The position numbers and the translations under genes were made by a program. A stretch of 64,000 nucleotides of DNA from Fulvivirga marina (GTDB taxonomy: Bacteria; Bacteroidota; Bacteroidia; Cytophagales; Cyclobacteriaceae), in the NCBI RefSeq assembly GCF_016775155.1, contig NZ_JAEUGD010000042.1:62001-126000 (forward strand), in the 5' to 3' direction. Positions 1 to 64,000 of this stretch are shown here, piece after piece (the first letter of the stretch is position 1; the number at the start of each line of letters is the position of its first letter). The notes under the pieces are model-generated. The model had not been told where the DNA came from. It worked only from the letters and a program-made list of their open reading frames with translations, and searched no databases.

Positions 1-826
1 TAAAAATAAAACCTTTGTAATCTATATTCTCCTTTTTTAGTCCTGCAATAGTAGGTTCTACTACTTTGCTCTTTACTTTGTTAATAAAATCTGTATTGGC
101 AAAGCTTACAGGCGAAACAGCACCCATGCCGCCTGTATTTAGCCCAGTATCTCCTTCCCCAATACGCTTGTAATCTTTAGCTTCAGGTAAGAGCACATAG
201 TCTGTGCCATCGGTAAGTACGAAAACCGATAACTCAATGCCTTTCAGAAATTCTTCTATCAACACCTTAGAACTAGCCTCTCCAAATTGCTTGTCGAGCA
301 ACATAGATCTTAATGCGGCTTTTGCATCATCTTTGCTTTCGCTAATAATAACACCTTTACCTGCCGCCAGGCCATCTGCCTTAAGTACAATAGGTGTATT
401 GCAGGTGTCGAGGTAAGACAGGCCTTCTTCTATATCTGCAGCCGTGAAGGTTTTTGATTTGGCTGTAGGTACACCGTACTTTTCCATAAAAGATTTGGAG
501 AAGTCCTTACTTCCTTCCAACTGGGCGCCAACTTTACCAGGGCCAAGAATAGCAATTTCTTTCAGGTTTGTGTCAGCCTCAAAGTGGTCTCTGATACCAT
601 TAACCAATGGGTCTTCAGGCCCCACTACCACCAAATCAATTTTTTCATCTAAAACGAACTTACCGATGGCTTCGAAATCACTGAGCTGCAATGCTACATT
701 ATGAGCAATTTGGGCGGTGCCGGCATTTCCAGGTGCAACAAAAAGCTTGTCACACTTGTCACTCTCACCAATTTTCCAGGCAAGTGTAAACTCCCTTCCT
801 CCGCTTCCCAGTATTAATATGTTCAT
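1..826 (-). CDS. purD: Phosphoribosylamine-glycine ligase (partial, 3' end beyond the window)
   Basis: Joins 5-phosphoribosylamine and glycine using ATP to give glycinamide ribonucleotide, the second step of purine synthesis, in the cytoplasm. Reading leftward from the ATG at 824-826, the protein opens with MNILILGSGGREF, an N-domain signature, followed by the VAPGNAGT segment, VVVGPEDPL, and the ATP-grasp run KADGLAAGKGVII and NTGGMGAVSP. About 275 codons are present; the family is usually about 425 residues, so the C-terminal third lies outside the window. The usual signature is GGREHA; here the His is replaced by Phe and followed by Thr. A TAACTTTG promoter element lies about 146 bases upstream, leaving an unusually long leader. 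The identification is secure from several family motifs. Confidence 0.95.
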   Translation of the reverse strand, partial: MNILILGSGGREFTLAWKIGESDKCDKLFVAPGNAGTAQIAHNVALQLSDFEAIGKFVLDEKIDLVVVGPEDPLVNGIRDHFEADTNLKEIAILGPGKVGAQLEGSKDFSKSFMEKYGVPTAKSKTFTAADIEEGLSYLDTCNTPIVLKADGLAAGKGVIISESKDDAKAALRSMLLDKQFGEASSKVLIEEFLKGIELSVFVLTDGTDYVLLPEAKDYKRIGEGDTGLNTGGMGAVSPVSFANTDFINKVKSKVVEPTIAGLKKENIDYKGFIF

Positions 827-971
827 GTTTCAATATTTAGAATTAATATCTAGTTGAGCAGACTGAGAATCGAGTATTTCCTAAGCTATTACTCTGTTCA
901 CTGTTGCTCAATGTCTGCGATTTAAAGACCGCATATCCACCCCGTGAATTTTGAATCACTCAGGTAAGAAG

Positions 972-979
972 CAAAGTTA
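972..979 (-). promoter_or_regulatory. Bacteroidota-type -7 element for purD
   Basis: On the minus strand this reads TAACTTTG, an exact match to the TAnnTTTG element. No clear TTG is present 19-21 bases upstream. Transcription from here would give a leader of about 130-140 bases before purD. Confidence 0.5.
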
Positions 980-1045
980 AAAATTTACTTATAAAATACA
1001 CCAGTACAAAAGGGGTATTGACCTCACTATTAGTTATAATCCTGA

Positions 1046-1086
1046 AACAAAAAATCCCGGCTTTCCAAATGAACGAAGGCCGGGAT
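1046..1086 (-). terminator. Rho-independent terminator of recQ
   Basis: On the minus strand, just after the recQ stop, arms ATCCCGGC and GCCGGGAT (1079-1086 and 1054-1061) form an 8-bp GC-rich stem, followed by TTTTTTGTTT. Confidence 0.85.
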
Positions 1087-1105
1087 CTCTACAAGTTTTT
1101 GCTAT

Positions 1106-3292
1106 TTAATTGGCATATTCTGATAAAAATTTGATTCTCATGAGTCTTAACTCTTCTTCTGAATATTCCTCATTATCTTCGTCTTCTAATGCTACCTGGA
1201 TGTTATCTGTTTCCGCATTAAGGAAGTAATCATAGATGTCGTCTTGCTTATCATGATCCAGGACATCATTAATATAATAGTCCAGATTAAGTTTCGTTCC
1301 AGAATAGCAGATATTTTCGATTTCAGTAAGTAATTCGTCAAAAGATATTCCTTTGGCCTCGGCTATTTCATCCAGGTCAATCTTTCGATCAATCTGTTGA
1401 ATAATAAATATCTTCATTTTTGATTTGTTGACCGATGATTTGATTACAACTTCGGATGCCGTAACAATATCATTTTCTTCAACATACTCAGATATTTTCT
1501 TGATGAACTCAGTACCAAATTTCTTCACTTTTCCCATACCTACACCGTTGATCTGAGCCATTTCCTCTTCCGAAGTAGGGTAGGTGGTGGCCATTTCTTC
1601 GAGTGATGGATCCTGGAAGATTACGTATGGGGGCAGGTCTTTTTCATGGGCTATTTTCTTGCGAAGTGCTTTCAATAAAGCAAACAGATTTTCATCGTAA
1701 GATTTGGTCGAAACCGGGGTCCTTTCGCTACTTTCTTCCTCATCGCCTGTATCGACATATTCGTGATCAATAGCGAATTGTATAGAGTATGGCTTCTTCA
1801 GGAAATCATGACCTTTTTTGCTTACTTTTAGCACACCAATGTTGTCAATATCCTTTTCAAGCAACTCGTAGATCAGGGATTGTCTTACTACAGACTTCCA
1901 ATATTCTACGGAATCTTCATTTCCTTTTCCGAAGATGTCAAGGTCATGGTGGTTGTAGGACTTGACATATTGGTTCTCAACCCCCCTTATTACATCCACG
2001 AGGTGGTTTAAGCCAAATCTTTCTCCTGTTTTTAATGCAGCTTCCACAGCTACAACAGCAACATCTTTCGCTTCATACCTGTCTTTTGGCTTCACGCAGT
2101 TATCACACATTTCGCAGTTTTCTACCGTATACTCTTCACCGAAATAATGTAGTAATTGCTTTCTTCTGCAAACGGGTGATTCTGCATAGTATGACATTTC
2201 CTGTAACAGTACCCGGGCATTTTCCCTTTCCTGAACAGGTTTGTCTTTATTGAACTTTTCTAGTTTGTTAATGTCGTTGTGGCTATAGAACATCAGGCAC
2301 TTACCCTCAAGGCCATCTCTGCCAGCCCTGCCGGTTTCCTGATAATACCCTTCAAGTGACTTAGGAACGTCATAGTGTACTACGAAACGTACATCGGGTT
2401 TGTCTATACCCATGCCAAAGGCGATGGTGGCAACGATGATGTCTACATCTTCATTGAGGAAATCATCCTGATTTTTTTCCCTGATGGCAGGTTCAAGTCC
2501 TGCATGATATGGGGCAGCTCTAAAGCCATTTACATTGAGTAATTCTGCTATCTCAGCAACTTTTTTTCGACTGAGGCAGTATACAATTCCGCTCTTGTTT
2601 TTGTGGTCGCGTAGAAAGTGAACAAGATTTTTCTTGGCGTGTTTTTTTTGTTTTACCTCATAGTAGAGATTGGTGCGGTTAAAAGAAGACTTGAATACGT
2701 CCGCACCTTCCATCTGGAGGTTTTTTTGGATGTCCATCTGTACCTTTGGGGTGGCTGTAGCAGTTAGTGCTATGATGGGCAAATTTCCCAGTTGGCCAAT
2801 AATTTCTTTAATCCTTCTATATTCTGGGCGGAAGTCATGACCCCACTCCGAGATACAGTGGGCTTCGTCAACTGCTACAAAAGAAATGTTGGCTTTCTTC
2901 AGAAAATCAACATTTTCAACTTTAGTCAATGACTCCGGTGCAACATATAAAAGCTTTATTGTGCCATCTAGGCTTTCGCGTTTTACTCTGTTCATCTCAG
3001 CTTTGGTGAGTGTTGAGTTCAAAAACTGAGCGTTTACACCAAATGCATTCATTTGGTCCACCTGATTTTTCATCAGCGCGATGAGGGGAGATATAACAAT
3101 TGCAATTCCTTCGGTCATAAGGGCAGGCAATTGATAGCATAAAGATTTTCCTGCACCTGTAGGCATAATTACAAAAGTATTTCTGCCTTTGAGGATGTTC
3201 CTGATGATCGCCTCCTGATTTCCTCTAAACTGGTTGTAACCAAAAACCTCCTTTAGCTTACCTTTTAATTTGTCCTTCTCTTCTACCAGCAT
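1106..3292 (-). CDS. recQ: ATP-dependent DNA helicase RecQ
   Basis: A 3'-5' superfamily 2 helicase used in recombination and fork repair. The 728-residue protein has Walker A MPTGAGKS at residues 43-50, the box DEAHCISEWGHDFRPEY from about residue 142, and the motif VI segment QETGRAGRDG. It then has the four-cysteine zinc site (C in SPVCRRKQ, then CEMCDNC), a winged-helix region, an HRDC domain around residues 535-610 and an acidic C-terminal tail. The length is above the E. coli protein (about 610) because of the C-terminal extension. The ATG start matches the family N-terminus. It is a single gene with its own terminator and is divergent from the isomerase gene. All key helicase residues are present. 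Confidence 0.96.
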   Translation of the reverse strand: MLVEEKDKLKGKLKEVFGYNQFRGNQEAIIRNILKGRNTFVIMPTGAGKSLCYQLPALMTEGIAIVISPLIALMKNQVDQMNAFGVNAQFLNSTLTKAEMNRVKRESLDGTIKLLYVAPESLTKVENVDFLKKANISFVAVDEAHCISEWGHDFRPEYRRIKEIIGQLGNLPIIALTATATPKVQMDIQKNLQMEGADVFKSSFNRTNLYYEVKQKKHAKKNLVHFLRDHKNKSGIVYCLSRKKVAEIAELLNVNGFRAAPYHAGLEPAIREKNQDDFLNEDVDIIVATIAFGMGIDKPDVRFVVHYDVPKSLEGYYQETGRAGRDGLEGKCLMFYSHNDINKLEKFNKDKPVQERENARVLLQEMSYYAESPVCRRKQLLHYFGEEYTVENCEMCDNCVKPKDRYEAKDVAVVAVEAALKTGERFGLNHLVDVIRGVENQYVKSYNHHDLDIFGKGNEDSVEYWKSVVRQSLIYELLEKDIDNIGVLKVSKKGHDFLKKPYSIQFAIDHEYVDTGDEEESSERTPVSTKSYDENLFALLKALRKKIAHEKDLPPYVIFQDPSLEEMATTYPTSEEEMAQINGVGMGKVKKFGTEFIKKISEYVEENDIVTASEVVIKSSVNKSKMKIFIIQQIDRKIDLDEIAEAKGISFDELLTEIENICYSGTKLNLDYYINDVLDHDKQDDIYDYFLNAETDNIQVALEDEDNEEYSEEELRLMRIKFLSEYAN

Positions 3293-3407
3293 CTTTTTCG
3301 TTGATAATGTTAAAATTAACCATTAATGTAAAAATGTTTTAAACGCCTGATGTATGCCCATCTTACCGGGTGGAACGGTGGTCGTGGGCATTTCACCATG
3401 ATTTGAT

Positions 3408-3415
3408 TATCTTTG
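3408..3415 (+). promoter_or_regulatory. -7 element for the isomerase/guanylyltransferase pair
   Basis: TATCTTTG matches the Bacteroidota TAnnTTTG element and sits about 34 bases before the TTG start at 3449. There is no good TTG -33 box, so only the -7 half is supported. Confidence 0.5.
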
Positions 3416-3448
3416 GGGCATTTCATATACTACTAACGCAAAAGGACG

Positions 3449-4417
3449 TTGAAGATAGCAAAAAATATTAACAATATTGCCAAAAAAGTGCTTCAAAATG
3501 AGGCAGATGCGGTAAAAAACCTGATAAATTTCATCGATGAAGATTTTGAGGTCTGTGTACGCGAAATATACAACTCTCAGGGGCGCGTTGTCATCACCGG
3601 AATAGGGAAAAGTGCCATCATTGCCAACAAGATTGTGGCTACCCTTAATTCGACTGGTACGCCGTCCCTGTTTATGCATGCTGCCGATGCCATTCATGGC
3701 GATCTGGGTATGATCCAGGAGAATGACATTGTGATTTGTATTTCTAAAAGTGGCAATACTCCCGAAATTAAGGTGCTGATACCATTGCTCAAGCGTACAG
3801 GTTCTAAATTGGTGGCCCTTGTCAGCAATGTGGACTCGTACCTGGCTCAGCAATCAGACTTTGTGTTGAACGCTACAATTGCCGAAGAGGCATGTCCTAA
3901 TAACTTAGCACCAACCACCAGTACTACTGCCCACATGGCATTGGGGGATGCTCTTGCCGTATGTTTGCTGGAGCTTAGAGATTTCTCTAGTGAGGATTTT
4001 GCGAAGTTTCACCCCGGAGGCTCACTAGGTAAACAGCTTTATTTAAAAGTTGATGATATTTATCCCAACAATGAGTTGCCAATTGTTTATGAAAACACTT
4101 CTTTAAAGGAAGTTATTATTGTAATTTCATCAAAACGTCTGGGAGCTGCAGCAGTTGTAAATGATGAGAATCACTTGTTGGGTATTGTAACTGACGGAGA
4201 TTTGCGAAGGTGCATGCAAAAAGACATGGACCTGGGGATGCTTACAGCTGGGGAGATTATGTCTAAAGGACCAAAAACCGTTAGTAAAGGTGATTTTGCA
4301 GTTAAGGCATTAAACATAATGCAACAAAATAGCATTAGTCAGGTTATTGTACTTCATAAAGACAAGGTTGTTGGGTTTGTACATATTCACGATTTGTTAA
4401 AAGAAGGCATAATATAA
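3449..4417 (+). CDS. kdsD: Arabinose-5-phosphate isomerase, KpsF/GutQ family (SIS + two CBS domains)
   Basis: Interconverts D-ribulose 5-phosphate and D-arabinose 5-phosphate, the entry to KDO for lipopolysaccharide. The 322-residue protein has a SIS domain (about 35-180) with GIGKS at 51-55, the HAADAIHGDLG segment at 78-88, SKSGNT at 99-104 and FHPGGSLG at 187-194, then a pair of CBS domains from about 205 to the end. Length and domain order match the family. The start is a TTG preceded by AAAGG only a few bases away; no ATG is available near the family N-terminus. One base separates its stop from the next reading frame, so it forms a pair with the nucleotidyltransferase. A polysaccharide-specific paralogue is possible. 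Confidence 0.92.
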   Translation: MKIAKNINNIAKKVLQNEADAVKNLINFIDEDFEVCVREIYNSQGRVVITGIGKSAIIANKIVATLNSTGTPSLFMHAADAIHGDLGMIQENDIVICISKSGNTPEIKVLIPLLKRTGSKLVALVSNVDSYLAQQSDFVLNATIAEEACPNNLAPTTSTTAHMALGDALAVCLLELRDFSSEDFAKFHPGGSLGKQLYLKVDDIYPNNELPIVYENTSLKEVIIVISSKRLGAAAVVNDENHLLGIVTDGDLRRCMQKDMDLGMLTAGEIMSKGPKTVSKGDFAVKALNIMQQNSISQVIVLHKDKVVGFVHIHDLLKEGII

Positions 4418-4439
4418 ATTGTCACTAAAGCTTTTATTA

Positions 4440-5510
4440 ATGAAAAACAACTATGTAGTGATTATGGCTGGAGGTATAGGGAGCCGATTCTGGCCCTATA
4501 GTAGAAATAACCAGCCAAAGCAGTTTCTGGATATATTAGGTACAGGGCGCTCACTATTGCAGATGACTTATGACAGGTTCTTGCCTGTGGTCAATAAAGA
4601 AAATATTTACGTTGTTACTAATAATGATTATGCGACTCTGGTAAAGGAACAGTTGCCCGATTTGACAGAGCATCAGATACTTAAAGAGCCACTGAGAAGA
4701 AATACAGCTCCTTGTATTGCCTATGCATCGTACAAAATAGCAAAACAAGATCCTGATGCGATTATCATGGTGGCGCCTTCTGATCATATTATTTTCAATG
4801 AAGAAAAATTCTATAGTGTCTTAAAAACAGCTATATCAGCTGCAAATGGGCAGAATAAACTTTTGACCATAGGCTTGAAACCTAACAGGCCTGAAACCGG
4901 ATACGGCTATATTCAGTTCTTGGAATCCAAGGAAAAGGTTAACCGGGTTAAGACCTTCACAGAAAAACCGGAGAGGGATTTAGCGCAAAAGTTTTTGGAG
5001 AGTGGAGACTTTGTGTGGAACTCAGGCATTTTTGTTTGGGGAGTTCAGGCTATTATTCAAGCTTTTGAAGAATGTCTGCCTGAGATTGCAGAAACTTTTG
5101 CCGATATTCAAAAGGCATTATTTACTGAAAGGGAACCTCGTGCTGTTGATGATGCATACTCACAATGTGGTAATATTTCTATTGACTACGGAGTAATGGA
5201 GAAGGCAGATAATGTCTATGTGGTGCTTGGAGACTTTGGCTGGTCAGATCTTGGGTCTTGGAATTCCCTACATGAGCTGTCGGAAAAAAATGGAGAGGGC
5301 AATGTAATACAAGGGAATGCTATAACTTACGATACCAAGAATAGTCTTATTCATGGGCCCAAAGAGAGGCTTATTGTTGTTCAGGGACTAGATGGCTATC
5401 TGGTAGCGGAGTGTGGCAATGTTACCTTGATTTGCAAAAAGGATGAAGAAGCTAAATTCAGAGACTTTGTTGCTGATGTTAGAGATAAAAAAGGCAAAGA
5501 GTTTTTGTAA
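4440..5510 (+). CDS. manC: Mannose-1-phosphate guanylyltransferase
   Basis: Makes GDP-mannose from mannose 1-phosphate and GTP, supplying mannose or fucose donors for cell-surface glycans. The N-terminal nucleotidyltransferase signature is clear: MAGGIGSRFWP then PKQFLDI (residues 9-31). Further family segments are VAPSDHII, FTEKP, and VWNSGIFVW. The protein has 356 residues and lacks the phosphomannose isomerase domain of the bifunctional enzymes. The reading frame is open back to a TTG at 4419, but the ATG at 4440 starts exactly where family members do, so I use it. It lies directly downstream of the isomerase gene, probably in the same operon. The enzyme may feed the polysaccharide locus at 12-29 kb; that link is an inference. 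Confidence 0.92.
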   Translation: MKNNYVVIMAGGIGSRFWPYSRNNQPKQFLDILGTGRSLLQMTYDRFLPVVNKENIYVVTNNDYATLVKEQLPDLTEHQILKEPLRRNTAPCIAYASYKIAKQDPDAIIMVAPSDHIIFNEEKFYSVLKTAISAANGQNKLLTIGLKPNRPETGYGYIQFLESKEKVNRVKTFTEKPERDLAQKFLESGDFVWNSGIFVWGVQAIIQAFEECLPEIAETFADIQKALFTEREPRAVDDAYSQCGNISIDYGVMEKADNVYVVLGDFGWSDLGSWNSLHELSEKNGEGNVIQGNAITYDTKNSLIHGPKERLIVVQGLDGYLVAECGNVTLICKKDEEAKFRDFVADVRDKKGKEFL

Positions 5511-5527
5511 AGGGAATAGCAGAGGGT

Positions 5528-6268
5528 TTACCCCCTCTGCCTTATAGCTTCATAAATGGCTATAGCAGCCGAAACAGATACATTGAGGCTGTCAATTTTA
5601 CCATTCATAGGTATCCTGCCACGCATATCAGTCATTTTTAAGTATTCAGGTGATATGCCATCTTCCTCAGAGCCAAGTAGCACCGCCACTGGCTGGTTGA
5701 AGTTCGTCTCATAGATTGATTGATCAGTTTTTTCAGTACAGGCCATGATCTGGATGCCACTTTCTTTAAGGAAAGTAATGGTGTTTTTAAGGTTGTCAAC
5801 ACGGCACACTGGAATGTAGTTCAGCGCTCCTGCTGATGTCTTCATGGCATCACTGTTGATCGCAGCGCTCCCTCTGCTAGGAATAATTATACCGTCCAAT
5901 CCGGCACACTCTGCAGTACGTGCTATGGCTCCAAAGTTTCTGACATCGGTAACTCTGTCTAATATAATAAAAAATGGCTCACGGCCTTCCTGATAGACAT
6001 GATCGATGATGTTATCCAGAGACGCATATCTTATGGCAGAAATAAAGGCTATGGCTCCCTGGTGATTTTTTCTAGTCAGCCGATTGAGTTTTTCAATTGG
6101 TACCTGTGACATGGGTACATGATGATCCCGAGCGACTTTAAGTAACTCTTTCATCAAGTCATTATGTAATCCTTTTTGGATAAATAGTTTATCGATTTCT
6201 TTGCCCGAATTGATGCTTTCAATGATAGCTCTTATTCCAAATATTAAATCTTTCTGGTTCTCTTTCAA
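5528..6268 (-). CDS. rlmB: 23S rRNA (guanosine-2'-O-)-methyltransferase RlmB family
   Basis: A SpoU/TrmH-family SPOUT methyltransferase, expected to methylate the 2'-OH of a 23S rRNA guanosine (G2251 in E. coli). The 246-residue protein has an N-terminal substrate-binding domain (FGIRAIIESI at 10-19) and the three SpoU motifs: VRNFGAIARTAE, LLGSEEDGIS, and IPMNGKIDSLNVSVSAAIA near the C-terminus, which form the knotted SAM site. Length and motifs are those of RlmB; TrmH-type relatives cannot be fully excluded. It is convergent with manC and 16 bases downstream of the GWxTD gene on the same strand, so the two are probably cotranscribed. Confidence 0.9.
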   Translation of the reverse strand: MKENQKDLIFGIRAIIESINSGKEIDKLFIQKGLHNDLMKELLKVARDHHVPMSQVPIEKLNRLTRKNHQGAIAFISAIRYASLDNIIDHVYQEGREPFFIILDRVTDVRNFGAIARTAECAGLDGIIIPSRGSAAINSDAMKTSAGALNYIPVCRVDNLKNTITFLKESGIQIMACTEKTDQSIYETNFNQPVAVLLGSEEDGISPEYLKMTDMRGRIPMNGKIDSLNVSVSAAIAIYEAIRQRG

Positions 6269-6284
6269 TGTGATATTATTATAC

Positions 6285-7460
6285 TTAAAACCTTCCTTTT
6301 CTCCATAAATCTATGGCACGATACCATGAACTGGCATAATTTTTATTTCTTACCAGTACAAAATGTGATGAAGAAAAAACACTTTCAGTTCTGATGAAGC
6401 TAAATTTTAACTTTGGCAGATCTGGAGAGGCCAGGTATAGCCAGGTTTCATCATTATTGCTTTTAGTAACTTCATCAGGAGCACCAAAGATAATATAAAT
6501 CAATCCCATATCTGTTTTCCAGCCTTCTTTATATGTGGTGAATAGTCTGTTGGCACCTTCTACTCTGTCAAAGTAATTCTTTATAATTAACCTGGCCCTT
6601 TCCTGTGATTTTGTTAAGTCCAGCCAAAACTTGTCAAAAGCTTTTTTATCACCATTGATATTCCGAAGTTGTATATTTTCTTCTTTGGTGGTGATGTAGA
6701 TCAGAGGCTCTATAAGGTCTTCTAGCTTGGCTAATTTTGGGTAGTATTTGTTTTCTACCCTTATCCCTTTGCCCTGCTGACTTGATGAATCTTTTTGAAA
6801 TAGGAAAAGCCCATGGTTAGCAAAATCCATATCCTGCCTGCTACTTACAACAAAAGAAGAGTCAATAGGCATAGCCTTGACTGGTACATCTTCTCTCACA
6901 GGCATGGGGGGTAATGCAGGAGGGAAATGGTGATTGTAATAATAACCATATACTTGGTCATTGAAATGATATTTCCCTGGAGCAACCCATGATGTAAATT
7001 GTATCTTATTACTGCTATTATATAGTGCAAGGTGATGGTTATCTACATTAAAGTCATAGAAATAGGTAAACCCACTGAATTTACTTTGCACACGGATGGC
7101 TCCAAGACTAAGTAGTTCCGTTTTTGGCATGTAGAATTTTATAATGTGTTGGTTTTTTACCTGTTCCAGGTAAGTACTGTCGATTTTATTGGAAGCTATT
7201 TGCTGTAATGCCCCACTGTATGATGCTGCCGTAAAAAAATCAAACGTATAATCTTGTAATGAGGGCTTACTTTGGTTAATAACAAGCTTTAAATAAATGA
7301 AAGTGGTGTCATTACTGGTTACTAATTCATGTCTTACATCTATCTCTGATTCTGGATTGTATTGATGAGCGAGATTACTTGTATTCAAAGTGGGTTGCGC
7401 ATTTATTAGAAATCCATGAAGTGTAAATGCCAGAATAAATAAATATTGAAAAGGCTTCAT
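6285..7460 (-). CDS. Secreted GWxTD domain-containing protein
   Basis: The 391-residue protein starts with a signal peptide (MKPFQYLFILAF, likely cleaved after INA-Q, residues 21-22), so it is exported. The C-terminal third holds the domain named after its motif: GWKTD at 313-317, followed by GLIYIIFGAPDEV and a WLY segment. The central part is predicted beta-rich and unrecognised. The molecular function of GWxTD proteins is not known to me; they are common in Bacteroidota. The gene lies directly upstream of rlmB on the same strand with a 16-base gap. The family assignment is secure, the role is not. Confidence 0.85.
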   Translation of the reverse strand: MKPFQYLFILAFTLHGFLINAQPTLNTSNLAHQYNPESEIDVRHELVTSNDTTFIYLKLVINQSKPSLQDYTFDFFTAASYSGALQQIASNKIDSTYLEQVKNQHIIKFYMPKTELLSLGAIRVQSKFSGFTYFYDFNVDNHHLALYNSSNKIQFTSWVAPGKYHFNDQVYGYYYNHHFPPALPPMPVREDVPVKAMPIDSSFVVSSRQDMDFANHGLFLFQKDSSSQQGKGIRVENKYYPKLAKLEDLIEPLIYITTKEENIQLRNINGDKKAFDKFWLDLTKSQERARLIIKNYFDRVEGANRLFTTYKEGWKTDMGLIYIIFGAPDEVTKSNNDETWLYLASPDLPKLKFSFIRTESVFSSSHFVLVRNKNYASSWYRAIDLWRKGRF

Positions 7461-7571
7461 ATACTTTTAGTCGGTTTTATGGAGGAAGTTACTGGATTTG
7501 AGTCATAAAATAAAAAACGAATAACAGGTAATTTCTTTATAATTCAAGTAATTTTGCTCAAAAAACTGCAA

Positions 7572-8345
7572 ATGAGTGTTTATACTACTGAAATAGCTTC
7601 TGATCAAATAGCTTCTGACAATCCTATTCATCAAAGGTTGTTAAAGGCGTATTATTTGGCAGAGGATTTTGTGAAGGGGGATTTATTGGAGATAGGTTGC
7701 GGAGAAGGTAGAGGTATAGCACTTCTCAAAGGTAAAAGCGATTCATATACTGCTGTGGATAAAATTGCAGGTGTGTTGGAAGCCTTAAAGCAAAAATATA
7801 ATGATGTTACCTTTATTCAAGATAATATCCCTCCTTTTAGTAAAATCGAAAGTGATAGTTACGATGTTGTTATTAGCTTTCAGGTAATTGAGCATATAAA
7901 GAAGGATAAACAATTTCTTGAAGAAATTCATAGGGTTCTTAAACCAGGAGGGAAGGCATTGCTTACAACACCTAATATTAAGAAAACCCTTACCAGAAAT
8001 CCCTGGCATATAAGAGAATACACTGCGGAGCAATTGGAGCAACTGGCAAAAGAGGTGTTTACTAAAGTAGAAATGAAAGGAGTTGCAGGCAACGACAAAG
8101 TGATGGAGTATTATGAGATGAACAAAAAGAGTGTTCAGAAAATAACTCGCTTTGACATTTTTAATTTGCAGTACAGATTGCCAGCTTCTTTACTAAGGAT
8201 CCCATACGATTTACTTAATCGCTTGAACAGGAATAAACTTAAGGACAGTAATGATAGTTTGGTAAATGATATTCACCATTCTGATTATTTGTTAACCGAT
8301 GATGCTGATAAGGCTTTAGATCTCTTTCTGATTGTAGAGAAATAA
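7572..8345 (+). CDS. Class I SAM-dependent methyltransferase (Methyltransf_11 type)
   Basis: A cytoplasmic methyltransferase of unknown substrate, 257 residues. It has the Rossmann motif I LLEIGCGEGRG near residue 41, an acidic residue after strand 2 (AVDKI), the motif around YDVVISFQVIEHI and the post-II loop RVLKPGGKALLTTPN. The frame is open to a TTG at 7554, but the ATG at 7572 gives a cleaner N-terminus. The gene is divergent from the GWxTD gene and convergent with the DUF2723 gene, so it stands alone. Similar enzymes act on small molecules or quinone/lipid precursors; nothing here tells which. Confidence 0.85.
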   Translation: MSVYTTEIASDQIASDNPIHQRLLKAYYLAEDFVKGDLLEIGCGEGRGIALLKGKSDSYTAVDKIAGVLEALKQKYNDVTFIQDNIPPFSKIESDSYDVVISFQVIEHIKKDKQFLEEIHRVLKPGGKALLTTPNIKKTLTRNPWHIREYTAEQLEQLAKEVFTKVEMKGVAGNDKVMEYYEMNKKSVQKITRFDIFNLQYRLPASLLRIPYDLLNRLNRNKLKDSNDSLVNDIHHSDYLLTDDADKALDLFLIVEK

Positions 8346-8394
8346 TTAATCAACAGATGATCTGGTGATAGGCTTTTAAAGTATTGAGACCAAT

Positions 8395-8432
8395 AAAAAG
8401 CCCCTGAAATGTCGACATTTCAGGGGCTTTTT
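8395..8432. terminator. Bidirectional Rho-independent terminator
   Basis: A perfect 38-bp palindrome (AAAAAGCCCCTGAAATGTC and its complement) lies between the convergent methyltransferase and DUF2723 genes, with A and T runs at the two ends so that it works in both directions. Confidence 0.92.
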
Positions 8433-8451
8433 ATTTTTTGCCATACAGGTA

Positions 8452-11412
8452 TTACATCCTTCCTCTAAATAATTGCATATCCGAAACTATTCTCTGATAT
8501 GCCTCTTCATATTTTTTCGCCAAGTCTTCGTTACCATTTTCGTAAAGAGTCCTTTGCAGTTCGGCTAGTACTATCAAGTTTCTTTGCAGCTCAAAGCCCA
8601 GGTCTTTATGCTCCCTGGCAAGGTATTCGACCATCTCAACTGCACGATTACCAAGTGTCTGAGCTATCTCTATAGCTTTTTCATCTTCTCCCAAGTCAAA
8701 AAGCAGGTCGATGGTTCTGGCAGCAGTATAATCATAAGGAACGGCTGCATCAGGCATTTTTTCAAGGCTAAACATTAATGCTTTACGAGCCCTTTCTTTA
8801 TCACCTTTGTCAATTAGAGCAGTCGCCAACGTGTTGAAGCTTGTACGGTGGTTTAGCACAAAGTTCCTATAATCCTGATTGTAGTAAACATTAGGATTAT
8901 CCAACTCTCTGTAATTAAAGTTATTCATAAGGTTGTCGTACATCACTTTAGTGTTCACAAAATCCTTTTTAGGGTTAGGATTGCTAATAGGAAGTATTCT
9001 GTAAGCATTTCCCTCCTGGATAGCATACCTGCGCAGATCAAAATTGATTTGTTGCATGGAGGTATTGTTCAGGTAGATTGGCCTTTCCCAGTTTGCAGAA
9101 GCCAGGACATCAAGAATAGCCAGGTCCTTCTTCTCCAAAGCATTTTTCCCACGCTTGAGGCTAAATACCATCTGGTCGACTAGCAGGCTATCCATGCCCT
9201 CGGGTATTATATTGAGGCTTCTTACCTTATCCTTATTTACATCTATTGTAAAGGTTCTGCTAGGAACTACATTAGTAGTGCCGTATTTCTGACGGAGCCT
9301 CTTGTCCTCTTTTTTAACAAGTTGCAAGAATTGCTTTACATCTATACTGTTCAGCTTATAGTCTTCATAAGGCAGATAATCATTGAGTCCGTTTTGTTTA
9401 TAGTTTTCAAAAGTAAGTGTATAAGGAAATGCTTCTGAACCATAGACAGGCCTCATGCTTTGCTTAATATACCAGTCTGTGTTATAGTAGCTCAATACCA
9501 CAACTCTTGCATCTGTTCTGAAGCCCTCAACTTCTTGCACATACCACAACGGGAAAGTATCGTTATCACCACCAGTGTAGAGGATAGCGTTTTCAGTTGT
9601 AGAGGCCAAAAAGTTTTTGGCAGAGTCAACAGAGAAATATCTATTGTCTCGGTCATGGTCATCCCACCCTTCGGTAGCCATAAGTGCAGGCCCGGTAAGG
9701 CAGAGAACTGATGAGAGTATCGCAGCTGTTTTTCTTGCTGAAAATTTAGCTAAAAGGTCACCCAGAGCCAATACCGAGAAGCCAATCCAAATGGCAAATG
9801 CATAATATGACCCTACATAAATATAGTCCCTCTCCCGAGGTTCAATTGGAGGAGAATTTAAGTATAATATAAGAGCAATGCCCGTTAAAAAGAACAGCAT
9901 GGCTACAAATGCGAAATCCTTTTTGTTTTTTTGATATTGGTAAAACAATCCAATAATACCAAGTATCAAGGGGATCATAAAGAAGTTGTTCCGGCCTTTG
10001 TTCTCTGCCAGCTCCTCGGGAAGGTCTTCAAACGCACCTAACGGGCTTAACCAATCCGCATCCTGAATATCACTTTCCCTTCCTGCAAAGTTCCACATAA
10101 AATAACGCATGTACATCCAGCCCATTTGATGCCTAAGCATAAATGTAATGTTATCCACAATATTTGGCTTTTCACCTTCACTCAGGCCAGTAACTTCCAT
10201 GTATCGCTCAATATGTCGTGGGTCATTGCTGTACATTCGCGGGAAGAGAGTTAAGTGGTTAGGGTCATACTTATATACCACATTTCTGTCCACTATTTCG
10301 TATTTATCTTCACCTTTAACATATACAGGTGCTCCTTCCTCAGAGTCAACAACTCGGGCAGTATAGTACTGGCCATAAAGTAACGGTCTACTTCCATATT
10401 GTTCCCTTTTGAGATACTTTACGAATGACATCACATCTTCAGGGTTATTTTCGTCAATTGGAGGGTTAAAGTTGGACCGGATTACTACAATAGCATATGA
10501 AGAGTATCCAATTAGAATAAACGTCAATGCTAGTAATGATGTGTTAAGTAAGACCTTCTGGTGTTTGATAGAATATTGAATACCTATAATTAGTCCGGCA
10601 ATAATCAAAGCTCCGAAGAAGATAGCCCCAGAGCCAAATGGCAGACCAAGATTGTTAACAAAGAATATTTCGAATGTTCCTGCTATGGACGGCAACCCTG
10701 GGATGATGAAGTTATTTATTAATATGATCAGGAAACCACTAATACCTAATGCAGCTATAATTCCCCAAGTGGTAGGCTTGTATTTTTTGAAGTAATATAT
10801 CAGTCCAAGCGCAGGAATGGTTACCAGGTTGAGCAAGTGAACCCCAATGGAAAGTCCCATCATGTAGGCAATCAATATGAGCCATCTGTTTGCGCGGTTT
10901 TCATCCTCCATAAGTTCCCATTTTAGGATAGCCCAAACTACAAATGCTGTAAAAAACGAAGACATGGCATATACCTCAGCTTCCACTGCAGAAAACCAAA
11001 ATGAATCTGAGAAGGTGTATGCTAATGCACCCACGGCGCTAGCTCCTATAACCATTAGAATATTACCATCACTCATCTCAGAGGTGTCCTTGATTTTTAG
11101 GATTTTCCTTGAAAGCATGGATATGGTCCAGAATAGGAATAAAATGGTGAACCCACTGCTAATAGCGCTGACTACGTTGATCCAGAAAGCTACCTGGGTA
11201 ACGTCGCCAAATGAGAGAAAGGAGAATATTCTTCCTATAAGTAGAAATAGCGGTGCACCAGGAGGGTGTGGAACCATCAGCTTATAAGATACAGCAATGA
11301 ACTCACCGGCATCCCAGTAGCTGGCGGTGCGTTCGACGGTAATAAGGTAAACAAGTGTAGAGATAGCGAAAACTACCCATCCACCTATATTATTAACTCT
11401 TTTAAAATTCAT
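8452..11412 (-). CDS. DUF2723 family membrane protein (GT117/TMEM260-like, putative O-mannosyltransferase)
   Basis: A 986-residue polytopic membrane protein. The first luminal segment carries the family hallmark YWDAGEFIAV followed by HPPGAPLF (about residues 32-56), similar to the acidic first loop of GT-C glycosyltransferases. About a dozen hydrophobic helices fill residues 12-330 and 475-580; the rest is a large soluble C-terminal region with helical, TPR-like repeats. DUF2723 proteins are widespread in Bacteroidota, and the human relative TMEM260 is a protein O-mannosyltransferase; acting as a lipid-linked sugar transferase on exported proteins is therefore an inference. The GDP-mannose gene at 4440 would fit such a role. 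It has its own promoter and shares a bidirectional terminator with the methyltransferase gene. Confidence 0.88.
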   Translation of the reverse strand: MNFKRVNNIGGWVVFAISTLVYLITVERTASYWDAGEFIAVSYKLMVPHPPGAPLFLLIGRIFSFLSFGDVTQVAFWINVVSAISSGFTILFLFWTISMLSRKILKIKDTSEMSDGNILMVIGASAVGALAYTFSDSFWFSAVEAEVYAMSSFFTAFVVWAILKWELMEDENRANRWLILIAYMMGLSIGVHLLNLVTIPALGLIYYFKKYKPTTWGIIAALGISGFLIILINNFIIPGLPSIAGTFEIFFVNNLGLPFGSGAIFFGALIIAGLIIGIQYSIKHQKVLLNTSLLALTFILIGYSSYAIVVIRSNFNPPIDENNPEDVMSFVKYLKREQYGSRPLLYGQYYTARVVDSEEGAPVYVKGEDKYEIVDRNVVYKYDPNHLTLFPRMYSNDPRHIERYMEVTGLSEGEKPNIVDNITFMLRHQMGWMYMRYFMWNFAGRESDIQDADWLSPLGAFEDLPEELAENKGRNNFFMIPLILGIIGLFYQYQKNKKDFAFVAMLFFLTGIALILYLNSPPIEPRERDYIYVGSYYAFAIWIGFSVLALGDLLAKFSARKTAAILSSVLCLTGPALMATEGWDDHDRDNRYFSVDSAKNFLASTTENAILYTGGDNDTFPLWYVQEVEGFRTDARVVVLSYYNTDWYIKQSMRPVYGSEAFPYTLTFENYKQNGLNDYLPYEDYKLNSIDVKQFLQLVKKEDKRLRQKYGTTNVVPSRTFTIDVNKDKVRSLNIIPEGMDSLLVDQMVFSLKRGKNALEKKDLAILDVLASANWERPIYLNNTSMQQINFDLRRYAIQEGNAYRILPISNPNPKKDFVNTKVMYDNLMNNFNYRELDNPNVYYNQDYRNFVLNHRTSFNTLATALIDKGDKERARKALMFSLEKMPDAAVPYDYTAARTIDLLFDLGEDEKAIEIAQTLGNRAVEMVEYLAREHKDLGFELQRNLIVLAELQRTLYENGNEDLAKKYEEAYQRIVSDMQLFRGRM

Positions 11413-11441
11413 CGGAGTTTTTGTTATTATATTTAGAATGG

Positions 11442-11471
11442 CGAAAATAACGAACTATGCACAATTAACAA
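11442..11471 (-). promoter_or_regulatory. Promoter of the DUF2723 gene
   Basis: On the minus strand TTG (11469-11471) is followed after 19 bases by TATTTTCG (11442-11449), close to the TAnnTTTG consensus, about 30 bases before the ATG. Confidence 0.5.
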
Positions 11472-11556
11472 TGCATATTGCATATTAACCCGATGTTGGA
11501 ACTTTCAAAGATCGGATTTATTGTATGCAGTGTGGCGTTCTAAAAGAATGGCCTGA

Positions 11557-12195
11557 TTATTTGTAAACCAAAAGGTAAAAGCCTAACCACAACAGAAAGA
11601 ATAGAACGTACGAAGAAAAAACTATAGCATAGGCAATATTTTTTTGTTTTTTTGCTTTATAATGTATCCCCCCTACTAAGATGAACCAATATATAACTTC
11701 AAAAATGTTCAATGCTTTTAGAGGGTAAAACCACCGATTGTCTAGTTCGTAAGGGTTGGCCAGGTTTATTAATGAAAGAGGGTAGAAGGCGCGTATTTCG
11801 AACAGGTTAGGGTCCATATCAACGAAAAGAAACCATAGGACTTTCAGCAGTTCTGGAATTAGAAATATAGCCTCTGCGATTACTGCTACCTGCCACGTTT
11901 GACTATAGGTGATCTTATAGCCGAACATAAAACTCCCGATCCATATTACGAAGCTGATCACTGTAAACTTGAAAAGGTAAATCAGAGGAATACTAAAATA
12001 TTGCAGGGCATTGATGGTATGAAATATGCCCATCTCCCCTTGCGAATCGAGTACTTCAAATGCGGCAGTTTGGTTTTCAATGAAGGTCTTTTTTACAATT
12101 AACAGAAATAATGAGGCAAGGCAAAGGACAAGGAAAAATACCCATTTATTTGTGTCAAATATGGAATGATCTTCAGCGTTTTCAGTGGAATTCAT
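11557..12195 (-). CDS. Uncharacterised multi-spanning membrane protein
   Basis: A 212-residue protein with about five hydrophobic segments (roughly residues 18-37, 67-92, 102-124, 160-177 and 186-209) and a short charged N-terminus. I recognise no catalytic motif; the overall pattern recalls Yip1-like small membrane proteins, but that is weak. It lies 144 bases upstream of the DUF2723 gene on the same strand, and the DUF2723 gene has its own promoter-like element, so they may not be cotranscribed. The coding call rests on the continuous hydrophobic pattern and an ATG start. Confidence 0.7.
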   Translation of the reverse strand: MNSTENAEDHSIFDTNKWVFFLVLCLASLFLLIVKKTFIENQTAAFEVLDSQGEMGIFHTINALQYFSIPLIYLFKFTVISFVIWIGSFMFGYKITYSQTWQVAVIAEAIFLIPELLKVLWFLFVDMDPNLFEIRAFYPLSLINLANPYELDNRWFYPLKALNIFEVIYWFILVGGIHYKAKKQKNIAYAIVFSSYVLFFLLWLGFYLLVYK

Positions 12196-12248
12196 ATAGA
12201 CAAAAGTGGTATTGTGGTTTATTTAGGCCAAATTAGTTAAACCTCTTG

Positions 12249-12364
12249 ATTTTTTAACACTCATACAGAACGAAAGGAGAACTTTTATCTGTTCATAGGA
12301 ATGATTGTTGGTGAGGACAAGGCTAGAAATAAATAATAATTTATCTTTAACCGATAATAGTGAA
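12249..12364. repeat. 116-bp direct repeat, copy 1 (upstream of wecB)
   Basis: Aligns without gaps to 13813-13928, with about 14 differences in 116 positions, most of them in the first 43. The most conserved core includes ACAGAACGAAAG, CTGTTCATAGGAATGATTG and TTATCTTTAACCGATAAT. Where copy 2 has the ATG of the TPR gene, this copy has GTG (12360-12362), followed by unrelated sequence. Confidence 0.93.
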
Positions 12365-12411
12365 TTTATGGGTTGTAATTAACGTAAACCCTTACATCAT
12401 ACACGTCTACT

Positions 12412-13530
12412 TTGGTGAATTTGAATATTTTAATAATAATTGGCACACGGCCGGAAGCAATTAAGCTTACTCCTCTATATAAAGCCTTAAAAGCCGAGAA
12501 GAATGTAAAGGTACATCTACTAAGTACTGGTCAACATAAAGAACTTATAGAACCTATTTGGGAACTGTTTGATGTTAAGCCTGATATTTCTCTTAATGTT
12601 TTGTCTGGTAATCAAAGCCTTTCTTCATTAACTAGTCATCTTCTCAATCAAATCAATGAAGTTGTAGAGAGGGAAAAATATGATTACATCATTGTTCAGG
12701 GAGATACAACCTCTTGCATGGTGGGGTCGCTGGTTGCTTTTTATAACCGTATAAAAGTGGCACATGTTGAAGCAGGGTTAAGAACTTTTAATAAGTATTC
12801 TCCATACCCGGAAGAAATTAACAGGAAGATTACATCTGTCATAGCTGATATACATTTTTCCCCAACTGAAAGTGCAAGGCAAAACCTTATTAACGAAAAG
12901 GTCCAGGGAGAGATTATAGTTACAGGCAATACCGGCATTGATGCGACTCTCTCAATGTTGGAAGTGATAACAGCCAATAAAGTGCGCTTTAATCAAAAAT
13001 TTCCTTTTCTGTTTTCAAATGAGGGTAAGAAAATGATCTTAATTACCGGACATCGTAGGGAGAATATAGGCACTCAATTTTCTGAAATTTTTGCGGCTAT
13101 TAAGGAACTGTCTATAGAAAACAGTGATTTAATTTTTGTTTTTCCTGTTCACTTGAACCCAAATGTGAGGAAACAGGTCAGTGAATGGCTTGAGGGTATT
13201 TCTAATATATATTTGATTGATCCCGTTCGGTATGACGAAATGATATTTTTAATGGATTCGTGTTATTTAATTATGACTGATTCCGGAGGTATACAGGAGG
13301 AGGCTCCCTCACTAAATAAACCGTTGTTAATATTGAGAGATACTACTGAAAGACCTGAAGGGGTGGCTGCATGTTGTAGTGTTCTGGCTGGGGTAAAAAA
13401 ATCAAGTATTAAGGAGGCCTTTTATGCTATTCACAACAATCAGAAGACATATATGAGAATGGCGCGTGCAATTAATCCCTATGGTGATGGAAAAGCAGTA
13501 CGAAGAATAGTAGAACACCTGTTAAAATAA
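12412..13530 (+). CDS. wecB: UDP-N-acetylglucosamine 2-epimerase (non-hydrolysing)
   Basis: Interconverts UDP-GlcNAc and UDP-ManNAc, giving an amino-sugar donor for surface polysaccharide. The 372-residue protein has the N-terminal GTRPEAIKL, STGQHKE, QGDTTS, HVEAGLRT, PEEINR, TGNTGID, ITGHRRENIG and the UDP site DSGGIQEEAP. After RDTTERPEGV the usual A-G-T is replaced by AACC; the end NPYGDGKA is normal. The start is uncertain: TTG at 12412, GTG at 12415 and TTG at 12421 are all in frame and no ATG is near. The gene is bracketed by the two copies of the 116-bp repeat and separated from the TPR gene by 393 bases, which suggests it came in or moved as a separate segment. Confidence 0.92.
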   Translation: MVNLNILIIIGTRPEAIKLTPLYKALKAEKNVKVHLLSTGQHKELIEPIWELFDVKPDISLNVLSGNQSLSSLTSHLLNQINEVVEREKYDYIIVQGDTTSCMVGSLVAFYNRIKVAHVEAGLRTFNKYSPYPEEINRKITSVIADIHFSPTESARQNLINEKVQGEIIVTGNTGIDATLSMLEVITANKVRFNQKFPFLFSNEGKKMILITGHRRENIGTQFSEIFAAIKELSIENSDLIFVFPVHLNPNVRKQVSEWLEGISNIYLIDPVRYDEMIFLMDSCYLIMTDSGGIQEEAPSLNKPLLILRDTTERPEGVAACCSVLAGVKKSSIKEAFYAIHNNQKTYMRMARAINPYGDGKAVRRIVEHLLK

Positions 13531-13923
13531 TTTTTTATTCAGAGAGTGATCATACTAGAAAAATGACATATGGATACTTGTGATCGAGTATAGCTATCCA
13601 TGAATGTGATATACGTGATTCATCAAAACATAACCATTGTTAAGCATAAAACAACCTTTTGACAGCCTATAATGTCAGCCTTGTTTTTCAGCTGTTCCCC
13701 GATTCACCAGCCTTGGAATACTTCGTTCTTTTTGATCCTTATTTTGCTTACTAATACAAGTTAGGAAGCGTATCTATGAAGAGGAAATAATAGATGTTGA
13801 GTGGGATGTCTAATTTTTTACCACGCAGACAGAACGAAAGAAGGCTATTTATCTGTTCATAGGAATGATTGTTGGAGAGGACAAGGTTAGAAATAAATAA
13901 AAATTTATCTTTAACCGATAATT
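13531..13923. other. Long non-coding gap between wecB and the TPR gene
   Basis: No convincing open frame or RNA gene is seen on either strand in the first 280 bases. There is a weak inverted pair (TGGATA near 13571, TATCCA near 13595). The last 111 bases are copy 2 of the direct repeat. No clear terminator follows wecB. Confidence 0.6.
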
Positions 13924-13928
13924 ATGAA
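13813..13928. repeat. 116-bp direct repeat, copy 2 (leader and start of the TPR gene)
   Basis: Second copy of the repeat at 12249-12364. It runs through the ATG (13924-13926) of the TPR gene and stops matching two bases later. A TATCTTTA sequence (13906-13913) resembles a -7 element; if used, the mRNA would be nearly leaderless. Confidence 0.93.
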
Positions 13929-15105
13929 GCGGATTCTAATCATACTGATGTGTTCATTGGGCCTTACTGTAGCATTTGCTCAAAGCAACGATGCTGCCAA
14001 TGATAATAAGCCTATTATTCTTATATCGGATATGCAATTGCAGATTGATGTAAATCAGGCAATGAACGATCTGTATAACTTTAAGTTTGACAAAGCAGAG
14101 AAACAATTTAGATGGCTAAAACAAAAATATGGCTGGCACCCGCTGCCTTACTTTCTGCTGGGTTTGAGTGAGTGGTGGAAGATCATGCCAAACGTAAGCA
14201 ACACAGAGTATGACGAGAGGTTTTTGGCCTATATGGATACAGTGATCCATATCTCTGAAAGGCTTCATGAAATGCCCAAGCATGAAGTTGAAGCATCATT
14301 CTTTTTGGCTGCAGCATACGGTTTTAAGGGGAGACTTTACTCTAGCGAAGAACGAAAGAATTGGACCAAGTCTGCTTTTGCAGGCAAAAATGCCCTTAAG
14401 TATATGAAGGAAAGTCAAGGCATGCACGACCTAAGCCCTGAGTTGCTATTTGGAGATGCTTTGTACAACTACTTCTCTGTTTGGGTTCCTGAAAACTACC
14501 CTTTACTAAAGCCGATACTGGCCTTCTTTCCAAAAGGTGATAAGGAGTTGGGAATCAAGCAGCTCCGGGAGGTTTCTTACAATGCCTTTTATACCCGTAC
14601 CGAAGCGATGGTATTCCTCATGAGGATTATGGGGAGTTATGAGAATAATAAAAGGAAGGCACTTCAAATAGGAGGGTATCTGCATCAAACCTATCCGGAC
14701 AATCCGTATTTTCATAGATATTACGCTCGTTTGCTATATACCTCAGGTAAGTTCAGTACTACCAAACCTGTTGCAGAATCCATTTTGGCTAGGATTGATA
14801 GTGGTATGATCGGCTATGAGGCTACCAGTGGCCGGTATGCAGCTTTTTTTTTAGGGCAAATCCATGAAAGTAGAAAGGAATACCAGGAAGCCAAGGAGTA
14901 CTATTTAAAAGCCAAGGGGTTTTCAGAGCAGATTGATGCTACAGATACCGGCTATTACCTTTACTCACTGCTATCCTTGGGAGAGATCTATCAGCAGGAA
15001 GGAAATGAAAAAGAAGCGAAAAAATACCTAAAACTGGTTAAAAAGCATGCCAAGCGCAGTGATGATGTTCATGAAAAAGCGCGTGAGCGATTGAGGGAGT
15101 TTTAG
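13924..15105 (+). CDS. Secreted TPR-repeat protein
   Basis: A 393-residue protein with a signal peptide (MKRILIILMCSLGLTVAFAQ, cleavage about residue 19/20), so periplasmic or outer-membrane associated. The body is alpha-helical with TPR-type pairs, clearest at about residues 48-75 (FKFDKAEKQFRWL) and 315-385 (EYQEAKEYYLKAK, GNEKEAKKYLKLV). TPR proteins act as scaffolds; the partner is not evident. It stands between the epimerase and the flippase genes in the same direction, with its own promoter-bearing gap downstream. The start codon lies within the 116-bp repeat, which supports this ATG as the original gene start at this site. Confidence 0.85.
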   Translation: MKRILIILMCSLGLTVAFAQSNDAANDNKPIILISDMQLQIDVNQAMNDLYNFKFDKAEKQFRWLKQKYGWHPLPYFLLGLSEWWKIMPNVSNTEYDERFLAYMDTVIHISERLHEMPKHEVEASFFLAAAYGFKGRLYSSEERKNWTKSAFAGKNALKYMKESQGMHDLSPELLFGDALYNYFSVWVPENYPLLKPILAFFPKGDKELGIKQLREVSYNAFYTRTEAMVFLMRIMGSYENNKRKALQIGGYLHQTYPDNPYFHRYYARLLYTSGKFSTTKPVAESILARIDSGMIGYEATSGRYAAFFLGQIHESRKEYQEAKEYYLKAKGFSEQIDATDTGYYLYSLLSLGEIYQQEGNEKEAKKYLKLVKKHAKRSDDVHEKARERLREF

Positions 15106-15125
15106 CTAATTTTTTAAATTTTTAT

Positions 15126-15133
15126 TAGCTTTG
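15126..15133 (+). promoter_or_regulatory. -7 element for the polysaccharide run, overlapping an inverted repeat
   Basis: TAGCTTTG matches TAnnTTTG. It overlaps the right arm of the inverted pair AGCTAAT (15104-15110) and ATTAGCT (15124-15130), which could be an operator or a chance AT-rich symmetry. Predicted transcription starts near 15140. Confidence 0.45.
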
Positions 15134-15206
15134 TGGACACTTTAAAGCTTGAGGTATTAAAAGAATTGGTCAGCGACTTTTAGTTAAAGGTTCCTTTCTT
15201 CAGAAT

Positions 15207-16526
15207 TTGGTTGTCACCATATCGGGAAGTGGTTTGGGCTTTCTAATTGGCTTTGCGTTCACACCTTTGATAGCTAGAGTATATCAGCCTGAGGCGTACG
15301 GATTGTTTGCATTGTTTAATGCCTTCGCAAGTAACATCACAATTATTTCTACCCTTAACCTTACTAATGCATTTATTTTACCAAAGAATAATGCTACGTT
15401 TTATGCACTATTTAAATTCACAATTTTTAGTGTAGCCATCACCACTATTATTTCATTCTTGGCCTTCTTGTTTCTTGGGCAGTGGATACTTGAAGCATTT
15501 AATGCAACGGAACTGGGGGCTTTTGCTCTCCTGATTCCGGTTTTTGTGTTTTTAAGTGCCATTTCTCAAGTTTTGAATGCATGGAATGTTAGAATTAAAG
15601 CTTTCGCAAGAAGTGCTACTTCAAAAGCAGGATCCATAGCAGTAGCGAAAAGCACTACATTAGGGTACGGATATATGACCGACGGATTTATCGGAGGTCT
15701 GATTATAGGTGAATTTATAAATGTATTAGCTAATAGCCTAATATTGTTGAGCCGCCGAATTAGAAGAAAGATGATACTAATCTTTAAGCAGAAGAGTTTG
15801 CCGGTTGCGGCAGCAATATCTGAGTACCGTGAATATCCCTTATATGCCTTGCCTGCAAATTGGCTCTATGCGTGCGCTGACCAGGTTCCTATCTATGGAC
15901 TTACGTATTACTACGGAGCAGAGAGCACAGGCTATTTTTCTTTTGCTTACAGTCTTTTGAATATACCACTACTTTTGATCGGTCAGTCTACAGCAACAGT
16001 TTTTCTTCAAAAGGCTGCCGAAACAGATCAAGCAGAACCGGGGAAACTTCAAGGTATAACAGTACAATTATTTAATCGCTTAATATACTTTGGTTTAATA
16101 CCTTTTGCTATTTTGGGAGTATTTGGTGATTATATATTTTCGGTATTTCTGGGAGAAGAATGGACTAAAGCCGGGGTGTTTGCCAGCTACTTGGGGCCAT
16201 ACTTTATGTTTAGGCTTGTTGTATTTCCCATCATGTCTATCTATAGAGTAAAAAGAAAGGAAAAAACATTTCTAAGGTACGCTGCAGCTTCTCTTATGGT
16301 TCTGCTTCTAGTACTATTTTTATCAGTGCAAATTTTTTCTGTCGATGGTTTCATAGTAGCTTTTAGTACGTTTGCAGCCCTTAATCATATAGTACTTGCC
16401 ATTCTCATTTTTAGAATGCTCAATGTCACCAATATTGTGACTATAATGATTAAAGTCGTTTTAATAGTCTTAAGTACATTTGCCCTGTTGTTTGCATTTC
16501 GTTTTTTCATATTATACCTAATTTGA
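15207..16526 (+). CDS. Wzx-type polysaccharide flippase
   Basis: Moves lipid-linked repeat units across the inner membrane. The 439 residues form about 12 hydrophobic helices, with the family N-terminal pattern GLGFLIGFAFTPLIARVY followed by AYGLFALF and the paired-domain layout of polysaccharide_synt/MATE-like proteins. The first usable start is TTG 15207, which begins inside the first helix. The frame stays open to 15153 and encodes IKRIGQRLLVKGSFLQN just before, which looks like the usual basic amphipathic N-terminus, so true translation may begin at ATT 15156. It is the first gene of a closely packed run; the next gene begins 4 bases after its stop. Confidence 0.88.
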   Translation: MVVTISGSGLGFLIGFAFTPLIARVYQPEAYGLFALFNAFASNITIISTLNLTNAFILPKNNATFYALFKFTIFSVAITTIISFLAFLFLGQWILEAFNATELGAFALLIPVFVFLSAISQVLNAWNVRIKAFARSATSKAGSIAVAKSTTLGYGYMTDGFIGGLIIGEFINVLANSLILLSRRIRRKMILIFKQKSLPVAAAISEYREYPLYALPANWLYACADQVPIYGLTYYYGAESTGYFSFAYSLLNIPLLLIGQSTATVFLQKAAETDQAEPGKLQGITVQLFNRLIYFGLIPFAILGVFGDYIFSVFLGEEWTKAGVFASYLGPYFMFRLVVFPIMSIYRVKRKEKTFLRYAAASLMVLLLVLFLSVQIFSVDGFIVAFSTFAALNHIVLAILIFRMLNVTNIVTIMIKVVLIVLSTFALLFAFRFFILYLI

Positions 16527-16530
16527 GTGA

Positions 16531-17751
16531 ATGAAGAATTTGTTAGTAGTTAGTGTTTCAGCTCCACCGAAGGGGGGAGCTGAAAGTTTACAAGTGGATA
16601 GGTATTTATCTTATTTAAAACACGCCTTTAATATTTCTCTATTAACAACAAAGCCGCCACGATCTGGGTGGGCGAAGCTTGATCCTGATTTGGTTTCTAA
16701 CTTGCCTGATATTAAAACATACGAGTTGAACGGTTTTTACAACCGTTACTTTAGGTACTTTCTCCGGCTTTTTTTTAAGTCCGGTGCAGCAAAACTTGAC
16801 TATGATTTTTTATTTCCAAGGCAATGGAGAAGGGCTACCAAAATGCTTAAAGATAAACCTGATGTAATATATTCAAGGTCGTTGCCCTTCAGCTCAGCCG
16901 TTATGGCTCGTAAACTTGCAGCATATTACAAGGTGCCTTGGGTGATGCATTTGAGCGACCCATGGGTTGGGAATCCGTATCTGGCAGATTCACATAGGTC
17001 AACACATGTATTGAACGAAGCTCTTTGTATAGAACAGGCAAATATGGTGTCGTTTACCACACGTCAGGCGCTAGAGTATTATACACGTCGCTATCCAACA
17101 CATGCTACCAAATTTTTTATAACACCTAATGTTTACAAGGAAGAGGGGAAGCCTGAGAGAAAAAGTGATTTAACATCGAAATTGGTTTTTACACATACAG
17201 GTAACTTTTACAGTGAGAGAAACCCTGATTTTTTTCTACAAGCCCTCGAAGCAATAGATGAACAACATCCAGGTCTTTTAAAAAATATTCAGGTTAATTT
17301 TGTGGGCAATGCAGATGAGTATTCTGAGGAGCGTATAAGAACATGCCCGCTTGATCAGGTGGTTTTTTATGGCCCCAAGTCTTATGCAGAGTCTGTTGCA
17401 ATGCAAAATGATTCTGATGTTTTGGTTGTGATAGACAAACCGGTTAAAAAAGAAGAAGATACACTGTTCCTGCCCTCAAAGGTACTGGATTATATGGTTA
17501 CGGGCCGTTACATACTCGCAATTACTGATGATACTTCTTGTACATCTGGATTAGTCTCGGAAGGATTCGGAGTTGCGTGCGGATATGACGATTTAAATAA
17601 GTTAAAAAATGCAATAATGCAATTGATACAAGCTCATCATAACGGCGACTATGCTTACTTTAAAACCCAAAGGCCCCATCCTGCATATAGTGCAAAAGTC
17701 AATTCAGGGGAACTCATTTCAAAATTAAATACGCTTGTATGTGCGGAATAG
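16531..17751 (+). CDS. Glycosyltransferase, GT4-like (GT-B fold)
   Basis: Predicted to add one sugar to the lipid-linked repeat unit at the cytoplasmic membrane face. The 406-residue protein starts with VVSVSAPPKGGAE, a GT-B N-terminal loop, has HLSDPWVGNPY in the N-domain and a C-domain with FTHTGNFYSERNPDFFLQAL and LPSKVLDYMVTGR, where the donor nucleotide binds. The sugar specificity cannot be read. It starts 4 bases after the flippase stop and overlaps asnB by 13 bases, so it is translationally coupled to both. Confidence 0.85.
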   Translation: MKNLLVVSVSAPPKGGAESLQVDRYLSYLKHAFNISLLTTKPPRSGWAKLDPDLVSNLPDIKTYELNGFYNRYFRYFLRLFFKSGAAKLDYDFLFPRQWRRATKMLKDKPDVIYSRSLPFSSAVMARKLAAYYKVPWVMHLSDPWVGNPYLADSHRSTHVLNEALCIEQANMVSFTTRQALEYYTRRYPTHATKFFITPNVYKEEGKPERKSDLTSKLVFTHTGNFYSERNPDFFLQALEAIDEQHPGLLKNIQVNFVGNADEYSEERIRTCPLDQVVFYGPKSYAESVAMQNDSDVLVVIDKPVKKEEDTLFLPSKVLDYMVTGRYILAITDDTSCTSGLVSEGFGVACGYDDLNKLKNAIMQLIQAHHNGDYAYFKTQRPHPAYSAKVNSGELISKLNTLVCAE

Positions 17752-19616
17752 CAGGTCTTTATGGGTATGGCTTAGTAGAACAGCAACACCTGAAGCGAAT
17801 AACCCGAACGCTATCTCATCGAGGACCAGATGCGGAGGGGTATTTTATAGATGAACAGGTTGCATTAGGTCACAGAAGATTGGCAATAATTGACTTGGAG
17901 CCCCGGGCAAACCAACCCATGACGTATGAGGAATACACAATTGTGTTAAATGGAGAGATATATAATTATCGAGAAGTTCGGCAGGAGCTTAAAGGATTAG
18001 GTTATAGTTTCAGTTCGGAGTCTGATACTGAAGTGCTTTTAAAAGCGTTTTCTAAATGGGGTATTGATGCGGTGGCTAAACTGGTTGGTATGTTTAGTTT
18101 TGCTATTTACAATAGCAAAACCAGAGAGCTGTGTTTGGTTCGGGATCGTCTTGGTGTGAAGCCATTGTATTATCATTATTCAAATGGCAGGTTGATTTTT
18201 GGTAGTGAGATAAAAGTAATTTCAGAGCATTTTGACAGATCCTTAGAGGTTGACAAAAGCGGTTTGTACTCTTATCTCCGTTTTGGATATTTCATAGGAG
18301 AGACAACCATATTTGCACAAGTGAAGAAAGTGCCTCCGGGTTCATACATCAGAATCACGCCTAACAATTTATCTATACAGCATTATTGGTGTCCTGAGGG
18401 GTTTCTACAAGACAAAAAGTCTTTTAAGAATATTGATTCTGCTGCTGATGAGCTTGAGCCTCTTTTAATAGAGGCCTTTAAATACAGGATGGTTTCTGAT
18501 GTCCCAGTAGGTACATTCTTTAGTGGTGGAATTGATAGTTCGCTGCTTGTGGCCATATTAAATAAGCACTATGGGAAGATCATCACATGTACAATCGGTT
18601 TTGATAAAAGCCAAAATAACGAGGCAGAATATGCCAGAAAGATTGCTAAACATTTAGGGACCATTCATCATGAACGTATTTTAGGGTTTTCGGAAGCACG
18701 GGATCTCTTCTCTTCCTTTTATGACGTTTATGATGAACCGTTTCACGACACTTCGGGGATTCCTACGTCAATAGTTACCGAATTGGCGAAGGAAAGAGGA
18801 ATTAAAGTTGTGTTGTCTGCTGATGGCGGAGATGAGTTGTTCGGGGGATATCCCGTATACAAGAAATTATCGAGCTTTTATAATCGTGTAAGATCAATAC
18901 CTGCAATTTTCAGGCAAACTGCTAGTAGAATAGTAGAATTCATGGGGGTAGATTCCTCCGGTTTGTACTATAGAAATATGGGACAAAAAATGGGCAAGGT
19001 TGCAGAATTATTAGAGTCGGAGAGCGCGGAGGAGGTTTATGAGGCGATAATAAGTACAATTTCCCATAAGGAAGCAATGAAGCAAATTACCGGCGAACTA
19101 ACTTTTAATAAAACCAGATACAATAACAATGGTCTTCATCCTATGGAACGGGCTATGCTTTGGGATCTAAAATATTTTTTACCTGATGATTTATTGGTGA
19201 AAGTAGACCGGGCAACAATGTATCATGGAATTGAAGGAAGAGAGCCTTTTCTTGATCATAGGGTAGTAGAGTTTGCCTTACGTTTACCACTTGACTATAA
19301 AATCAAGAATGGGGATCAAAAAATAATTTTGAAAAAGATTTTGGCTCGTTACATGCCTCCAGAGCTATACGAAAGGCCAAAACAAGGCTTCAGCATTCCT
19401 TTAGCAGATTGGTTTGCGGAATATCTTGATGAAGGCTTTCAAAAGAAGTTTTCGGGGGCTCGACTGGCAGAGCGGTTTCCAATGAACGAGAAGGTTGCCA
19501 AGAGGTCAATTGACAACTACTTTAGGTACAGAAAAAAACAGCAAGAGTATAATACCCTCCATGCGTTTAAACTTGCAGGGTTACTTATGTGGTACGATAA
19601 ACATGTTGGAAAATGA
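17739..19616 (+). CDS. asnB: AsnB-type glutamine-hydrolysing amidotransferase
   Basis: Class II glutamine amidotransferase plus ATP-pyrophosphatase domains in 625 residues. Cys2 of MCGIAG is the glutaminase nucleophile; HRGPDAEG, NGEIYNY and SESDTEVLL follow. The synthetase half has the PP-loop FFSGGIDSS near residue 260, LSADGGDELFGGY and GREPFLDHRVVEFA. In polysaccharide loci such enzymes often amidate a sugar carboxylate rather than make free asparagine; the position between two glycosyltransferases, overlapping the first by 13 bases and the second by 4, supports that reading, but it is an inference. The length matches the family. Confidence 0.92.
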   Translation: MCGIAGLYGYGLVEQQHLKRITRTLSHRGPDAEGYFIDEQVALGHRRLAIIDLEPRANQPMTYEEYTIVLNGEIYNYREVRQELKGLGYSFSSESDTEVLLKAFSKWGIDAVAKLVGMFSFAIYNSKTRELCLVRDRLGVKPLYYHYSNGRLIFGSEIKVISEHFDRSLEVDKSGLYSYLRFGYFIGETTIFAQVKKVPPGSYIRITPNNLSIQHYWCPEGFLQDKKSFKNIDSAADELEPLLIEAFKYRMVSDVPVGTFFSGGIDSSLLVAILNKHYGKIITCTIGFDKSQNNEAEYARKIAKHLGTIHHERILGFSEARDLFSSFYDVYDEPFHDTSGIPTSIVTELAKERGIKVVLSADGGDELFGGYPVYKKLSSFYNRVRSIPAIFRQTASRIVEFMGVDSSGLYYRNMGQKMGKVAELLESESAEEVYEAIISTISHKEAMKQITGELTFNKTRYNNNGLHPMERAMLWDLKYFLPDDLLVKVDRATMYHGIEGREPFLDHRVVEFALRLPLDYKIKNGDQKIILKKILARYMPPELYERPKQGFSIPLADWFAEYLDEGFQKKFSGARLAERFPMNEKVAKRSIDNYFRYRKKQQEYNTLHAFKLAGLLMWYDKHVGK

Positions 19617-20818
19617 AGGAAAAGATTTTATTATTAATTACCAACCTTGACTATGGTGGTGCTCAGAGGTCGTTTTCCAAACTTAGTTATGAACTGGATG
19701 ATCGATATGAACTATATGTATCTGTTTTTAATACATATGATGGCATTGCATTTCCGATGAAAGGAACATTAATTGATTTGGACATTCCTGGATCATCTCA
19801 TGTTCCAGGCAAGATTTACAATTTTTTTAAGAGAATAGTCAAGCTTAGAACAGTAAAGAAAAAGCTCGGAATTGACATTTGTATAAGTTTTTTGGAAGGG
19901 GCTGACTATGTTAACGTACTCTCTGGGATTGGCGAAAGAAAAATACTAAGTATCCGCGGCTCCAAAAGCCATGATGAAACGATTCAAGGCTGGATAGGGG
20001 TTGTCAGAAGAAAACTTTTTATGCCTCTCCTGTATCCTTTTGCAGATCACATTATAGCGGTAAACGAGGGAATTGTGCGTGAATTACGTGAAGAATATGG
20101 TGTTAAAAAGGTACCGGTTGATGTTGTACACAATTGGTATAATATTGAGGAGCTGGAAAATTTTTCCAAGGAAGAAATTAGTGATTCGGAGTCAGCAATA
20201 TTTGACTTGCCTGTCATATCTGCTTTTGGTAGGCTCGCCATAGAAAAAGGGTACGATCATCTCATCAAAATGTATTCACAACTTCGGAAACGAGTGCCTT
20301 GTAAGCTCTTGCTCGTAGGGGATGGCAATTTTAAACAGAATCTTTTTGAGTTGTGTAACACTTTGAACCTCAAATACTATGATTGGGCCTCTGATACACT
20401 TCATGAGAAGTACGACATATACTTCCTTGGCTATAAAGAAAATCCTTTGAAATTTGTCAGCCGGTCCACTGTTTTTGTGATGACATCTTCCTCAGAGGGT
20501 TTTCCCAACGCGCTTGCTGAGGCTATGATTTGTGGTGTTCCGGTTGTATCAACCGATTGCCCCAACGGACCAAGGGAAATCTTGGCCCTAGATCAAAATA
20601 CACAGCCGAAACTAAAAGTGGAGGACTATGTAGATTTTGGTATCTTAATGCCCACTTTTGATGTAGCATCTTCGGTAGAGGTGTGGGTGAGTGTGCTGAA
20701 CCGATTGCTCGAGGATGATGATTTAAGAAAGGATTATGCCAAGAGAGCAGGGAAAAGGATACGCCAATTTACCAGAACTCTCATTCTAAATAAGTGGTTT
20801 AATGTCATTGAATCGTAA
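19613..20818 (+). CDS. Glycosyltransferase family 4
   Basis: A 401-residue GT-B enzyme with LLITNLDYGGAQRS at residues 6-19, the acceptor-side glycine-rich loop, and the C-domain ISAFGRLAIEKGYDHLI followed by SSSEGFPNALAEAM and CGVPVVSTDCPNGPREIL, the EX7E-type donor site. Closest in pattern to GalNAc/amylovoran-type GT4 proteins. It overlaps asnB by 4 bases (ATGA) and its stop codon is directly followed by the ATG of the acyltransferase gene. Sugar specificity is unknown. Confidence 0.9.
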   Translation: MKEKILLLITNLDYGGAQRSFSKLSYELDDRYELYVSVFNTYDGIAFPMKGTLIDLDIPGSSHVPGKIYNFFKRIVKLRTVKKKLGIDICISFLEGADYVNVLSGIGERKILSIRGSKSHDETIQGWIGVVRRKLFMPLLYPFADHIIAVNEGIVRELREEYGVKKVPVDVVHNWYNIEELENFSKEEISDSESAIFDLPVISAFGRLAIEKGYDHLIKMYSQLRKRVPCKLLLVGDGNFKQNLFELCNTLNLKYYDWASDTLHEKYDIYFLGYKENPLKFVSRSTVFVMTSSSEGFPNALAEAMICGVPVVSTDCPNGPREILALDQNTQPKLKVEDYVDFGILMPTFDVASSVEVWVSVLNRLLEDDDLRKDYAKRAGKRIRQFTRTLILNKWFNVIES

Positions 20819-22264
20819 ATGCTGTTCAATTCCTTAGATTATTTGCTTTTTTTACCACTGGTAGTGGGACTTTATTATTCGTTACCCATAAGGTTCCGGT
20901 GGATCTTGCTTTTAGCTGCGAGCTATTACTTTTATATGTGCTGGAAGGCTGAGTACATAATTTTGATATTCTTGTCAACCTTAGTCGACTATCACATTGC
21001 CCGGCAAATATTTAGCGAAGCTAAGAAAACAACGAAGCAAATTCTGTTAGGAATTAGTTTAAGCGTAAATCTTGGAGTGTTGATAGCTTTCAAGTACTAT
21101 AATTTTTTCAGTCATAACATAAATGAAGTGCTTTCGACTGTCAACGTTCTTGGGCGGTTGCCTTATTACGATCTTTTACTACCAGTTGGCATCTCATTTT
21201 ATACATTCCAAACACTTAGCTATACAATAGACGTTTATCACGGAAGGATACAGCCTCAGAATCATTTTGGTAAATTTGCTGTATTTGTTTCTTTTTTCCC
21301 TCAATTGGTTGCAGGTCCTATAGAGAGAGCTAGCCATCTTATCCCCCAGCTTGATAAAAAGGTTGAGTTTAGCTACCGCAACGCTGTCAGCGGTTTAAGG
21401 CGAATTCTCTGGGGCATGTTTAAGAAAGTTGTAGTAGCAGACCGGTTGGCAATTATCGTGGATCATGTATACGGAAGCCACGAAGAACAAACAGGGTTTT
21501 CTTTATTGATAGCTTCCTACTTGTTTGCCTTTCAGATCTACTGTGATTTTTCCGGCTATTCCGATATCGCTATTGGGTCAGCACGGCTTTTAGGTATTGA
21601 TTTAATGGAGAATTTTCGCCGACCATATTTTTCGAGGTCCATTAGTGAGTTCTGGAGCCGCTGGCATATATCCCTGTCTACGTGGTTTAGGGATTATGTT
21701 TACATCCCACTCGGTGGTAACCGGGTAAGTATGAGACGGGTGTATATCAATATACTTATTGTTTTCTTAGTAAGTGGACTTTGGCATGGAGCGAACTGGA
21801 CGTTTGTAGTATGGGGTGCCCTACATGGGGTTTATCTAATTTTTGAACGGGTTCTGAAAAACAAGGTCAGGTTCAATAACAGCTTGTTTGTTCAATCGGT
21901 GCAAATTTTAATCTGTTTTCATTTGGTAGTTTTCGGCTGGATATTTTTTAGGTCGGAGTCGGTTGAGCAGTCAATTTCAATTATAGCTTCGATCTTTGAT
22001 GTGGAACAGTGGCGGGTAAGCTTCAGTTATTTCGAGCAATTGAAAATACATAAACCGGTAGTTACTATTCCAAAATTTTTGACTACACTATGCATGCTTA
22101 CTCTGTTGATAATTGGGGATATGATTTTATCCTACTTGAAGCTAAAAAAAGCCTTTTTTGCTCTCAGTCGACCCTACAGGTGGGGAGTATATATCATTGT
22201 TATTTTACTTATCGTTTTGGTTGGCAATCATGGTGAGTCCGAATTTATTTACTTTCAATTTTAA
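20819..22264 (+). CDS. MBOAT family O-acyltransferase (AlgI-like)
   Basis: Membrane-bound O-acyltransferase that brings acyl groups, usually acetyl, across the membrane to a polysaccharide. The 481-residue protein has about ten hydrophobic helices and the AlgI family blocks LPVGISFYTFQTLSYTID, FFPQLVAGPIER, SRWHISLSTWFRDYVYIPLGG and LWHGANWTF, in which His323 is the expected catalytic residue. Its ATG abuts the stop of the preceding gene, and its own stop abuts the ATG of the SGNH-like gene, an arrangement usual for AlgI/AlgJ-like pairs. Acetylation is the likely chemistry. Confidence 0.92.
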   Translation: MLFNSLDYLLFLPLVVGLYYSLPIRFRWILLLAASYYFYMCWKAEYIILIFLSTLVDYHIARQIFSEAKKTTKQILLGISLSVNLGVLIAFKYYNFFSHNINEVLSTVNVLGRLPYYDLLLPVGISFYTFQTLSYTIDVYHGRIQPQNHFGKFAVFVSFFPQLVAGPIERASHLIPQLDKKVEFSYRNAVSGLRRILWGMFKKVVVADRLAIIVDHVYGSHEEQTGFSLLIASYLFAFQIYCDFSGYSDIAIGSARLLGIDLMENFRRPYFSRSISEFWSRWHISLSTWFRDYVYIPLGGNRVSMRRVYINILIVFLVSGLWHGANWTFVVWGALHGVYLIFERVLKNKVRFNNSLFVQSVQILICFHLVVFGWIFFRSESVEQSISIIASIFDVEQWRVSFSYFEQLKIHKPVVTIPKFLTTLCMLTLLIIGDMILSYLKLKKAFFALSRPYRWGVYIIVILLIVLVGNHGESEFIYFQF

Positions 22265-23212
22265 ATGAGCAAAAGAAAACTTTTTATAGTGCGGGTGTTA
22301 CTTTTCTCAGCAATTTGTTTTGTTGTGCTACTCTCTATCAGCTCCTTTTTAAAAATTGGGCATAAGTATGTGGATAGAAGGCCAAATATTAAACTTTACC
22401 GGGTTTTTGATAGAGCAGATATTAATGCTCAATTACTAATATTAGGTTCCTCTATAGCTGAAGCGGCATTTAACTCGGGTATTATTGAAGAACAGACGGG
22501 CCTAAAGACTTACAATGCGGCGTTATCGGGAAGAAAAATTCAGGATTGGAGACCGGTTGGATATCAACTTTGTCATGCTGACACAGTTCCTGATATAGTC
22601 ATATTGGATGTGTTTCCAAATATGCTTGACTGGTATGGGAATATTTATCATCCTCAGGACTTTTATCCATACTTGTTGAATCCGAATGTAAAAGAAGCAC
22701 TATCTGAGATTAATAGCAGATATTCGAAATTGGTAACAGTTCCCTTCTACGAACTGACAATGCTGAATTCTAATTATATAAAGGATGCTTTTCAGGCGTG
22801 GGTGACTGGATTAGAACAACAGGGTTATGATTCTCTAGAATTCGTACAAACAGAGGGATCCGATTTTGATCCGAAGGATCTTCAGCATTTCATTCCTGTT
22901 GCCGCGGATCCATTGTCCGTTAAAGCTTATTATGAGTTGATTTCCTGCTTTAATCAACGTGGGACCAGAGTAATATTTATTGCACCACCCATGTATTCAC
23001 CAGGTATGAGTGCTTATGTAAGATATGGCGAGGTAAAACAAATGGTCAATCAAATAGCAGATTCGACTAACAGCCTATTTTTGGATTACTCGAATCTAGA
23101 GAGCTTTTCTGAAAAAAAATTGTACTTTTTTAATAATACGCACTTAAATGGAGAAGGTGCTGCCGCTTTTTCCAGAAGGTTTTCATTAGACATTAAACCA
23201 TTAACAAATTGA
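22265..23212 (+). CDS. SGNH-hydrolase-like partner of the MBOAT protein
   Basis: A 315-residue protein with one N-terminal transmembrane helix (about 9-29) and a periplasmic domain. The block LLILGSSIAEAAF puts G-S-S at 61-63 in place of G-D-S, so Ser63 is the likely nucleophile; a C-terminal NNTHLNGEG block contains His293, the position of the usual DxxH motif but with Asn for Asp. This fits the AlgJ/AlgX-type proteins that pass the acyl group from an MBOAT protein to the glycan. The gene abuts the MBOAT gene and overlaps the pyruvyltransferase gene by 4 bases. The weak catalytic motif leaves some doubt about activity. Confidence 0.75.
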   Translation: MSKRKLFIVRVLLFSAICFVVLLSISSFLKIGHKYVDRRPNIKLYRVFDRADINAQLLILGSSIAEAAFNSGIIEEQTGLKTYNAALSGRKIQDWRPVGYQLCHADTVPDIVILDVFPNMLDWYGNIYHPQDFYPYLLNPNVKEALSEINSRYSKLVTVPFYELTMLNSNYIKDAFQAWVTGLEQQGYDSLEFVQTEGSDFDPKDLQHFIPVAADPLSVKAYYELISCFNQRGTRVIFIAPPMYSPGMSAYVRYGEVKQMVNQIADSTNSLFLDYSNLESFSEKKLYFFNNTHLNGEGAAAFSRRFSLDIKPLTN

Positions 23213-24351
23213 AAAGTAATCAAAATAGGGCGAGCATTTTAATTCGTGGCTACTATGGTTTTGGGAATTTTGGAGACGACATCCTACTACTTACCACGTT
23301 TAATGTTATTCGTGATGCCTTACCAAATGCGGAAGTTCAGGTGTTTTCAAATGCACCGATACCGGGGTATATATGTAAATTATTAGGCACCGATATTGGG
23401 ATTATTGATTATAAGGCCAATAAGCACTTTGATTTTTTAATTGATGGAGGGGGAGGAGTGTACTTTGACTTTGCAACCGGTACAACTTTAAGCGCAGTGA
23501 GAAACAAAGTAATAGATATAATAGGTCATAGCACGTTTTCCTCCGTGCTAAACTTTTATAAGCGCTTCAAGGGTACGCCGGGCGTAACAGCGACGTATCA
23601 ACTGGGAGTCGGTATTGGTGTTGGGACATTTACGAAAAGTTCAAATAGGTACCCGGATAGTGTTAGGAAACTCTCCGCATATAATATTTTGATGGTCAGG
23701 GATCCCGATAGCCTGTGTAACTTAAAAAAGATTAAGTTCGGAGGGGAAGTCGGTGTGTTTTCTGACCTGGCATTCTTGACAGATTATTGGTTGCCCAAAG
23801 AGCTTAAGAAAAATCAAAAAAAGCGAGGAAAATCAATAGGGTTTGTAGTGCGGGTGTGGAATCAACCCGAATATTTTGACTGGTGCTTATCTAGGGCTGA
23901 ATTGCTTGCCTCTAGGGGCTATGAAGTTTCTTTTTTTTGTTTCGAAAAGAATTCGGATGCTGAAATTGTTGAGCGGTTGTCCACGAAACCTTACCAATTA
24001 CATGTCTGGTCTCCTCATGAGGGGTCTTTACAAGTTTATCTGTCACATATAGCTGACTTGGACTTAATTATTTCAATGCGCGCTCATGGCACCATAGTGG
24101 GAGCATGCCTAGGGGTTCCTTCAATAAATCTTGATATTGAACCAAAGTTGAAAATCGTATCTGAAATGTTCCCTCGGTCTTCTGTTTTGCTAAACATTGG
24201 AGTGACCGAACCGAAGTTTATCGAATCAATTGAAGAAATGCTGCAGCGAAGGGTTTATTTAGAGAGTGAGGTTCAGAAAAACAGAGCTATCATGATTAAA
24301 GGGAAGGAAAAATTATGTCAGTTTCTTTTAAGCAAAAATAGGAACAGATGA
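23209..24351 (+). CDS. Polysaccharide pyruvyl transferase family protein
   Basis: Expected to transfer pyruvate from phosphoenolpyruvate to a sugar hydroxyl pair, giving a negatively charged ketal on the glycan. The 380-residue protein has the family N-terminus RGYYGFGNFGDD (residues 13-24), the DGGGGVYFD block around 77-86, and the C-terminal SMRAHGTIVGACLGVPSINL block. The start is TTG at 23209, overlapping the preceding stop, with no ATG nearby. It overlaps the next gene by 4 bases. Some members of this family act on other acceptors or have unknown roles. Confidence 0.88.
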   Translation: MKSNQNRASILIRGYYGFGNFGDDILLLTTFNVIRDALPNAEVQVFSNAPIPGYICKLLGTDIGIIDYKANKHFDFLIDGGGGVYFDFATGTTLSAVRNKVIDIIGHSTFSSVLNFYKRFKGTPGVTATYQLGVGIGVGTFTKSSNRYPDSVRKLSAYNILMVRDPDSLCNLKKIKFGGEVGVFSDLAFLTDYWLPKELKKNQKKRGKSIGFVVRVWNQPEYFDWCLSRAELLASRGYEVSFFCFEKNSDAEIVERLSTKPYQLHVWSPHEGSLQVYLSHIADLDLIISMRAHGTIVGACLGVPSINLDIEPKLKIVSEMFPRSSVLLNIGVTEPKFIESIEEMLQRRVYLESEVQKNRAIMIKGKEKLCQFLLSKNRNR

Positions 24352-25472
24352 GACCAACAATTGTAATAATGGATAACAGCATGGGTACCACTGGAGCGTT
24401 CAATGCTATCAGGTATAATGCACTTGATCTCCGGGTTGATTTTAACTTTGTTTTTGTTATTCCAGCAACCAGCAGTAATGATGAACAACTGCGAAAGGAA
24501 GGTTTTCAAGTATATAAGCTGGACATGGTCGAAATTAACAGGAGCTTAAGGAATAACTTGAAATATTTGCCCATGCTCCTTATTAATACCATAAAGCTAT
24601 TTAAAATTTTAAAAAGACACCATGCCCGGGTGGTTCATATGAACGATATATATAACCTGTTGGGTATTACCGCGAAGCTGCTTTATAGGTATGAGTTGAT
24701 TGTACATGTTCGTAGACTACAGAATTCATTCCCTAGACCACTTTTTAAATTTTGGATGTTTTTAAACAGTTTGTTTAGTCAAAAGTTAATAGCAGTTTCA
24801 TTTGCAGTGGCAAGGGAAAACCCTTCACCAAAACTGGAGGTGATATACGATAGACTTCCATTATCAGAGAACCATGAAAAATACAAGGTGAGGAAAGATA
24901 CGGCGACTTTTAATATGCTTTTTCTGGCCAATTATACCTTTGGAAAAGGGCAACAGCATGCAATTTCGGTTTTGCAACGATTAGTCGAAGACGAGAATAC
25001 CCCTGATGTTTCGTTAACCTTTGCGGGCGGGGACTTTGGAAACGAAAATAATCTACGGTTTAAAAATGAGCTGAGAAGGCAAGTTGTTACATTAAAGCTG
25101 GAGAAATATATCACCTTCAAGGGCTATATAAGTAATGTGGAAGAGGAAATGAAGAAATATGACTTGGTACTTAACTTCTCAGAGTCCGAATCTTTTTCGT
25201 TTACTTGTGCAGAGGCATTGTTCTACGGAGTTCCTTTGGTGGCGACCGATAGTGGAGGGCCTGCCGAGCTTTTTGAACATGGAAAATCAGGTTTCCTTGT
25301 TGAGAGGGGAAATTATTCTCAAATGGCGGATTATATCAAACTTTTATCACGAGATTTTCAATTAAGGAAAGAGTTTAGTGACAACGGGAGAACCTATGTC
25401 CGGGAGAAGTTTTCATTAGAAAAAACTTCTCTTCAAATAAAGCAACTATATTATAGACTGACCAATGGGTAA
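24348..25472 (+). CDS. Glycosyltransferase family 4
   Basis: A 374-residue GT-B enzyme. The N-domain begins IVIMDNSMGTTGAFNAI and has a VHMNDIYNLLG segment; the C-domain has NMLFLANYTFGKGQQHAI, then SESESFSFTCAEALFYGVPLVATDSGGPAELF, the donor-binding E-x7-E block. It is therefore likely a retaining transferase of the polysaccharide repeat unit. It begins in the stop codon of the preceding gene and overlaps the next by 8 bases. Confidence 0.88.
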   Translation: MRPTIVIMDNSMGTTGAFNAIRYNALDLRVDFNFVFVIPATSSNDEQLRKEGFQVYKLDMVEINRSLRNNLKYLPMLLINTIKLFKILKRHHARVVHMNDIYNLLGITAKLLYRYELIVHVRRLQNSFPRPLFKFWMFLNSLFSQKLIAVSFAVARENPSPKLEVIYDRLPLSENHEKYKVRKDTATFNMLFLANYTFGKGQQHAISVLQRLVEDENTPDVSLTFAGGDFGNENNLRFKNELRRQVVTLKLEKYITFKGYISNVEEEMKKYDLVLNFSESESFSFTCAEALFYGVPLVATDSGGPAELFEHGKSGFLVERGNYSQMADYIKLLSRDFQLRKEFSDNGRTYVREKFSLEKTSLQIKQLYYRLTNG

Positions 25473-26541
25473 AAAAATTTTATTTGTCACCCCTTATCCG
25501 AAAGACACTGCCCCAAGTCAGAGACTCAGGTTTGAGGCTTTTTATGCACAGTTCGAAGCGCAAGGGTTTCAGGTAGAAATGAAGCCTTTTGTTTCTTACT
25601 CATTTTGGAATGTGATATATACTAGAGGCAATTTACTCAGAAAAGTAATTTATACATTAGAGGGATATTTAAAACGTATTTTGCTGCTATTCTCTCTGAG
25701 AAAGTATGATTTGGTTTACATACATCTGTGGGTTGTTCCTTTTGCACCTCCTATATTTGAATGGCTCTTCACAAAAATAGCCAAGGCAACAGTGTATGAT
25801 ATTGATGATATGCTTTATGTCGGAGACACAAGTAGGTTCAACAAGGCAGTTTCTTTTCTAAAAAGCAAAAGTAATCCTTTGTATCTGTTAAAGAACTGCG
25901 ATCATGTTATTGTTTCAACGAAGGCAAACTATGATAAGGCTAAGGAATTGAATAAATCGGTTACTAATATCCCCGTTTGTATTGATGTTGAGCGGTACAA
26001 AGCAGTACATAAGAGCAATGACAAGGTAGTGGTTGGCTGGACCGGTAGTAGAAGCACATCCAAATATTTGTACTTATTAAAGCCTGTTTTTGAAAAGCTT
26101 GTTAATAGGCCGGATGTGGAGTTATTAGTTATCGGTGACCAAGACTATAAGATTGATGGAGTTCCAATTACTGCTTTGAAGTGGAGTGCGGAAACCGAAG
26201 TTTCTGATATTAACAGAATTGATGTTGGATTGTATCCCCTTCCGGATGAGAAATGGGTATTAGGAAAAGGGGGAGGAAAAGCTTTACAGTATATGTCTTT
26301 GGAAATTCCCGTTATAGCAACTGCTGTTGGGGAGAACCTTGGAATCATTGATGACGGGATAAATGGATTTTTAATTCAGCCAGGAGATACCCAACAATGG
26401 TATAGCAAGATACAGGAGTTAATTGAGAGCAAGAAATTGAGGCTGCAGTTGGGTAAGAATGGTAGAAAAAAGGTCGAGCATTCTTTTTCCATTAAAGCTA
26501 ATGTCTTTAACTATATCAGTGTCTTTGATTCACTCATCTGA
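25465..26541 (+). CDS. Glycosyltransferase (GT4-like)
   Basis: A 358-residue protein with GT-B features: the N-terminal ILFVTPYPKDTAPSQRLRFE, the mid-protein VYDIDDMLYVGD, the C-domain VVVGWTGSRSTSKYL, and the donor block GGGKALQYMSLEIPVIATAVGENLGI. It is the last plus-strand gene of the coupled run and its 3' end overlaps the convergent membrane protein gene by 12 bases. The sugar added is not known. A role as the last transferase of the repeat unit is a guess from position only. Confidence 0.85.
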   Translation: MGKKILFVTPYPKDTAPSQRLRFEAFYAQFEAQGFQVEMKPFVSYSFWNVIYTRGNLLRKVIYTLEGYLKRILLLFSLRKYDLVYIHLWVVPFAPPIFEWLFTKIAKATVYDIDDMLYVGDTSRFNKAVSFLKSKSNPLYLLKNCDHVIVSTKANYDKAKELNKSVTNIPVCIDVERYKAVHKSNDKVVVGWTGSRSTSKYLYLLKPVFEKLVNRPDVELLVIGDQDYKIDGVPITALKWSAETEVSDINRIDVGLYPLPDEKWVLGKGGGKALQYMSLEIPVIATAVGENLGIIDDGINGFLIQPGDTQQWYSKIQELIESKKLRLQLGKNGRKKVEHSFSIKANVFNYISVFDSLI

Positions 26542-27840
26542 AATTTCCTTGTATTTAGACAGAAATAACAGCCCTGCACAATAAAAAGGTAAAATGGGAA
26601 TCTTGTATCGGACTAGTGTTCCAAAGTTGAAGCTATTTAGTCCTACACCAACAGCAAGTCCAAGCGAGAACACTATCGAGAAAAGTATGAGGGGTTCCTT
26701 GAATAGAATTTGGATACTTTTAAAAAAGCCAGGTTTAATAAAAATATAGAGCGACAAAGTCAGGAACAGAAGTGATTCAATCGCGGATAGGAGCATTAAA
26801 GGGTTTCTTATCTCCCATAGGAACGGGCGGTAAAGCGTAACAAGTATTGCTTGAGGCGTAAGTCTCACAATGCTTTCAAAAGATCCATCCAGTTCACCAA
26901 GATAATAAGCTGACCCCTCTTGTTGCTGACTTATAGCGTACAAGTATTCAGCATTAATTTTAGTTCTCTGGCCTATATTATCCAAGTCGTATTTTTCGCT
27001 TCCTTCTGTAACAGTGATTGCAGCATAAAATGCCAGACCTAACCCAAATGCCGCAAATAAAGGCTTTGAAATATTTCTAATTAGAGCGGATTTAATTCTC
27101 TTGTTGTTTTCCAGAAATATCCAAAATAATGCAGGGGGTACAAAAGCCAGTAAAATGTAGATTCTTATTGTATACAAAATATACAGGCAGATTATTAATA
27201 CAATTACAGATATCAAAATCCTTTTTTTTTCAATAAAGAGTGAATGAAAAGAGTGGAACAGCCAACCTAATGCACCTAGCATGATAGTGTCTTTCATCAG
27301 ACCACTTCCCCAGAATATGACTGATGGAATGAAAAATATAGCAATCGCTGAATATAATTTTAAGGATGGATAAATTTTGTTAAAAGTATTAAATAATGCC
27401 CACGAACCGGAGAAACTAATTAGCATAAACATCAGGGCAATAGATGAGTATGTGTCGAAACATAGGTAGCCGAAAAGACCAGATAATTTTATAATAAACA
27501 TTTCTGGGGGATTTCTATACCAGTACAGCTTAGTACTGTATTCAAATGTTGATGATTCAAATTCCCCATTTGATAATAGCAACTGAACGCCGGCCAAAAA
27601 GTTTTCTCGTAGAGCCGATGCAACAATCTTTCCTTGATTATAATAGTTGAGGGTATCGCCGGCACCATAGTAGAATTGGTAGATAATGCCAATCATCAGC
27701 GCTCCAATGACTTTTAATGTAAGAGAGGGGAATAATATTTTTTTTGAAAGTTCATCATTAAGTGTCAGGTAGTATAGGTAAAACGCTATATATATTATAA
27801 ATAGCAAGATCGGGGTAAATAAAAAATCACTAATGCTCAT
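26530..27840 (-). CDS. Polytopic membrane protein, candidate polysaccharide polymerase (Wzy-like)
   Basis: The 436-residue protein has about ten hydrophobic helices, a periplasmic-size loop around residues 60-115 with YYGAGDTLNYYNQGK, and a later segment SAIAIFFIPSVIFWGSGLMKD. Wzy polymerases have almost no conserved sequence, so the assignment rests on topology, size and position in a Wzx-containing cluster that otherwise lacks a polymerase. It is the only minus-strand gene in the locus; it converges on the preceding glycosyltransferase with a 12-base overlap of coding ends. Alternatives are an unrelated membrane glycosyltransferase or an oligosaccharide ligase. Confidence 0.6.
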   Translation of the reverse strand: MSISDFLFTPILLFIIYIAFYLYYLTLNDELSKKILFPSLTLKVIGALMIGIIYQFYYGAGDTLNYYNQGKIVASALRENFLAGVQLLLSNGEFESSTFEYSTKLYWYRNPPEMFIIKLSGLFGYLCFDTYSSIALMFMLISFSGSWALFNTFNKIYPSLKLYSAIAIFFIPSVIFWGSGLMKDTIMLGALGWLFHSFHSLFIEKKRILISVIVLIICLYILYTIRIYILLAFVPPALFWIFLENNKRIKSALIRNISKPLFAAFGLGLAFYAAITVTEGSEKYDLDNIGQRTKINAEYLYAISQQQEGSAYYLGELDGSFESIVRLTPQAILVTLYRPFLWEIRNPLMLLSAIESLLFLTLSLYIFIKPGFFKSIQILFKEPLILFSIVFSLGLAVGVGLNSFNFGTLVRYKIPILPFYCAGLLFLSKYKEISDE

Positions 27841-27933
27841 TGCATTTCCGCTATTGAATTAAATATTCCAAATTTAAGAGTTTTAATTTAAGCATTAACT
27901 TAGTTTCGTCTATCATAAATAAAGATCATTTGT

Positions 27934-28896
27934 ATGAAGCAGGCAGTTAAATATTTGATTCGAGGACTAAAACCGTTAAGTGTTGTTATAGATGTTATTT
28001 TTGTTCCATTGACAATATTGGCCGCTGCATGGTTCAGAGTCGCAAAATATCTAGAGCTTAAAAAGCTTCCTTTGACAAAAAATATATTATTGAAGCTGGG
28101 AGTTTTTCCTATTGTAGACCATTATTACGAGCCGCAATTCGATTTTAGAAATGTCGAAGTTTCTGGAATAAGGCCTTTGCTATCACTAGATATGAACATT
28201 GACGAGCAGTTGAAATTTATTGATGGATTGCATTATCAACAAGAATTGAAAAATTTGCCTCTGAAGGAACAGAAACCAAATAGCTACTATTTCCATAATA
28301 CCTCTTTTCAGTCTGGCGATGCAGAATTGTACTACGCTGTAATTAGAAAAATTCAACCCAAGAAGATAGTAGAAATTGGATCAGGTTATTCAACTTTATT
28401 GTCCATTGAAGCACTTAAAAGGAACGATACGAAGTGTGAATTAATTTGTATAGAGCCATACGAAATGCCATGGCTGGAACAATTAAATGTTACCCTAATT
28501 AGAAAAAAAGTTGAAGAAGTAGAACTTCATGTATTCGAGCAGTTGCAGGAGGGGGATATACTGTTCATTGACTCATCTCATGTGGTAAGGCCGAAGGGCG
28601 ATGTCCTGTATGAAATATTTTCTATTTTACCAGTCCTTAAAAAGGGCGTATTGATCCACTTTCATGATATCTTTACTCCATATGAGTATCCTAAGGAGTG
28701 GTTAGTTGATGAATTCAGACTATGGAACGAACAGTATATTCTGGAAGCTTTTTTATCATATAACAAAGAATTTAAAATTGTTGCAGCATTGAACTTTTTG
28801 AAGCAGAATTATTTTCCTACTTTATCAAAGTATTTTCCGGTAATAGCTCAGGAGCCCGATCGCGTACCAGGTTCCATTTGGTTGGAGAAACTATAG
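27934..28896 (+). CDS. Membrane-anchored SAM-dependent methyltransferase
   Basis: A 320-residue protein with an N-terminal hydrophobic segment (about 15-34), followed by a Rossmann methyltransferase domain: KIVEIGSGYSTLLS at 144-157 is motif I, ICIEPYE follows strand 2, and ILFIDSSHVV and LIHFHDIFTPYEYP come later. It resembles the Methyltransf_24 type found near polysaccharide genes, where O-methylation of a sugar is common. It is divergent from the candidate polymerase gene. The substrate is inferred from the context only. Confidence 0.8.
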   Translation: MKQAVKYLIRGLKPLSVVIDVIFVPLTILAAAWFRVAKYLELKKLPLTKNILLKLGVFPIVDHYYEPQFDFRNVEVSGIRPLLSLDMNIDEQLKFIDGLHYQQELKNLPLKEQKPNSYYFHNTSFQSGDAELYYAVIRKIQPKKIVEIGSGYSTLLSIEALKRNDTKCELICIEPYEMPWLEQLNVTLIRKKVEEVELHVFEQLQEGDILFIDSSHVVRPKGDVLYEIFSILPVLKKGVLIHFHDIFTPYEYPKEWLVDEFRLWNEQYILEAFLSYNKEFKIVAALNFLKQNYFPTLSKYFPVIAQEPDRVPGSIWLEKL

Positions 28897-28943
28897 TATA
28901 TTTCAGCTGTTTACCTAAGGTAGTATTGGCATATTAATAAATA

Positions 28944-31900
28944 ATGATTTTTCGAGCGCTTGTATTTTTTGCTTTACTCTATTCAGTTACTGCTTTTGGG
29001 CAATGTCCTACAGTTAATTTTACTATGGCGCAAACTGCCTGTACCAACGGAGCAATCCAAGTGGAGAGTTCTGCTGCAGGAAGTGTGCAGTGGGATTTTT
29101 GCGCAGGGGATTTATATTCCACCCCTTCTTCGTCAATTGTCTTAAATAATTCAAGTTTCTTGCGATCCCGCTCACTACAGCTCGTAAATGAAAACGGAAG
29201 CTGGTATGGGTTCGCCATAAGTACAACGGACAATACATTGTTACGTATGTTTTTTGGTGACGACCTTACCAACACTCCTGTGTTTACAAACTTAGGATCC
29301 TTATCGGGTGCATTTTCTAGCGTATATGCATTTGATATGATAGAGTATAATGGGGTGCCGTACATTTTTGCTGCAAATTCAGGTAATAGTACTATCGTTC
29401 GGTTGGCTTTTGTCAATGGATTGAACGATCTTCCTGATGTCCTTAACCTAGGAAATTTTGGCCTGTTATCCTCGGCAAACAGTATATCTGTCGAGGAAGA
29501 TAATGGAAACTACTATGGCTTTGTTTCTTCTAATACGAGTATTGTACGTTTAAGTTTTGGTACAAACCTTTTGAATTTAACCCCTACTATTTCCTCATAT
29601 CCGGTTTCTGGCAGCAGTTCCCTTAGAGGCTTAGATCTCATCAAGGATTGTAGTTCATGGTACGGGATACTCCTTTCTTATGGTAACTTCAAAATCTATA
29701 GTCTTTCGTTTTCCGGCGGTAGTCTCGGAGGAACTCCTGTATTTACTGAATTGCCAACCGCTGTTACGACCAGGTTTCCGGCTACAATAAAACTAGTGAA
29801 CGAAGGTGGGAAATTTTTCGGGTTCATTCAAAGTGCTGAAGGTAATCTCTATCGAATCACATTTGGGGACCATATCTCTGATTTTGTTTACAACACGGAA
29901 GATTTAGGAAAATTGACGCTGTCAAGTCAGAATTTTGCTCTTGATATCCAAAATATCGATTCAAAGTGGTATGCGTTCAACATAGATTTATTGAACCGTA
30001 ATCTCGCTAGCCATTCATTTAATAACACTTGTTCAGCGTCAATAACTACCTCAGAAAGTCAGTCAGAAAGCATCAGTTATTCTCAAGCTGGTCAGTATGT
30101 TGTGAGCTTAAGAACAATAGAAAATGAGGCTATCTCTTATCATCGCGATACAATTATGATTTCTTCTGCTGTAGCTCCTGATATCGACTTCACTTCCCAA
30201 AATATCTGTCTTTCCTCCCCGGTAAACTTTTCTTCCATAAACGCCTCGGGTAACATTGTCTCCTACAACTGGGACTTCGGAGATGGCAACAGCTCAACAG
30301 CCGCCGCCCCAAATCATACCTATGCCTCCGCAGGTAGTTATATGGTTACTTTAGCAGTGTCAAGCTCGGATGGCTGTGAAAATTTTGCAAAAAAAGGGAT
30401 TACTATTTATCCTGAACCAACACCCTCATTCAACTTTCCCTCCAGCACCATATGTACCAATGACACTTACGTCTTCGAAAACACTACCCCTGGCAGCTAC
30501 AATGGCAACATCAGCTATGAGTGGTTTGTGAATGGCGCTTCTGTTTCCACAGCAGAAAATCTCAATTACGAATTCTTAACAGGGGGAGCGAAAGAAATTA
30601 AATTGGTTGCAACTATTCCAGGGTGTTCTGCGGAGGTTATTCAAACCATCAGTGATGTAAGCATTGGACCGGTGGCACAATTTACGGTCAACGACGACTG
30701 CGTAGGCAAAGCCCTACAATTTAATAATACTTCAACAGGAGATATCACATCAGTACATTGGGATTTTGGCAATGGATTTACTTCAAACCTTGAAAACCCA
30801 CTATTCCAGTATGCTACACCTGGTACATATAATGTTACTCTGACATTGACAAACAGTGCAGGCTGCGAAACTTCCAAGATTCAGGAGGTAAATGTGTATG
30901 AGCTGCCGGATGTGCAGTTTACCAATGAGCTTTCATGTGAAGGTATATCAACTGTTTTTACAGATGAGACCACGGTAGGTGATGCAAACCTCGCCTCGTG
31001 GAATTGGGATTTTGATGACCCCACGTCAGGAAGTAACATATCTGCAGACCGTCATCCAACTCATGTATTTACTACTTCTGGTGCGTTTGATGTTAAACTT
31101 GTGGTACAAACCACTAATGGGTGTAAGGACTCCCTCCAACAGGTGGTGAATGTAAAGCCTGCACCAGAAGCTGGATTTGAATATGACAAGCTTTGTATCA
31201 ACGAACCCATACAGTTCATGGATGCATCCGTGCCTGTACCAAACGAAGATATTACGGACTGGTCGTGGGATTTAGGAGGTATATATAGTGCTGTCCAAAA
31301 TCCCGAACGGACTTTTGAGTTTGCATTGGATTATAGTGTAGGCCTAACCGTTACGTCTGAAAACTTATGCACCTCTACAATTTATAAAACAGTAAGTGTC
31401 AAGCCAGAACCAACTGTTATTTTTGGTGTTGAAATGGCGTGTGATAATGCAGATGCACATTTCTTTGACACAACCGATCCTATGGGAGACTCTATTATTT
31501 CCAGAAGTTGGGATTTTGATGGCCTGGCAACAAGTATTGATTCTTCTAGCTATTATGCCTTCAATCAAACGGGCAACTATAATGTTGGTCTTACTATTAT
31601 GACCGAAAATGGTTGTGACTATTCAATTACGCAGTCCATTCAAATTAATGCAGCCCCAACCGCTGAATTTGAGCCTTCTGTTACTTTTGGAGCACCCCCG
31701 CTTGAAGTTGAGTTTACAAATAGGTCTGAAGGAGCTAATAGCTTTCAATGGACATTCGAAGAAGGGAACACATCGGGAAGTACCAATGCGGTTTATACAT
31801 TTACAGAAGAAAACTCATATGATGTTAAGCTAGTCGCTACTGATGAAAATGGATGTAACGATACCATAACACATAGAATAAACGTATTATACCCTGATTT

Positions 31901-32489
31901 GGACATTTTATTTACAGCATTAAATAGAAACCCGGTTGATGAAACCGAAGTGATACTGACAGTCGGTAACAATGGCACGGTAACCATTGATAGTTTTAAA
32001 ACGTTCATAGATCTGGGTAATCAGGCAACTATTGAGAAAGTCATTAGCCAGACACTAAACCCGCGTACATCTGCAGAGGCTCCATTACAATTTGTTAATA
32101 TTAATTTAGGATTTAATATTGACCCACGGAGCTTAGATTATTTGTGTGTTACGTTAGTTCCGCTATTTGAGGGGTTGGAAGAGAGTGAAATTTCAAACAA
32201 CACGAAATGTATAAACCTTAATAATGACGAGACGGTTATTCTTGCGCCGTTTCCTAACCCTGCATCCAATCAATTGTACCTTCAAATTATTTCTGAAAAG
32301 GTGAATTCTGCCACTGTTCAATTATTCGACACCAAAGGTGATTTAATAAAAAGTATAGACTTTAATGAACTCCCTGCTGGTATGAGCAATATACATATAA
32401 ATACAGCTGACATTAATAGCGGCATCTATGTTTTAAGGGCTTATGCCGGGGGTAAAACGGCAATGTACAAAGTAATAGTTGATAACTAA
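28944..32489 (+). CDS. T9SS-secreted protein with propeller-like repeats and seven PKD-like domains
   Basis: A 1181-residue exported protein. A signal peptide (residues 1-20, ending AFGQ) is followed by six units of about 50 residues between residues 75 and 360, each with a W/Y/F-Y-G-F core and a L-x-R-x-x-F-G strand, suggesting a six-bladed propeller. About seven PKD-like domains run from 412 to 990, each with a WDFGDG-like core and a G-x-Y-x-V-x-L strand. A CARDB-like domain follows, and the last 80 residues (from PFPNPASNQ) form a type A sorting domain of the type IX secretion system, ending with SGIYVLRAY. Such proteins are exposed on the cell surface or released and take part in adhesion or gliding. 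It follows the polysaccharide locus in the same direction. Confidence 0.9.
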   Translation: MIFRALVFFALLYSVTAFGQCPTVNFTMAQTACTNGAIQVESSAAGSVQWDFCAGDLYSTPSSSIVLNNSSFLRSRSLQLVNENGSWYGFAISTTDNTLLRMFFGDDLTNTPVFTNLGSLSGAFSSVYAFDMIEYNGVPYIFAANSGNSTIVRLAFVNGLNDLPDVLNLGNFGLLSSANSISVEEDNGNYYGFVSSNTSIVRLSFGTNLLNLTPTISSYPVSGSSSLRGLDLIKDCSSWYGILLSYGNFKIYSLSFSGGSLGGTPVFTELPTAVTTRFPATIKLVNEGGKFFGFIQSAEGNLYRITFGDHISDFVYNTEDLGKLTLSSQNFALDIQNIDSKWYAFNIDLLNRNLASHSFNNTCSASITTSESQSESISYSQAGQYVVSLRTIENEAISYHRDTIMISSAVAPDIDFTSQNICLSSPVNFSSINASGNIVSYNWDFGDGNSSTAAAPNHTYASAGSYMVTLAVSSSDGCENFAKKGITIYPEPTPSFNFPSSTICTNDTYVFENTTPGSYNGNISYEWFVNGASVSTAENLNYEFLTGGAKEIKLVATIPGCSAEVIQTISDVSIGPVAQFTVNDDCVGKALQFNNTSTGDITSVHWDFGNGFTSNLENPLFQYATPGTYNVTLTLTNSAGCETSKIQEVNVYELPDVQFTNELSCEGISTVFTDETTVGDANLASWNWDFDDPTSGSNISADRHPTHVFTTSGAFDVKLVVQTTNGCKDSLQQVVNVKPAPEAGFEYDKLCINEPIQFMDASVPVPNEDITDWSWDLGGIYSAVQNPERTFEFALDYSVGLTVTSENLCTSTIYKTVSVKPEPTVIFGVEMACDNADAHFFDTTDPMGDSIISRSWDFDGLATSIDSSSYYAFNQTGNYNVGLTIMTENGCDYSITQSIQINAAPTAEFEPSVTFGAPPLEVEFTNRSEGANSFQWTFEEGNTSGSTNAVYTFTEENSYDVKLVATDENGCNDTITHRINVLYPDLDILFTALNRNPVDETEVILTVGNNGTVTIDSFKTFIDLGNQATIEKVISQTLNPRTSAEAPLQFVNINLGFNIDPRSLDYLCVTLVPLFEGLEESEISNNTKCINLNNDETVILAPFPNPASNQLYLQIISEKVNSATVQLFDTKGDLIKSIDFNELPAGMSNIHINTADINSGIYVLRAYAGGKTAMYKVIVDN

Positions 32490-32670
32490 TAGCGTTAGTT
32501 TTAACAATATCTTTTTTCATATATCCTTCCTATTTGTATTTTATATCTATCTTCGCACCAAATAATATTTTGTGGTTCACGTCGTATTTAGTGCAGTAGT
32601 TATTTAGAGCACTAATTGTTTAGTGACAATAAGTGAAGTTGAATGGTCAAAAACTCAAAAATAGAAGCAA

Positions 32671-33144
32671 ATGAAACCGAAAATTAAGCTGGATAAAATT
32701 GATCGCAGGATATTGGAAATTCTTCAGGCCAATGCTAAAATTACAAATGCTCAACTAGCCAATGAGATTGGCTTATCTCCTGCACCAACATTAGAGAGAG
32801 TGAAGAAGCTGGAAGTTTCGGGGATTATAAAAAGTTACCATGCCACGCTCAATAATGAGAAGGTAGGACTTGGGGTTAGCACTTTTGTGATGGTATCTTT
32901 AAAAGGGCATAATAAAACAAATATAGAGGCCTTTACTCAAGCTATTAATGAAATTGACGAAGTGATTGAATGTCATCATATAACAGGTTCTGGTGATTTT
33001 ATATTAAAAATTATTGCTCAGGATATTGCCGCATATCAAAAGCTTATGTTAGAAAAAGTAACTAATATTGAAGTAGTTGATAACATGCAATCACTTGTAA
33101 TATTATCAACTTTTAAGGATAGTAAAGTAATGCCAATACCATAG
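32671..33144 (+). CDS. Lrp/AsnC family transcriptional regulator
   Basis: A 157-residue regulator with an N-terminal helix-turn-helix (LDKIDRRILEILQANAK then LANEIGLSPAPTLERVKKLE, about residues 7-48) and a C-terminal RAM effector domain (VSTFVMVSLKGH and the GSGDFILKI block). Proteins of this family form octamers that respond to amino acids. The gene is 4 bases upstream of the phosphoribosyltransferase gene. The target is not evident from the sequence. Confidence 0.92.
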   Translation: MKPKIKLDKIDRRILEILQANAKITNAQLANEIGLSPAPTLERVKKLEVSGIIKSYHATLNNEKVGLGVSTFVMVSLKGHNKTNIEAFTQAINEIDEVIECHHITGSGDFILKIIAQDIAAYQKLMLEKVTNIEVVDNMQSLVILSTFKDSKVMPIP

Positions 33145-33148
33145 GTCC

Positions 33149-33652
33149 ATGGGAAGAAAAAGTTTGATATTAACTGATGCGCAAGTTAGGCAAAAAATAA
33201 AGCGCATTGCATATGAGATATATGAGAACAATTCTCAGGAAAAAGAGATAATCCTTGCAGGTATTTATGAGCAAGGTTATGAACTGGCAAATCTCTTGCT
33301 GAAAGAGCTTGAAGTTATCGCTCCTATTAAAATTACATTGATAGGAGTGAAACTGGATAAATTTGCTCCTACTCAGAGCGAAATAGCCTTGACTTGCAAT
33401 GTCTCCCAATTAAAGAATAAATGTATTGTGCTCATCGACGATGTAATGAATACAGGACGCACAATGGCATACAGCCTCAAGCCTTTCCTTAATGTCAAGA
33501 TTAAAAAAATTGAAACAGCTGTTTTGGTGAATAGAAGTCATACAGAGTTTCCCATACTGACTCAGTATGCGGGATATCAATTATCTACGACCATAAATGA
33601 ACATGTCGAAGTACAATTAGAACGCGATAAAAAAGAAGTATACCTTCAATAA
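33149..33652 (+). CDS. PyrR-like phosphoribosyltransferase
   Basis: A 167-residue type I phosphoribosyltransferase with the PRPP-binding block CIVLIDDVMNTGRTM (about residues 90-104) and AVLVNRSHTEFPI near the C-terminus, as in PyrR, plus the N-terminal ILAGIYEQGYELA. PyrR binds the pyrimidine leader RNA or acts as uracil phosphoribosyltransferase; no pyrimidine genes or leader RNA were seen nearby. It is four bases downstream of the Lrp-type regulator and probably shares its promoter. The family is secure, the function less so. Confidence 0.82.
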   Translation: MGRKSLILTDAQVRQKIKRIAYEIYENNSQEKEIILAGIYEQGYELANLLLKELEVIAPIKITLIGVKLDKFAPTQSEIALTCNVSQLKNKCIVLIDDVMNTGRTMAYSLKPFLNVKIKKIETAVLVNRSHTEFPILTQYAGYQLSTTINEHVEVQLERDKKEVYLQ

Positions 33653-33725
33653 GAGATATACTTGTATTACAGCCATCATCCATTTATCTTAGACATGTTT
33701 ATTCAGAAGCTGTCAGGTCTGAATC

Positions 33726-35246
33726 TTGAAAATCTTGTTAAATGTGAAAGGCAATAACGAAAACTTCAAAAGTGCTTTGGAAGAAAAATGTCTTGGAGTC
33801 TCCTCTGTGAAAGATCAACTCCATAAATATGAAGCCGCAGCAAATGGGGCTAATGATGGTTTGTGGGATTGGGACTTTGAGAATAACGTGGCATTTGTGT
33901 CTACGCCTTGGAAAACTATGCTGGGGCTTGATGAAGAAGAGGCTGTAGGTTATAGAGGTTTGTTTTCGTGGGAAAGTCTCCTACATCCTGAAGATAAAGA
34001 AAGAGCAATAAATACTTTTCGAGCTTATATTAATGGTTGCACGGATAGCTATAGAGAGGTCTTTAGATTAAAACATAAGGATGGCTCGTACAGATGGATT
34101 TTATCTAAAGCAAAAATTATCCATGATGATAATGGAAAGGCTGTGAGGATTTCTGGCTCACATACAGATATAACAGAACAAAAGAAGGCCGCCGATGCGC
34201 TCAGGAAAAGTGAGGAAAAGTATAGAAATCTTTTTCAGAATTCATTGGTAGCGATGCTTCGAAGTGACTCTGAGACAGGAAAAATAATCGAAGCCAATGA
34301 TAAGTTCTGGGACATGTTGGGAGTTAGCCAATACCAAGATGATCAACTCAACTTTGATTTTTTCTACAATGATAGAGAGAAAAGAAGACTCTTGACTCTT
34401 TTAAAAGAGCAAGGATCAGTGGATAACCTTGAAATTCAGGTAAAATCTGTTACGGGTCAGTTGATTTGGGTCTCTTTTAGTGCAGTCCTTTACGCTGATG
34501 AGCAAGTGTTTGAATGCGTTTTGAAGGACATCAGCCAAACGAAAGAAAACCTTCTTGAACTTCAGAAAGTAAATTTTGAACTTGATAGCTTTGTATATCA
34601 TGCATCTCATGATTTAAGGTCTCCGTTAAGGTCTGTTTTAGGACTAATTGACCTATACAGAATGGAACAAAGCCAAGCTATCAAAAAGGAGTGTATCAAT
34701 AAGATTGAAAGTAGTGTTAAACGTTTGGATGACTTAGTGGTTGAACTTTTGAGCATTTCCAGGAATGACCGTGTAAATGATGAGCATGTTTCAATTAACT
34801 TGATGGTTGAAATAAACAGTAGTATATCCAGTTATTATAACGCTACAGATACCAAGGGACTTGAGGTTATTACTAAAGTAGATCAACGTATACCCTTTCA
34901 CTCTGACCTGACCCGGGTAAGGATAATTCTAAACAACTTGATTTCTAACGCGATTAAATACCGAAGTTTTTATAGAGACCGTGCATATGTGTTGGTCGAG
35001 GCAAAAGTAACGGAGGAAAAAGCCGTAATTAAGGTAGAGGATAATGGTGATGGAATTGAGGAGTCTAAATTGCCCCATATCTTTGATATGTTTTACAGAG
35101 CGACTGAGAAGAGTGAGGGCTCAGGTTTAGGTTTATACATAGTCAAAAAAGTGGCTGATAAACTATATGCTAAAATTGAAGTGAATAGTGTGGAACTAGA
35201 GGGAACTACTTTTACCATAACTATTCCTAATGTGAAACAAATTTAA
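33726..35246 (+). CDS. PAS-domain sensor histidine kinase
   Basis: A 506-residue cytoplasmic kinase without membrane segments. A PAS domain (about 35-150, with DGLWDWDF and [11 protein letters not shown], then DITEQKKA) is followed by a second PAS (about 165-275), a HisKA domain with the phosphorylation site [11 protein letters not shown] (His295), and an ATPase domain with NLISNAIKY (N box), [10 protein letters not shown] (G1) and [10 protein letters not shown] (G2). The start is the TTG directly after an in-frame stop at 33720. No response regulator is adjacent, so it is an orphan kinase. panB begins 14 bases after its stop. Ligand and partner are unknown. Confidence 0.92.
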
Positions 35247-35260
35247 AAAGTATTTATACT

Positions 35261-36079
35261 ATGTCTGTTCATAAATCCAATATAAAGAAAGTTACCACCC
35301 ACCAACTTCAGGAAATGAAAAATAGGGGGGAGAAAATTTCAATGCTTACAGCCTATGATTATTCGATGGCAAGAATATTAGACGGGGCCGGGATTGATGT
35401 GCTTTTGGTAGGTGATTCAGCCTCAAATGTTATGGCAGGTCATGAAACCACCTTGCCAATTACATTAGACCAGATGATCTATCATGCCACATCCGTTGTT
35501 AAAGCAGTTGAGAGGGCCTTTGTGATTGTAGATATACCTTTTGGTTCATATCAAGGGAACTCTTCGGAGGCGCTAAGGTCAGCAATTCGTATTATGAAAG
35601 AGTCCGGTGCACATGCAGTGAAAATGGAAGGAGGCAGTGAAATACAGGAGTCCGTAAAAAGGATACTAAGTGCAGGGGTTCCGGTAATGGGGCACCTCGG
35701 TTTGACACCGCAATCAATATTTAAATTTGGGACGTATGCTGTAAGAGCGAAGGAAGAAGAAGAAGCAAAAAAGTTGATTGAAGATGCCAAGTTGCTTGAA
35801 GAGTGTGGGTGTTTCTCAATAGTACTGGAAAAAATTCCTGCAGAGCTAGCCAAAAAAGTAGCAGAGGAAATTTCCATACCTGTCATTGGGATAGGTGCAG
35901 GCCCTCATGTTGATGGTCAGGTTTTAGTAATGCAAGACATGTTGGGTATTACAAAAGAATTCAAACCTAGGTTCTTACGTAGATACGCTGATCTGTATAC
36001 GGTAATCACTGATGCTGTAAGTAATTATATAGAAGACGTAAAAGCAAAGGATTTTCCAAACGAGGAAGAACAATATTAA
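35261..36079 (+). CDS. panB: 3-methyl-2-oxobutanoate hydroxymethyltransferase
   Basis: Transfers a hydroxymethyl group from 5,10-methylene-tetrahydrofolate to ketoisovalerate, giving ketopantoate, the first committed step of pantothenate synthesis. The 272-residue protein carries the family blocks [59 protein letters not shown], and [21 protein letters not shown]. The metal-binding Asp of VGDS and the Glu of KMEGG are present. It follows the histidine kinase by 14 bases on the same strand. Confidence 0.97.
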
Positions 36080-36133
36080 TTTTTCTGCCTTTATTTGTTT
36101 CCTCAAATTAAACTTTAAAACAGAGGTAGTATT

Positions 36134-37948
36134 TTGAGCAGAGGAAGCCAGTTGATCTCATCTAAAATTATTAATTCCCTGAATCAGGCGATCAAATGGA
36201 TGCTTGGATCAGGGCTTTTTGTTACAAGCCTTTTAGCATTTATTAGTATTATAATTGAAGCAGGTTTTAAGCTTTCATTTCACCTTGTAGTGCTAATTCA
36301 TATTTGGTACTTCTTATGCGTTACGGTCTTTCTGCTTGTTATCCTTTCCCGGATAACAATGAAGCTTTTGGGATCTACAGAAAAGAGAAAAATACTGTAT
36401 TCCGAGTATTTCTTGTTTATAGTAGTAGTGGTGCTGCTTTTGATGAATATACTAATTCCTTCAGGGCAAGTCAGTGAAATTACATTTGTAAATGTTGTAA
36501 CTGATGTGGTCTTTCTGAGGTTCAGTGTTATTCTTCTGTTCATTATTGAGCTATCTAAAAAATCGCTTAAATTTCAGCGGCTTGACTTAAACCCAGCGCT
36601 TCTGTTTATTGGAAGTTTTTTGCTACTAATCTTGGTAGGAACGGCACTGCTTATGCTTCCGCGTGCTACTACAGAGCACCTTTCTATATTGGAGGCACTA
36701 TTTACATCTACAAGTGCGGTATGTGTTACCGGTTTAATAGTAGTTGATACAGCTACGCGTTTTACTCATTTTGGCCAGTTGATCATCCTTATACTCATCC
36801 AAGTCGGTGGCTTAGGCATAATGACCTTTACCACCTTTTTTGGATTTTTCTTTAAAGGAGCATCCAGTTATCAGAATACACTATTCATAAAGGAATTTAT
36901 TAATGAGAGCAAGCTTAGTGAAATACTACATACTATAGTTAAAGTTGTGGTAGTTACATTGCTTATAGAGGCTATTGGTGCTGGTTTTATCTATTTTTCC
37001 GTTGCAGATATTTTTGATACTTCACAAGCGATTTGGTATGCTGTTTTTCATTCTATTTCAGCTTTTTGTAATGCAGGATTTTCCACAATGAGTAACGGAC
37101 TTTACGAGCCAGTAATTAGGTTTCAGTATGGTATGCAGATGATTATTGCCGTATTAATATTTTTCGGTAGCATTGGTTTTCCTGTGATTTTTGATGTCTA
37201 TAAATCAATGAAGTATTATGTCGTAAATAAGTATATGTACCTTTTTAAAGGTAAGTCATATGCACACCGAGGCAGGCACCTTACCGTGCATACAAAAATG
37301 GTACTGGTTACTACAGCAGTACTTTTAGTTGTTGGATTTACAATCTATTATATTGCTGAATTTGATAACACATTGGAATCACTGCCATGGTACGGAAAAA
37401 TAGCAGGTGCTGTTTTTGGCGCTATAACACCACGTACCGCAGGGTTTAATACCGTGGATATGGCGTCACTTTCAGCGGTGGTAGTGTTAATTTATTTGTT
37501 TTTGATGTGGATAGGAGCTTCTCCAGGCTCAACAGGCGGGGGGTTGAAAACCACTACTTTTGCAGTAGCTATATTAAATGTTCTGAGTATTTCTAAACAG
37601 AAGGAAAGAATAGAAGTTTTTAGAAGAGAGATTACGAATGAGTCTGTCCGAAAAGCATTCTCAGTTGTTTTACTCTCTTTACTTGTTATTGGAACTTCTG
37701 TTGTTTTGGTGGCTTTATTTAACCCTGATATACCTTTGCTTTCGGTAATTTTTGAGTGTTTTTCAGCCTTCAGCACTGTTGGGCTTAGCTTAGGTATAAC
37801 CGGGGATTTAAGTGAGGCTAGCAAAGTCGTGCTTATAATTACAATGTTTTTAGGTAGAGTTGGTACTCTTACCTTGTTGGCAGCACTTATTGCTAGTGCA
37901 AAAACTCAGAGTTATAGGTACCCATCCGAAAGTGTTTTTGTAAGCTAA
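36134..37948 (+). CDS. trkH: TrkH-type potassium uptake channel subunit
   Basis: The membrane subunit of a K+ uptake system. The 604-residue protein contains four pore-loop repeats with glycine filter residues: TSAVCVTGLIV, ISAFCNAGFST, ITPRTAGFNTV and FSAFSTVGLSL. The SPGSTGGGLKTTTF block is also typical of TrkH/KtrB. An N-terminal extension of about four helices (residues 18-140) precedes the usual core. The start is TTG at 36134. It is followed 48 bases later by its gating partner. Confidence 0.94.
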   Translation: MSRGSQLISSKIINSLNQAIKWMLGSGLFVTSLLAFISIIIEAGFKLSFHLVVLIHIWYFLCVTVFLLVILSRITMKLLGSTEKRKILYSEYFLFIVVVVLLLMNILIPSGQVSEITFVNVVTDVVFLRFSVILLFIIELSKKSLKFQRLDLNPALLFIGSFLLLILVGTALLMLPRATTEHLSILEALFTSTSAVCVTGLIVVDTATRFTHFGQLIILILIQVGGLGIMTFTTFFGFFFKGASSYQNTLFIKEFINESKLSEILHTIVKVVVVTLLIEAIGAGFIYFSVADIFDTSQAIWYAVFHSISAFCNAGFSTMSNGLYEPVIRFQYGMQMIIAVLIFFGSIGFPVIFDVYKSMKYYVVNKYMYLFKGKSYAHRGRHLTVHTKMVLVTTAVLLVVGFTIYYIAEFDNTLESLPWYGKIAGAVFGAITPRTAGFNTVDMASLSAVVVLIYLFLMWIGASPGSTGGGLKTTTFAVAILNVLSISKQKERIEVFRREITNESVRKAFSVVLLSLLVIGTSVVLVALFNPDIPLLSVIFECFSAFSTVGLSLGITGDLSEASKVVLIITMFLGRVGTLTLLAALIASAKTQSYRYPSESVFVS

Positions 37949-37996
37949 GGACTGGTTGATATGACTTATGTTCGATTGTTTTAAAATTTTACCCAA

Positions 37997-38683
37997 ATGA
38001 AATATATAGTTATAGGTTTAGGAAACTTCGGTTCTACACTCTCCATTGCTCTGACAGAAATGGGGTTTGAGGTAATTGCTGTGGATAAGGATATGAAGAA
38101 AGTCAACGAATTTAAAGAGCAGATAACTCATACCATATGTTTGGATTCAGGCGATAAGGCTGCTATGGAAACCTTGCCGTTAAAGGATAGTGATGCTGTC
38201 GTCGTAGCTATTGGAGAAGATTTTGGAGCGTCAACGCTTTCAACCGCTATCTTAAAGCAGCTTGGGGCACGGAAAATTATTGGCAGAGCTATATCAGATT
38301 TACACCAGACGGTAATAGAGGCTATTGGGGTAGAGGAAATAATAAGACCTGAGGAAGAGTCAGCGAACCGTTTAGCCAAAAGATTTCAAATAAAAGGAGT
38401 AGTTGACTCTTTCGAAATATCAGAGGACTACAATATTATAGAGACTGAATTACCGGAGGAATATGTCAATAAAACAGTTCAGGAAACCAATTTCAGAGCT
38501 GAATTTAATTTGAATATTTTAACTATTATCCGCATGGTAAAAACGGAAAATATCATAGGCCAGCCTTCTTTAAAAAGAAAAGTGCTTGGGGTAGTTACAC
38601 CAAACACCATCTTCGAAAAGGGCGATATTCTTGTGCTGTTTGGTAATAATAAAGATATCAAGCGATGTCTGAACCCTGAATAA
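37997..38683 (+). CDS. trkA: TrkA/KtrA-type regulatory protein of potassium uptake
   Basis: Cytoplasmic RCK protein that gates the TrkH channel. The 228 residues comprise one RCK_N domain with the nucleotide-binding Rossmann motif GLGNFG at 7-12 and VIAVDKD, and one RCK_C domain from about 140. This is the single-RCK size of KtrA rather than the double form of E. coli TrkA. It lies just downstream of trkH. Its stop is one base from the convergent CAP-protein gene, with no terminator between them. Confidence 0.93.
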   Translation: MKYIVIGLGNFGSTLSIALTEMGFEVIAVDKDMKKVNEFKEQITHTICLDSGDKAAMETLPLKDSDAVVVAIGEDFGASTLSTAILKQLGARKIIGRAISDLHQTVIEAIGVEEIIRPEEESANRLAKRFQIKGVVDSFEISEDYNIIETELPEEYVNKTVQETNFRAEFNLNILTIIRMVKTENIIGQPSLKRKVLGVVTPNTIFEKGDILVLFGNNKDIKRCLNPE

Positions 38684-38684
38684 A

Positions 38685-39263
38685 TTAACGATCGTTGCAA
38701 ATGATAATCTGCGATTGGTCATCCTTTAGTTGACCAAACCATACAACTGCATACTCTTTATAGATTCCAATACCTATAGCATTCCATTCTGCCTGTTTCC
38801 ACATTCCTGAGTTGATTAAGAGAGGGTTGTGGCCAGGGCTTTTCTGCCACCCCTGAAGACCTTCTTCCGCATTGGCACCTACGGAACTGTAATAGGCAAT
38901 TTCATAGCCGGGGCTGTCATATGCGGCTATCTCTTTGGGCTTGTCCCACATGCATTTGGCCATTTTATGATCATTAGTGTAACAGCATGAACTCCACATA
39001 CCATTTTTAGACCAGCTGTGAGGGTTACATTCATTTGAAGGATCAAAATTGTAATAGTCAGATAAGTCTTTAGCATGAATTTGGGCGACCTTGGTTAATT
39101 TGGCGGAGAAAGGGATGGGTTTTAATTTCTTTTTAGCGCGGTATTCATTGATAATATTGTAAAGCTTTTGTTCTTCAGAACTTACACAAATGTCGGCAGT
39201 AGCACTCTCCTTCAGGCTTTCAGGAAAAAGGCTTAACATAAAAAATAGTAGTATGTGCATCAT
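38685..39263 (-). CDS. Secreted CAP-domain (SCP/PR1-like) protein, Cys-rich
   Basis: A 192-residue protein with an N-terminal hydrophobic signal (about 1-14). The CAP domain is recognisable from LYNIINEYRAKKKLKPI, AQIHAKDLSD, the Cys-rich stretch around NECNPHSW, WSSCCY and CMW, and SPGHNPLLINSGMWKQAEWNAIGIGIY. At least six cysteines suggest disulphides, in agreement with export. Bacterial CAP proteins have no general function; some are proteases or lipid binders. The gene is monocistronic and convergent with trkA. Confidence 0.85.
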   Translation of the reverse strand: MMHILLFFMLSLFPESLKESATADICVSSEEQKLYNIINEYRAKKKLKPIPFSAKLTKVAQIHAKDLSDYYNFDPSNECNPHSWSKNGMWSSCCYTNDHKMAKCMWDKPKEIAAYDSPGYEIAYYSSVGANAEEGLQGWQKSPGHNPLLINSGMWKQAEWNAIGIGIYKEYAVVWFGQLKDDQSQIIICNDR

Positions 39264-39366
39264 GGTACATAATATTTAAAAAGAATCAACGATAAAAACC
39301 CATTACTGGTTTATTTAATTCCATTTATATATTCATGAGCTTCAATTGCATAATGAATTTTGTTAA

Positions 39367-41631
<2,265 letters not shown>

Positions 41632-41650
41632 TTTTAAATATGCTCATAAT

Positions 41651-41686
41651 AAAAACGGCTGCTTACTTATGTAGGCAGCCGTTTTT
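41651..41686. terminator. Bidirectional terminator between icd and ribH
   Basis: AAAAACGGCTGC (41651-41662) pairs with GCAGCCGTTTTT (41675-41686), with further pairing inside and A/T tracts at both ends, between two convergent genes. Confidence 0.9.
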
Positions 41687-41709
41687 GTTGAGAGTTGCTT
41701 TATTGAAAA

Positions 41710-42186
41710 TTAAAAGCCGAGCATTTTAATGGCGGTGATTGCAGCTTCATCTCCTTTATTACCATGCTTACCGCCAGCCCGATCCAGAGCTTGTTGCTGG
41801 TTGTTTGGAGTAAGTACACCAAAAATAACTGGTTTATCATACTTTAAGCTCACATTAGTAATACCGTGAGCAACGGCACTACAAATAAAATCGAAGTGTT
41901 TAGTCTCTCCTTGAATGACACACCCAATACAAATAACCGCATCTATGTCTTCACGTTTGGCCATCCATTGAGCCGCTAGACTCAGCTCAAAGCTTCCTGG
42001 AACATCTTTTCTTATAATGTTTTCCTTGGTCACACCATTCTCTCTAAGTGTATTATAAGCTCCTTCATACATGGCTCCGGTAACCGCCTCATTCCACTCA
42101 GATACTACAATGGCAAATACCTTTGTATCAATATCTGGGAGGTGCTTTTTTGAAAATGCACTTAGGTTTTTATCTGCTGATGACAT
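41710..42186 (-). CDS. ribH: 6,7-dimethyl-8-ribityllumazine synthase
   Basis: Penultimate step of riboflavin synthesis, forming the lumazine from a pyrimidine and 3,4-dihydroxy-2-butanone 4-phosphate in a large capsid-like assembly. Motifs are VVSEWN, VPGSFELSLAAQ, AVICIGCVIQGETKHFDFIC and FGVLTPNNQQQALDRAGG with KHGNKGDEAA. I chose the second ATG (42184-42186; 158 residues); the frame also opens at 42207 (165 residues), which would leave almost no room for a promoter after the upstream terminator. No FMN riboswitch is seen. Confidence 0.93.
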   Translation of the reverse strand: MSSADKNLSAFSKKHLPDIDTKVFAIVVSEWNEAVTGAMYEGAYNTLRENGVTKENIIRKDVPGSFELSLAAQWMAKREDIDAVICIGCVIQGETKHFDFICSAVAHGITNVSLKYDKPVIFGVLTPNNQQQALDRAGGKHGNKGDEAAITAIKMLGF

Positions 42187-42210
42187 TATGTTATAATTAG
42201 AGTTCATTTA

Positions 42211-42249
42211 AAAATAAAAAAGGGATAAAGATTAAAACCTTATCCCTTT
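42211..42249 (-). terminator. Rho-independent terminator of the TPR membrane-protein gene
   Basis: On the minus strand AAAGGGATAA (42240-42249) pairs with TTATCCCTTT (42219-42228), followed by TTTTTATTTT. Confidence 0.85.
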
Positions 42250-42270
42250 AACAAATTTATTAATTTCATT

Positions 42271-42984
42271 TTAAGATGCTGACAGTGTTAATTTCGCCTT
42301 ATACTTTTTCGCAGTCTGAAATTCATTGGAGTCCCAATATTTGCTGATAATGGTACTATAGGCCTCTATAGCAGCTTCTTTATTATTGTTTTTTTCATGA
42401 GCAAGAGCTGCCTTTAATAAGTATCTCGGTGAAAAGTATTTGTTGGGCTTGTAGTCTGCAGCCTTTTTATAAAATGATGCAGCTTTTTCATAATCCCCTT
42501 TTTCCATATGCGCATCTCCAATCAGGCTATACGCTCTGGCTTGCACCAGTAAATCATCAGAACTAAAATCTTCAAGGTAAAGTATCGCGGACTCAAAATC
42601 CCCTTTTTTAAGATAGCTGGCACCGGCATAGAAATTTGCCAAGTTGGCGGCATCAGAAATACCATATTCCTCTACAATATCCAGAAAACCTAAGTTGTTA
42701 CCATCTCCATTTAAAGCTAAGTCCAAACTGTCTGACTCAAAATAATGTACAGCTTGAAACATTTCATTTTGGGCTTTGGTGTTCTGAGAACTTTTGTAGT
42801 ATTGGAACCCGAAGAAGCCTGCCACTATCAGAGCCAAAACTGCACCGACACCAAACACCATCCCCTTGTTTTGAGCTACAAATTCTTCTGTTTTTGAAAT
42901 CTGACCAGCTAAAGCTTCTGGATTTTCTAGAATATCAGTGTTGTGCTGTTCAGTAGTTTTTTTGTTTTTAACTGCCATCTGCAA
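42271..42984 (-). CDS. TPR-repeat inner-membrane protein (YfgM-like)
   Basis: A 237-residue protein with a cytoplasmic N-terminus, one transmembrane helix (about residues 40-62) and an exported C-terminal TPR region with repeats such as ANFYAGASYLKKGDFESAILYL and AHMEKGDYEKAASFYKKAADYKPN. The layout is like YfgM, an ancillary subunit of the Sec translocon/chaperone network in proteobacteria; the family in Bacteroidota is usually just called TPR protein. Start at the ATG giving MQMAVKNKK; the ATG two codons on is as good. It has its own terminator. Confidence 0.82.
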   Translation of the reverse strand: MQMAVKNKKTTEQHNTDILENPEALAGQISKTEEFVAQNKGMVFGVGAVLALIVAGFFGFQYYKSSQNTKAQNEMFQAVHYFESDSLDLALNGDGNNLGFLDIVEEYGISDAANLANFYAGASYLKKGDFESAILYLEDFSSDDLLVQARAYSLIGDAHMEKGDYEKAASFYKKAADYKPNKYFSPRYLLKAALAHEKNNNKEAAIEAYSTIISKYWDSNEFQTAKKYKAKLTLSAS

Positions 42985-43025
42985 TAATTTTAAGGCTGCA
43001 AAGCTAGTGATTACTTTATAAAGAA

Positions 43026-43054
43026 GAAACAGGATTTGCTAAAAATCCTGTTTC
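43026..43054 (-). terminator. Terminator of pdhA
   Basis: GAAACAGGATTT and AAATCCTGTTTC form a 12-bp stem with a 5-base loop just after the pdhA stop; on the minus strand it is followed by TTCTTTAT, a moderate T-rich tail. Confidence 0.75.
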
Positions 43055-43085
43055 GCATTAAGTTCTTTGGTTATTAAGCCAGGTT

Positions 43086-44120
43086 TCAGTCCTTAATGTA
43101 AGGATAGTCGCCTTGCGCATATACATCTTTAAATGCTTCTTCAGCGCTTGGGAAATCAGACTCTTCTGCGAATTTGACGCACTCAGCAACTTGATCTTTT
43201 ACCCTGGATTCAATTTCTGCAATATCATCTTCTGAAGCATATTTTTTATCCAGAAGAGTTTGCTTTACTTGCTCTATAGGGTCTTTCTGCTTGTAAGATT
43301 CTACTTCGTCTTTGGTTCGGTATTTGGCAGGGTCAGACATAGAGTGCCCTTTATATCTGTATGTTCTGAACTCCAGTAATGTTGGTCCATCGCCTTTTCT
43401 AGCGCGATCAGCTGCTTTTTCTACTGACTCATGAACAGCTTCCACTGACATGGCATCAACTGGTTCGGAGGGCATATCATAAGACTCCCCCAAAGTATAG
43501 AGGTCAGTTACATTAGATGTACGTTTTACAGAAGTTCCCATGGCATAACCATTGTTCTCAATAACAAAAATTACCGGAAGCTTCCAGGTCATTGCTAGGT
43601 TTAACGCCTCATGAAATGCTCCTTGTCTAACAGCACCATCACCCATGTAGCAGATACAAAGGTTATCTGTTTTACTATACTTTTCCGCAAAAGCAATTCC
43701 TGCACCGAGAGGTACTTGACCTCCTACAATACCATGACCTCCGTAGAAATGATGTTCCTTGTCAAATATATGCATAGAACCGCCTTTTCCTTTTGAAATG
43801 CCCGTCTCTTTAGCAAACAGTTCTGCCATAATTTTTTTAGGGTCCGAACCTAAAGCTATTGGATGTGCATGGTCGCGGTAAGCAGTTATATATTTGTCGC
43901 CTTCTTTCAATGCAGAAACTGCACCGGAAACACAAGCCTCTTGTCCTATATATAAGTGGCAAAAACCTTTAATTTTTTGCTGACCATAAAGCTGACCTGC
44001 TTTTTCTTCAAATCTTCTCATGAGTAACATGCTCTCAAACCATGTCAAATAAGTTTCTTTGGAAAACTTCGTTTTGGCAGAAGATTTAGATTTGGTCTTT
44101 TCTTTTATTGTACTTGCCAT
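43086..44120 (-). CDS. pdhA: Pyruvate dehydrogenase E1 component, alpha subunit
   Basis: The thiamine-diphosphate part of the pyruvate dehydrogenase complex, making acetyl-CoA. The 344-residue protein shows SMLLMRRFEEKAGQLYGQQKI, GFCHLYIGQEA, the ThDP motif GDGAVRQGAFHEALN ending in VIENNGYAMGTSV, and the phosphorylation-loop region TYRYKGHSMSDPAKYRT. The beta subunit (pdhB) is not next to it. The gene is divergent from recF and ends in its own terminator. A branched-chain 2-oxoacid E1 alpha is the alternative; length and the GFCHL block favour pyruvate. Confidence 0.95.
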   Translation of the reverse strand: MASTIKEKTKSKSSAKTKFSKETYLTWFESMLLMRRFEEKAGQLYGQQKIKGFCHLYIGQEACVSGAVSALKEGDKYITAYRDHAHPIALGSDPKKIMAELFAKETGISKGKGGSMHIFDKEHHFYGGHGIVGGQVPLGAGIAFAEKYSKTDNLCICYMGDGAVRQGAFHEALNLAMTWKLPVIFVIENNGYAMGTSVKRTSNVTDLYTLGESYDMPSEPVDAMSVEAVHESVEKAADRARKGDGPTLLEFRTYRYKGHSMSDPAKYRTKDEVESYKQKDPIEQVKQTLLDKKYASEDDIAEIESRVKDQVAECVKFAEESDFPSAEEAFKDVYAQGDYPYIKD

Positions 44121-44172
44121 AATGTTAATTTTGAACTCTTAACTGGACTGCGAAAATAAGTAAAAAAAGTTA

Positions 44173-45297
44173 ATGCACATTGAAAAATTAAGTTTGTTTA
44201 ATTTTAAGAACTATGAAGAGATAACACTTAATTTCTCAGAAAAAGTTAATTGCCTGGTGGGGGTTAACGGAACGGGGAAAACAAATATTCTTGATGCTAT
44301 TCATTACCTGTCATTGACAAAAAGCGCCTTCAATAGTATAGATAGTCAAAATATCAGGTTTGGAGAAAAGGTCTTCAGTATCAGAGCCGTTTTTAGTAAA
44401 GAGGGTAAACATAGTGAAGTTAGTTGCGGATTTCAGGAAGGAACAAAGAAGGCTTTTCGTATAGATAGGAAGGAATATGAAAGATTAAGCGAGCATATTG
44501 GAAAGTTTCCTGTTGTATTAATAGCCCCTAATGATGTTGATGTAATTCGTGAAGGTAGCGAGATTAGACGAAAGTTCTTCGATGCTATATTATGCCAAAT
44601 GGATAACCAGTATTTGGATAACCTGGTGAAGTATAATCAGTATCTGAGGCAAAGGAATAGTGCATTAAAGAAGTTCACTTTTACGGGTCGGGTAGATTAC
44701 GACCTTATTCATACTTATGATAGATCTTTGTTAGCTTTTGGGAAATCAATTTTTGAAAGAAGGAGTGAATTTATAAAAGATTATTTTTTACTGTTTCAGC
44801 GACACTATTCGTTATTATCGCAAAATAAAGAAAGTGTTACCATTATATATAAGTCAGAGGTTGGTGATGAGGCTTTTGAAGAAAATTTTAATTTAAATCT
44901 TAAAAAGGATTTAGCTTTGGAGAGAACATCCATGGGGGTTCATCGTGACGATTATAAACTTATGATAGAAGGAAAGCCTTTGAAAAAATTTGGTTCTCAA
45001 GGGCAGCAAAAGACATTTTTGGTGGCTTTGAAAATGGCCCATTTTGAAATAATCAAAGGGCTTAAAGGCTTTAAGCCTATTTTGTTGCTAGATGACATTT
45101 TTGATAAGCTTGATTCTTTTCGTATTAAGCAATTGGTCAGAATGATTGCAGATCAGACGTTTGGGCAAATTTTTATAACAGATGCTCGTGAAGAGCGAAC
45201 GAAAGAAATTTTAAAGGAGTTAAATATAGACGCCACTTTCTACCAAATAGATAAAGGCATCGTAAAGGAAGCGACACATGGAGAAGAAAAAATATAA
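44173..45297 (+). CDS. recF: DNA replication and repair protein RecF
   Basis: An SMC-like ATPase that loads RecA at single-strand gaps. The 374-residue protein has Walker A GVNGTGKT at residues 30-37, the signature block KKFGSQGQQKTFLVALKMA and Walker B PILLLDDIFDKLD. The N-terminal KLSLFNFKNYEE is typical. It overlaps the DciA-like gene by 20 bases and is divergent from pdhA. The usual neighbours dnaA/dnaN/gyrB are absent, as is common in this phylum. Confidence 0.95.
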   Translation: MHIEKLSLFNFKNYEEITLNFSEKVNCLVGVNGTGKTNILDAIHYLSLTKSAFNSIDSQNIRFGEKVFSIRAVFSKEGKHSEVSCGFQEGTKKAFRIDRKEYERLSEHIGKFPVVLIAPNDVDVIREGSEIRRKFFDAILCQMDNQYLDNLVKYNQYLRQRNSALKKFTFTGRVDYDLIHTYDRSLLAFGKSIFERRSEFIKDYFLLFQRHYSLLSQNKESVTIIYKSEVGDEAFEENFNLNLKKDLALERTSMGVHRDDYKLMIEGKPLKKFGSQGQQKTFLVALKMAHFEIIKGLKGFKPILLLDDIFDKLDSFRIKQLVRMIADQTFGQIFITDAREERTKEILKELNIDATFYQIDKGIVKEATHGEEKI

Positions 45298-45589
45298 CCT
45301 TCGCAAATCTGATATATCAACAGTAGGGGAAGCAATCAATGACCTGTTGGAAGGTTACCGCTTAAGAGGGCGGTTTGATGAGGCTAGGTTAGTATCATCC
45401 TGGGAACGTTTAATGGGTAAAACTATCGCTAATAGGACGGGAAAGATTTTTATCAAAAACAAAGTCCTTTTTGTGGAAATTAACTCTGCCCCATTAAAGC
45501 ATGAGCTTAATTTGTCAAAGACTAAGATCATTGATATTTTTGAGCGCGAAATTGGAAGGGAAGTAATAGGTGAGATTATTTTTCTATAG
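45278..45589 (+). CDS. DUF721/DciA-like protein
   Basis: A 103-residue protein with the core WERLMGKTIANRT (about 45-57) followed by VLFVEINSAPLKHEL, matching the DUF721 family, whose actinobacterial/proteobacterial relative DciA loads the replicative helicase. Position directly after recF, with a 20-base overlap, supports translational coupling and a replication/repair role. The ATG is chosen because it is the first in frame with the conserved start. Function in this phylum is an inference. Confidence 0.85.
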   Translation: MEKKKYNLRKSDISTVGEAINDLLEGYRLRGRFDEARLVSSWERLMGKTIANRTGKIFIKNKVLFVEINSAPLKHELNLSKTKIIDIFEREIGREVIGEIIFL

Positions 45590-45655
45590 AAAAAGGCCCG
45601 GAATATGCATTGAGGGCGGTTTTTTAAAAAAGTTTCATCTTTTTTTTTTAAAAGT

Positions 45656-45685
45656 TTGATTAAAAGAAAAAAGCGTATAATTTTG
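45656..45685 (+). promoter_or_regulatory. Promoter of the tRNA-Tyr/Gly/Thr-tuf unit
   Basis: TTG (45656-45658), 19 bases, then TAATTTTG (45678-45685): a full match to the Bacteroidota -33/-7 promoter, 72 bases before tRNA-Tyr and after a T-rich stretch. Confidence 0.7.
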
Positions 45686-45757
45686 CACTTCCTTTAAAGA
45701 AAACGACACGGGAAATGTCGGCAAATAAAGGGTAGTTCATTTGAATTTTGAAGCTTT

Positions 45758-45840
45758 GGGGGGATACCAAAGCGGCCAACTGGGACGGACTGTAAATCCG
45801 TTGTCTTATGACTTCGCAGGTTCGAATCCTGCTCCCCCCA
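45758..45840 (+). tRNA. tRNA-Tyr (GTA)
   Basis: Acceptor arm GGGGGGA pairs with TCCCCCC; anticodon loop CTGTAAA gives GTA; long variable arm (GTCTTATGAC) as expected for tRNA-Tyr; T-loop TTCGAAT. CCA is not encoded. Confidence 0.96.
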
Positions 45841-45913
45841 CATTTTTAATAGAGGGATTTTTTACGATAACTTAGCAAAATCGTAATTTTATCTTCTTAC
45901 TGTTAAGATATAA

Positions 45914-45986
45914 GCGGGAGTAGCTCAGTTGGTAGAGCGACAGCCTTCCAAGCTGTAGGTCGCGGGTTCGAACCTCGTCTCCCGCT
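45914..45986 (+). tRNA. tRNA-Gly (TCC)
   Basis: Acceptor GCGGGAG pairs with CTCCCGC; D-arm AGCTCAGTTGGTAGAGC; anticodon loop CTTCCAA gives TCC; T-loop TTCGAAC. 73 bases, no encoded CCA. Confidence 0.96.
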
Positions 45987-46082
45987 CAAAATTTTGAGTT
46001 TAAGGTTGATAAATAAGACCTTCATTGAAAAATGAAGGTGAAGAAGTTTACAACTTTAAGTTATGAACTTTGAACTTTTCTG

Positions 46083-46141
46083 ACCGAGATAGCTCAGGGA
46101 TAGAGCATCCTGAAAATATCAGGAGGTCGGGTGACCCGGCA
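46083..46141 (+). pseudogene. Degenerate tRNA-like sequence (tRNA-Thr relative)
   Basis: The first 28 bases, ACCGAGATAGCTCAGGGATA then GAGC, match the acceptor and D-arm of the tRNA-Thr that follows at 46172 almost exactly. An anticodon-like hairpin (TCCTG, loop AAAATAT, CAGGA) follows but lacks U33, the T-arm has no TTCGA loop and no 3' acceptor strand (TCTCGGT) is found downstream. It is most simply a decayed partial duplicate. Confidence 0.65.
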
Positions 46142-46171
46142 TACATAGTGCTCTGAAGCATAGCGGAATTA

Positions 46172-46243
46172 GCCGAGATAGCTCAGGGGTAGAGCGCTTC
46201 CTTGGTAAGGAAGAGGTCGGGGGTTCAAATCCCCTTCTTGGCT
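46172..46243 (+). tRNA. tRNA-Thr (GGT)
   Basis: Acceptor GCCGAGA pairs with TCTTGGC (one G-U); anticodon stem CTTCC/GGAAG with loop TTGGTAA gives GGT; T-loop TTCAAAT. The position 5' to tuf is typical. Confidence 0.95.
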
Positions 46244-46413
46244 CTAAGATATGATTAAATTTTCATATCGCAATAAAACGAGCTACAGGAGTTTAACAAA
46301 GAAAGAAAGGGTCATTACCGTAATGTGTACGGTACAATGAGCCTTATACTCATTTAAACGGTAAATAATTTTAATAACGAATATAATTTTAACTAAACTA
46401 GGGATTTTCAAAT

Positions 46414-47601
46414 ATGGCTAAAGAAAATTTTGACCGTTCAAAACCCCACGTGAATATTGGAACAATCGGTCACGTAGACCACGGTAAAACAACTTTGACA
46501 GCTGCGATATCTAAAGTATTATCAGATAAAGGTCTTGCTCAAAACAGAGACTTTTCTTCAATTGATAACGCACCTGAGGAAAAAGAAAGAGGTATTACTA
46601 TCAATACTTCTCACATTGAGTACGCAACAGATAAGCGTCACTATGCTCACGTTGACTGTCCTGGTCACGCGGATTATGTTAAGAACATGGTAACTGGTGC
46701 TGCTCAGATGGACGGTGCTATTATAGTTGTTGCTGCTACTGACGGTCCTATGCCACAGACAAGAGAGCATATCCTTCTTTCTCGTCAGGTAGGTGTACCA
46801 GCTTTGGTTGTATTTATGAACAAAGTTGACTTAGTAGACGATCCGGAATTGCTAGAGCTTGTAGAGATGGAAATCAGAGAATTGCTTTCTGATTATGACT
46901 TCCCTGGTGATGATATTCCTGTAATCCAAGGTTCTGCTCTTGGTGCATTGAATGGTGAGCCTGAGTGGGTTGCTAAAGTTGAAGAATTGATGGATGCTGT
47001 TGATGATTATATCCCTCTTCCTGAGCGTCTTATAGACAAAGATTTCTTGATGCCTGTAGAAGACGTATTCTCTATTACTGGTAGAGGTACAGTGGCTACT
47101 GGTAGAATTGAAAGAGGTGTAATTAATAGTGGTGATCCTGTGGATATCTTAGGTATGGGTGCAGAAGGTTTGAAATCTACTGTAACTGGTGTTGAGATGT
47201 TTAGAAAGATATTAGATAGGGGTGAAGCTGGTGATAACGTGGGTCTTCTTTTAAGAGGTATCGAGAAAAGCCAGATTAAAAGAGGTATGGTAATCTGTAA
47301 GCCTGGTTCTGTTACTCCTCACCAAAAGTTTAAAGCAGAGGTTTACGTGCTTTCTAAAGAAGAAGGTGGTCGTCACACTCCTTTCTTTAACAAGTACAGA
47401 CCACAGTTCTATTTGAGAACTACTGACGTTACTGGTGAGATCATGCTTCCTGAAGGAGTAGAAATGGTTATGCCTGGTGACAACGTTTCTATCGAGGTTA
47501 ACCTAATCAATAAGGTTGCGATGGAAAAAGGACTTAGGTTCGCTATCCGTGAAGGTGGTAGAACAGTAGGTTCTGGTCAGGTAACTGAAATTTTAGATTA
47601 A
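46414..47601 (+). CDS. tuf: Elongation factor Tu
   Basis: GTPase that brings aminoacyl-tRNA to the ribosome. The 395-residue protein has the P-loop GHVDHGKT at 19-26, RGITINT (switch I), [16 protein letters not shown] and the domain 2-3 blocks typical of the factor. It has the tRNA genes upstream and a strong terminator downstream, so tRNA-Tyr/Gly/Thr-tuf is one transcription unit with a leader of about 170 bases after tRNA-Thr. Confidence 0.99.
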
Positions 47602-47618
47602 GAATAAAATATTCTCAG

Positions 47619-47650
47619 AAAGCGTTCCGAAAAACTCGGAACGCTTTTAT
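47619..47650 (+). terminator. Terminator of tuf
   Basis: AAAGCGTTCCGA (47619-47630) pairs perfectly with TCGGAACGCTTT (47636-47647), loop AAAAC, followed by T-rich sequence. Confidence 0.92.
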
Positions 47651-47667
47651 TTTCTGAAAAGTTATCG

Positions 47668-47675
47668 TATCTTTG
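47668..47675 (+). promoter_or_regulatory. -7 element for tRNA-Trp-secE
   Basis: TATCTTTG, an exact TAnnTTTG match, directly after the tuf terminator and 110 bases upstream of tRNA-Trp. The -33 region is TTT rather than TTG. Confidence 0.6.
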
Positions 47676-47784
47676 CAGACCATTTTGGATTGTAGCGCAT
47701 AAGTCAGGTTGATTTTTTGTTAAAATCAGAAGGGGTAGTGGCTTGTTTGACAAAGGCTTATGTGTATGGTACATTATATTATAA

Positions 47785-47857
47785 ACGGGTGTAGCTCAAT
47801 TGGTAGAGTAGTGGTCTCCAAAACCATTGGCTGGGAGTTCGAGTCTCTCCACCCGTG
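47785..47857 (+). tRNA. tRNA-Trp (CCA)
   Basis: Acceptor ACGGGTG pairs with CACCCGT; anticodon loop CTCCAAA gives CCA; T-loop TTCGAGT. It precedes secE by 22 bases, the normal order in this phylum. Confidence 0.96.
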
Positions 47858-47879
47858 CTAAATTTAAACAAGTAGTCTG

Positions 47880-48071
47880 ATGCATAAGTTAAAGACATTT
47901 ATCCTGGAGTCGTATGATGAGATGAAAAACAAAGTCTCATGGCCAAAGTATAGTGAACTTCAGAGCAGCTCTATTTTAGTTTTAGTTGCTTCACTTATTT
48001 TTGCGTTGGTTATAGGCTTAATGGACTATGTATTCCAAAATGGCATGGACTGGTTTTATAACGAATTTTAA
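47880..48071 (+). CDS. secE: Preprotein translocase subunit SecE
   Basis: A 63-residue single-span subunit of the Sec translocon. The conserved WPKYSELQSSSILVLVAS block (about residues 21-38) precedes the transmembrane helix (about 29-50), and the short form is normal for this phylum. It lies between tRNA-Trp and nusG, the universal order. Confidence 0.93.
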   Translation: MHKLKTFILESYDEMKNKVSWPKYSELQSSSILVLVASLIFALVIGLMDYVFQNGMDWFYNEF

Positions 48072-48091
48072 TTACTAATACTTGACTAGCG

Positions 48092-48649
48092 ATGAGTGAA
48101 TTAAAATGGTATGTGGTAAGGGTTGTAAGCGGTCAGGAAAAGAAAGTTAAAACTTACCTGGAGACTGAAGTGGAGAGAGAAAAGCTTCAGGATTTTATTC
48201 CACAGGTATTGATTCCTTCGGAGAAGGTGTATGAAATGAGAGGGGGAAAGAAGAGAGTCAGAGAGAGAAACTTCTTTCCGGGTTATGTACTGGTGTCAGC
48301 TGATTTAAGTAATGGAGAAGCCAATCACTTGGTTACAAGTATCCCTGGAGTTATCGGTTTTCTTGGTAATAACGGTACCGGTTCTTCGAAAGACCCTGTT
48401 GCGTTGCGCCAGTCTGAAGTGAATAGAATTTTGGGCAAGGTTGATGAAATTGATGAGTTTGAAGAGAAGTTGGAAACTCCATATATAGTAGGGGAGTCCG
48501 TGAAGGTTATGGATGGGCCGTTTAGTGGTTTTACTGGTACTGTTGAAGAGGTATTTGAAGAGCGTAAAAAGCTCAATGTAATGGTAAAGATATTCGGCAG
48601 GAATACTCCTGTAGAATTAAACTATATGCAAGTAGAAAAATTAGATTAA
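48092..48649 (+). CDS. nusG: Transcription termination/antitermination factor NusG
   Basis: Binds RNA polymerase and couples transcription to translation. The 185-residue protein starts [16 protein letters not shown] (NGN domain) and has FFPGYVLV; the C-terminal KOW domain is [19 protein letters not shown] hydrophilic insert around residues 85-115 separates the two domains. It stands between secE and rplK. Confidence 0.97.
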
Positions 48650-48653
48650 GATA

Positions 48654-49094
48654 ATGGCTAAGGAAATTAGTGGATACTTGAAGTTGCAGATTAGGGGAGG
48701 TCAGGCAAACCCTTCACCACCAGTTGGTCCTGCGTTAGGTTCTAAGGGACTTAACATCATGGATTTCTGCAAGCAGTTTAATGCAAGAACGCAAGAAAAA
48801 CAGGGACAGGTGTTACCTGTATTAATTACAATTTACTCTGATAAGTCTTTCGACTTTGTAATTAAAACCCCTCCTGCTGCGGTTATGCTGCTAGAAGCTT
48901 CTAAGAAGAAAAGTGGTTCTGCGGAACCTAACAGAACTAAAGTTGGAAGTGTTACTTGGGATCAGGTTAAGGCAATTGCTGAAACTAAAATGCCTGATTT
49001 GAATGCTTTCAAGATAGACTCTGCCATGAAGATGGTTGCTGGTACAGCCAGAAGTATGGGAATTAAAGTAACTGGAACGGCTCCTTGGGAGTAA
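48654..49094 (+). CDS. rplK: 50S ribosomal protein L11
   Basis: A 146-residue protein with [19 protein letters not shown] near the N-terminus, which binds 23S rRNA and the GTPase centre, and [19 protein letters not shown] followed by GTARSMGI at the C-terminus. Starts 4 bases after nusG. Confidence 0.98.
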
Positions 49095-49106
49095 AATTTG
49101 AATCAA

Positions 49107-49811
49107 ATGGCAAAACTGACAAAAAATCAGAAAGCAGCGCAGGCTAAGGTAGATAAATTTAAGGAATATTCCCTAGAAGAAGCTGCTAATCTTTTGAAAG
49201 ACATTACTTTTACCAAATTTGACGCTTCTGTTGATTTGGATATCCGTCTTGGCGTTGATCCTAAGAAAGCTGATCAAATGGTAAGAGGCGTAGTTACATT
49301 GCCTCATGGTACAGGTAAAGACCTGAAAGTGTTGGTGCTTTGTACTCCAGATAAGGAGCAGGAAGCTAAGGATGCTGGGGCTGACTATGTAGGTTTAGAT
49401 GACTATATCAAAAAGATTGAGGGAGGCTGGACCGATATAGATGTTATTATTACTATGCCTACTGTAATGGCGAAAGTTGGTAGATTGGGTAGGGTTCTTG
49501 GACCTAGAGGTTTAATGCCTAACCCAAAATCAGGTACAGTTACCTTAGAAGTAGGTAAAGCTGTACAAGACATAAAGGCGGGTAAGATCGACTTTAAAGT
49601 AGATAAATTTGGTATCGTCCATACGAGTGTTGGAAAGGCGTCTTTTACGCCTGAGAAAATAAAAGACAACGTTCAGGAGATGATCAGTACAATAGCAAAA
49701 TTGAAGCCAGCTTCGGCGAAGGGAACATACTTTAAAAGTATTAACATTTCTACCACAATGAGTCCTTCAATCACTATTGACAAACATTCATTATCAGGAA
49801 TAAAATCATGA
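49107..49811 (+). CDS. rplA: 50S ribosomal protein L1
   Basis: Forms the L1 stalk; in many bacteria also represses its own operon. The ATG at 49107 gives [10 protein letters not shown]; an in-frame TTG at 49098 is less likely. Diagnostic blocks are [20 protein letters not shown] and [20 protein letters not shown]. Its stop overlaps the rplJ start (ATGA). Confidence 0.98.
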
Positions 49812-50338
49812 CAAGGCAAGAAAAGGCAAATATAATCGAGTCACTGACCGAGAAGTTCAATAATAATCCACACTTCTATATTACGGATGCTTCAGGTCTT
49901 ACAGTAGCACAAGTTAATGCTTTCAGAAAAGTTTGTTTTGATAAGGGTGTAGAGTATGGAGTATACAAAAACACACTTATCAAGAAGGCGCTCGGCAATG
50001 TTGAAGGTGATTACACGGATCTTGACGAGTCATTGAAAGGTTTTTCAGGAGTAATCTTCTCTTCAGAAGTTGCTAACCTACCTGGAAAAGTAATTAAAGA
50101 ATACAGAGATAAACAAGGTTTGAAAAAACCTCTGTTAAAGGCTGCTTCCATAGATAGAGATTTCTTCATAGGTGAAGAAAACCTCAAAACATTAACCGAA
50201 CTTAAGTCTAAGCAAGAACTTATCGGTGAGGTTATTGGACTTCTTCAGTCACCTGCTAAGAATGTACTTTCTGCTCTTCAGAGCGGTAAGAACACTTTGG
50301 GAGGTTTAGTGAAGACTCTTTCTGAAAGAGAAAATTAA
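49808..50338 (+). CDS. rplJ: 50S ribosomal protein L10
   Basis: The 176-residue stalk base protein that binds L7/L12 dimers. N-terminal blocks include [21 protein letters not shown] and [13 protein letters not shown]; a helical C-terminus carries the L12-binding region. It overlaps rplA by 4 bases and leads to rplL after 46 bases. Confidence 0.97.
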
Positions 50339-50384
50339 AATCGAAAATCATTAAAAAAGAATAATTGACTAAATAAGAATAAAA

Positions 50385-50765
50385 ATGGCAGACGTTAAAG
50401 CACTTGGAGATCAACTAGTTGAACTTACAGTAAAAGAAGTAAATGAGCTAGCAGAATATTTGAAAGAAGAGCATGGTATCGAGCCTGCTGCTGCTGCAGC
50501 TGTTGCTGTTGCTGCACCTGCAGGTGGTGATGGTGGTGATGCTGCGGCTGAAAAATCAGAATTCGATGTGATCCTTAAGTCACCAGGCGGAGCTAAATTA
50601 GCTATCGTTAAATTAGTGAAAGAATTGACTGGATTAGGACTTAAAGAAGCTAAAGAAATCGTAGACAGCGCTCCTAAAGCTATTAAAGAGGGTGTTGCAA
50701 AAGACGAAGCAGAAGGTCTTAAGAAGCAGCTTGAAGAGGCTGGAGCCGAAGTGGAGTTGAAGTAA
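50385..50765 (+). CDS. rplL: 50S ribosomal protein L7/L12
   Basis: A 126-residue acidic stalk protein: N-terminal dimerisation domain, an Ala-rich hinge ([15 protein letters not shown], then a Gly/Asp stretch) and the C-terminal factor-binding domain [20 protein letters not shown] with [13 protein letters not shown] hairpin terminator follows it. Confidence 0.98.
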
Positions 50766-50805
50766 ACCTTGACGACATATTATTTGCTCGTCTAACAAAA
50801 AGTTA

Positions 50806-50834
50806 GGCCCCGGTAAACTAATCGGGGTCTTTTG
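50806..50834 (+). terminator. Intrinsic terminator/attenuator between rplL and rpoB
   Basis: GGCCCCGGT (50806-50814) pairs with ATCGGGGTC (50821-50829) around loop AAACTA, followed by TTTTGCTGTTT. Partial read-through would set the ratio of rpoBC to ribosomal protein mRNA, as in E. coli. Confidence 0.75.
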
Positions 50835-50922
50835 CTGTTTGTAGCTATTTACGAACAACACTTATTTAAGCCGTAAAACGACACGGCGTTTACAATATCT
50901 TGTAATTTAAATTTTTAAAGCC

Positions 50923-53900
50923 TTGGCTACTAAAAAAGATAACTCAAGAATCAGTTTTTCATCTATTAAGAAAGTAATAGATTATCCCGATTTCCTTGAT
51001 ATACAGCTTCAGTCCTTTAAGGATTTTTTCCAGTTGGAAACTCCAGCCGAAAAAAGGGAACAAGAAGGATTATTCAAAGTTTTTTCTGAAAATTTTCCAA
51101 TCACGGATTCAAGAGAAAACTTCGTACTGGAGTTTATCGACTATATAGTTGATCCTCCAAAGTATTCTGTTGATGAAAGTATCGACAGGGGTCTGACGTA
51201 CTCAGTACCTTTAAAGGCGAAATTGAAACTTACCTGTAATGATGAAGATCATGAGGACTTCGAAACTATAGAGCAAGAGGTTTTCTTGGGTAATATACCA
51301 TATATGACGAAGAAAGGATCTTTCGTGATCAATGGTGCAGAGAGAGTTATCGTATCTCAGCTTCACAGATCGCCAGGTGTATTCTTCGCACAAAGTAAGC
51401 ATACAAACGGAACCAAGTTATATTCTGCCAGAATTATACCTTTTAAAGGATCATGGATTGAGTTTGCCACTGACGTTAATAACGTTATGTACGCTTATAT
51501 CGACCGTAAAAAGAAGTTCCCTGTAACTACACTTTTAAGAGCCATAGGGTACGGTACCGATAAGGATATACTAGACCTTTTTGGTTTATCTGAAGAAGTT
51601 AAGGCTACAAAAAAGGATCTAAAGAATGCTGCCGGCAGAAAACTTGCAGCAAGGGTTTTAAAGACGTGGACAGAGGACTTTGTGGATGAGGATACAGGAG
51701 AGGTAGTTTCTATTGATAGAAACGAGGTTCTACTGGAAAGGGATCATATTCTTACTGAGGAGGATATTGAAACCATTGTTGATTCTGGATCAAAGTCGGT
51801 TATTCTTCATAGGGAAGATGTAAATGTTACTGATTATACTATTATATTCAATACATTGTCGAAAGATAACTCAAACTCAGAGAAAGAGGCTGTTGAGCAA
51901 ATCTATCGTCAATTAAGAAACACGGAAGCTCCTGATGAGCAAACAGCACGTGATATTATCCAAAGTTTATTCTTTAGTGAGAAAAGGTATGACTTAGGAG
52001 AAGTAGGTAGGTACAGGATTAATAAAAAACTGGGGCTTGACATCGACTCAGACCAAAGGGTATTGACAACAGAGGATATTATACTCATTGTTAAGTATCT
52101 TATCGGTCTTATCAATTCTAAAGCGGTAGTTGATGATATTGATCACTTGAGTAACAGACGTGTAAGAACTGTAGGTGAGCAGCTATATACTCAATTTGGG
52201 GTTGGTCTTGCTAGAATGGCAAGAACGATCAAGGAGAGAATGAACGTGAGAGATAATGAAGACTTTAAGCCTGTTGACCTAATTAATGCGCGTACATTGT
52301 CTTCTGTAATTAACTCCTTTTTCGGAACAAACCAATTGTCCCAGTTTATGGATCAGACAAACCCTCTTGCTGAGATTACTCACAAGAGAAGGATGTCTGC
52401 ATTAGGGCCAGGTGGTCTCTCTCGAGAGAGAGCAGGTTTTGAGGTTCGAGATGTTCATTATACTCACTACGGAAGGTTGTGTACAATTGAAACACCAGAG
52501 GGACCTAATATTGGTCTGATTTCTTCACTTTGTGTTCATGCCAAAGTGAATAATATGGGCTTCATTGAAACGCCTTATAGAGAAGTGCATGAGGGCAAAG
52601 TGGTAATGTCAGGAGATGTGAAGTACCTTACTGCAGAAGAGGAGGATACTCACAATATTGCACAAGCTAACGCTCCATTGGAGGACGACGGTAAGTTTAT
52701 AAATGAAAGGGTTAAGGCCAGGTTTGAAGGAGACTTCCCAGTAGTGGAACCCGCTGAGGTTCGTTATATGGACGTTGCGCCAAACCAGATTGTATCTGTA
52801 GCGGCTTCACTTATTCCTTTCCTTGAGCATGATGATGCAAACCGTGCATTGATGGGATCAAACATGCAGCGCCAGGCAGTGCCTTTGATGAAACCAGAAG
52901 CACCAATTGTTGGAACAGGACTGGAAGGCAGGGTAGCACTGGATTCTAGAGCACTGGTATTGGCAGAGGCGGATGGAGAAGTTGAATTTGTTGATGCTAA
53001 GAAAATCGTTGTAAAGTATGATATGGATGAAGATGATCTTCTTATCAACTTTGATGATGACTTTAAAACATATAACCTGATTAAGTTCAGAAGAACGAAT
53101 CAGGATACTTGCATCAATCTTACTCCTATAGTTAAAAAAGGAGAAAGGATTTTGAAAGGTCAACCTCTTGTTGAAGGATACGCAACACAAGGAGGAGAGC
53201 TGGCTTTAGGTAGAAACCTTAGAGTAGCATACATGCCTTGGCAAGGGTACAACTTCGAGGATGCGATTGTTATTTCTGAGAAGGTAGTTCGTGACGATGT
53301 TTATACTTCTATTCACATAGATGAGTATGAACTTGAAGTTAGAGATACCAAAAGAGGAGAAGAGGAATTGACCTCTGAAATTCCTAACGTTAGTGAAGAG
53401 GCTGTGAAGCACCTTGATGAAAATGGTATCATAAGAGTTGGTGCAGAGGTTAAGGAGGGAGATATCCTTATTGGAAAGATCACCCCTAAAGGAGAAACAG
53501 ACCCTACGCCGGAAGAGAAACTTTTAAGAGCTATTTTTGGAGATAAGGCAGGAGATGTAAAAGATGCATCTATGAAGGCTCCTCCATCATTGAGGGGCGT
53601 GGTTATAGATACAAAACTCTTCTCACGTCCTAAGAAGGATAAAGACCTTAGAGCAAAATCTAAGAAGGAGGTAGAAATACTTAAGAATAAATACACTAAG
53701 CAGTTATTAGCTTTAAGGTCTCAAATGATTGAGAAGCTAACTCAGTTGCTTGATGGTAAAGCATGTCAGGGGGTTAAGCACAAATTTGGGGATGAACTTA
53801 TCAGCAAAGGAGTGAAATTTAATGCTAGAAATATTGAGCAGAACTTATTCCCTGAAAAGAATATTTATAAAGACGAAAGTACATATAACGTACCTGAAGA

Positions 53901-54795
53901 GGTAAATTTAATTTCTGATGTTATACTTGATAACTGGACAACTGAAGAGAAAGTAAACGATTTAGTGTTTAGACTTGTTAAAAGTTACAATATCAAACGT
54001 AACGAGATAGCAGGTGATTTCAAGAGAGAAAGGTTTACTTTGGAGGTTGGTGACGAGTTACCTGCCGGTATTGTACAGCTAGCTAAAGTTTATATAGCTA
54101 AAAAGAGAAAACTTAAGGTAGGTGATAAAATGGCTGGGCGACATGGTAACAAAGGTGTGGTCGCGAGAATCGTTAGAACTGAGGACATGCCATTCCTTGA
54201 GGATGGAACGCCTGTTGATATCTGTTTGAATCCACTTGGTGTACCTTCTAGGATGAACTTGGGACAGATTTATGAAACAGTATTGGCATGGGCTGGTCTT
54301 GAGCTAGGAAGAAAGTATGCCACTCCAATTTTTGATGGAGCTTCAATGGATGAAGTAGCCAAGGAATTGAAGGAAGCAAGTCTTCCTGAATATGGTAGAG
54401 CGTACCTTTATGATGGGCTTACGGGGCAGCGATTTGATCAACCGGTTACAGTAGGTATAGCTTATATGCTTAAGTTAGGTCACTTGGTTGATGATAAAAT
54501 GCACGCAAGATCTATAGGACCGTACTCATTGATTACTCAACAACCGCTTGGAGGTAAAGCTCAGTTCGGTGGACAGAGGTTTGGTGAGATGGAAGTTTGG
54601 GCTCTTGAGGCATTCGGTGCATCACACGTTCTTCAGGAAATCCTTACCATTAAGTCGGACGACGTAATCGGAAGGGCTAAAGCTTACGAGGCTATAGTAA
54701 AAGGTGAAAATATGAAAAAACCTAACATTCCTGAGTCATTCAATGTTTTAGTTCATGAATTGCGTGGACTTGCATTGGAAATTACTTTAGACTAA
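50923..54795 (+). CDS. rpoB: DNA-directed RNA polymerase subunit beta
   Basis: A 1290-residue subunit. The start is TTG, giving MATKKDN as in relatives. Present are the rifampicin-pocket region [17 protein letters not shown] and [22 protein letters not shown] with the usual residues, the ethanol-binding [12 protein letters not shown] segment and the C-terminal [16 protein letters not shown] block. Nothing indicates rifampicin resistance substitutions at the main positions. Transcribed through from rplL past the attenuator or from an unseen promoter. Confidence 0.99.
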
Positions 54796-54856
54796 TATTT
54801 AAAATATTGATGGCTGGGAGTTTATCTCCCGGCTATAGACATTAAATAATCAAACT

Positions 54857-57800
54857 ATGTCGTTCAGAAAGAATAAAAAACTAAACCTTGATTTTTCTAA
54901 GGTTACCATTAGTTTGGCATCACCTGAATCTATTCTTGAGAGTTCTCACGGTGAAGTCACACAACCGGAAACCATAAATTACAGGACTTACAAGCCTGAG
55001 ATGGGCGGATTATTCTGTGAAAGAATTTTCGGTCCAGTTAAAGATTGGGAATGTCATTGTGGTAAATATAAAAGAATACGGTACAAAGGTATCATTTGCG
55101 ACAGGTGTGGTGTTGAAGTTACCGAGAAGAAAGTAAGAAGAGAAAGAATGGGGCACATAGAACTTGTTGTTCCGGTTGCTCACATTTGGTACTTCAAGTC
55201 ATTACCTAATAAAATTGGCTATTTGCTTGGGCTACCTACAAAGAAGCTAGATCAAATCATATATTATGAGCGATATGTAGTTATTCAAGCTGGTATCAAA
55301 GAGGAAGACGGTCTGGCAAAGATGGATTTCCTTACTGAGGATGAGTATCTGGATATCTTGGATAAATTGCCTAGAGAAAACCAACTTCTTGATAACGATG
55401 ATCCTAACAAGTTCATTGCTAAAATGGGAGCAGAGGCTCTTGAAATGTTGTTGGCAAGAATCCAACTGGATGAACTTTCTTACGAACTGAGACATCAGGC
55501 TGCTACAGATACTTCTCAGCAGAGAAAAGCGGAAGCATTGAAAAGGTTGAAGGTAGTTGAAGCTTTTAGAGAAGCTCGAACCAGAATCGAAAACCGTCCT
55601 GAGTGGATGGTTATAAAAATGGTTCCTGTAATTCCACCAGAATTAAGACCATTGGTCCCTCTTGATGGAGGTAGGTTTGCTACTTCAGATCTTAACGATC
55701 TTTACAGAAGAGTAATCATAAGAAACAATCGTCTTAAGAGACTTATAGATATTAAAGCTCCTGAAGTAATCCTTAGAAATGAAAAGCGTATGCTTCAGGA
55801 AGCAGTGGATTCACTATTTGACAATTCAAGAAAAGTTAATGCTGTGAGATCTGATGGGAATAGAGCTCTTAAATCTTTAAGTGATATGCTTAAAGGTAAA
55901 CAAGGTCGATTCCGTCAAAACCTTTTGGGTAAAAGGGTTGATTACTCTGGTCGTTCAGTAATCGTTGTAGGACCTGAACTTAAGTTACACGAGTGTGGCC
56001 TGCCTAAAGATATGGCTGCGGAGCTTTTCAAACCTTTTATTATCAGAAAACTGATTGAAAGAGGAATAGTTAAGACTGTTAAATCAGCTAAGAAGATAGT
56101 AGATAGAAAGGATCCAGTAGTTTGGGATATTCTGGAGAATGTCTTGAAAGGACATCCAGTTCTTCTTAACAGGGCTCCAACGCTTCACAGATTGGGTATT
56201 CAGGCATTCCAGCCTAAATTAATAGAGGGTAAAGCAATTCAGTTGCACCCATTGGTTTGTACAGCATTCAACGCAGACTTTGACGGTGACCAGATGGCTG
56301 TTCACGTACCGCTTGGTCAGGAAGCTGTTTTGGAAGCTTCATTGCTGATGCTTTCATCTCATAATATCCTAAACCCTGCAAACGGAGCTCCTATTACGGT
56401 GCCTTCTCAGGACATGGTACTGGGACTTTACTATGTAACCAAGGGTAGAAGAGGAACAGAGGAAAAGCCTGTTGATGGTGAAGGAATGATGTTCTACAGC
56501 GCTGAGGAAGTTATCATAGCGATTAATGAAAATAGACTTTCTAAGCATGCCTATATTAAAGTAAGAACCAGGGTTAGAAATGATAATGGCGAATTAGAAA
56601 CCAAAGTTATAGAGACCGTAGCTGGTAGGGTTTTATTTAACCAGTATATACCAGAGGAAGTAGGTTTCGTTGATGAACTCCTTACAAAGAAAAAACTTCA
56701 GCAAATTATCTCTGATGTATTCAAGATTTCCGGAATGGCAAGAACCGCACATTTCTTGGATGATATAAAAGAGCTTGGTTTCCAGATGGCATACAAAGGA
56801 GGTCTTTCAATGGGACTAAATGATGTGGCTATACCAGCTGAGAAAGAGGAACTTGTTGCTCAGGCTAAGGAGGAAGTAGATGCAGTATGGAATAACTACC
56901 TGATGGGTCTTATTACCGATAATGAGAGATACAATCAGGTAATTGATATTTGGACAAGAATAAATACTCAGCTTACTAATACACTAATGACGAAACTTGC
57001 TGAGGATGATCAAGGCTTTAACTCAATCTACATGATGATGCACTCAGGAGCAAGGGGATCGAGAGAGCAGATTCGTCAGCTGGGAGGTATGAGGGGGCTG
57101 ATGGCCAAGCCTCAGAAAAACCTTGCTGGATCGGTTGGAGCTATTATTGAGAACCCAATTCTTTCCAACTTTAAGGAAGGTCTTGACGTAATCGAGTACT
57201 TTATTTCAACTCACGGTGCTCGTAAGGGTCTTGCAGATACCGCTTTAAAAACTGCCGATGCTGGATACCTTACAAGGCGTCTTGTTGATGTTGCTCAGGA
57301 TCTTGTAATTACTGAGGACGATTGTGGTACATTAAGAGGATTAACAGTTACCGCACTCAAGGATAATGAAGATATCGTTGAGGCGTTATCGGAGAGAATT
57401 CTTGGACGTGTATCTGTTCACGATATTTATGATCCACTTTCAGATGAACTCATCTGTGAGTCTGGAGAAGAAATTACTGAAGAAATAGCTAGAGTCATTG
57501 ACGAAAGTAGCATTGAGGAAGTGGAAATCAGATCACTTCTGACTTGTGAAACGAAGCAAGGAGGTTGTGCTAAATGTTACGGGCGTAACCTGGCAACAGG
57601 TAATATGGTACATGCTGGTGAGTCTGTTGGTGTTATTGCAGCACAGTCAATTGGTGAACCAGGTACGCAGCTTACATTAAGAACCTTCCACGTTGGTGGT
57701 ACTGCCTCAAACATTGCTGTTGATGCTAACATAAAAGCAAAATTTGATGGTACTATAGAGTTTGAAGGAATTAGAACTATCAAGACAACCAATAAGGAAG

Positions 57801-59164
57801 GTGATGCTGTTGAAGTAATCATGGGACGTACTGGTGAAATTAAAGTTGTGGATGAGAAGAGAGGCGTGGTGCTAATGACAAATCACGTACCTTACGGATC
57901 ATTCCTTAAAGTGAAAGAAGGACAGAAAGTTGAAAAAGGACAAGAACTTGTTTTCTGGGATCCTTATAATGCTGTAATCCTTTCAGAATTTGATGGTGCA
58001 ATTGAGTTTGAATCAATTATAGAAGGGATTACTTATAAAGAAGAGTCTGATGAGCAAACAGGTCACAGAGAAAAAGTAATTACTGATACAAAGGATAAAA
58101 CCAAAAACCCTGCAATTAGAGTAAATACCAAGGATGACGGTAAATCATACAATATTCCGGTGGGAGCTCACTTGGCAGTTGAAAATGGAGAGAAGATTAA
58201 GGCAGGGCAGATTCTGGCTAAGATTCCTCGTACCATGGGTAAATCAAGAGATATTACAGGGGGTCTTCCTAGAGTTACTGAGTTATTTGAAGCCAGAAAC
58301 CCTTCAAACCCTGCAGTAGTTAGTGAGATAGATGGAGTTGTTACATATGGAGGTATTAAACGTGGTAACAGAGAAATCTTCATTGAGTCAAAAGATGGTA
58401 TTAAGAAGAGGTATTTGGTGTCATTGTCTAAGCACATTCTAGTTCAGGATAATGACTTTGTGAAAGCGGGTTATCCACTTTCTGATGGAGCGATTACTCC
58501 AGCCGATATTCTTGCTATTAAAGGACCAACTGCTGTTCAGGAATATTTAGTAAATGAGATTCAGGAGGTTTACCGTCTGCAAGGTGTGAAAATCAATGAT
58601 AAGCATATTGAGGCTATCGTTAGCCAAATGATGCAGAAAGTTCAAATCGTAGACCCGGGAGACACCAGTTTCCTTACTCACGAGATTGTTGATAAGTTTG
58701 TGTTCAGTGAGGAAAACGATGCGGTTCTAGATAAGAAAGTGGTTACCGATGCAGGTGATTCTGAAAACCTCAGGCCAGGTCAGATCATTACAGCTAGAGA
58801 ATTAAGAGATGAGAATTCTACCCTTAAACGTAAAGATCTTAAAACTGTTGAAGTAAGAGAGGCAATGCCAGCGGTATCTAAGCCTACATTACAAGGAATC
58901 ACTCAAGCGTCGTTGAAAACAGAGAGCTTCCTTTCTGCGGCTTCTTTCCAGGAAACCACTAAGGTGCTTAGTGAGGCTGCAATACGCGGTAAAGCAGATC
59001 AATTACTAGGACTTAAAGAAAACGTAATTGTTGGACATTTGATACCAGCAGGGACAGGACAGAGGACTTTCAAAGATGTTATCGTAGGTTCTCAGGATGA
59101 GTATAACGAGCTGGTGTCTTCAAAAGAGGAATCTAAAGAGAGACAACTTCAGGAAGGTAATTAA
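54857..59164 (+). CDS. rpoC: DNA-directed RNA polymerase subunit beta'
   Basis: A 1435-residue subunit. The N-terminal zinc ribbon is CHCGKYKR with CDRCGVEV, the catalytic magnesium loop [12 protein letters not shown] has Asp474, 476 and 478, the bridge-helix region includes [17 protein letters not shown], and a second zinc site is [11 protein letters not shown]. 61 bases follow rpoB; two bases precede the DUF3467 gene. Confidence 0.99.
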
Positions 59165-59166
59165 TA

Positions 59167-59496
59167 ATGGCTGAGGATAATAAAGAAAAAAAAGAGAATC
59201 CCAATCAGATAAACATCGAATTATCTGAAGAGGTTGCCGAAGGAGTTTATTCGAATCTGGCGATGATAGCCCATTCGAATAGCGAATTCGTTATAGACTT
59301 TATTCGTCTGATGCCGGGTGTACCAAAGGCAAAAGTTAAGTCCAGGATAGTAATAACTCCTGAACATGCAAAACGGTTACTAACGGCTTTGAATGAAAAT
59401 ATTCATAAGTACGAAGAGACTTTTGGTCCCATTAAAAAGACTGAAGAAGCCCCTAAATTTCCAATTAATTTTGGAGGGACTGTTGGGGAGGCCTGA
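59167..59496 (+). CDS. DUF3467 domain-containing protein
   Basis: A 109-residue small protein with INIELSEEVAEGVYSNLAMIAHS (in two parts, residues 15-37), EFVIDFIRLMPGVPKAKVKSRIV and TPEHAKRLLTALNENI, matching the DUF3467 family. Placement directly after rpoC, two bases from its stop, is common in Bacteroidota and suggests a role linked to transcription, but no function is known to me. A strong terminator follows. Confidence 0.88.
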   Translation: MAEDNKEKKENPNQINIELSEEVAEGVYSNLAMIAHSNSEFVIDFIRLMPGVPKAKVKSRIVITPEHAKRLLTALNENIHKYEETFGPIKKTEEAPKFPINFGGTVGEA

Positions 59497-59529
59497 TACA
59501 CTGAAGGAATCTGTGTATCAATAGAAAAT

Positions 59530-59564
59530 AAATTCAACCCGAAGTATTGCTTCGGGTTGAATTT
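59530..59564 (+). terminator. Terminator at the end of the rpoBC unit
   Basis: A perfect 15-bp stem, AAATTCAACCCGAAG with CTTCGGGTTGAATTT, around a 5-base loop, followed by ATTATATAAA; GC-rich at the loop side. Confidence 0.85.
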
Positions 59565-59578
59565 ATTATATAAAGTAT

Positions 59579-59609
59579 TTGATAAGTAAGACTGTTTTTT
59601 TTAACTTTG
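59579..59609 (+). promoter_or_regulatory. Promoter of the rpsL operon
   Basis: TTG (59579-59581), 20 bases, then TAACTTTG (59602-59609), a full Bacteroidota promoter, about 45 bases before rpsL. Confidence 0.7.
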
Positions 59610-59655
59610 CAGTCCGAATTTTAAAATGGAATAAAAACTAAAGAAAGAAATATAA

Positions 59656-60030
59656 ATGCCTACTATTCAACAATTGGTTAGAAAGGGTAGAAAGAAGTTG
59701 GTAACTAAATCCAAATCGCCTGCTCTTGATTCATGTCCACAAAGGCGAGGTGTTTGTACCAGGGTGTACACTACTACACCTAAGAAGCCTAACTCTGCTA
59801 TGAGAAAAGTGGCAAGGGTAAGATTAACAAACGGTAAAGAAGTTAACGCTTATATACCGGGCGAAGGCCATAATTTACAGGAACACTCGATCGTATTGAT
59901 CAGAGGGGGAAGAGTAAAGGACTTGCCAGGTGTAAGATATCATATCATTAGAGGTGCACTGGATACTGCTGGTGTTAATGGTAGGTTGCAAAGAAGATCA
60001 AAATATGGTGCTAAAAGGCCCAAGAAATAA
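59656..60030 (+). CDS. rpsL: 30S ribosomal protein S12
   Basis: A 124-residue protein of the decoding centre with [17 protein letters not shown] and [20 protein letters not shown]. The lysines and residues linked with streptomycin resistance are in their wild-type state. First gene of the str-type operon. Confidence 0.98.
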
Positions 60031-60044
60031 ATAAGTAGAAAATA

Positions 60045-60512
60045 ATGAGAAAAGCTAAACCAAAGAAAAGGTATATCCTGCCAGATCCTAAATTTCAGGA
60101 TACTCTTGTTACCAAGTTTGTTAACTATCTAATGATTGACGGTAAAAAGAGTACTGCTTATGCTATTTTCTACGAGGCTATGGAGCAAGTAGAAAGTAAG
60201 ACAGGAGAAAATGGCTTGGAGACTTGGAAAAAAGCTCTAAATAATATCATGCCTTCTGTTGAGGTTAAGAGTAGAAGAGTTGGGGGCGCAACATTTCAGG
60301 TGCCAATGGAGGTTAGACCTGAAAGGAAGATCACTCTGGGAATTAAATGGATGATTAGATATGCTCGTCTTCGTGGAGAAAAGACTATGAGAGACAGACT
60401 GGCGGGTGAGATTATTGCAGCTTCAAAAGGAGAAGGTGCTGCAGTTAAGAAAAAGGATGATACGCACAGAATGGCTGAGGCGAATAAGGCATTTTCACAC
60501 TTTAGATTTTAA
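60045..60512 (+). CDS. rpsG: 30S ribosomal protein S7
   Basis: A 155-residue protein that nucleates the 30S head. Blocks [42 protein letters not shown] and [20 protein letters not shown] are diagnostic. It lies between rpsL and fusA with 14- and 11-base gaps. Confidence 0.98.
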
Positions 60513-60523
60513 TATCTGTTACA

Positions 60524-62638
60524 ATGGCAAGAGATCTTAGATTAACGAGAAACATAGGTATCGCTGCACACATCGATGCTGGAAAAACTACTACTACAGA
60601 GCGAATCCTGTATTATACTGGAGTAAGCCACAAGATAGGAGAGGTACACGACGGTGCTGCAACTATGGACTGGATGGAGCAGGAGCAAGAAAGGGGTATT
60701 ACAATTACTTCTGCTGCGACAACAGTATTCTGGCCTTACAAAGGTGACAATTATCATATTAATATTATTGATACTCCTGGACACGTTGACTTTACGGTTG
60801 AGGTGAATAGATCTTTGAGGGTATTGGATGGTTTAGTTTTCTTATTTAGTGCGGTTGATGGTGTTGAGCCTCAATCAGAAACTAACTGGAGACTTGCAGA
60901 TAATTATAAAGTTGCTAGAATCGGATTTGTAAATAAAATGGACCGTGACGGTGCCGATTTCTTAAACGTGTGTAAGCAGGTTAAGGAGATGTTAGGTACT
61001 AAAGCAGTTCCACTTCAATTACCAATTGGAGCTGAAGCTTCTTTCAAAGGAGTTGTAGACCTTGTTGAAATGAAAGCAATGGTTTGGAACGAGGATGACA
61101 TGGGAATGACATTCAACGAAATTGACATTCCTGAGGATATGAAGGAAGAGGTGGATGAGTATAGAGAGCATTTATTAGAGTCTGTTGCCGAGTACGATGA
61201 GACTTTAATGGAAAAATACTTTGAGGATCCTGATTCAATATCTAGAGATGAAGTAGTGGCAGCTTTGAGAAAAGCTACCATTGACTTGGCTTTCGTGCCA
61301 ATGATGTGTGGTTCAGCCTTTAAAAATAAAGGAGTACAAACTATGCTAAACTATGTAATGGAGCTTTTACCATCTCCGTTAGATAGAGATAATATTGTTG
61401 GTGTAAATCCAGATACAGACGAGAAAATCTCTAGAAAGCCTTCAACTGAAGAACCTTTCTCAGCATTGGCATTTAAGATTGCTACCGACCCATTCGTAGG
61501 TCGTCTATGTTTTGTGAGATCGTATTCTGGGCTACTTGATTCAGGTTCGTATGTGTTTAATACCCGTACGAATAAAAAGGAAAGAATTTCTCGTATTTTC
61601 CAAATGCATGCTAACAAGCAAAATCAAATTGAACAGTTGCATGCTGGTGATATAGCTGCAGTAGTAGGTTTTAAGGATATAAAGACAGGAGATACGCTTT
61701 GTAACGAGAATCATAAAATTGTTCTCGAGTCAATGGTATTCCCTGAGCCTGTAATTGGATACGCAATTGAGCCTAAAACTCAGGCCGATGTTGATAAAAT
61801 GGGTATGGCAATTGCTAAGCTCGTTGAGGAAGATCCTACGCTACAAGTAAATACAGATGAAGAAACTGGTCAGACTATCCTAAGGGGTATGGGTGAGCTT
61901 CACTTAGATATCATCATGGATCGTTTGAAAAGAGAGTTCAAAGTAGAAGTTAACCAAGGTGCTCCTCAAGTAGCATACAAGGAAACTATAACTTCGCTGG
62001 TTGATCATAAGGAGGTATACAAAAAGCAGACCGGTGGTAAAGGTAAGTTTGCCGATATCGTCTTCAAATTAAGTCCAGCCGATCCAGATGAGGATGGAGT
62101 GATTAAGCCAGGATTACAATTCGTTAATAGTATTACAGGTGGTGTGATACCAAAAGAGTTTATCCCAGCCATTCAAAAAGGTTTCGATCAGGCTATGAGC
62201 AACGGACCTTTGGCAGGATACCCAATTGAGGCTATGAAAGTTGAGTTGTACCACGGAAGTTTCCACGATGTTGACTCAGATGCCCTTTCTTTTGAGTTAG
62301 CGGCTAGGCTAGGATTCAAAGCTGCTGCTAAGCAAGCAGGACCTCAACTACTAGAACCAATTATGAAGGTAGAAGTGGTGACTCCTGATGAGTATACAGG
62401 TTCAGTTACAGGTGATTTGAACAAGCGTAGGGGATTGATGAAAGGTATGGATACCAAAGGAGCTGCTCAGGTTATTAAAGCTGATGTGCCTTTATCAGAA
62501 CTGTTCGGGTATGTTACTGACCTTAGAACTATTACTTCAGGTAGAGCTACTGCATCGTTGACGTTCTCACACTACGATCCAGTTCCTAAGAACCTTGCTG
62601 ACAAAGTAATAGAAGAAGTTAAAGGAGCAGCCGTTTAA
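60524..62638 (+). CDS. fusA: Elongation factor G
   Basis: Translocation GTPase of 704 residues. P-loop AHIDAGKT at 15-22, [11 protein letters not shown] (switch I), [16 protein letters not shown], and the domain IV/V blocks [12 protein letters not shown] and [17 protein letters not shown] are all present. Fusidic-acid contact positions were not examined in detail. Follows rpsG in the str-type order. Confidence 0.98.
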
Positions 62639-62649
62639 TTAATAAAGCT

Positions 62650-62955
62650 ATGAATCAGAAAATTAGAATAAAACTTAAGTCATACGATCACAATTTGGTT
62701 GATAAATCATCTGAGAAAATTGTGAGAGCTGTGAAGACTACTGGTGCAGTAGTAAGCGGACCTATTCCTCTTCCGACAATAAAGGAAAAATTTACAGTGT
62801 TGAGATCACCTCACGTAAATAAAAAGTCGAGAGAGCAGTTTCAGCTTTGTACTTACAAAAGACTAGTTGATATCTATTCAAACAGCACAAAAACTGTTGA
62901 CGCTCTAATGAAGCTTGAGCTTCCAAGTGGGGTAGATGTGGAGATCAAAGTCTAA
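62650..62955 (+). CDS. rpsJ: 30S ribosomal protein S10
   Basis: A 101-residue protein with [48 protein letters not shown] (given as blocks) and the C-terminal [11 protein letters not shown]. It closes the rpsL-rpsG-fusA group; in most Bacteroidota rplC and the rest of the S10 group follow, but here a terminator does. Confidence 0.97.
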
Positions 62956-62979
62956 GTAGGCATACTGAGATTAAAGATA

Positions 62980-63008
62980 AAAAGGCTGATACATTGTATC
63001 GGCCTTTT
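62980..63008 (+). terminator. Terminator after rpsJ
   Basis: AAAAGGCTGATACA (62980-62993) pairs with TGTATCGGCCTTTT (62995-63008) with one G-U pair and a very small loop, followed by T-rich sequence. It ends the rpsL operon. Confidence 0.85.
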
Positions 63009-63093
63009 GTATTATTGAGGCTCTAGTCTAGCCCACTATAGCTTTATTTAAATTAATTCATTTAATTTAGCATAGTAATTAAAACGCTAATTT

Positions 63094-64000
63094 ATGAGTG
63101 ATATATTATATGATGAAGTACCATCACTTGATCTTGCAGATTTCAATAGTGGTGATGAAGCTCGCAGGAGCAAATTTGTAAATGACCTAGGAGAAGCTTA
63201 TAATAATATAGGTTTTGTAGCAATTAAGAATCACTACCTCACCGAAGAGTTATCTCAAAAGTTATATGCAGCTATACAGAAGTTTTTTTCGCTGTCAGAT
63301 GATGTTAAGCAAAAATATGAAATTGATGGACTGGCAGGTCAGCGAGGTTATATAGGCAAAGGAAAGGAGCATGCCAAAGGAAGAAAAACAGGTGACCTAA
63401 AAGAGTTTTTCCATATTGGGCAGGAGGTAACGGACAATGATCCTATAAAGGAGGAGTACCCTGACAATGTTTGGGTCGATGAAGTGCCTGACTTAGAGGC
63501 CATAGGCTTAGAAGTATACAAGCGGTTGGAAAAGACAGGTGTTGAAATGTTGAGAGCGATAGCTCTATACCTTGGTCTTGAGGAGAGCTATTTTGATAAT
63601 AAGGTTAAGAATGGAAACAGCATATTAAGACCTATACATTATTTTCCTATTGATAATCCAGAGGCGGTACCAGATGATGCTGTTAGAGCAGCTGAGCATG
63701 GAGATATTAACCTTATAACTCTCTTAATGGGTGCAAGTGCCGATGGCCTTCAAGTTTTAAGGAGAGATGGTAAATGGATACCTATTACAGCGCTTCCTGA
63801 GCAGCTGGTTGTCAACGTAGGTGATATGTTGGAAAGACATACCAATAAGAAATTAAAGTCTACGATTCATAGAGTGGTTAACCCTCCTAAGGAGCAGATG
63901 AAAACATCTAGATATTCTATTCCATTTTTTATGCATCCTAGGTCTGAAATGGATTTAACCTGTCTTGAGAATTGTGTTGATTCAAATCATCCTAAGGAGT
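63094..64000 (+). CDS. Isopenicillin N synthase-like 2-oxoglutarate/Fe(II) oxygenase (partial, 3' end beyond the window)
   Basis: At least 302 residues; the stop is outside the window. The N-terminal DIOX_N domain starts VPSLDLADFN, with GFVAIKNH and FFSLSDDVKQKYE. The iron-binding triad is complete: His202 and Asp204 in EHGDINLITLL and His259 in STIHRVVNP; the co-substrate R-x-S is Arg273/Ser275 in RYSIPFF. This is the isopenicillin N synthase/gibberellin oxidase family, common in bacteria, where the substrate is generally unknown; it is not evidence for beta-lactam production. It has its own gap after the rpsJ terminator and so probably its own promoter. Confidence 0.9.
   Translation, partial: MSDILYDEVPSLDLADFNSGDEARRSKFVNDLGEAYNNIGFVAIKNHYLTEELSQKLYAAIQKFFSLSDDVKQKYEIDGLAGQRGYIGKGKEHAKGRKTGDLKEFFHIGQEVTDNDPIKEEYPDNVWVDEVPDLEAIGLEVYKRLEKTGVEMLRAIALYLGLEESYFDNKVKNGNSILRPIHYFPIDNPEAVPDDAVRAAEHGDINLITLLMGASADGLQVLRRDGKWIPITALPEQLVVNVGDMLERHTNKKLKSTIHRVVNPPKEQMKTSRYSIPFFMHPRSEMDLTCLENCVDSNHPKE

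Follow-up and report, generated by a model that had tools for sequence, protein, structure and literature searches.

Direct repeats bordered 10-18% of the variable segments in four bacterial data sets, and one or another genome often had the empty site (PMC2884548, in the part of that paper available). Promoter capture via tandem duplication or deletion is presented as an established process in the available part of PMC11111574, which cites Anderson and Roth 1978. The locus described here lies in a 64,000-nucleotide stretch of Fulvivirga marina DNA, the whole of which was analysed and is referred to as the window. A segment carrying wecB has direct repeats at both edges, and a one-copy empty site was found in Fulvivirga kasyanovii (G001), a congener of the window, and in G014. 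The repeat is a leader that is duplicated and joined to wecB, is single in relatives and has predicted promoter activity. The wecB segment and a second, probably promoter-bearing, leader were very probably gained in the window's lineage; copy 1 of the leader would then drive wecB and copy 2 the TPR protein gene and, if co-transcribed, its cluster.

Table. Features of the wecB locus, in window coordinates
Feature	Coordinates	Strand	Remarks
212-aa gene, left divergent neighbour of the leader	11557..12195	-	hydrophobic by eye; no Pfam/NCBIfam match
Leader copy 1	12249..12364	+	old TPR start ATG now GTG; left flank continues as in relatives
-7-like box of copy 1, TATCTTTA	12342..12349	+	consensus from the available parts of PMC6847099 and PMC9723704
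Short stretch from leader copy 1 to wecB	12365..12420	+	without significant homology to the TPR start
wecB, predicted non-hydrolysing UDP-GlcNAc 2-epimerase	12421..13530	+	TIGR00236; start probably TTG; ORF open from 12412
Non-coding right part of the segment	13531..13812		no significant match to the rest of the genome or the neighbouring genes tested
Leader copy 2	13813..13928	+	runs on into the TPR gene, the arrangement of relatives
-7-like box of copy 2, TATCTTTA	13906..13913	+	consensus from the available parts of PMC6847099 and PMC9723704
TPR protein gene	13924..15105	+	signal peptide by eye; marks the left edge of the variable polysaccharide cluster
Polysaccharide cluster: flippase, glycosyltransferases, asnB-like, MBOAT, pyruvyl transferase	15207..26541	+	

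The two leader copies were aligned by a repeat search over 116 bases without a gap, with 103 identical positions (89%) and a spacing of 1564. A first-pass annotation of the window had proposed this gapless alignment, and its coordinates were exact. Its count of about 14 substitutions was corrected to 13; it had placed them mostly at the 5' side, and the first 36 positions hold 8, the following 74 hold 3 and the final 6 hold 2. Copy 2 was, as it had described, the leader and start codon of the TPR gene, and copy 1 carried GTG at the place of that ATG. It had also suggested searching the whole genome with the leader. With copy 2 as query against the 6.78-Mb genome, matches were obtained to itself (E 4.8e-55) and to copy 1 (E 2.8e-37), and a third copy was absent at E ≤ 0.001. 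Anchored extensions detected no homology beyond the repeat at the right edge, where 174 and 332 of 400 shuffles scored as high, or at the left edge (353 and 233 of 400). Local matches beyond the edges, such as the 10 bases ATGAAGAGGA, were not clearly above shuffles (60 to 500 of 500 in six tests). Two readings were rejected on these grounds: a leftover of the TPR start beyond the repeat edge and, within 13531-13812, another partial leader.

The segment between the copies (12365-13812, 1448 bp) contained wecB as its only ORF of at least 80 aa. The first-pass annotation had seen neither a transposase nor terminal inverted repeats, and both statements held: no other such ORF was present, and no inverted repeat had arms at both segment edges. 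The wecB product matched TIGR00236 with 427.9 bits (cut-off 210.15) over residues 2-367, passing the curated equivalog cut-off at full length, and Epimerase_2 with 372.4 bits. Its best solved relative was 1f6d (E 1.2e-103, end-to-end alignment); chain 1f6d_A bears the name UDP-N-acetylglucosamine 2-epimerase and is presumably the E. coli enzyme. By family, the product is predicted to be a UDP-GlcNAc 2-epimerase that converts UDP-GlcNAc to UDP-ManNAc. Only TTG or GTG codons were available as starts, and TTG at 12421 is probably the one used because this puts the first residue of the protein opposite residue 1 of 1f6d_A in the alignment. The 282-bp tail behind wecB had no long open frame. Its next best match in its own genome reached only E 0.07, and its sole match in 14 other congeners was of 31 bases in G014 (E 8.5e-4).

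No close relative of wecB was found among 58 related genomes (best 52% identity) or among 395 genomes drawn from the phylum (best 50%). A single-protein scan of a large genome collection gave no confirmed match as a wecB donor, and no donor of a leader-wecB unit was present among the 58 genomes searched with the leader. A tree was built from 26 sequences, which we chose from the wecB matches in the 58 relatives and the 395 phylum genomes. The window's wecB grouped with those of G009, G030, G031, G106 and the long-branched G034 (96/91) and was set apart from the WecB of the other 8 congeners in the tree.

The TPR gene was matched in 54 of 58 genomes (E ≤ 1e-15). In 28 of the 58, F. marina included, it lay close to the 212-aa gene, and this flanking pair was divergent in 27 and tandem in one (G023). 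A long gene stood between the divergent pair in two genomes: in the window it is wecB, in G031 a DegT/DnrJ/EryC1/StrS aminotransferase gene; the other 25 of the 27 had none. ORFs were inspected in six gaps (G002, G009, G012, G030, G031 and G033), and a frame longer than 80 aa was present in G031 only; by coordinates, the remaining gaps were of about 300 bp or less. The pair was kept in 13 congeners, and wecB was absent from between the divergent genes in all 13. Window positions 8392-12364 and 13829-15104 aligned to one unbroken stretch of F. kasyanovii, with both leaders mapping onto the same bases. G014 had the same single-leader arrangement, and G002 had a diverged single leader between the pair; neither carried wecB there. 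Each of these three genomes had one clear orthologous place for the leader, and a clear leader match was absent in the other congeners. An exact 23-base core of the leader was scanned against a collection of 84,980 species. One record was returned, Fulvivirga kasyanovii JCM 16186 (contig NZ_SMLW01000499.1); the scan was limited to exact matches, and it missed G014 although the identical 23 bases occur there.

Because 13 congeners lack wecB at this position, and F. kasyanovii, G014 and G002 have a single leader, the comparison indicates that the window's lineage acquired wecB and one leader copy by insertion. The first-pass annotation had offered, as one of its readings, that the epimerase segment was inserted next to, or exchanged at, a duplicated leader and had pointed to the same region in relatives as the place to look; the relatives bear this out. 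In the 849-bp gap of the pair in G012, a 72-nt repeat occurs twice at 86% identity (L126:903-999 and 1347-1450, 444 bp from start to start).

In the last 100 leader positions the two copies differed at 10, and at each of these F. kasyanovii and G014 matched one copy or the other. Six of the changes were private to copy 1 and four to copy 2, in interleaved order, and the single leader of F. kasyanovii and G014 is best read as the ancestral state. Over these positions each copy differed from the F. kasyanovii leader at 4 or 6 sites, against 10 between the copies. Both copies shared five states against F. kasyanovii and G014, all within the first 16 positions. Judged by eye against G002, two of the five were derived in the window, one was derived in F. 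kasyanovii and G014, and two were ambiguous. The duplication is thus placed after the split on few sites, because only two of the five shared states are clearly window-derived.

An insertion that predates the split from F. kasyanovii and G014 would be compatible with the empty site if those genomes later lost wecB by recombination between the leaders, with one clean leader left behind. Recombination of direct repeats would recreate exactly this site, and one study of four bacterial data sets ascribed as much as one-fifth of the microdiversity to recombination between short repeats on either side of a segment (PMC2884548, available part). Over all 116 positions, moreover, the copies differed by 13, close to the 13 and 12 by which they differ from the leader of F. 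kasyanovii. However, F. kasyanovii and G014 agree with the other copy at every private site of either copy, and since these sites are interleaved, a single crossover between the two copies could not have produced their leader. Several losses would also be required, because G002 and ten more congeners lack wecB there too. We consider the older insertion unlikely.

Copy divergence was 0.12 (JC), and the fourfold-site distance between the window and F. kasyanovii was 0.41 for the TPR gene and 1.02 for a 986-aa gene. The event appears to lie within the window's lineage, yet it is not fresh. Its age is uncertain because the copies have diverged more from each other than from F. kasyanovii in the last 100 positions, whereas the fourfold-site distances are far larger, and any date is rough because the leader is under constraint. 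Of the recent insertion that the first-pass annotation had mentioned, the insertion stood and the recency was not borne out, given the 10 differences between the copies.

Bacteroidota promoters carry TTTG at -33 and TAnnTTTG at -7 (PMC6847099, available part), and the -7 box of F. psychrophilum spans -12 to -5 (PMC9723704, available part). Both leader copies had TATCTTTA, which agrees with TAnnTTTG at every fixed letter except the last, where the base is off-consensus. From the F. psychrophilum spacing, the transcription start of copy 1 is predicted near 12354, and the predicted 5' UTR of the TPR gene is about 6 nt, which is unusually short. TTTG was absent at the expected -33 in both copies (by eye). 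In 6 of 13 congeners the TPR ATG was preceded by TATCTTTA at a distance of 18-19 bases, and the other 7 lacked the box in the counted range; in G003, outside the count of 6, TATCTTTG was seen by eye 17 bases before an ATG. The pattern counted was TAnnTTT[AG], with A or G allowed last, and the range was chosen after the data had been seen. In 2000 mononucleotide shuffles the number of genomes with the pattern in that range averaged 0.25 and never exceeded 3, a significance that is overstated because the range was set post hoc and the genomes are related. Of the 13 copy differences, 3 lay in the central 74 positions (binomial P 0.003, post hoc), a scarcity that fits constraint on both copies.

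Because both copies keep TATCTTTA, which is near the Bacteroidota -7 box and is conserved in 6 of 13 congeners, the leader probably contains a promoter. This promoter would now be doubled, one serving wecB while the TPR gene keeps its own. The leader appears to work like a promoter, for which the sigma-A class is a candidate assignment. The first-pass annotation had suspected a regulatory signal in the conserved core, and the -7-like box at the same place in those congeners agrees with it. A structured RNA leader was disfavoured, as the two copies folded little more stably than shuffles (z -1.24 and -1.02). An 11-codon ATG frame, MIVGEDKxRNK, was present at 13865-13900 and 12301-12336 and also in F. 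kasyanovii; it was set aside, being broken in G002 (by eye) and upstream of the predicted transcription start. In G004, G006 and G007 (L119, L120, L121), a -7-like box just before the TPR start was seen by eye to lie within a perfect 14-base palindrome, AAAGATATATCTTT.

The leader might instead be a regulatory element dispersed before many genes, a reading that the first-pass annotation had also offered. Two copies before two genes would suit it, but they are the only two in the genome at E ≤ 0.001, short of the many copies of a dispersed repeat or MITE. F. kasyanovii, G014 and G002 have one clear place each, and the exact-match core scan returned the F. kasyanovii locus alone, so that this reading is scarcely credible. 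It is somewhat less implausible, though still very improbable, that a recombinase recognising the leader moves the segment as a mobile element or gene cassette. Direct repeats do bracket one gene, and the G031 aminotransferase gene occupies the equivalent place; but wecB is the sole gene encoded, terminal inverted repeats are absent, no direct repeat of at least 18 nt surrounds the G031 gene, and the repeat looks like a promoter. At 116 bp it is also far longer than the usual target-site duplication. Neither a dispersed element nor a transposon is supported.

The polysaccharide cluster of the window was unlike the roughly 8 kb (F. kasyanovii) and 5.5 kb (G014) downstream of their TPR genes. 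The glycosyltransferase gene at 16531-17751 was matched in 5 of 58 genomes, F. marina included (E ≤ 1e-30). Three of the four others had a wecB of the same clade within 1.1 kb of it: the two ORFs overlap in G009, the matches are 9 bp apart in G030, and 1.1 kb separates them in G031, where both lie inside the cluster. The fourth, G028, had no wecB match on the contig of its glycosyltransferase gene. In the window the two genes are 3 kb apart with the TPR and flippase genes between them, whereas in G009 and G031 wecB lies inside the cluster, downstream of the TPR gene. The wecB sequences of these two genomes and of G030 are 47-52% identical to that of the window. Because wecB is found near the same glycosyltransferase gene in G009, G030 and G031, it appears to belong to this type of cluster, and in the window it would have been either displaced to the front of the cluster or separately acquired. 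No donor or close relative was found, and identities of only 47-52% favour neither.

A 436-aa gene with no Pfam match stands directly after the TPR gene in F. kasyanovii, G014, G002, G009 and G031. In the window it is inverted, at the far end of the cluster (26530-27840, minus strand), where it is still convergent with the same glycosyltransferase gene as in G009 and G031 (window 25465-27840). Rearrangement in the cluster extends beyond the wecB segment. Just past the cluster, 28944-32489 encodes a large, probably secreted protein that carries PKD domains as well as a Por_Secre_tail sorting domain.

On the favoured account of a gain in the window's lineage, the 116-bp leader most likely contains the TPR promoter and runs through the start codon, at the left border of the polysaccharide cluster. 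After the split from F. kasyanovii and G014, the 1448-bp wecB segment would have landed where the promoter meets the TPR start, and a second leader with it. Copy 1 would then drive wecB, and copy 2 the TPR gene plus, if co-transcribed, the downstream cluster genes, so that the two would share one response. UDP-ManNAc would be made by WecB and used by a glycosyltransferase encoded in the cluster, probably that at 16531-17751. Promoter activity, co-regulation and the sugar pathway are what we infer from sequence comparison. The observed order could have arisen by a kind of promoter capture, in which a tandem duplication spanned leader to wecB, the genes in between were then deleted from the first copy, and the other wecB was lost. 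Leader-wecB DNA integrated by a single crossover, or in a merodiploid-type event, would give the same order, and either route may apply.

In G031 (L132:932-2047) the stop codon of the DegT-family aminotransferase gene overlaps the TPR start (ATGA), and no bracketing direct repeat of at least 18 nt was found. From its position this gene is taken as a second, independent sugar gene at the junction. It is doubtful, though conceivable, that the promoter/TPR junction is a loading site where sugar-nucleotide genes, such as wecB here and the aminotransferase gene in G031, repeatedly come under the promoter of the polysaccharide locus, and that in this lineage the 116-bp repeats let wecB go and so switch the polysaccharide. 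If this were true, the polysaccharide would toggle between two forms via wecB loss.

The locus offers a clear case in which a polysaccharide cluster gains a gene plus a copy of its own probable promoter while relatives keep the ancestral state, and it shows how such clusters gain and rewire genes. It predicts that wecB and the cluster, sharing one promoter sequence, should be co-regulated, and the two repeats could permit loss of wecB at a low rate. No report of this locus appeared among the literature matches listed from one open library, which is not proof of absence. The insertion is ordinary in kind, a new example of a lineage-specific gain of a polysaccharide sugar gene with a duplicated probable promoter. 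The comparisons that follow draw on the available parts of the papers cited. As with the segments of PMC2884548, a small one-gene segment is flanked by direct repeats and is absent from relatives with one copy; 66-94% of the repeats there are shorter than 30 bp, whereas the repeat here is 116 bp and resembles the promoter of the next gene. As in promoter capture (PMC11111574), a gene would have come under a nearby host promoter by way of duplication or deletion, but here only 116 bp remains duplicated, the copies are 13 substitutions apart and the route is a reconstruction. Pneumococcal transformation merodiploids (PMC3784515) likewise indicate that incoming DNA can leave a duplicated stretch of the recipient, although the tandem duplication there is 107.4 kb and apparently unstable. 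In the meningococcal capsule island (PMC5349592), polysaccharide genes were inserted beside a duplicated piece of the recipient, a remnant galE; that island is 24 kb with inverted repeats, whereas the F. marina segment is a single gene between direct repeats.
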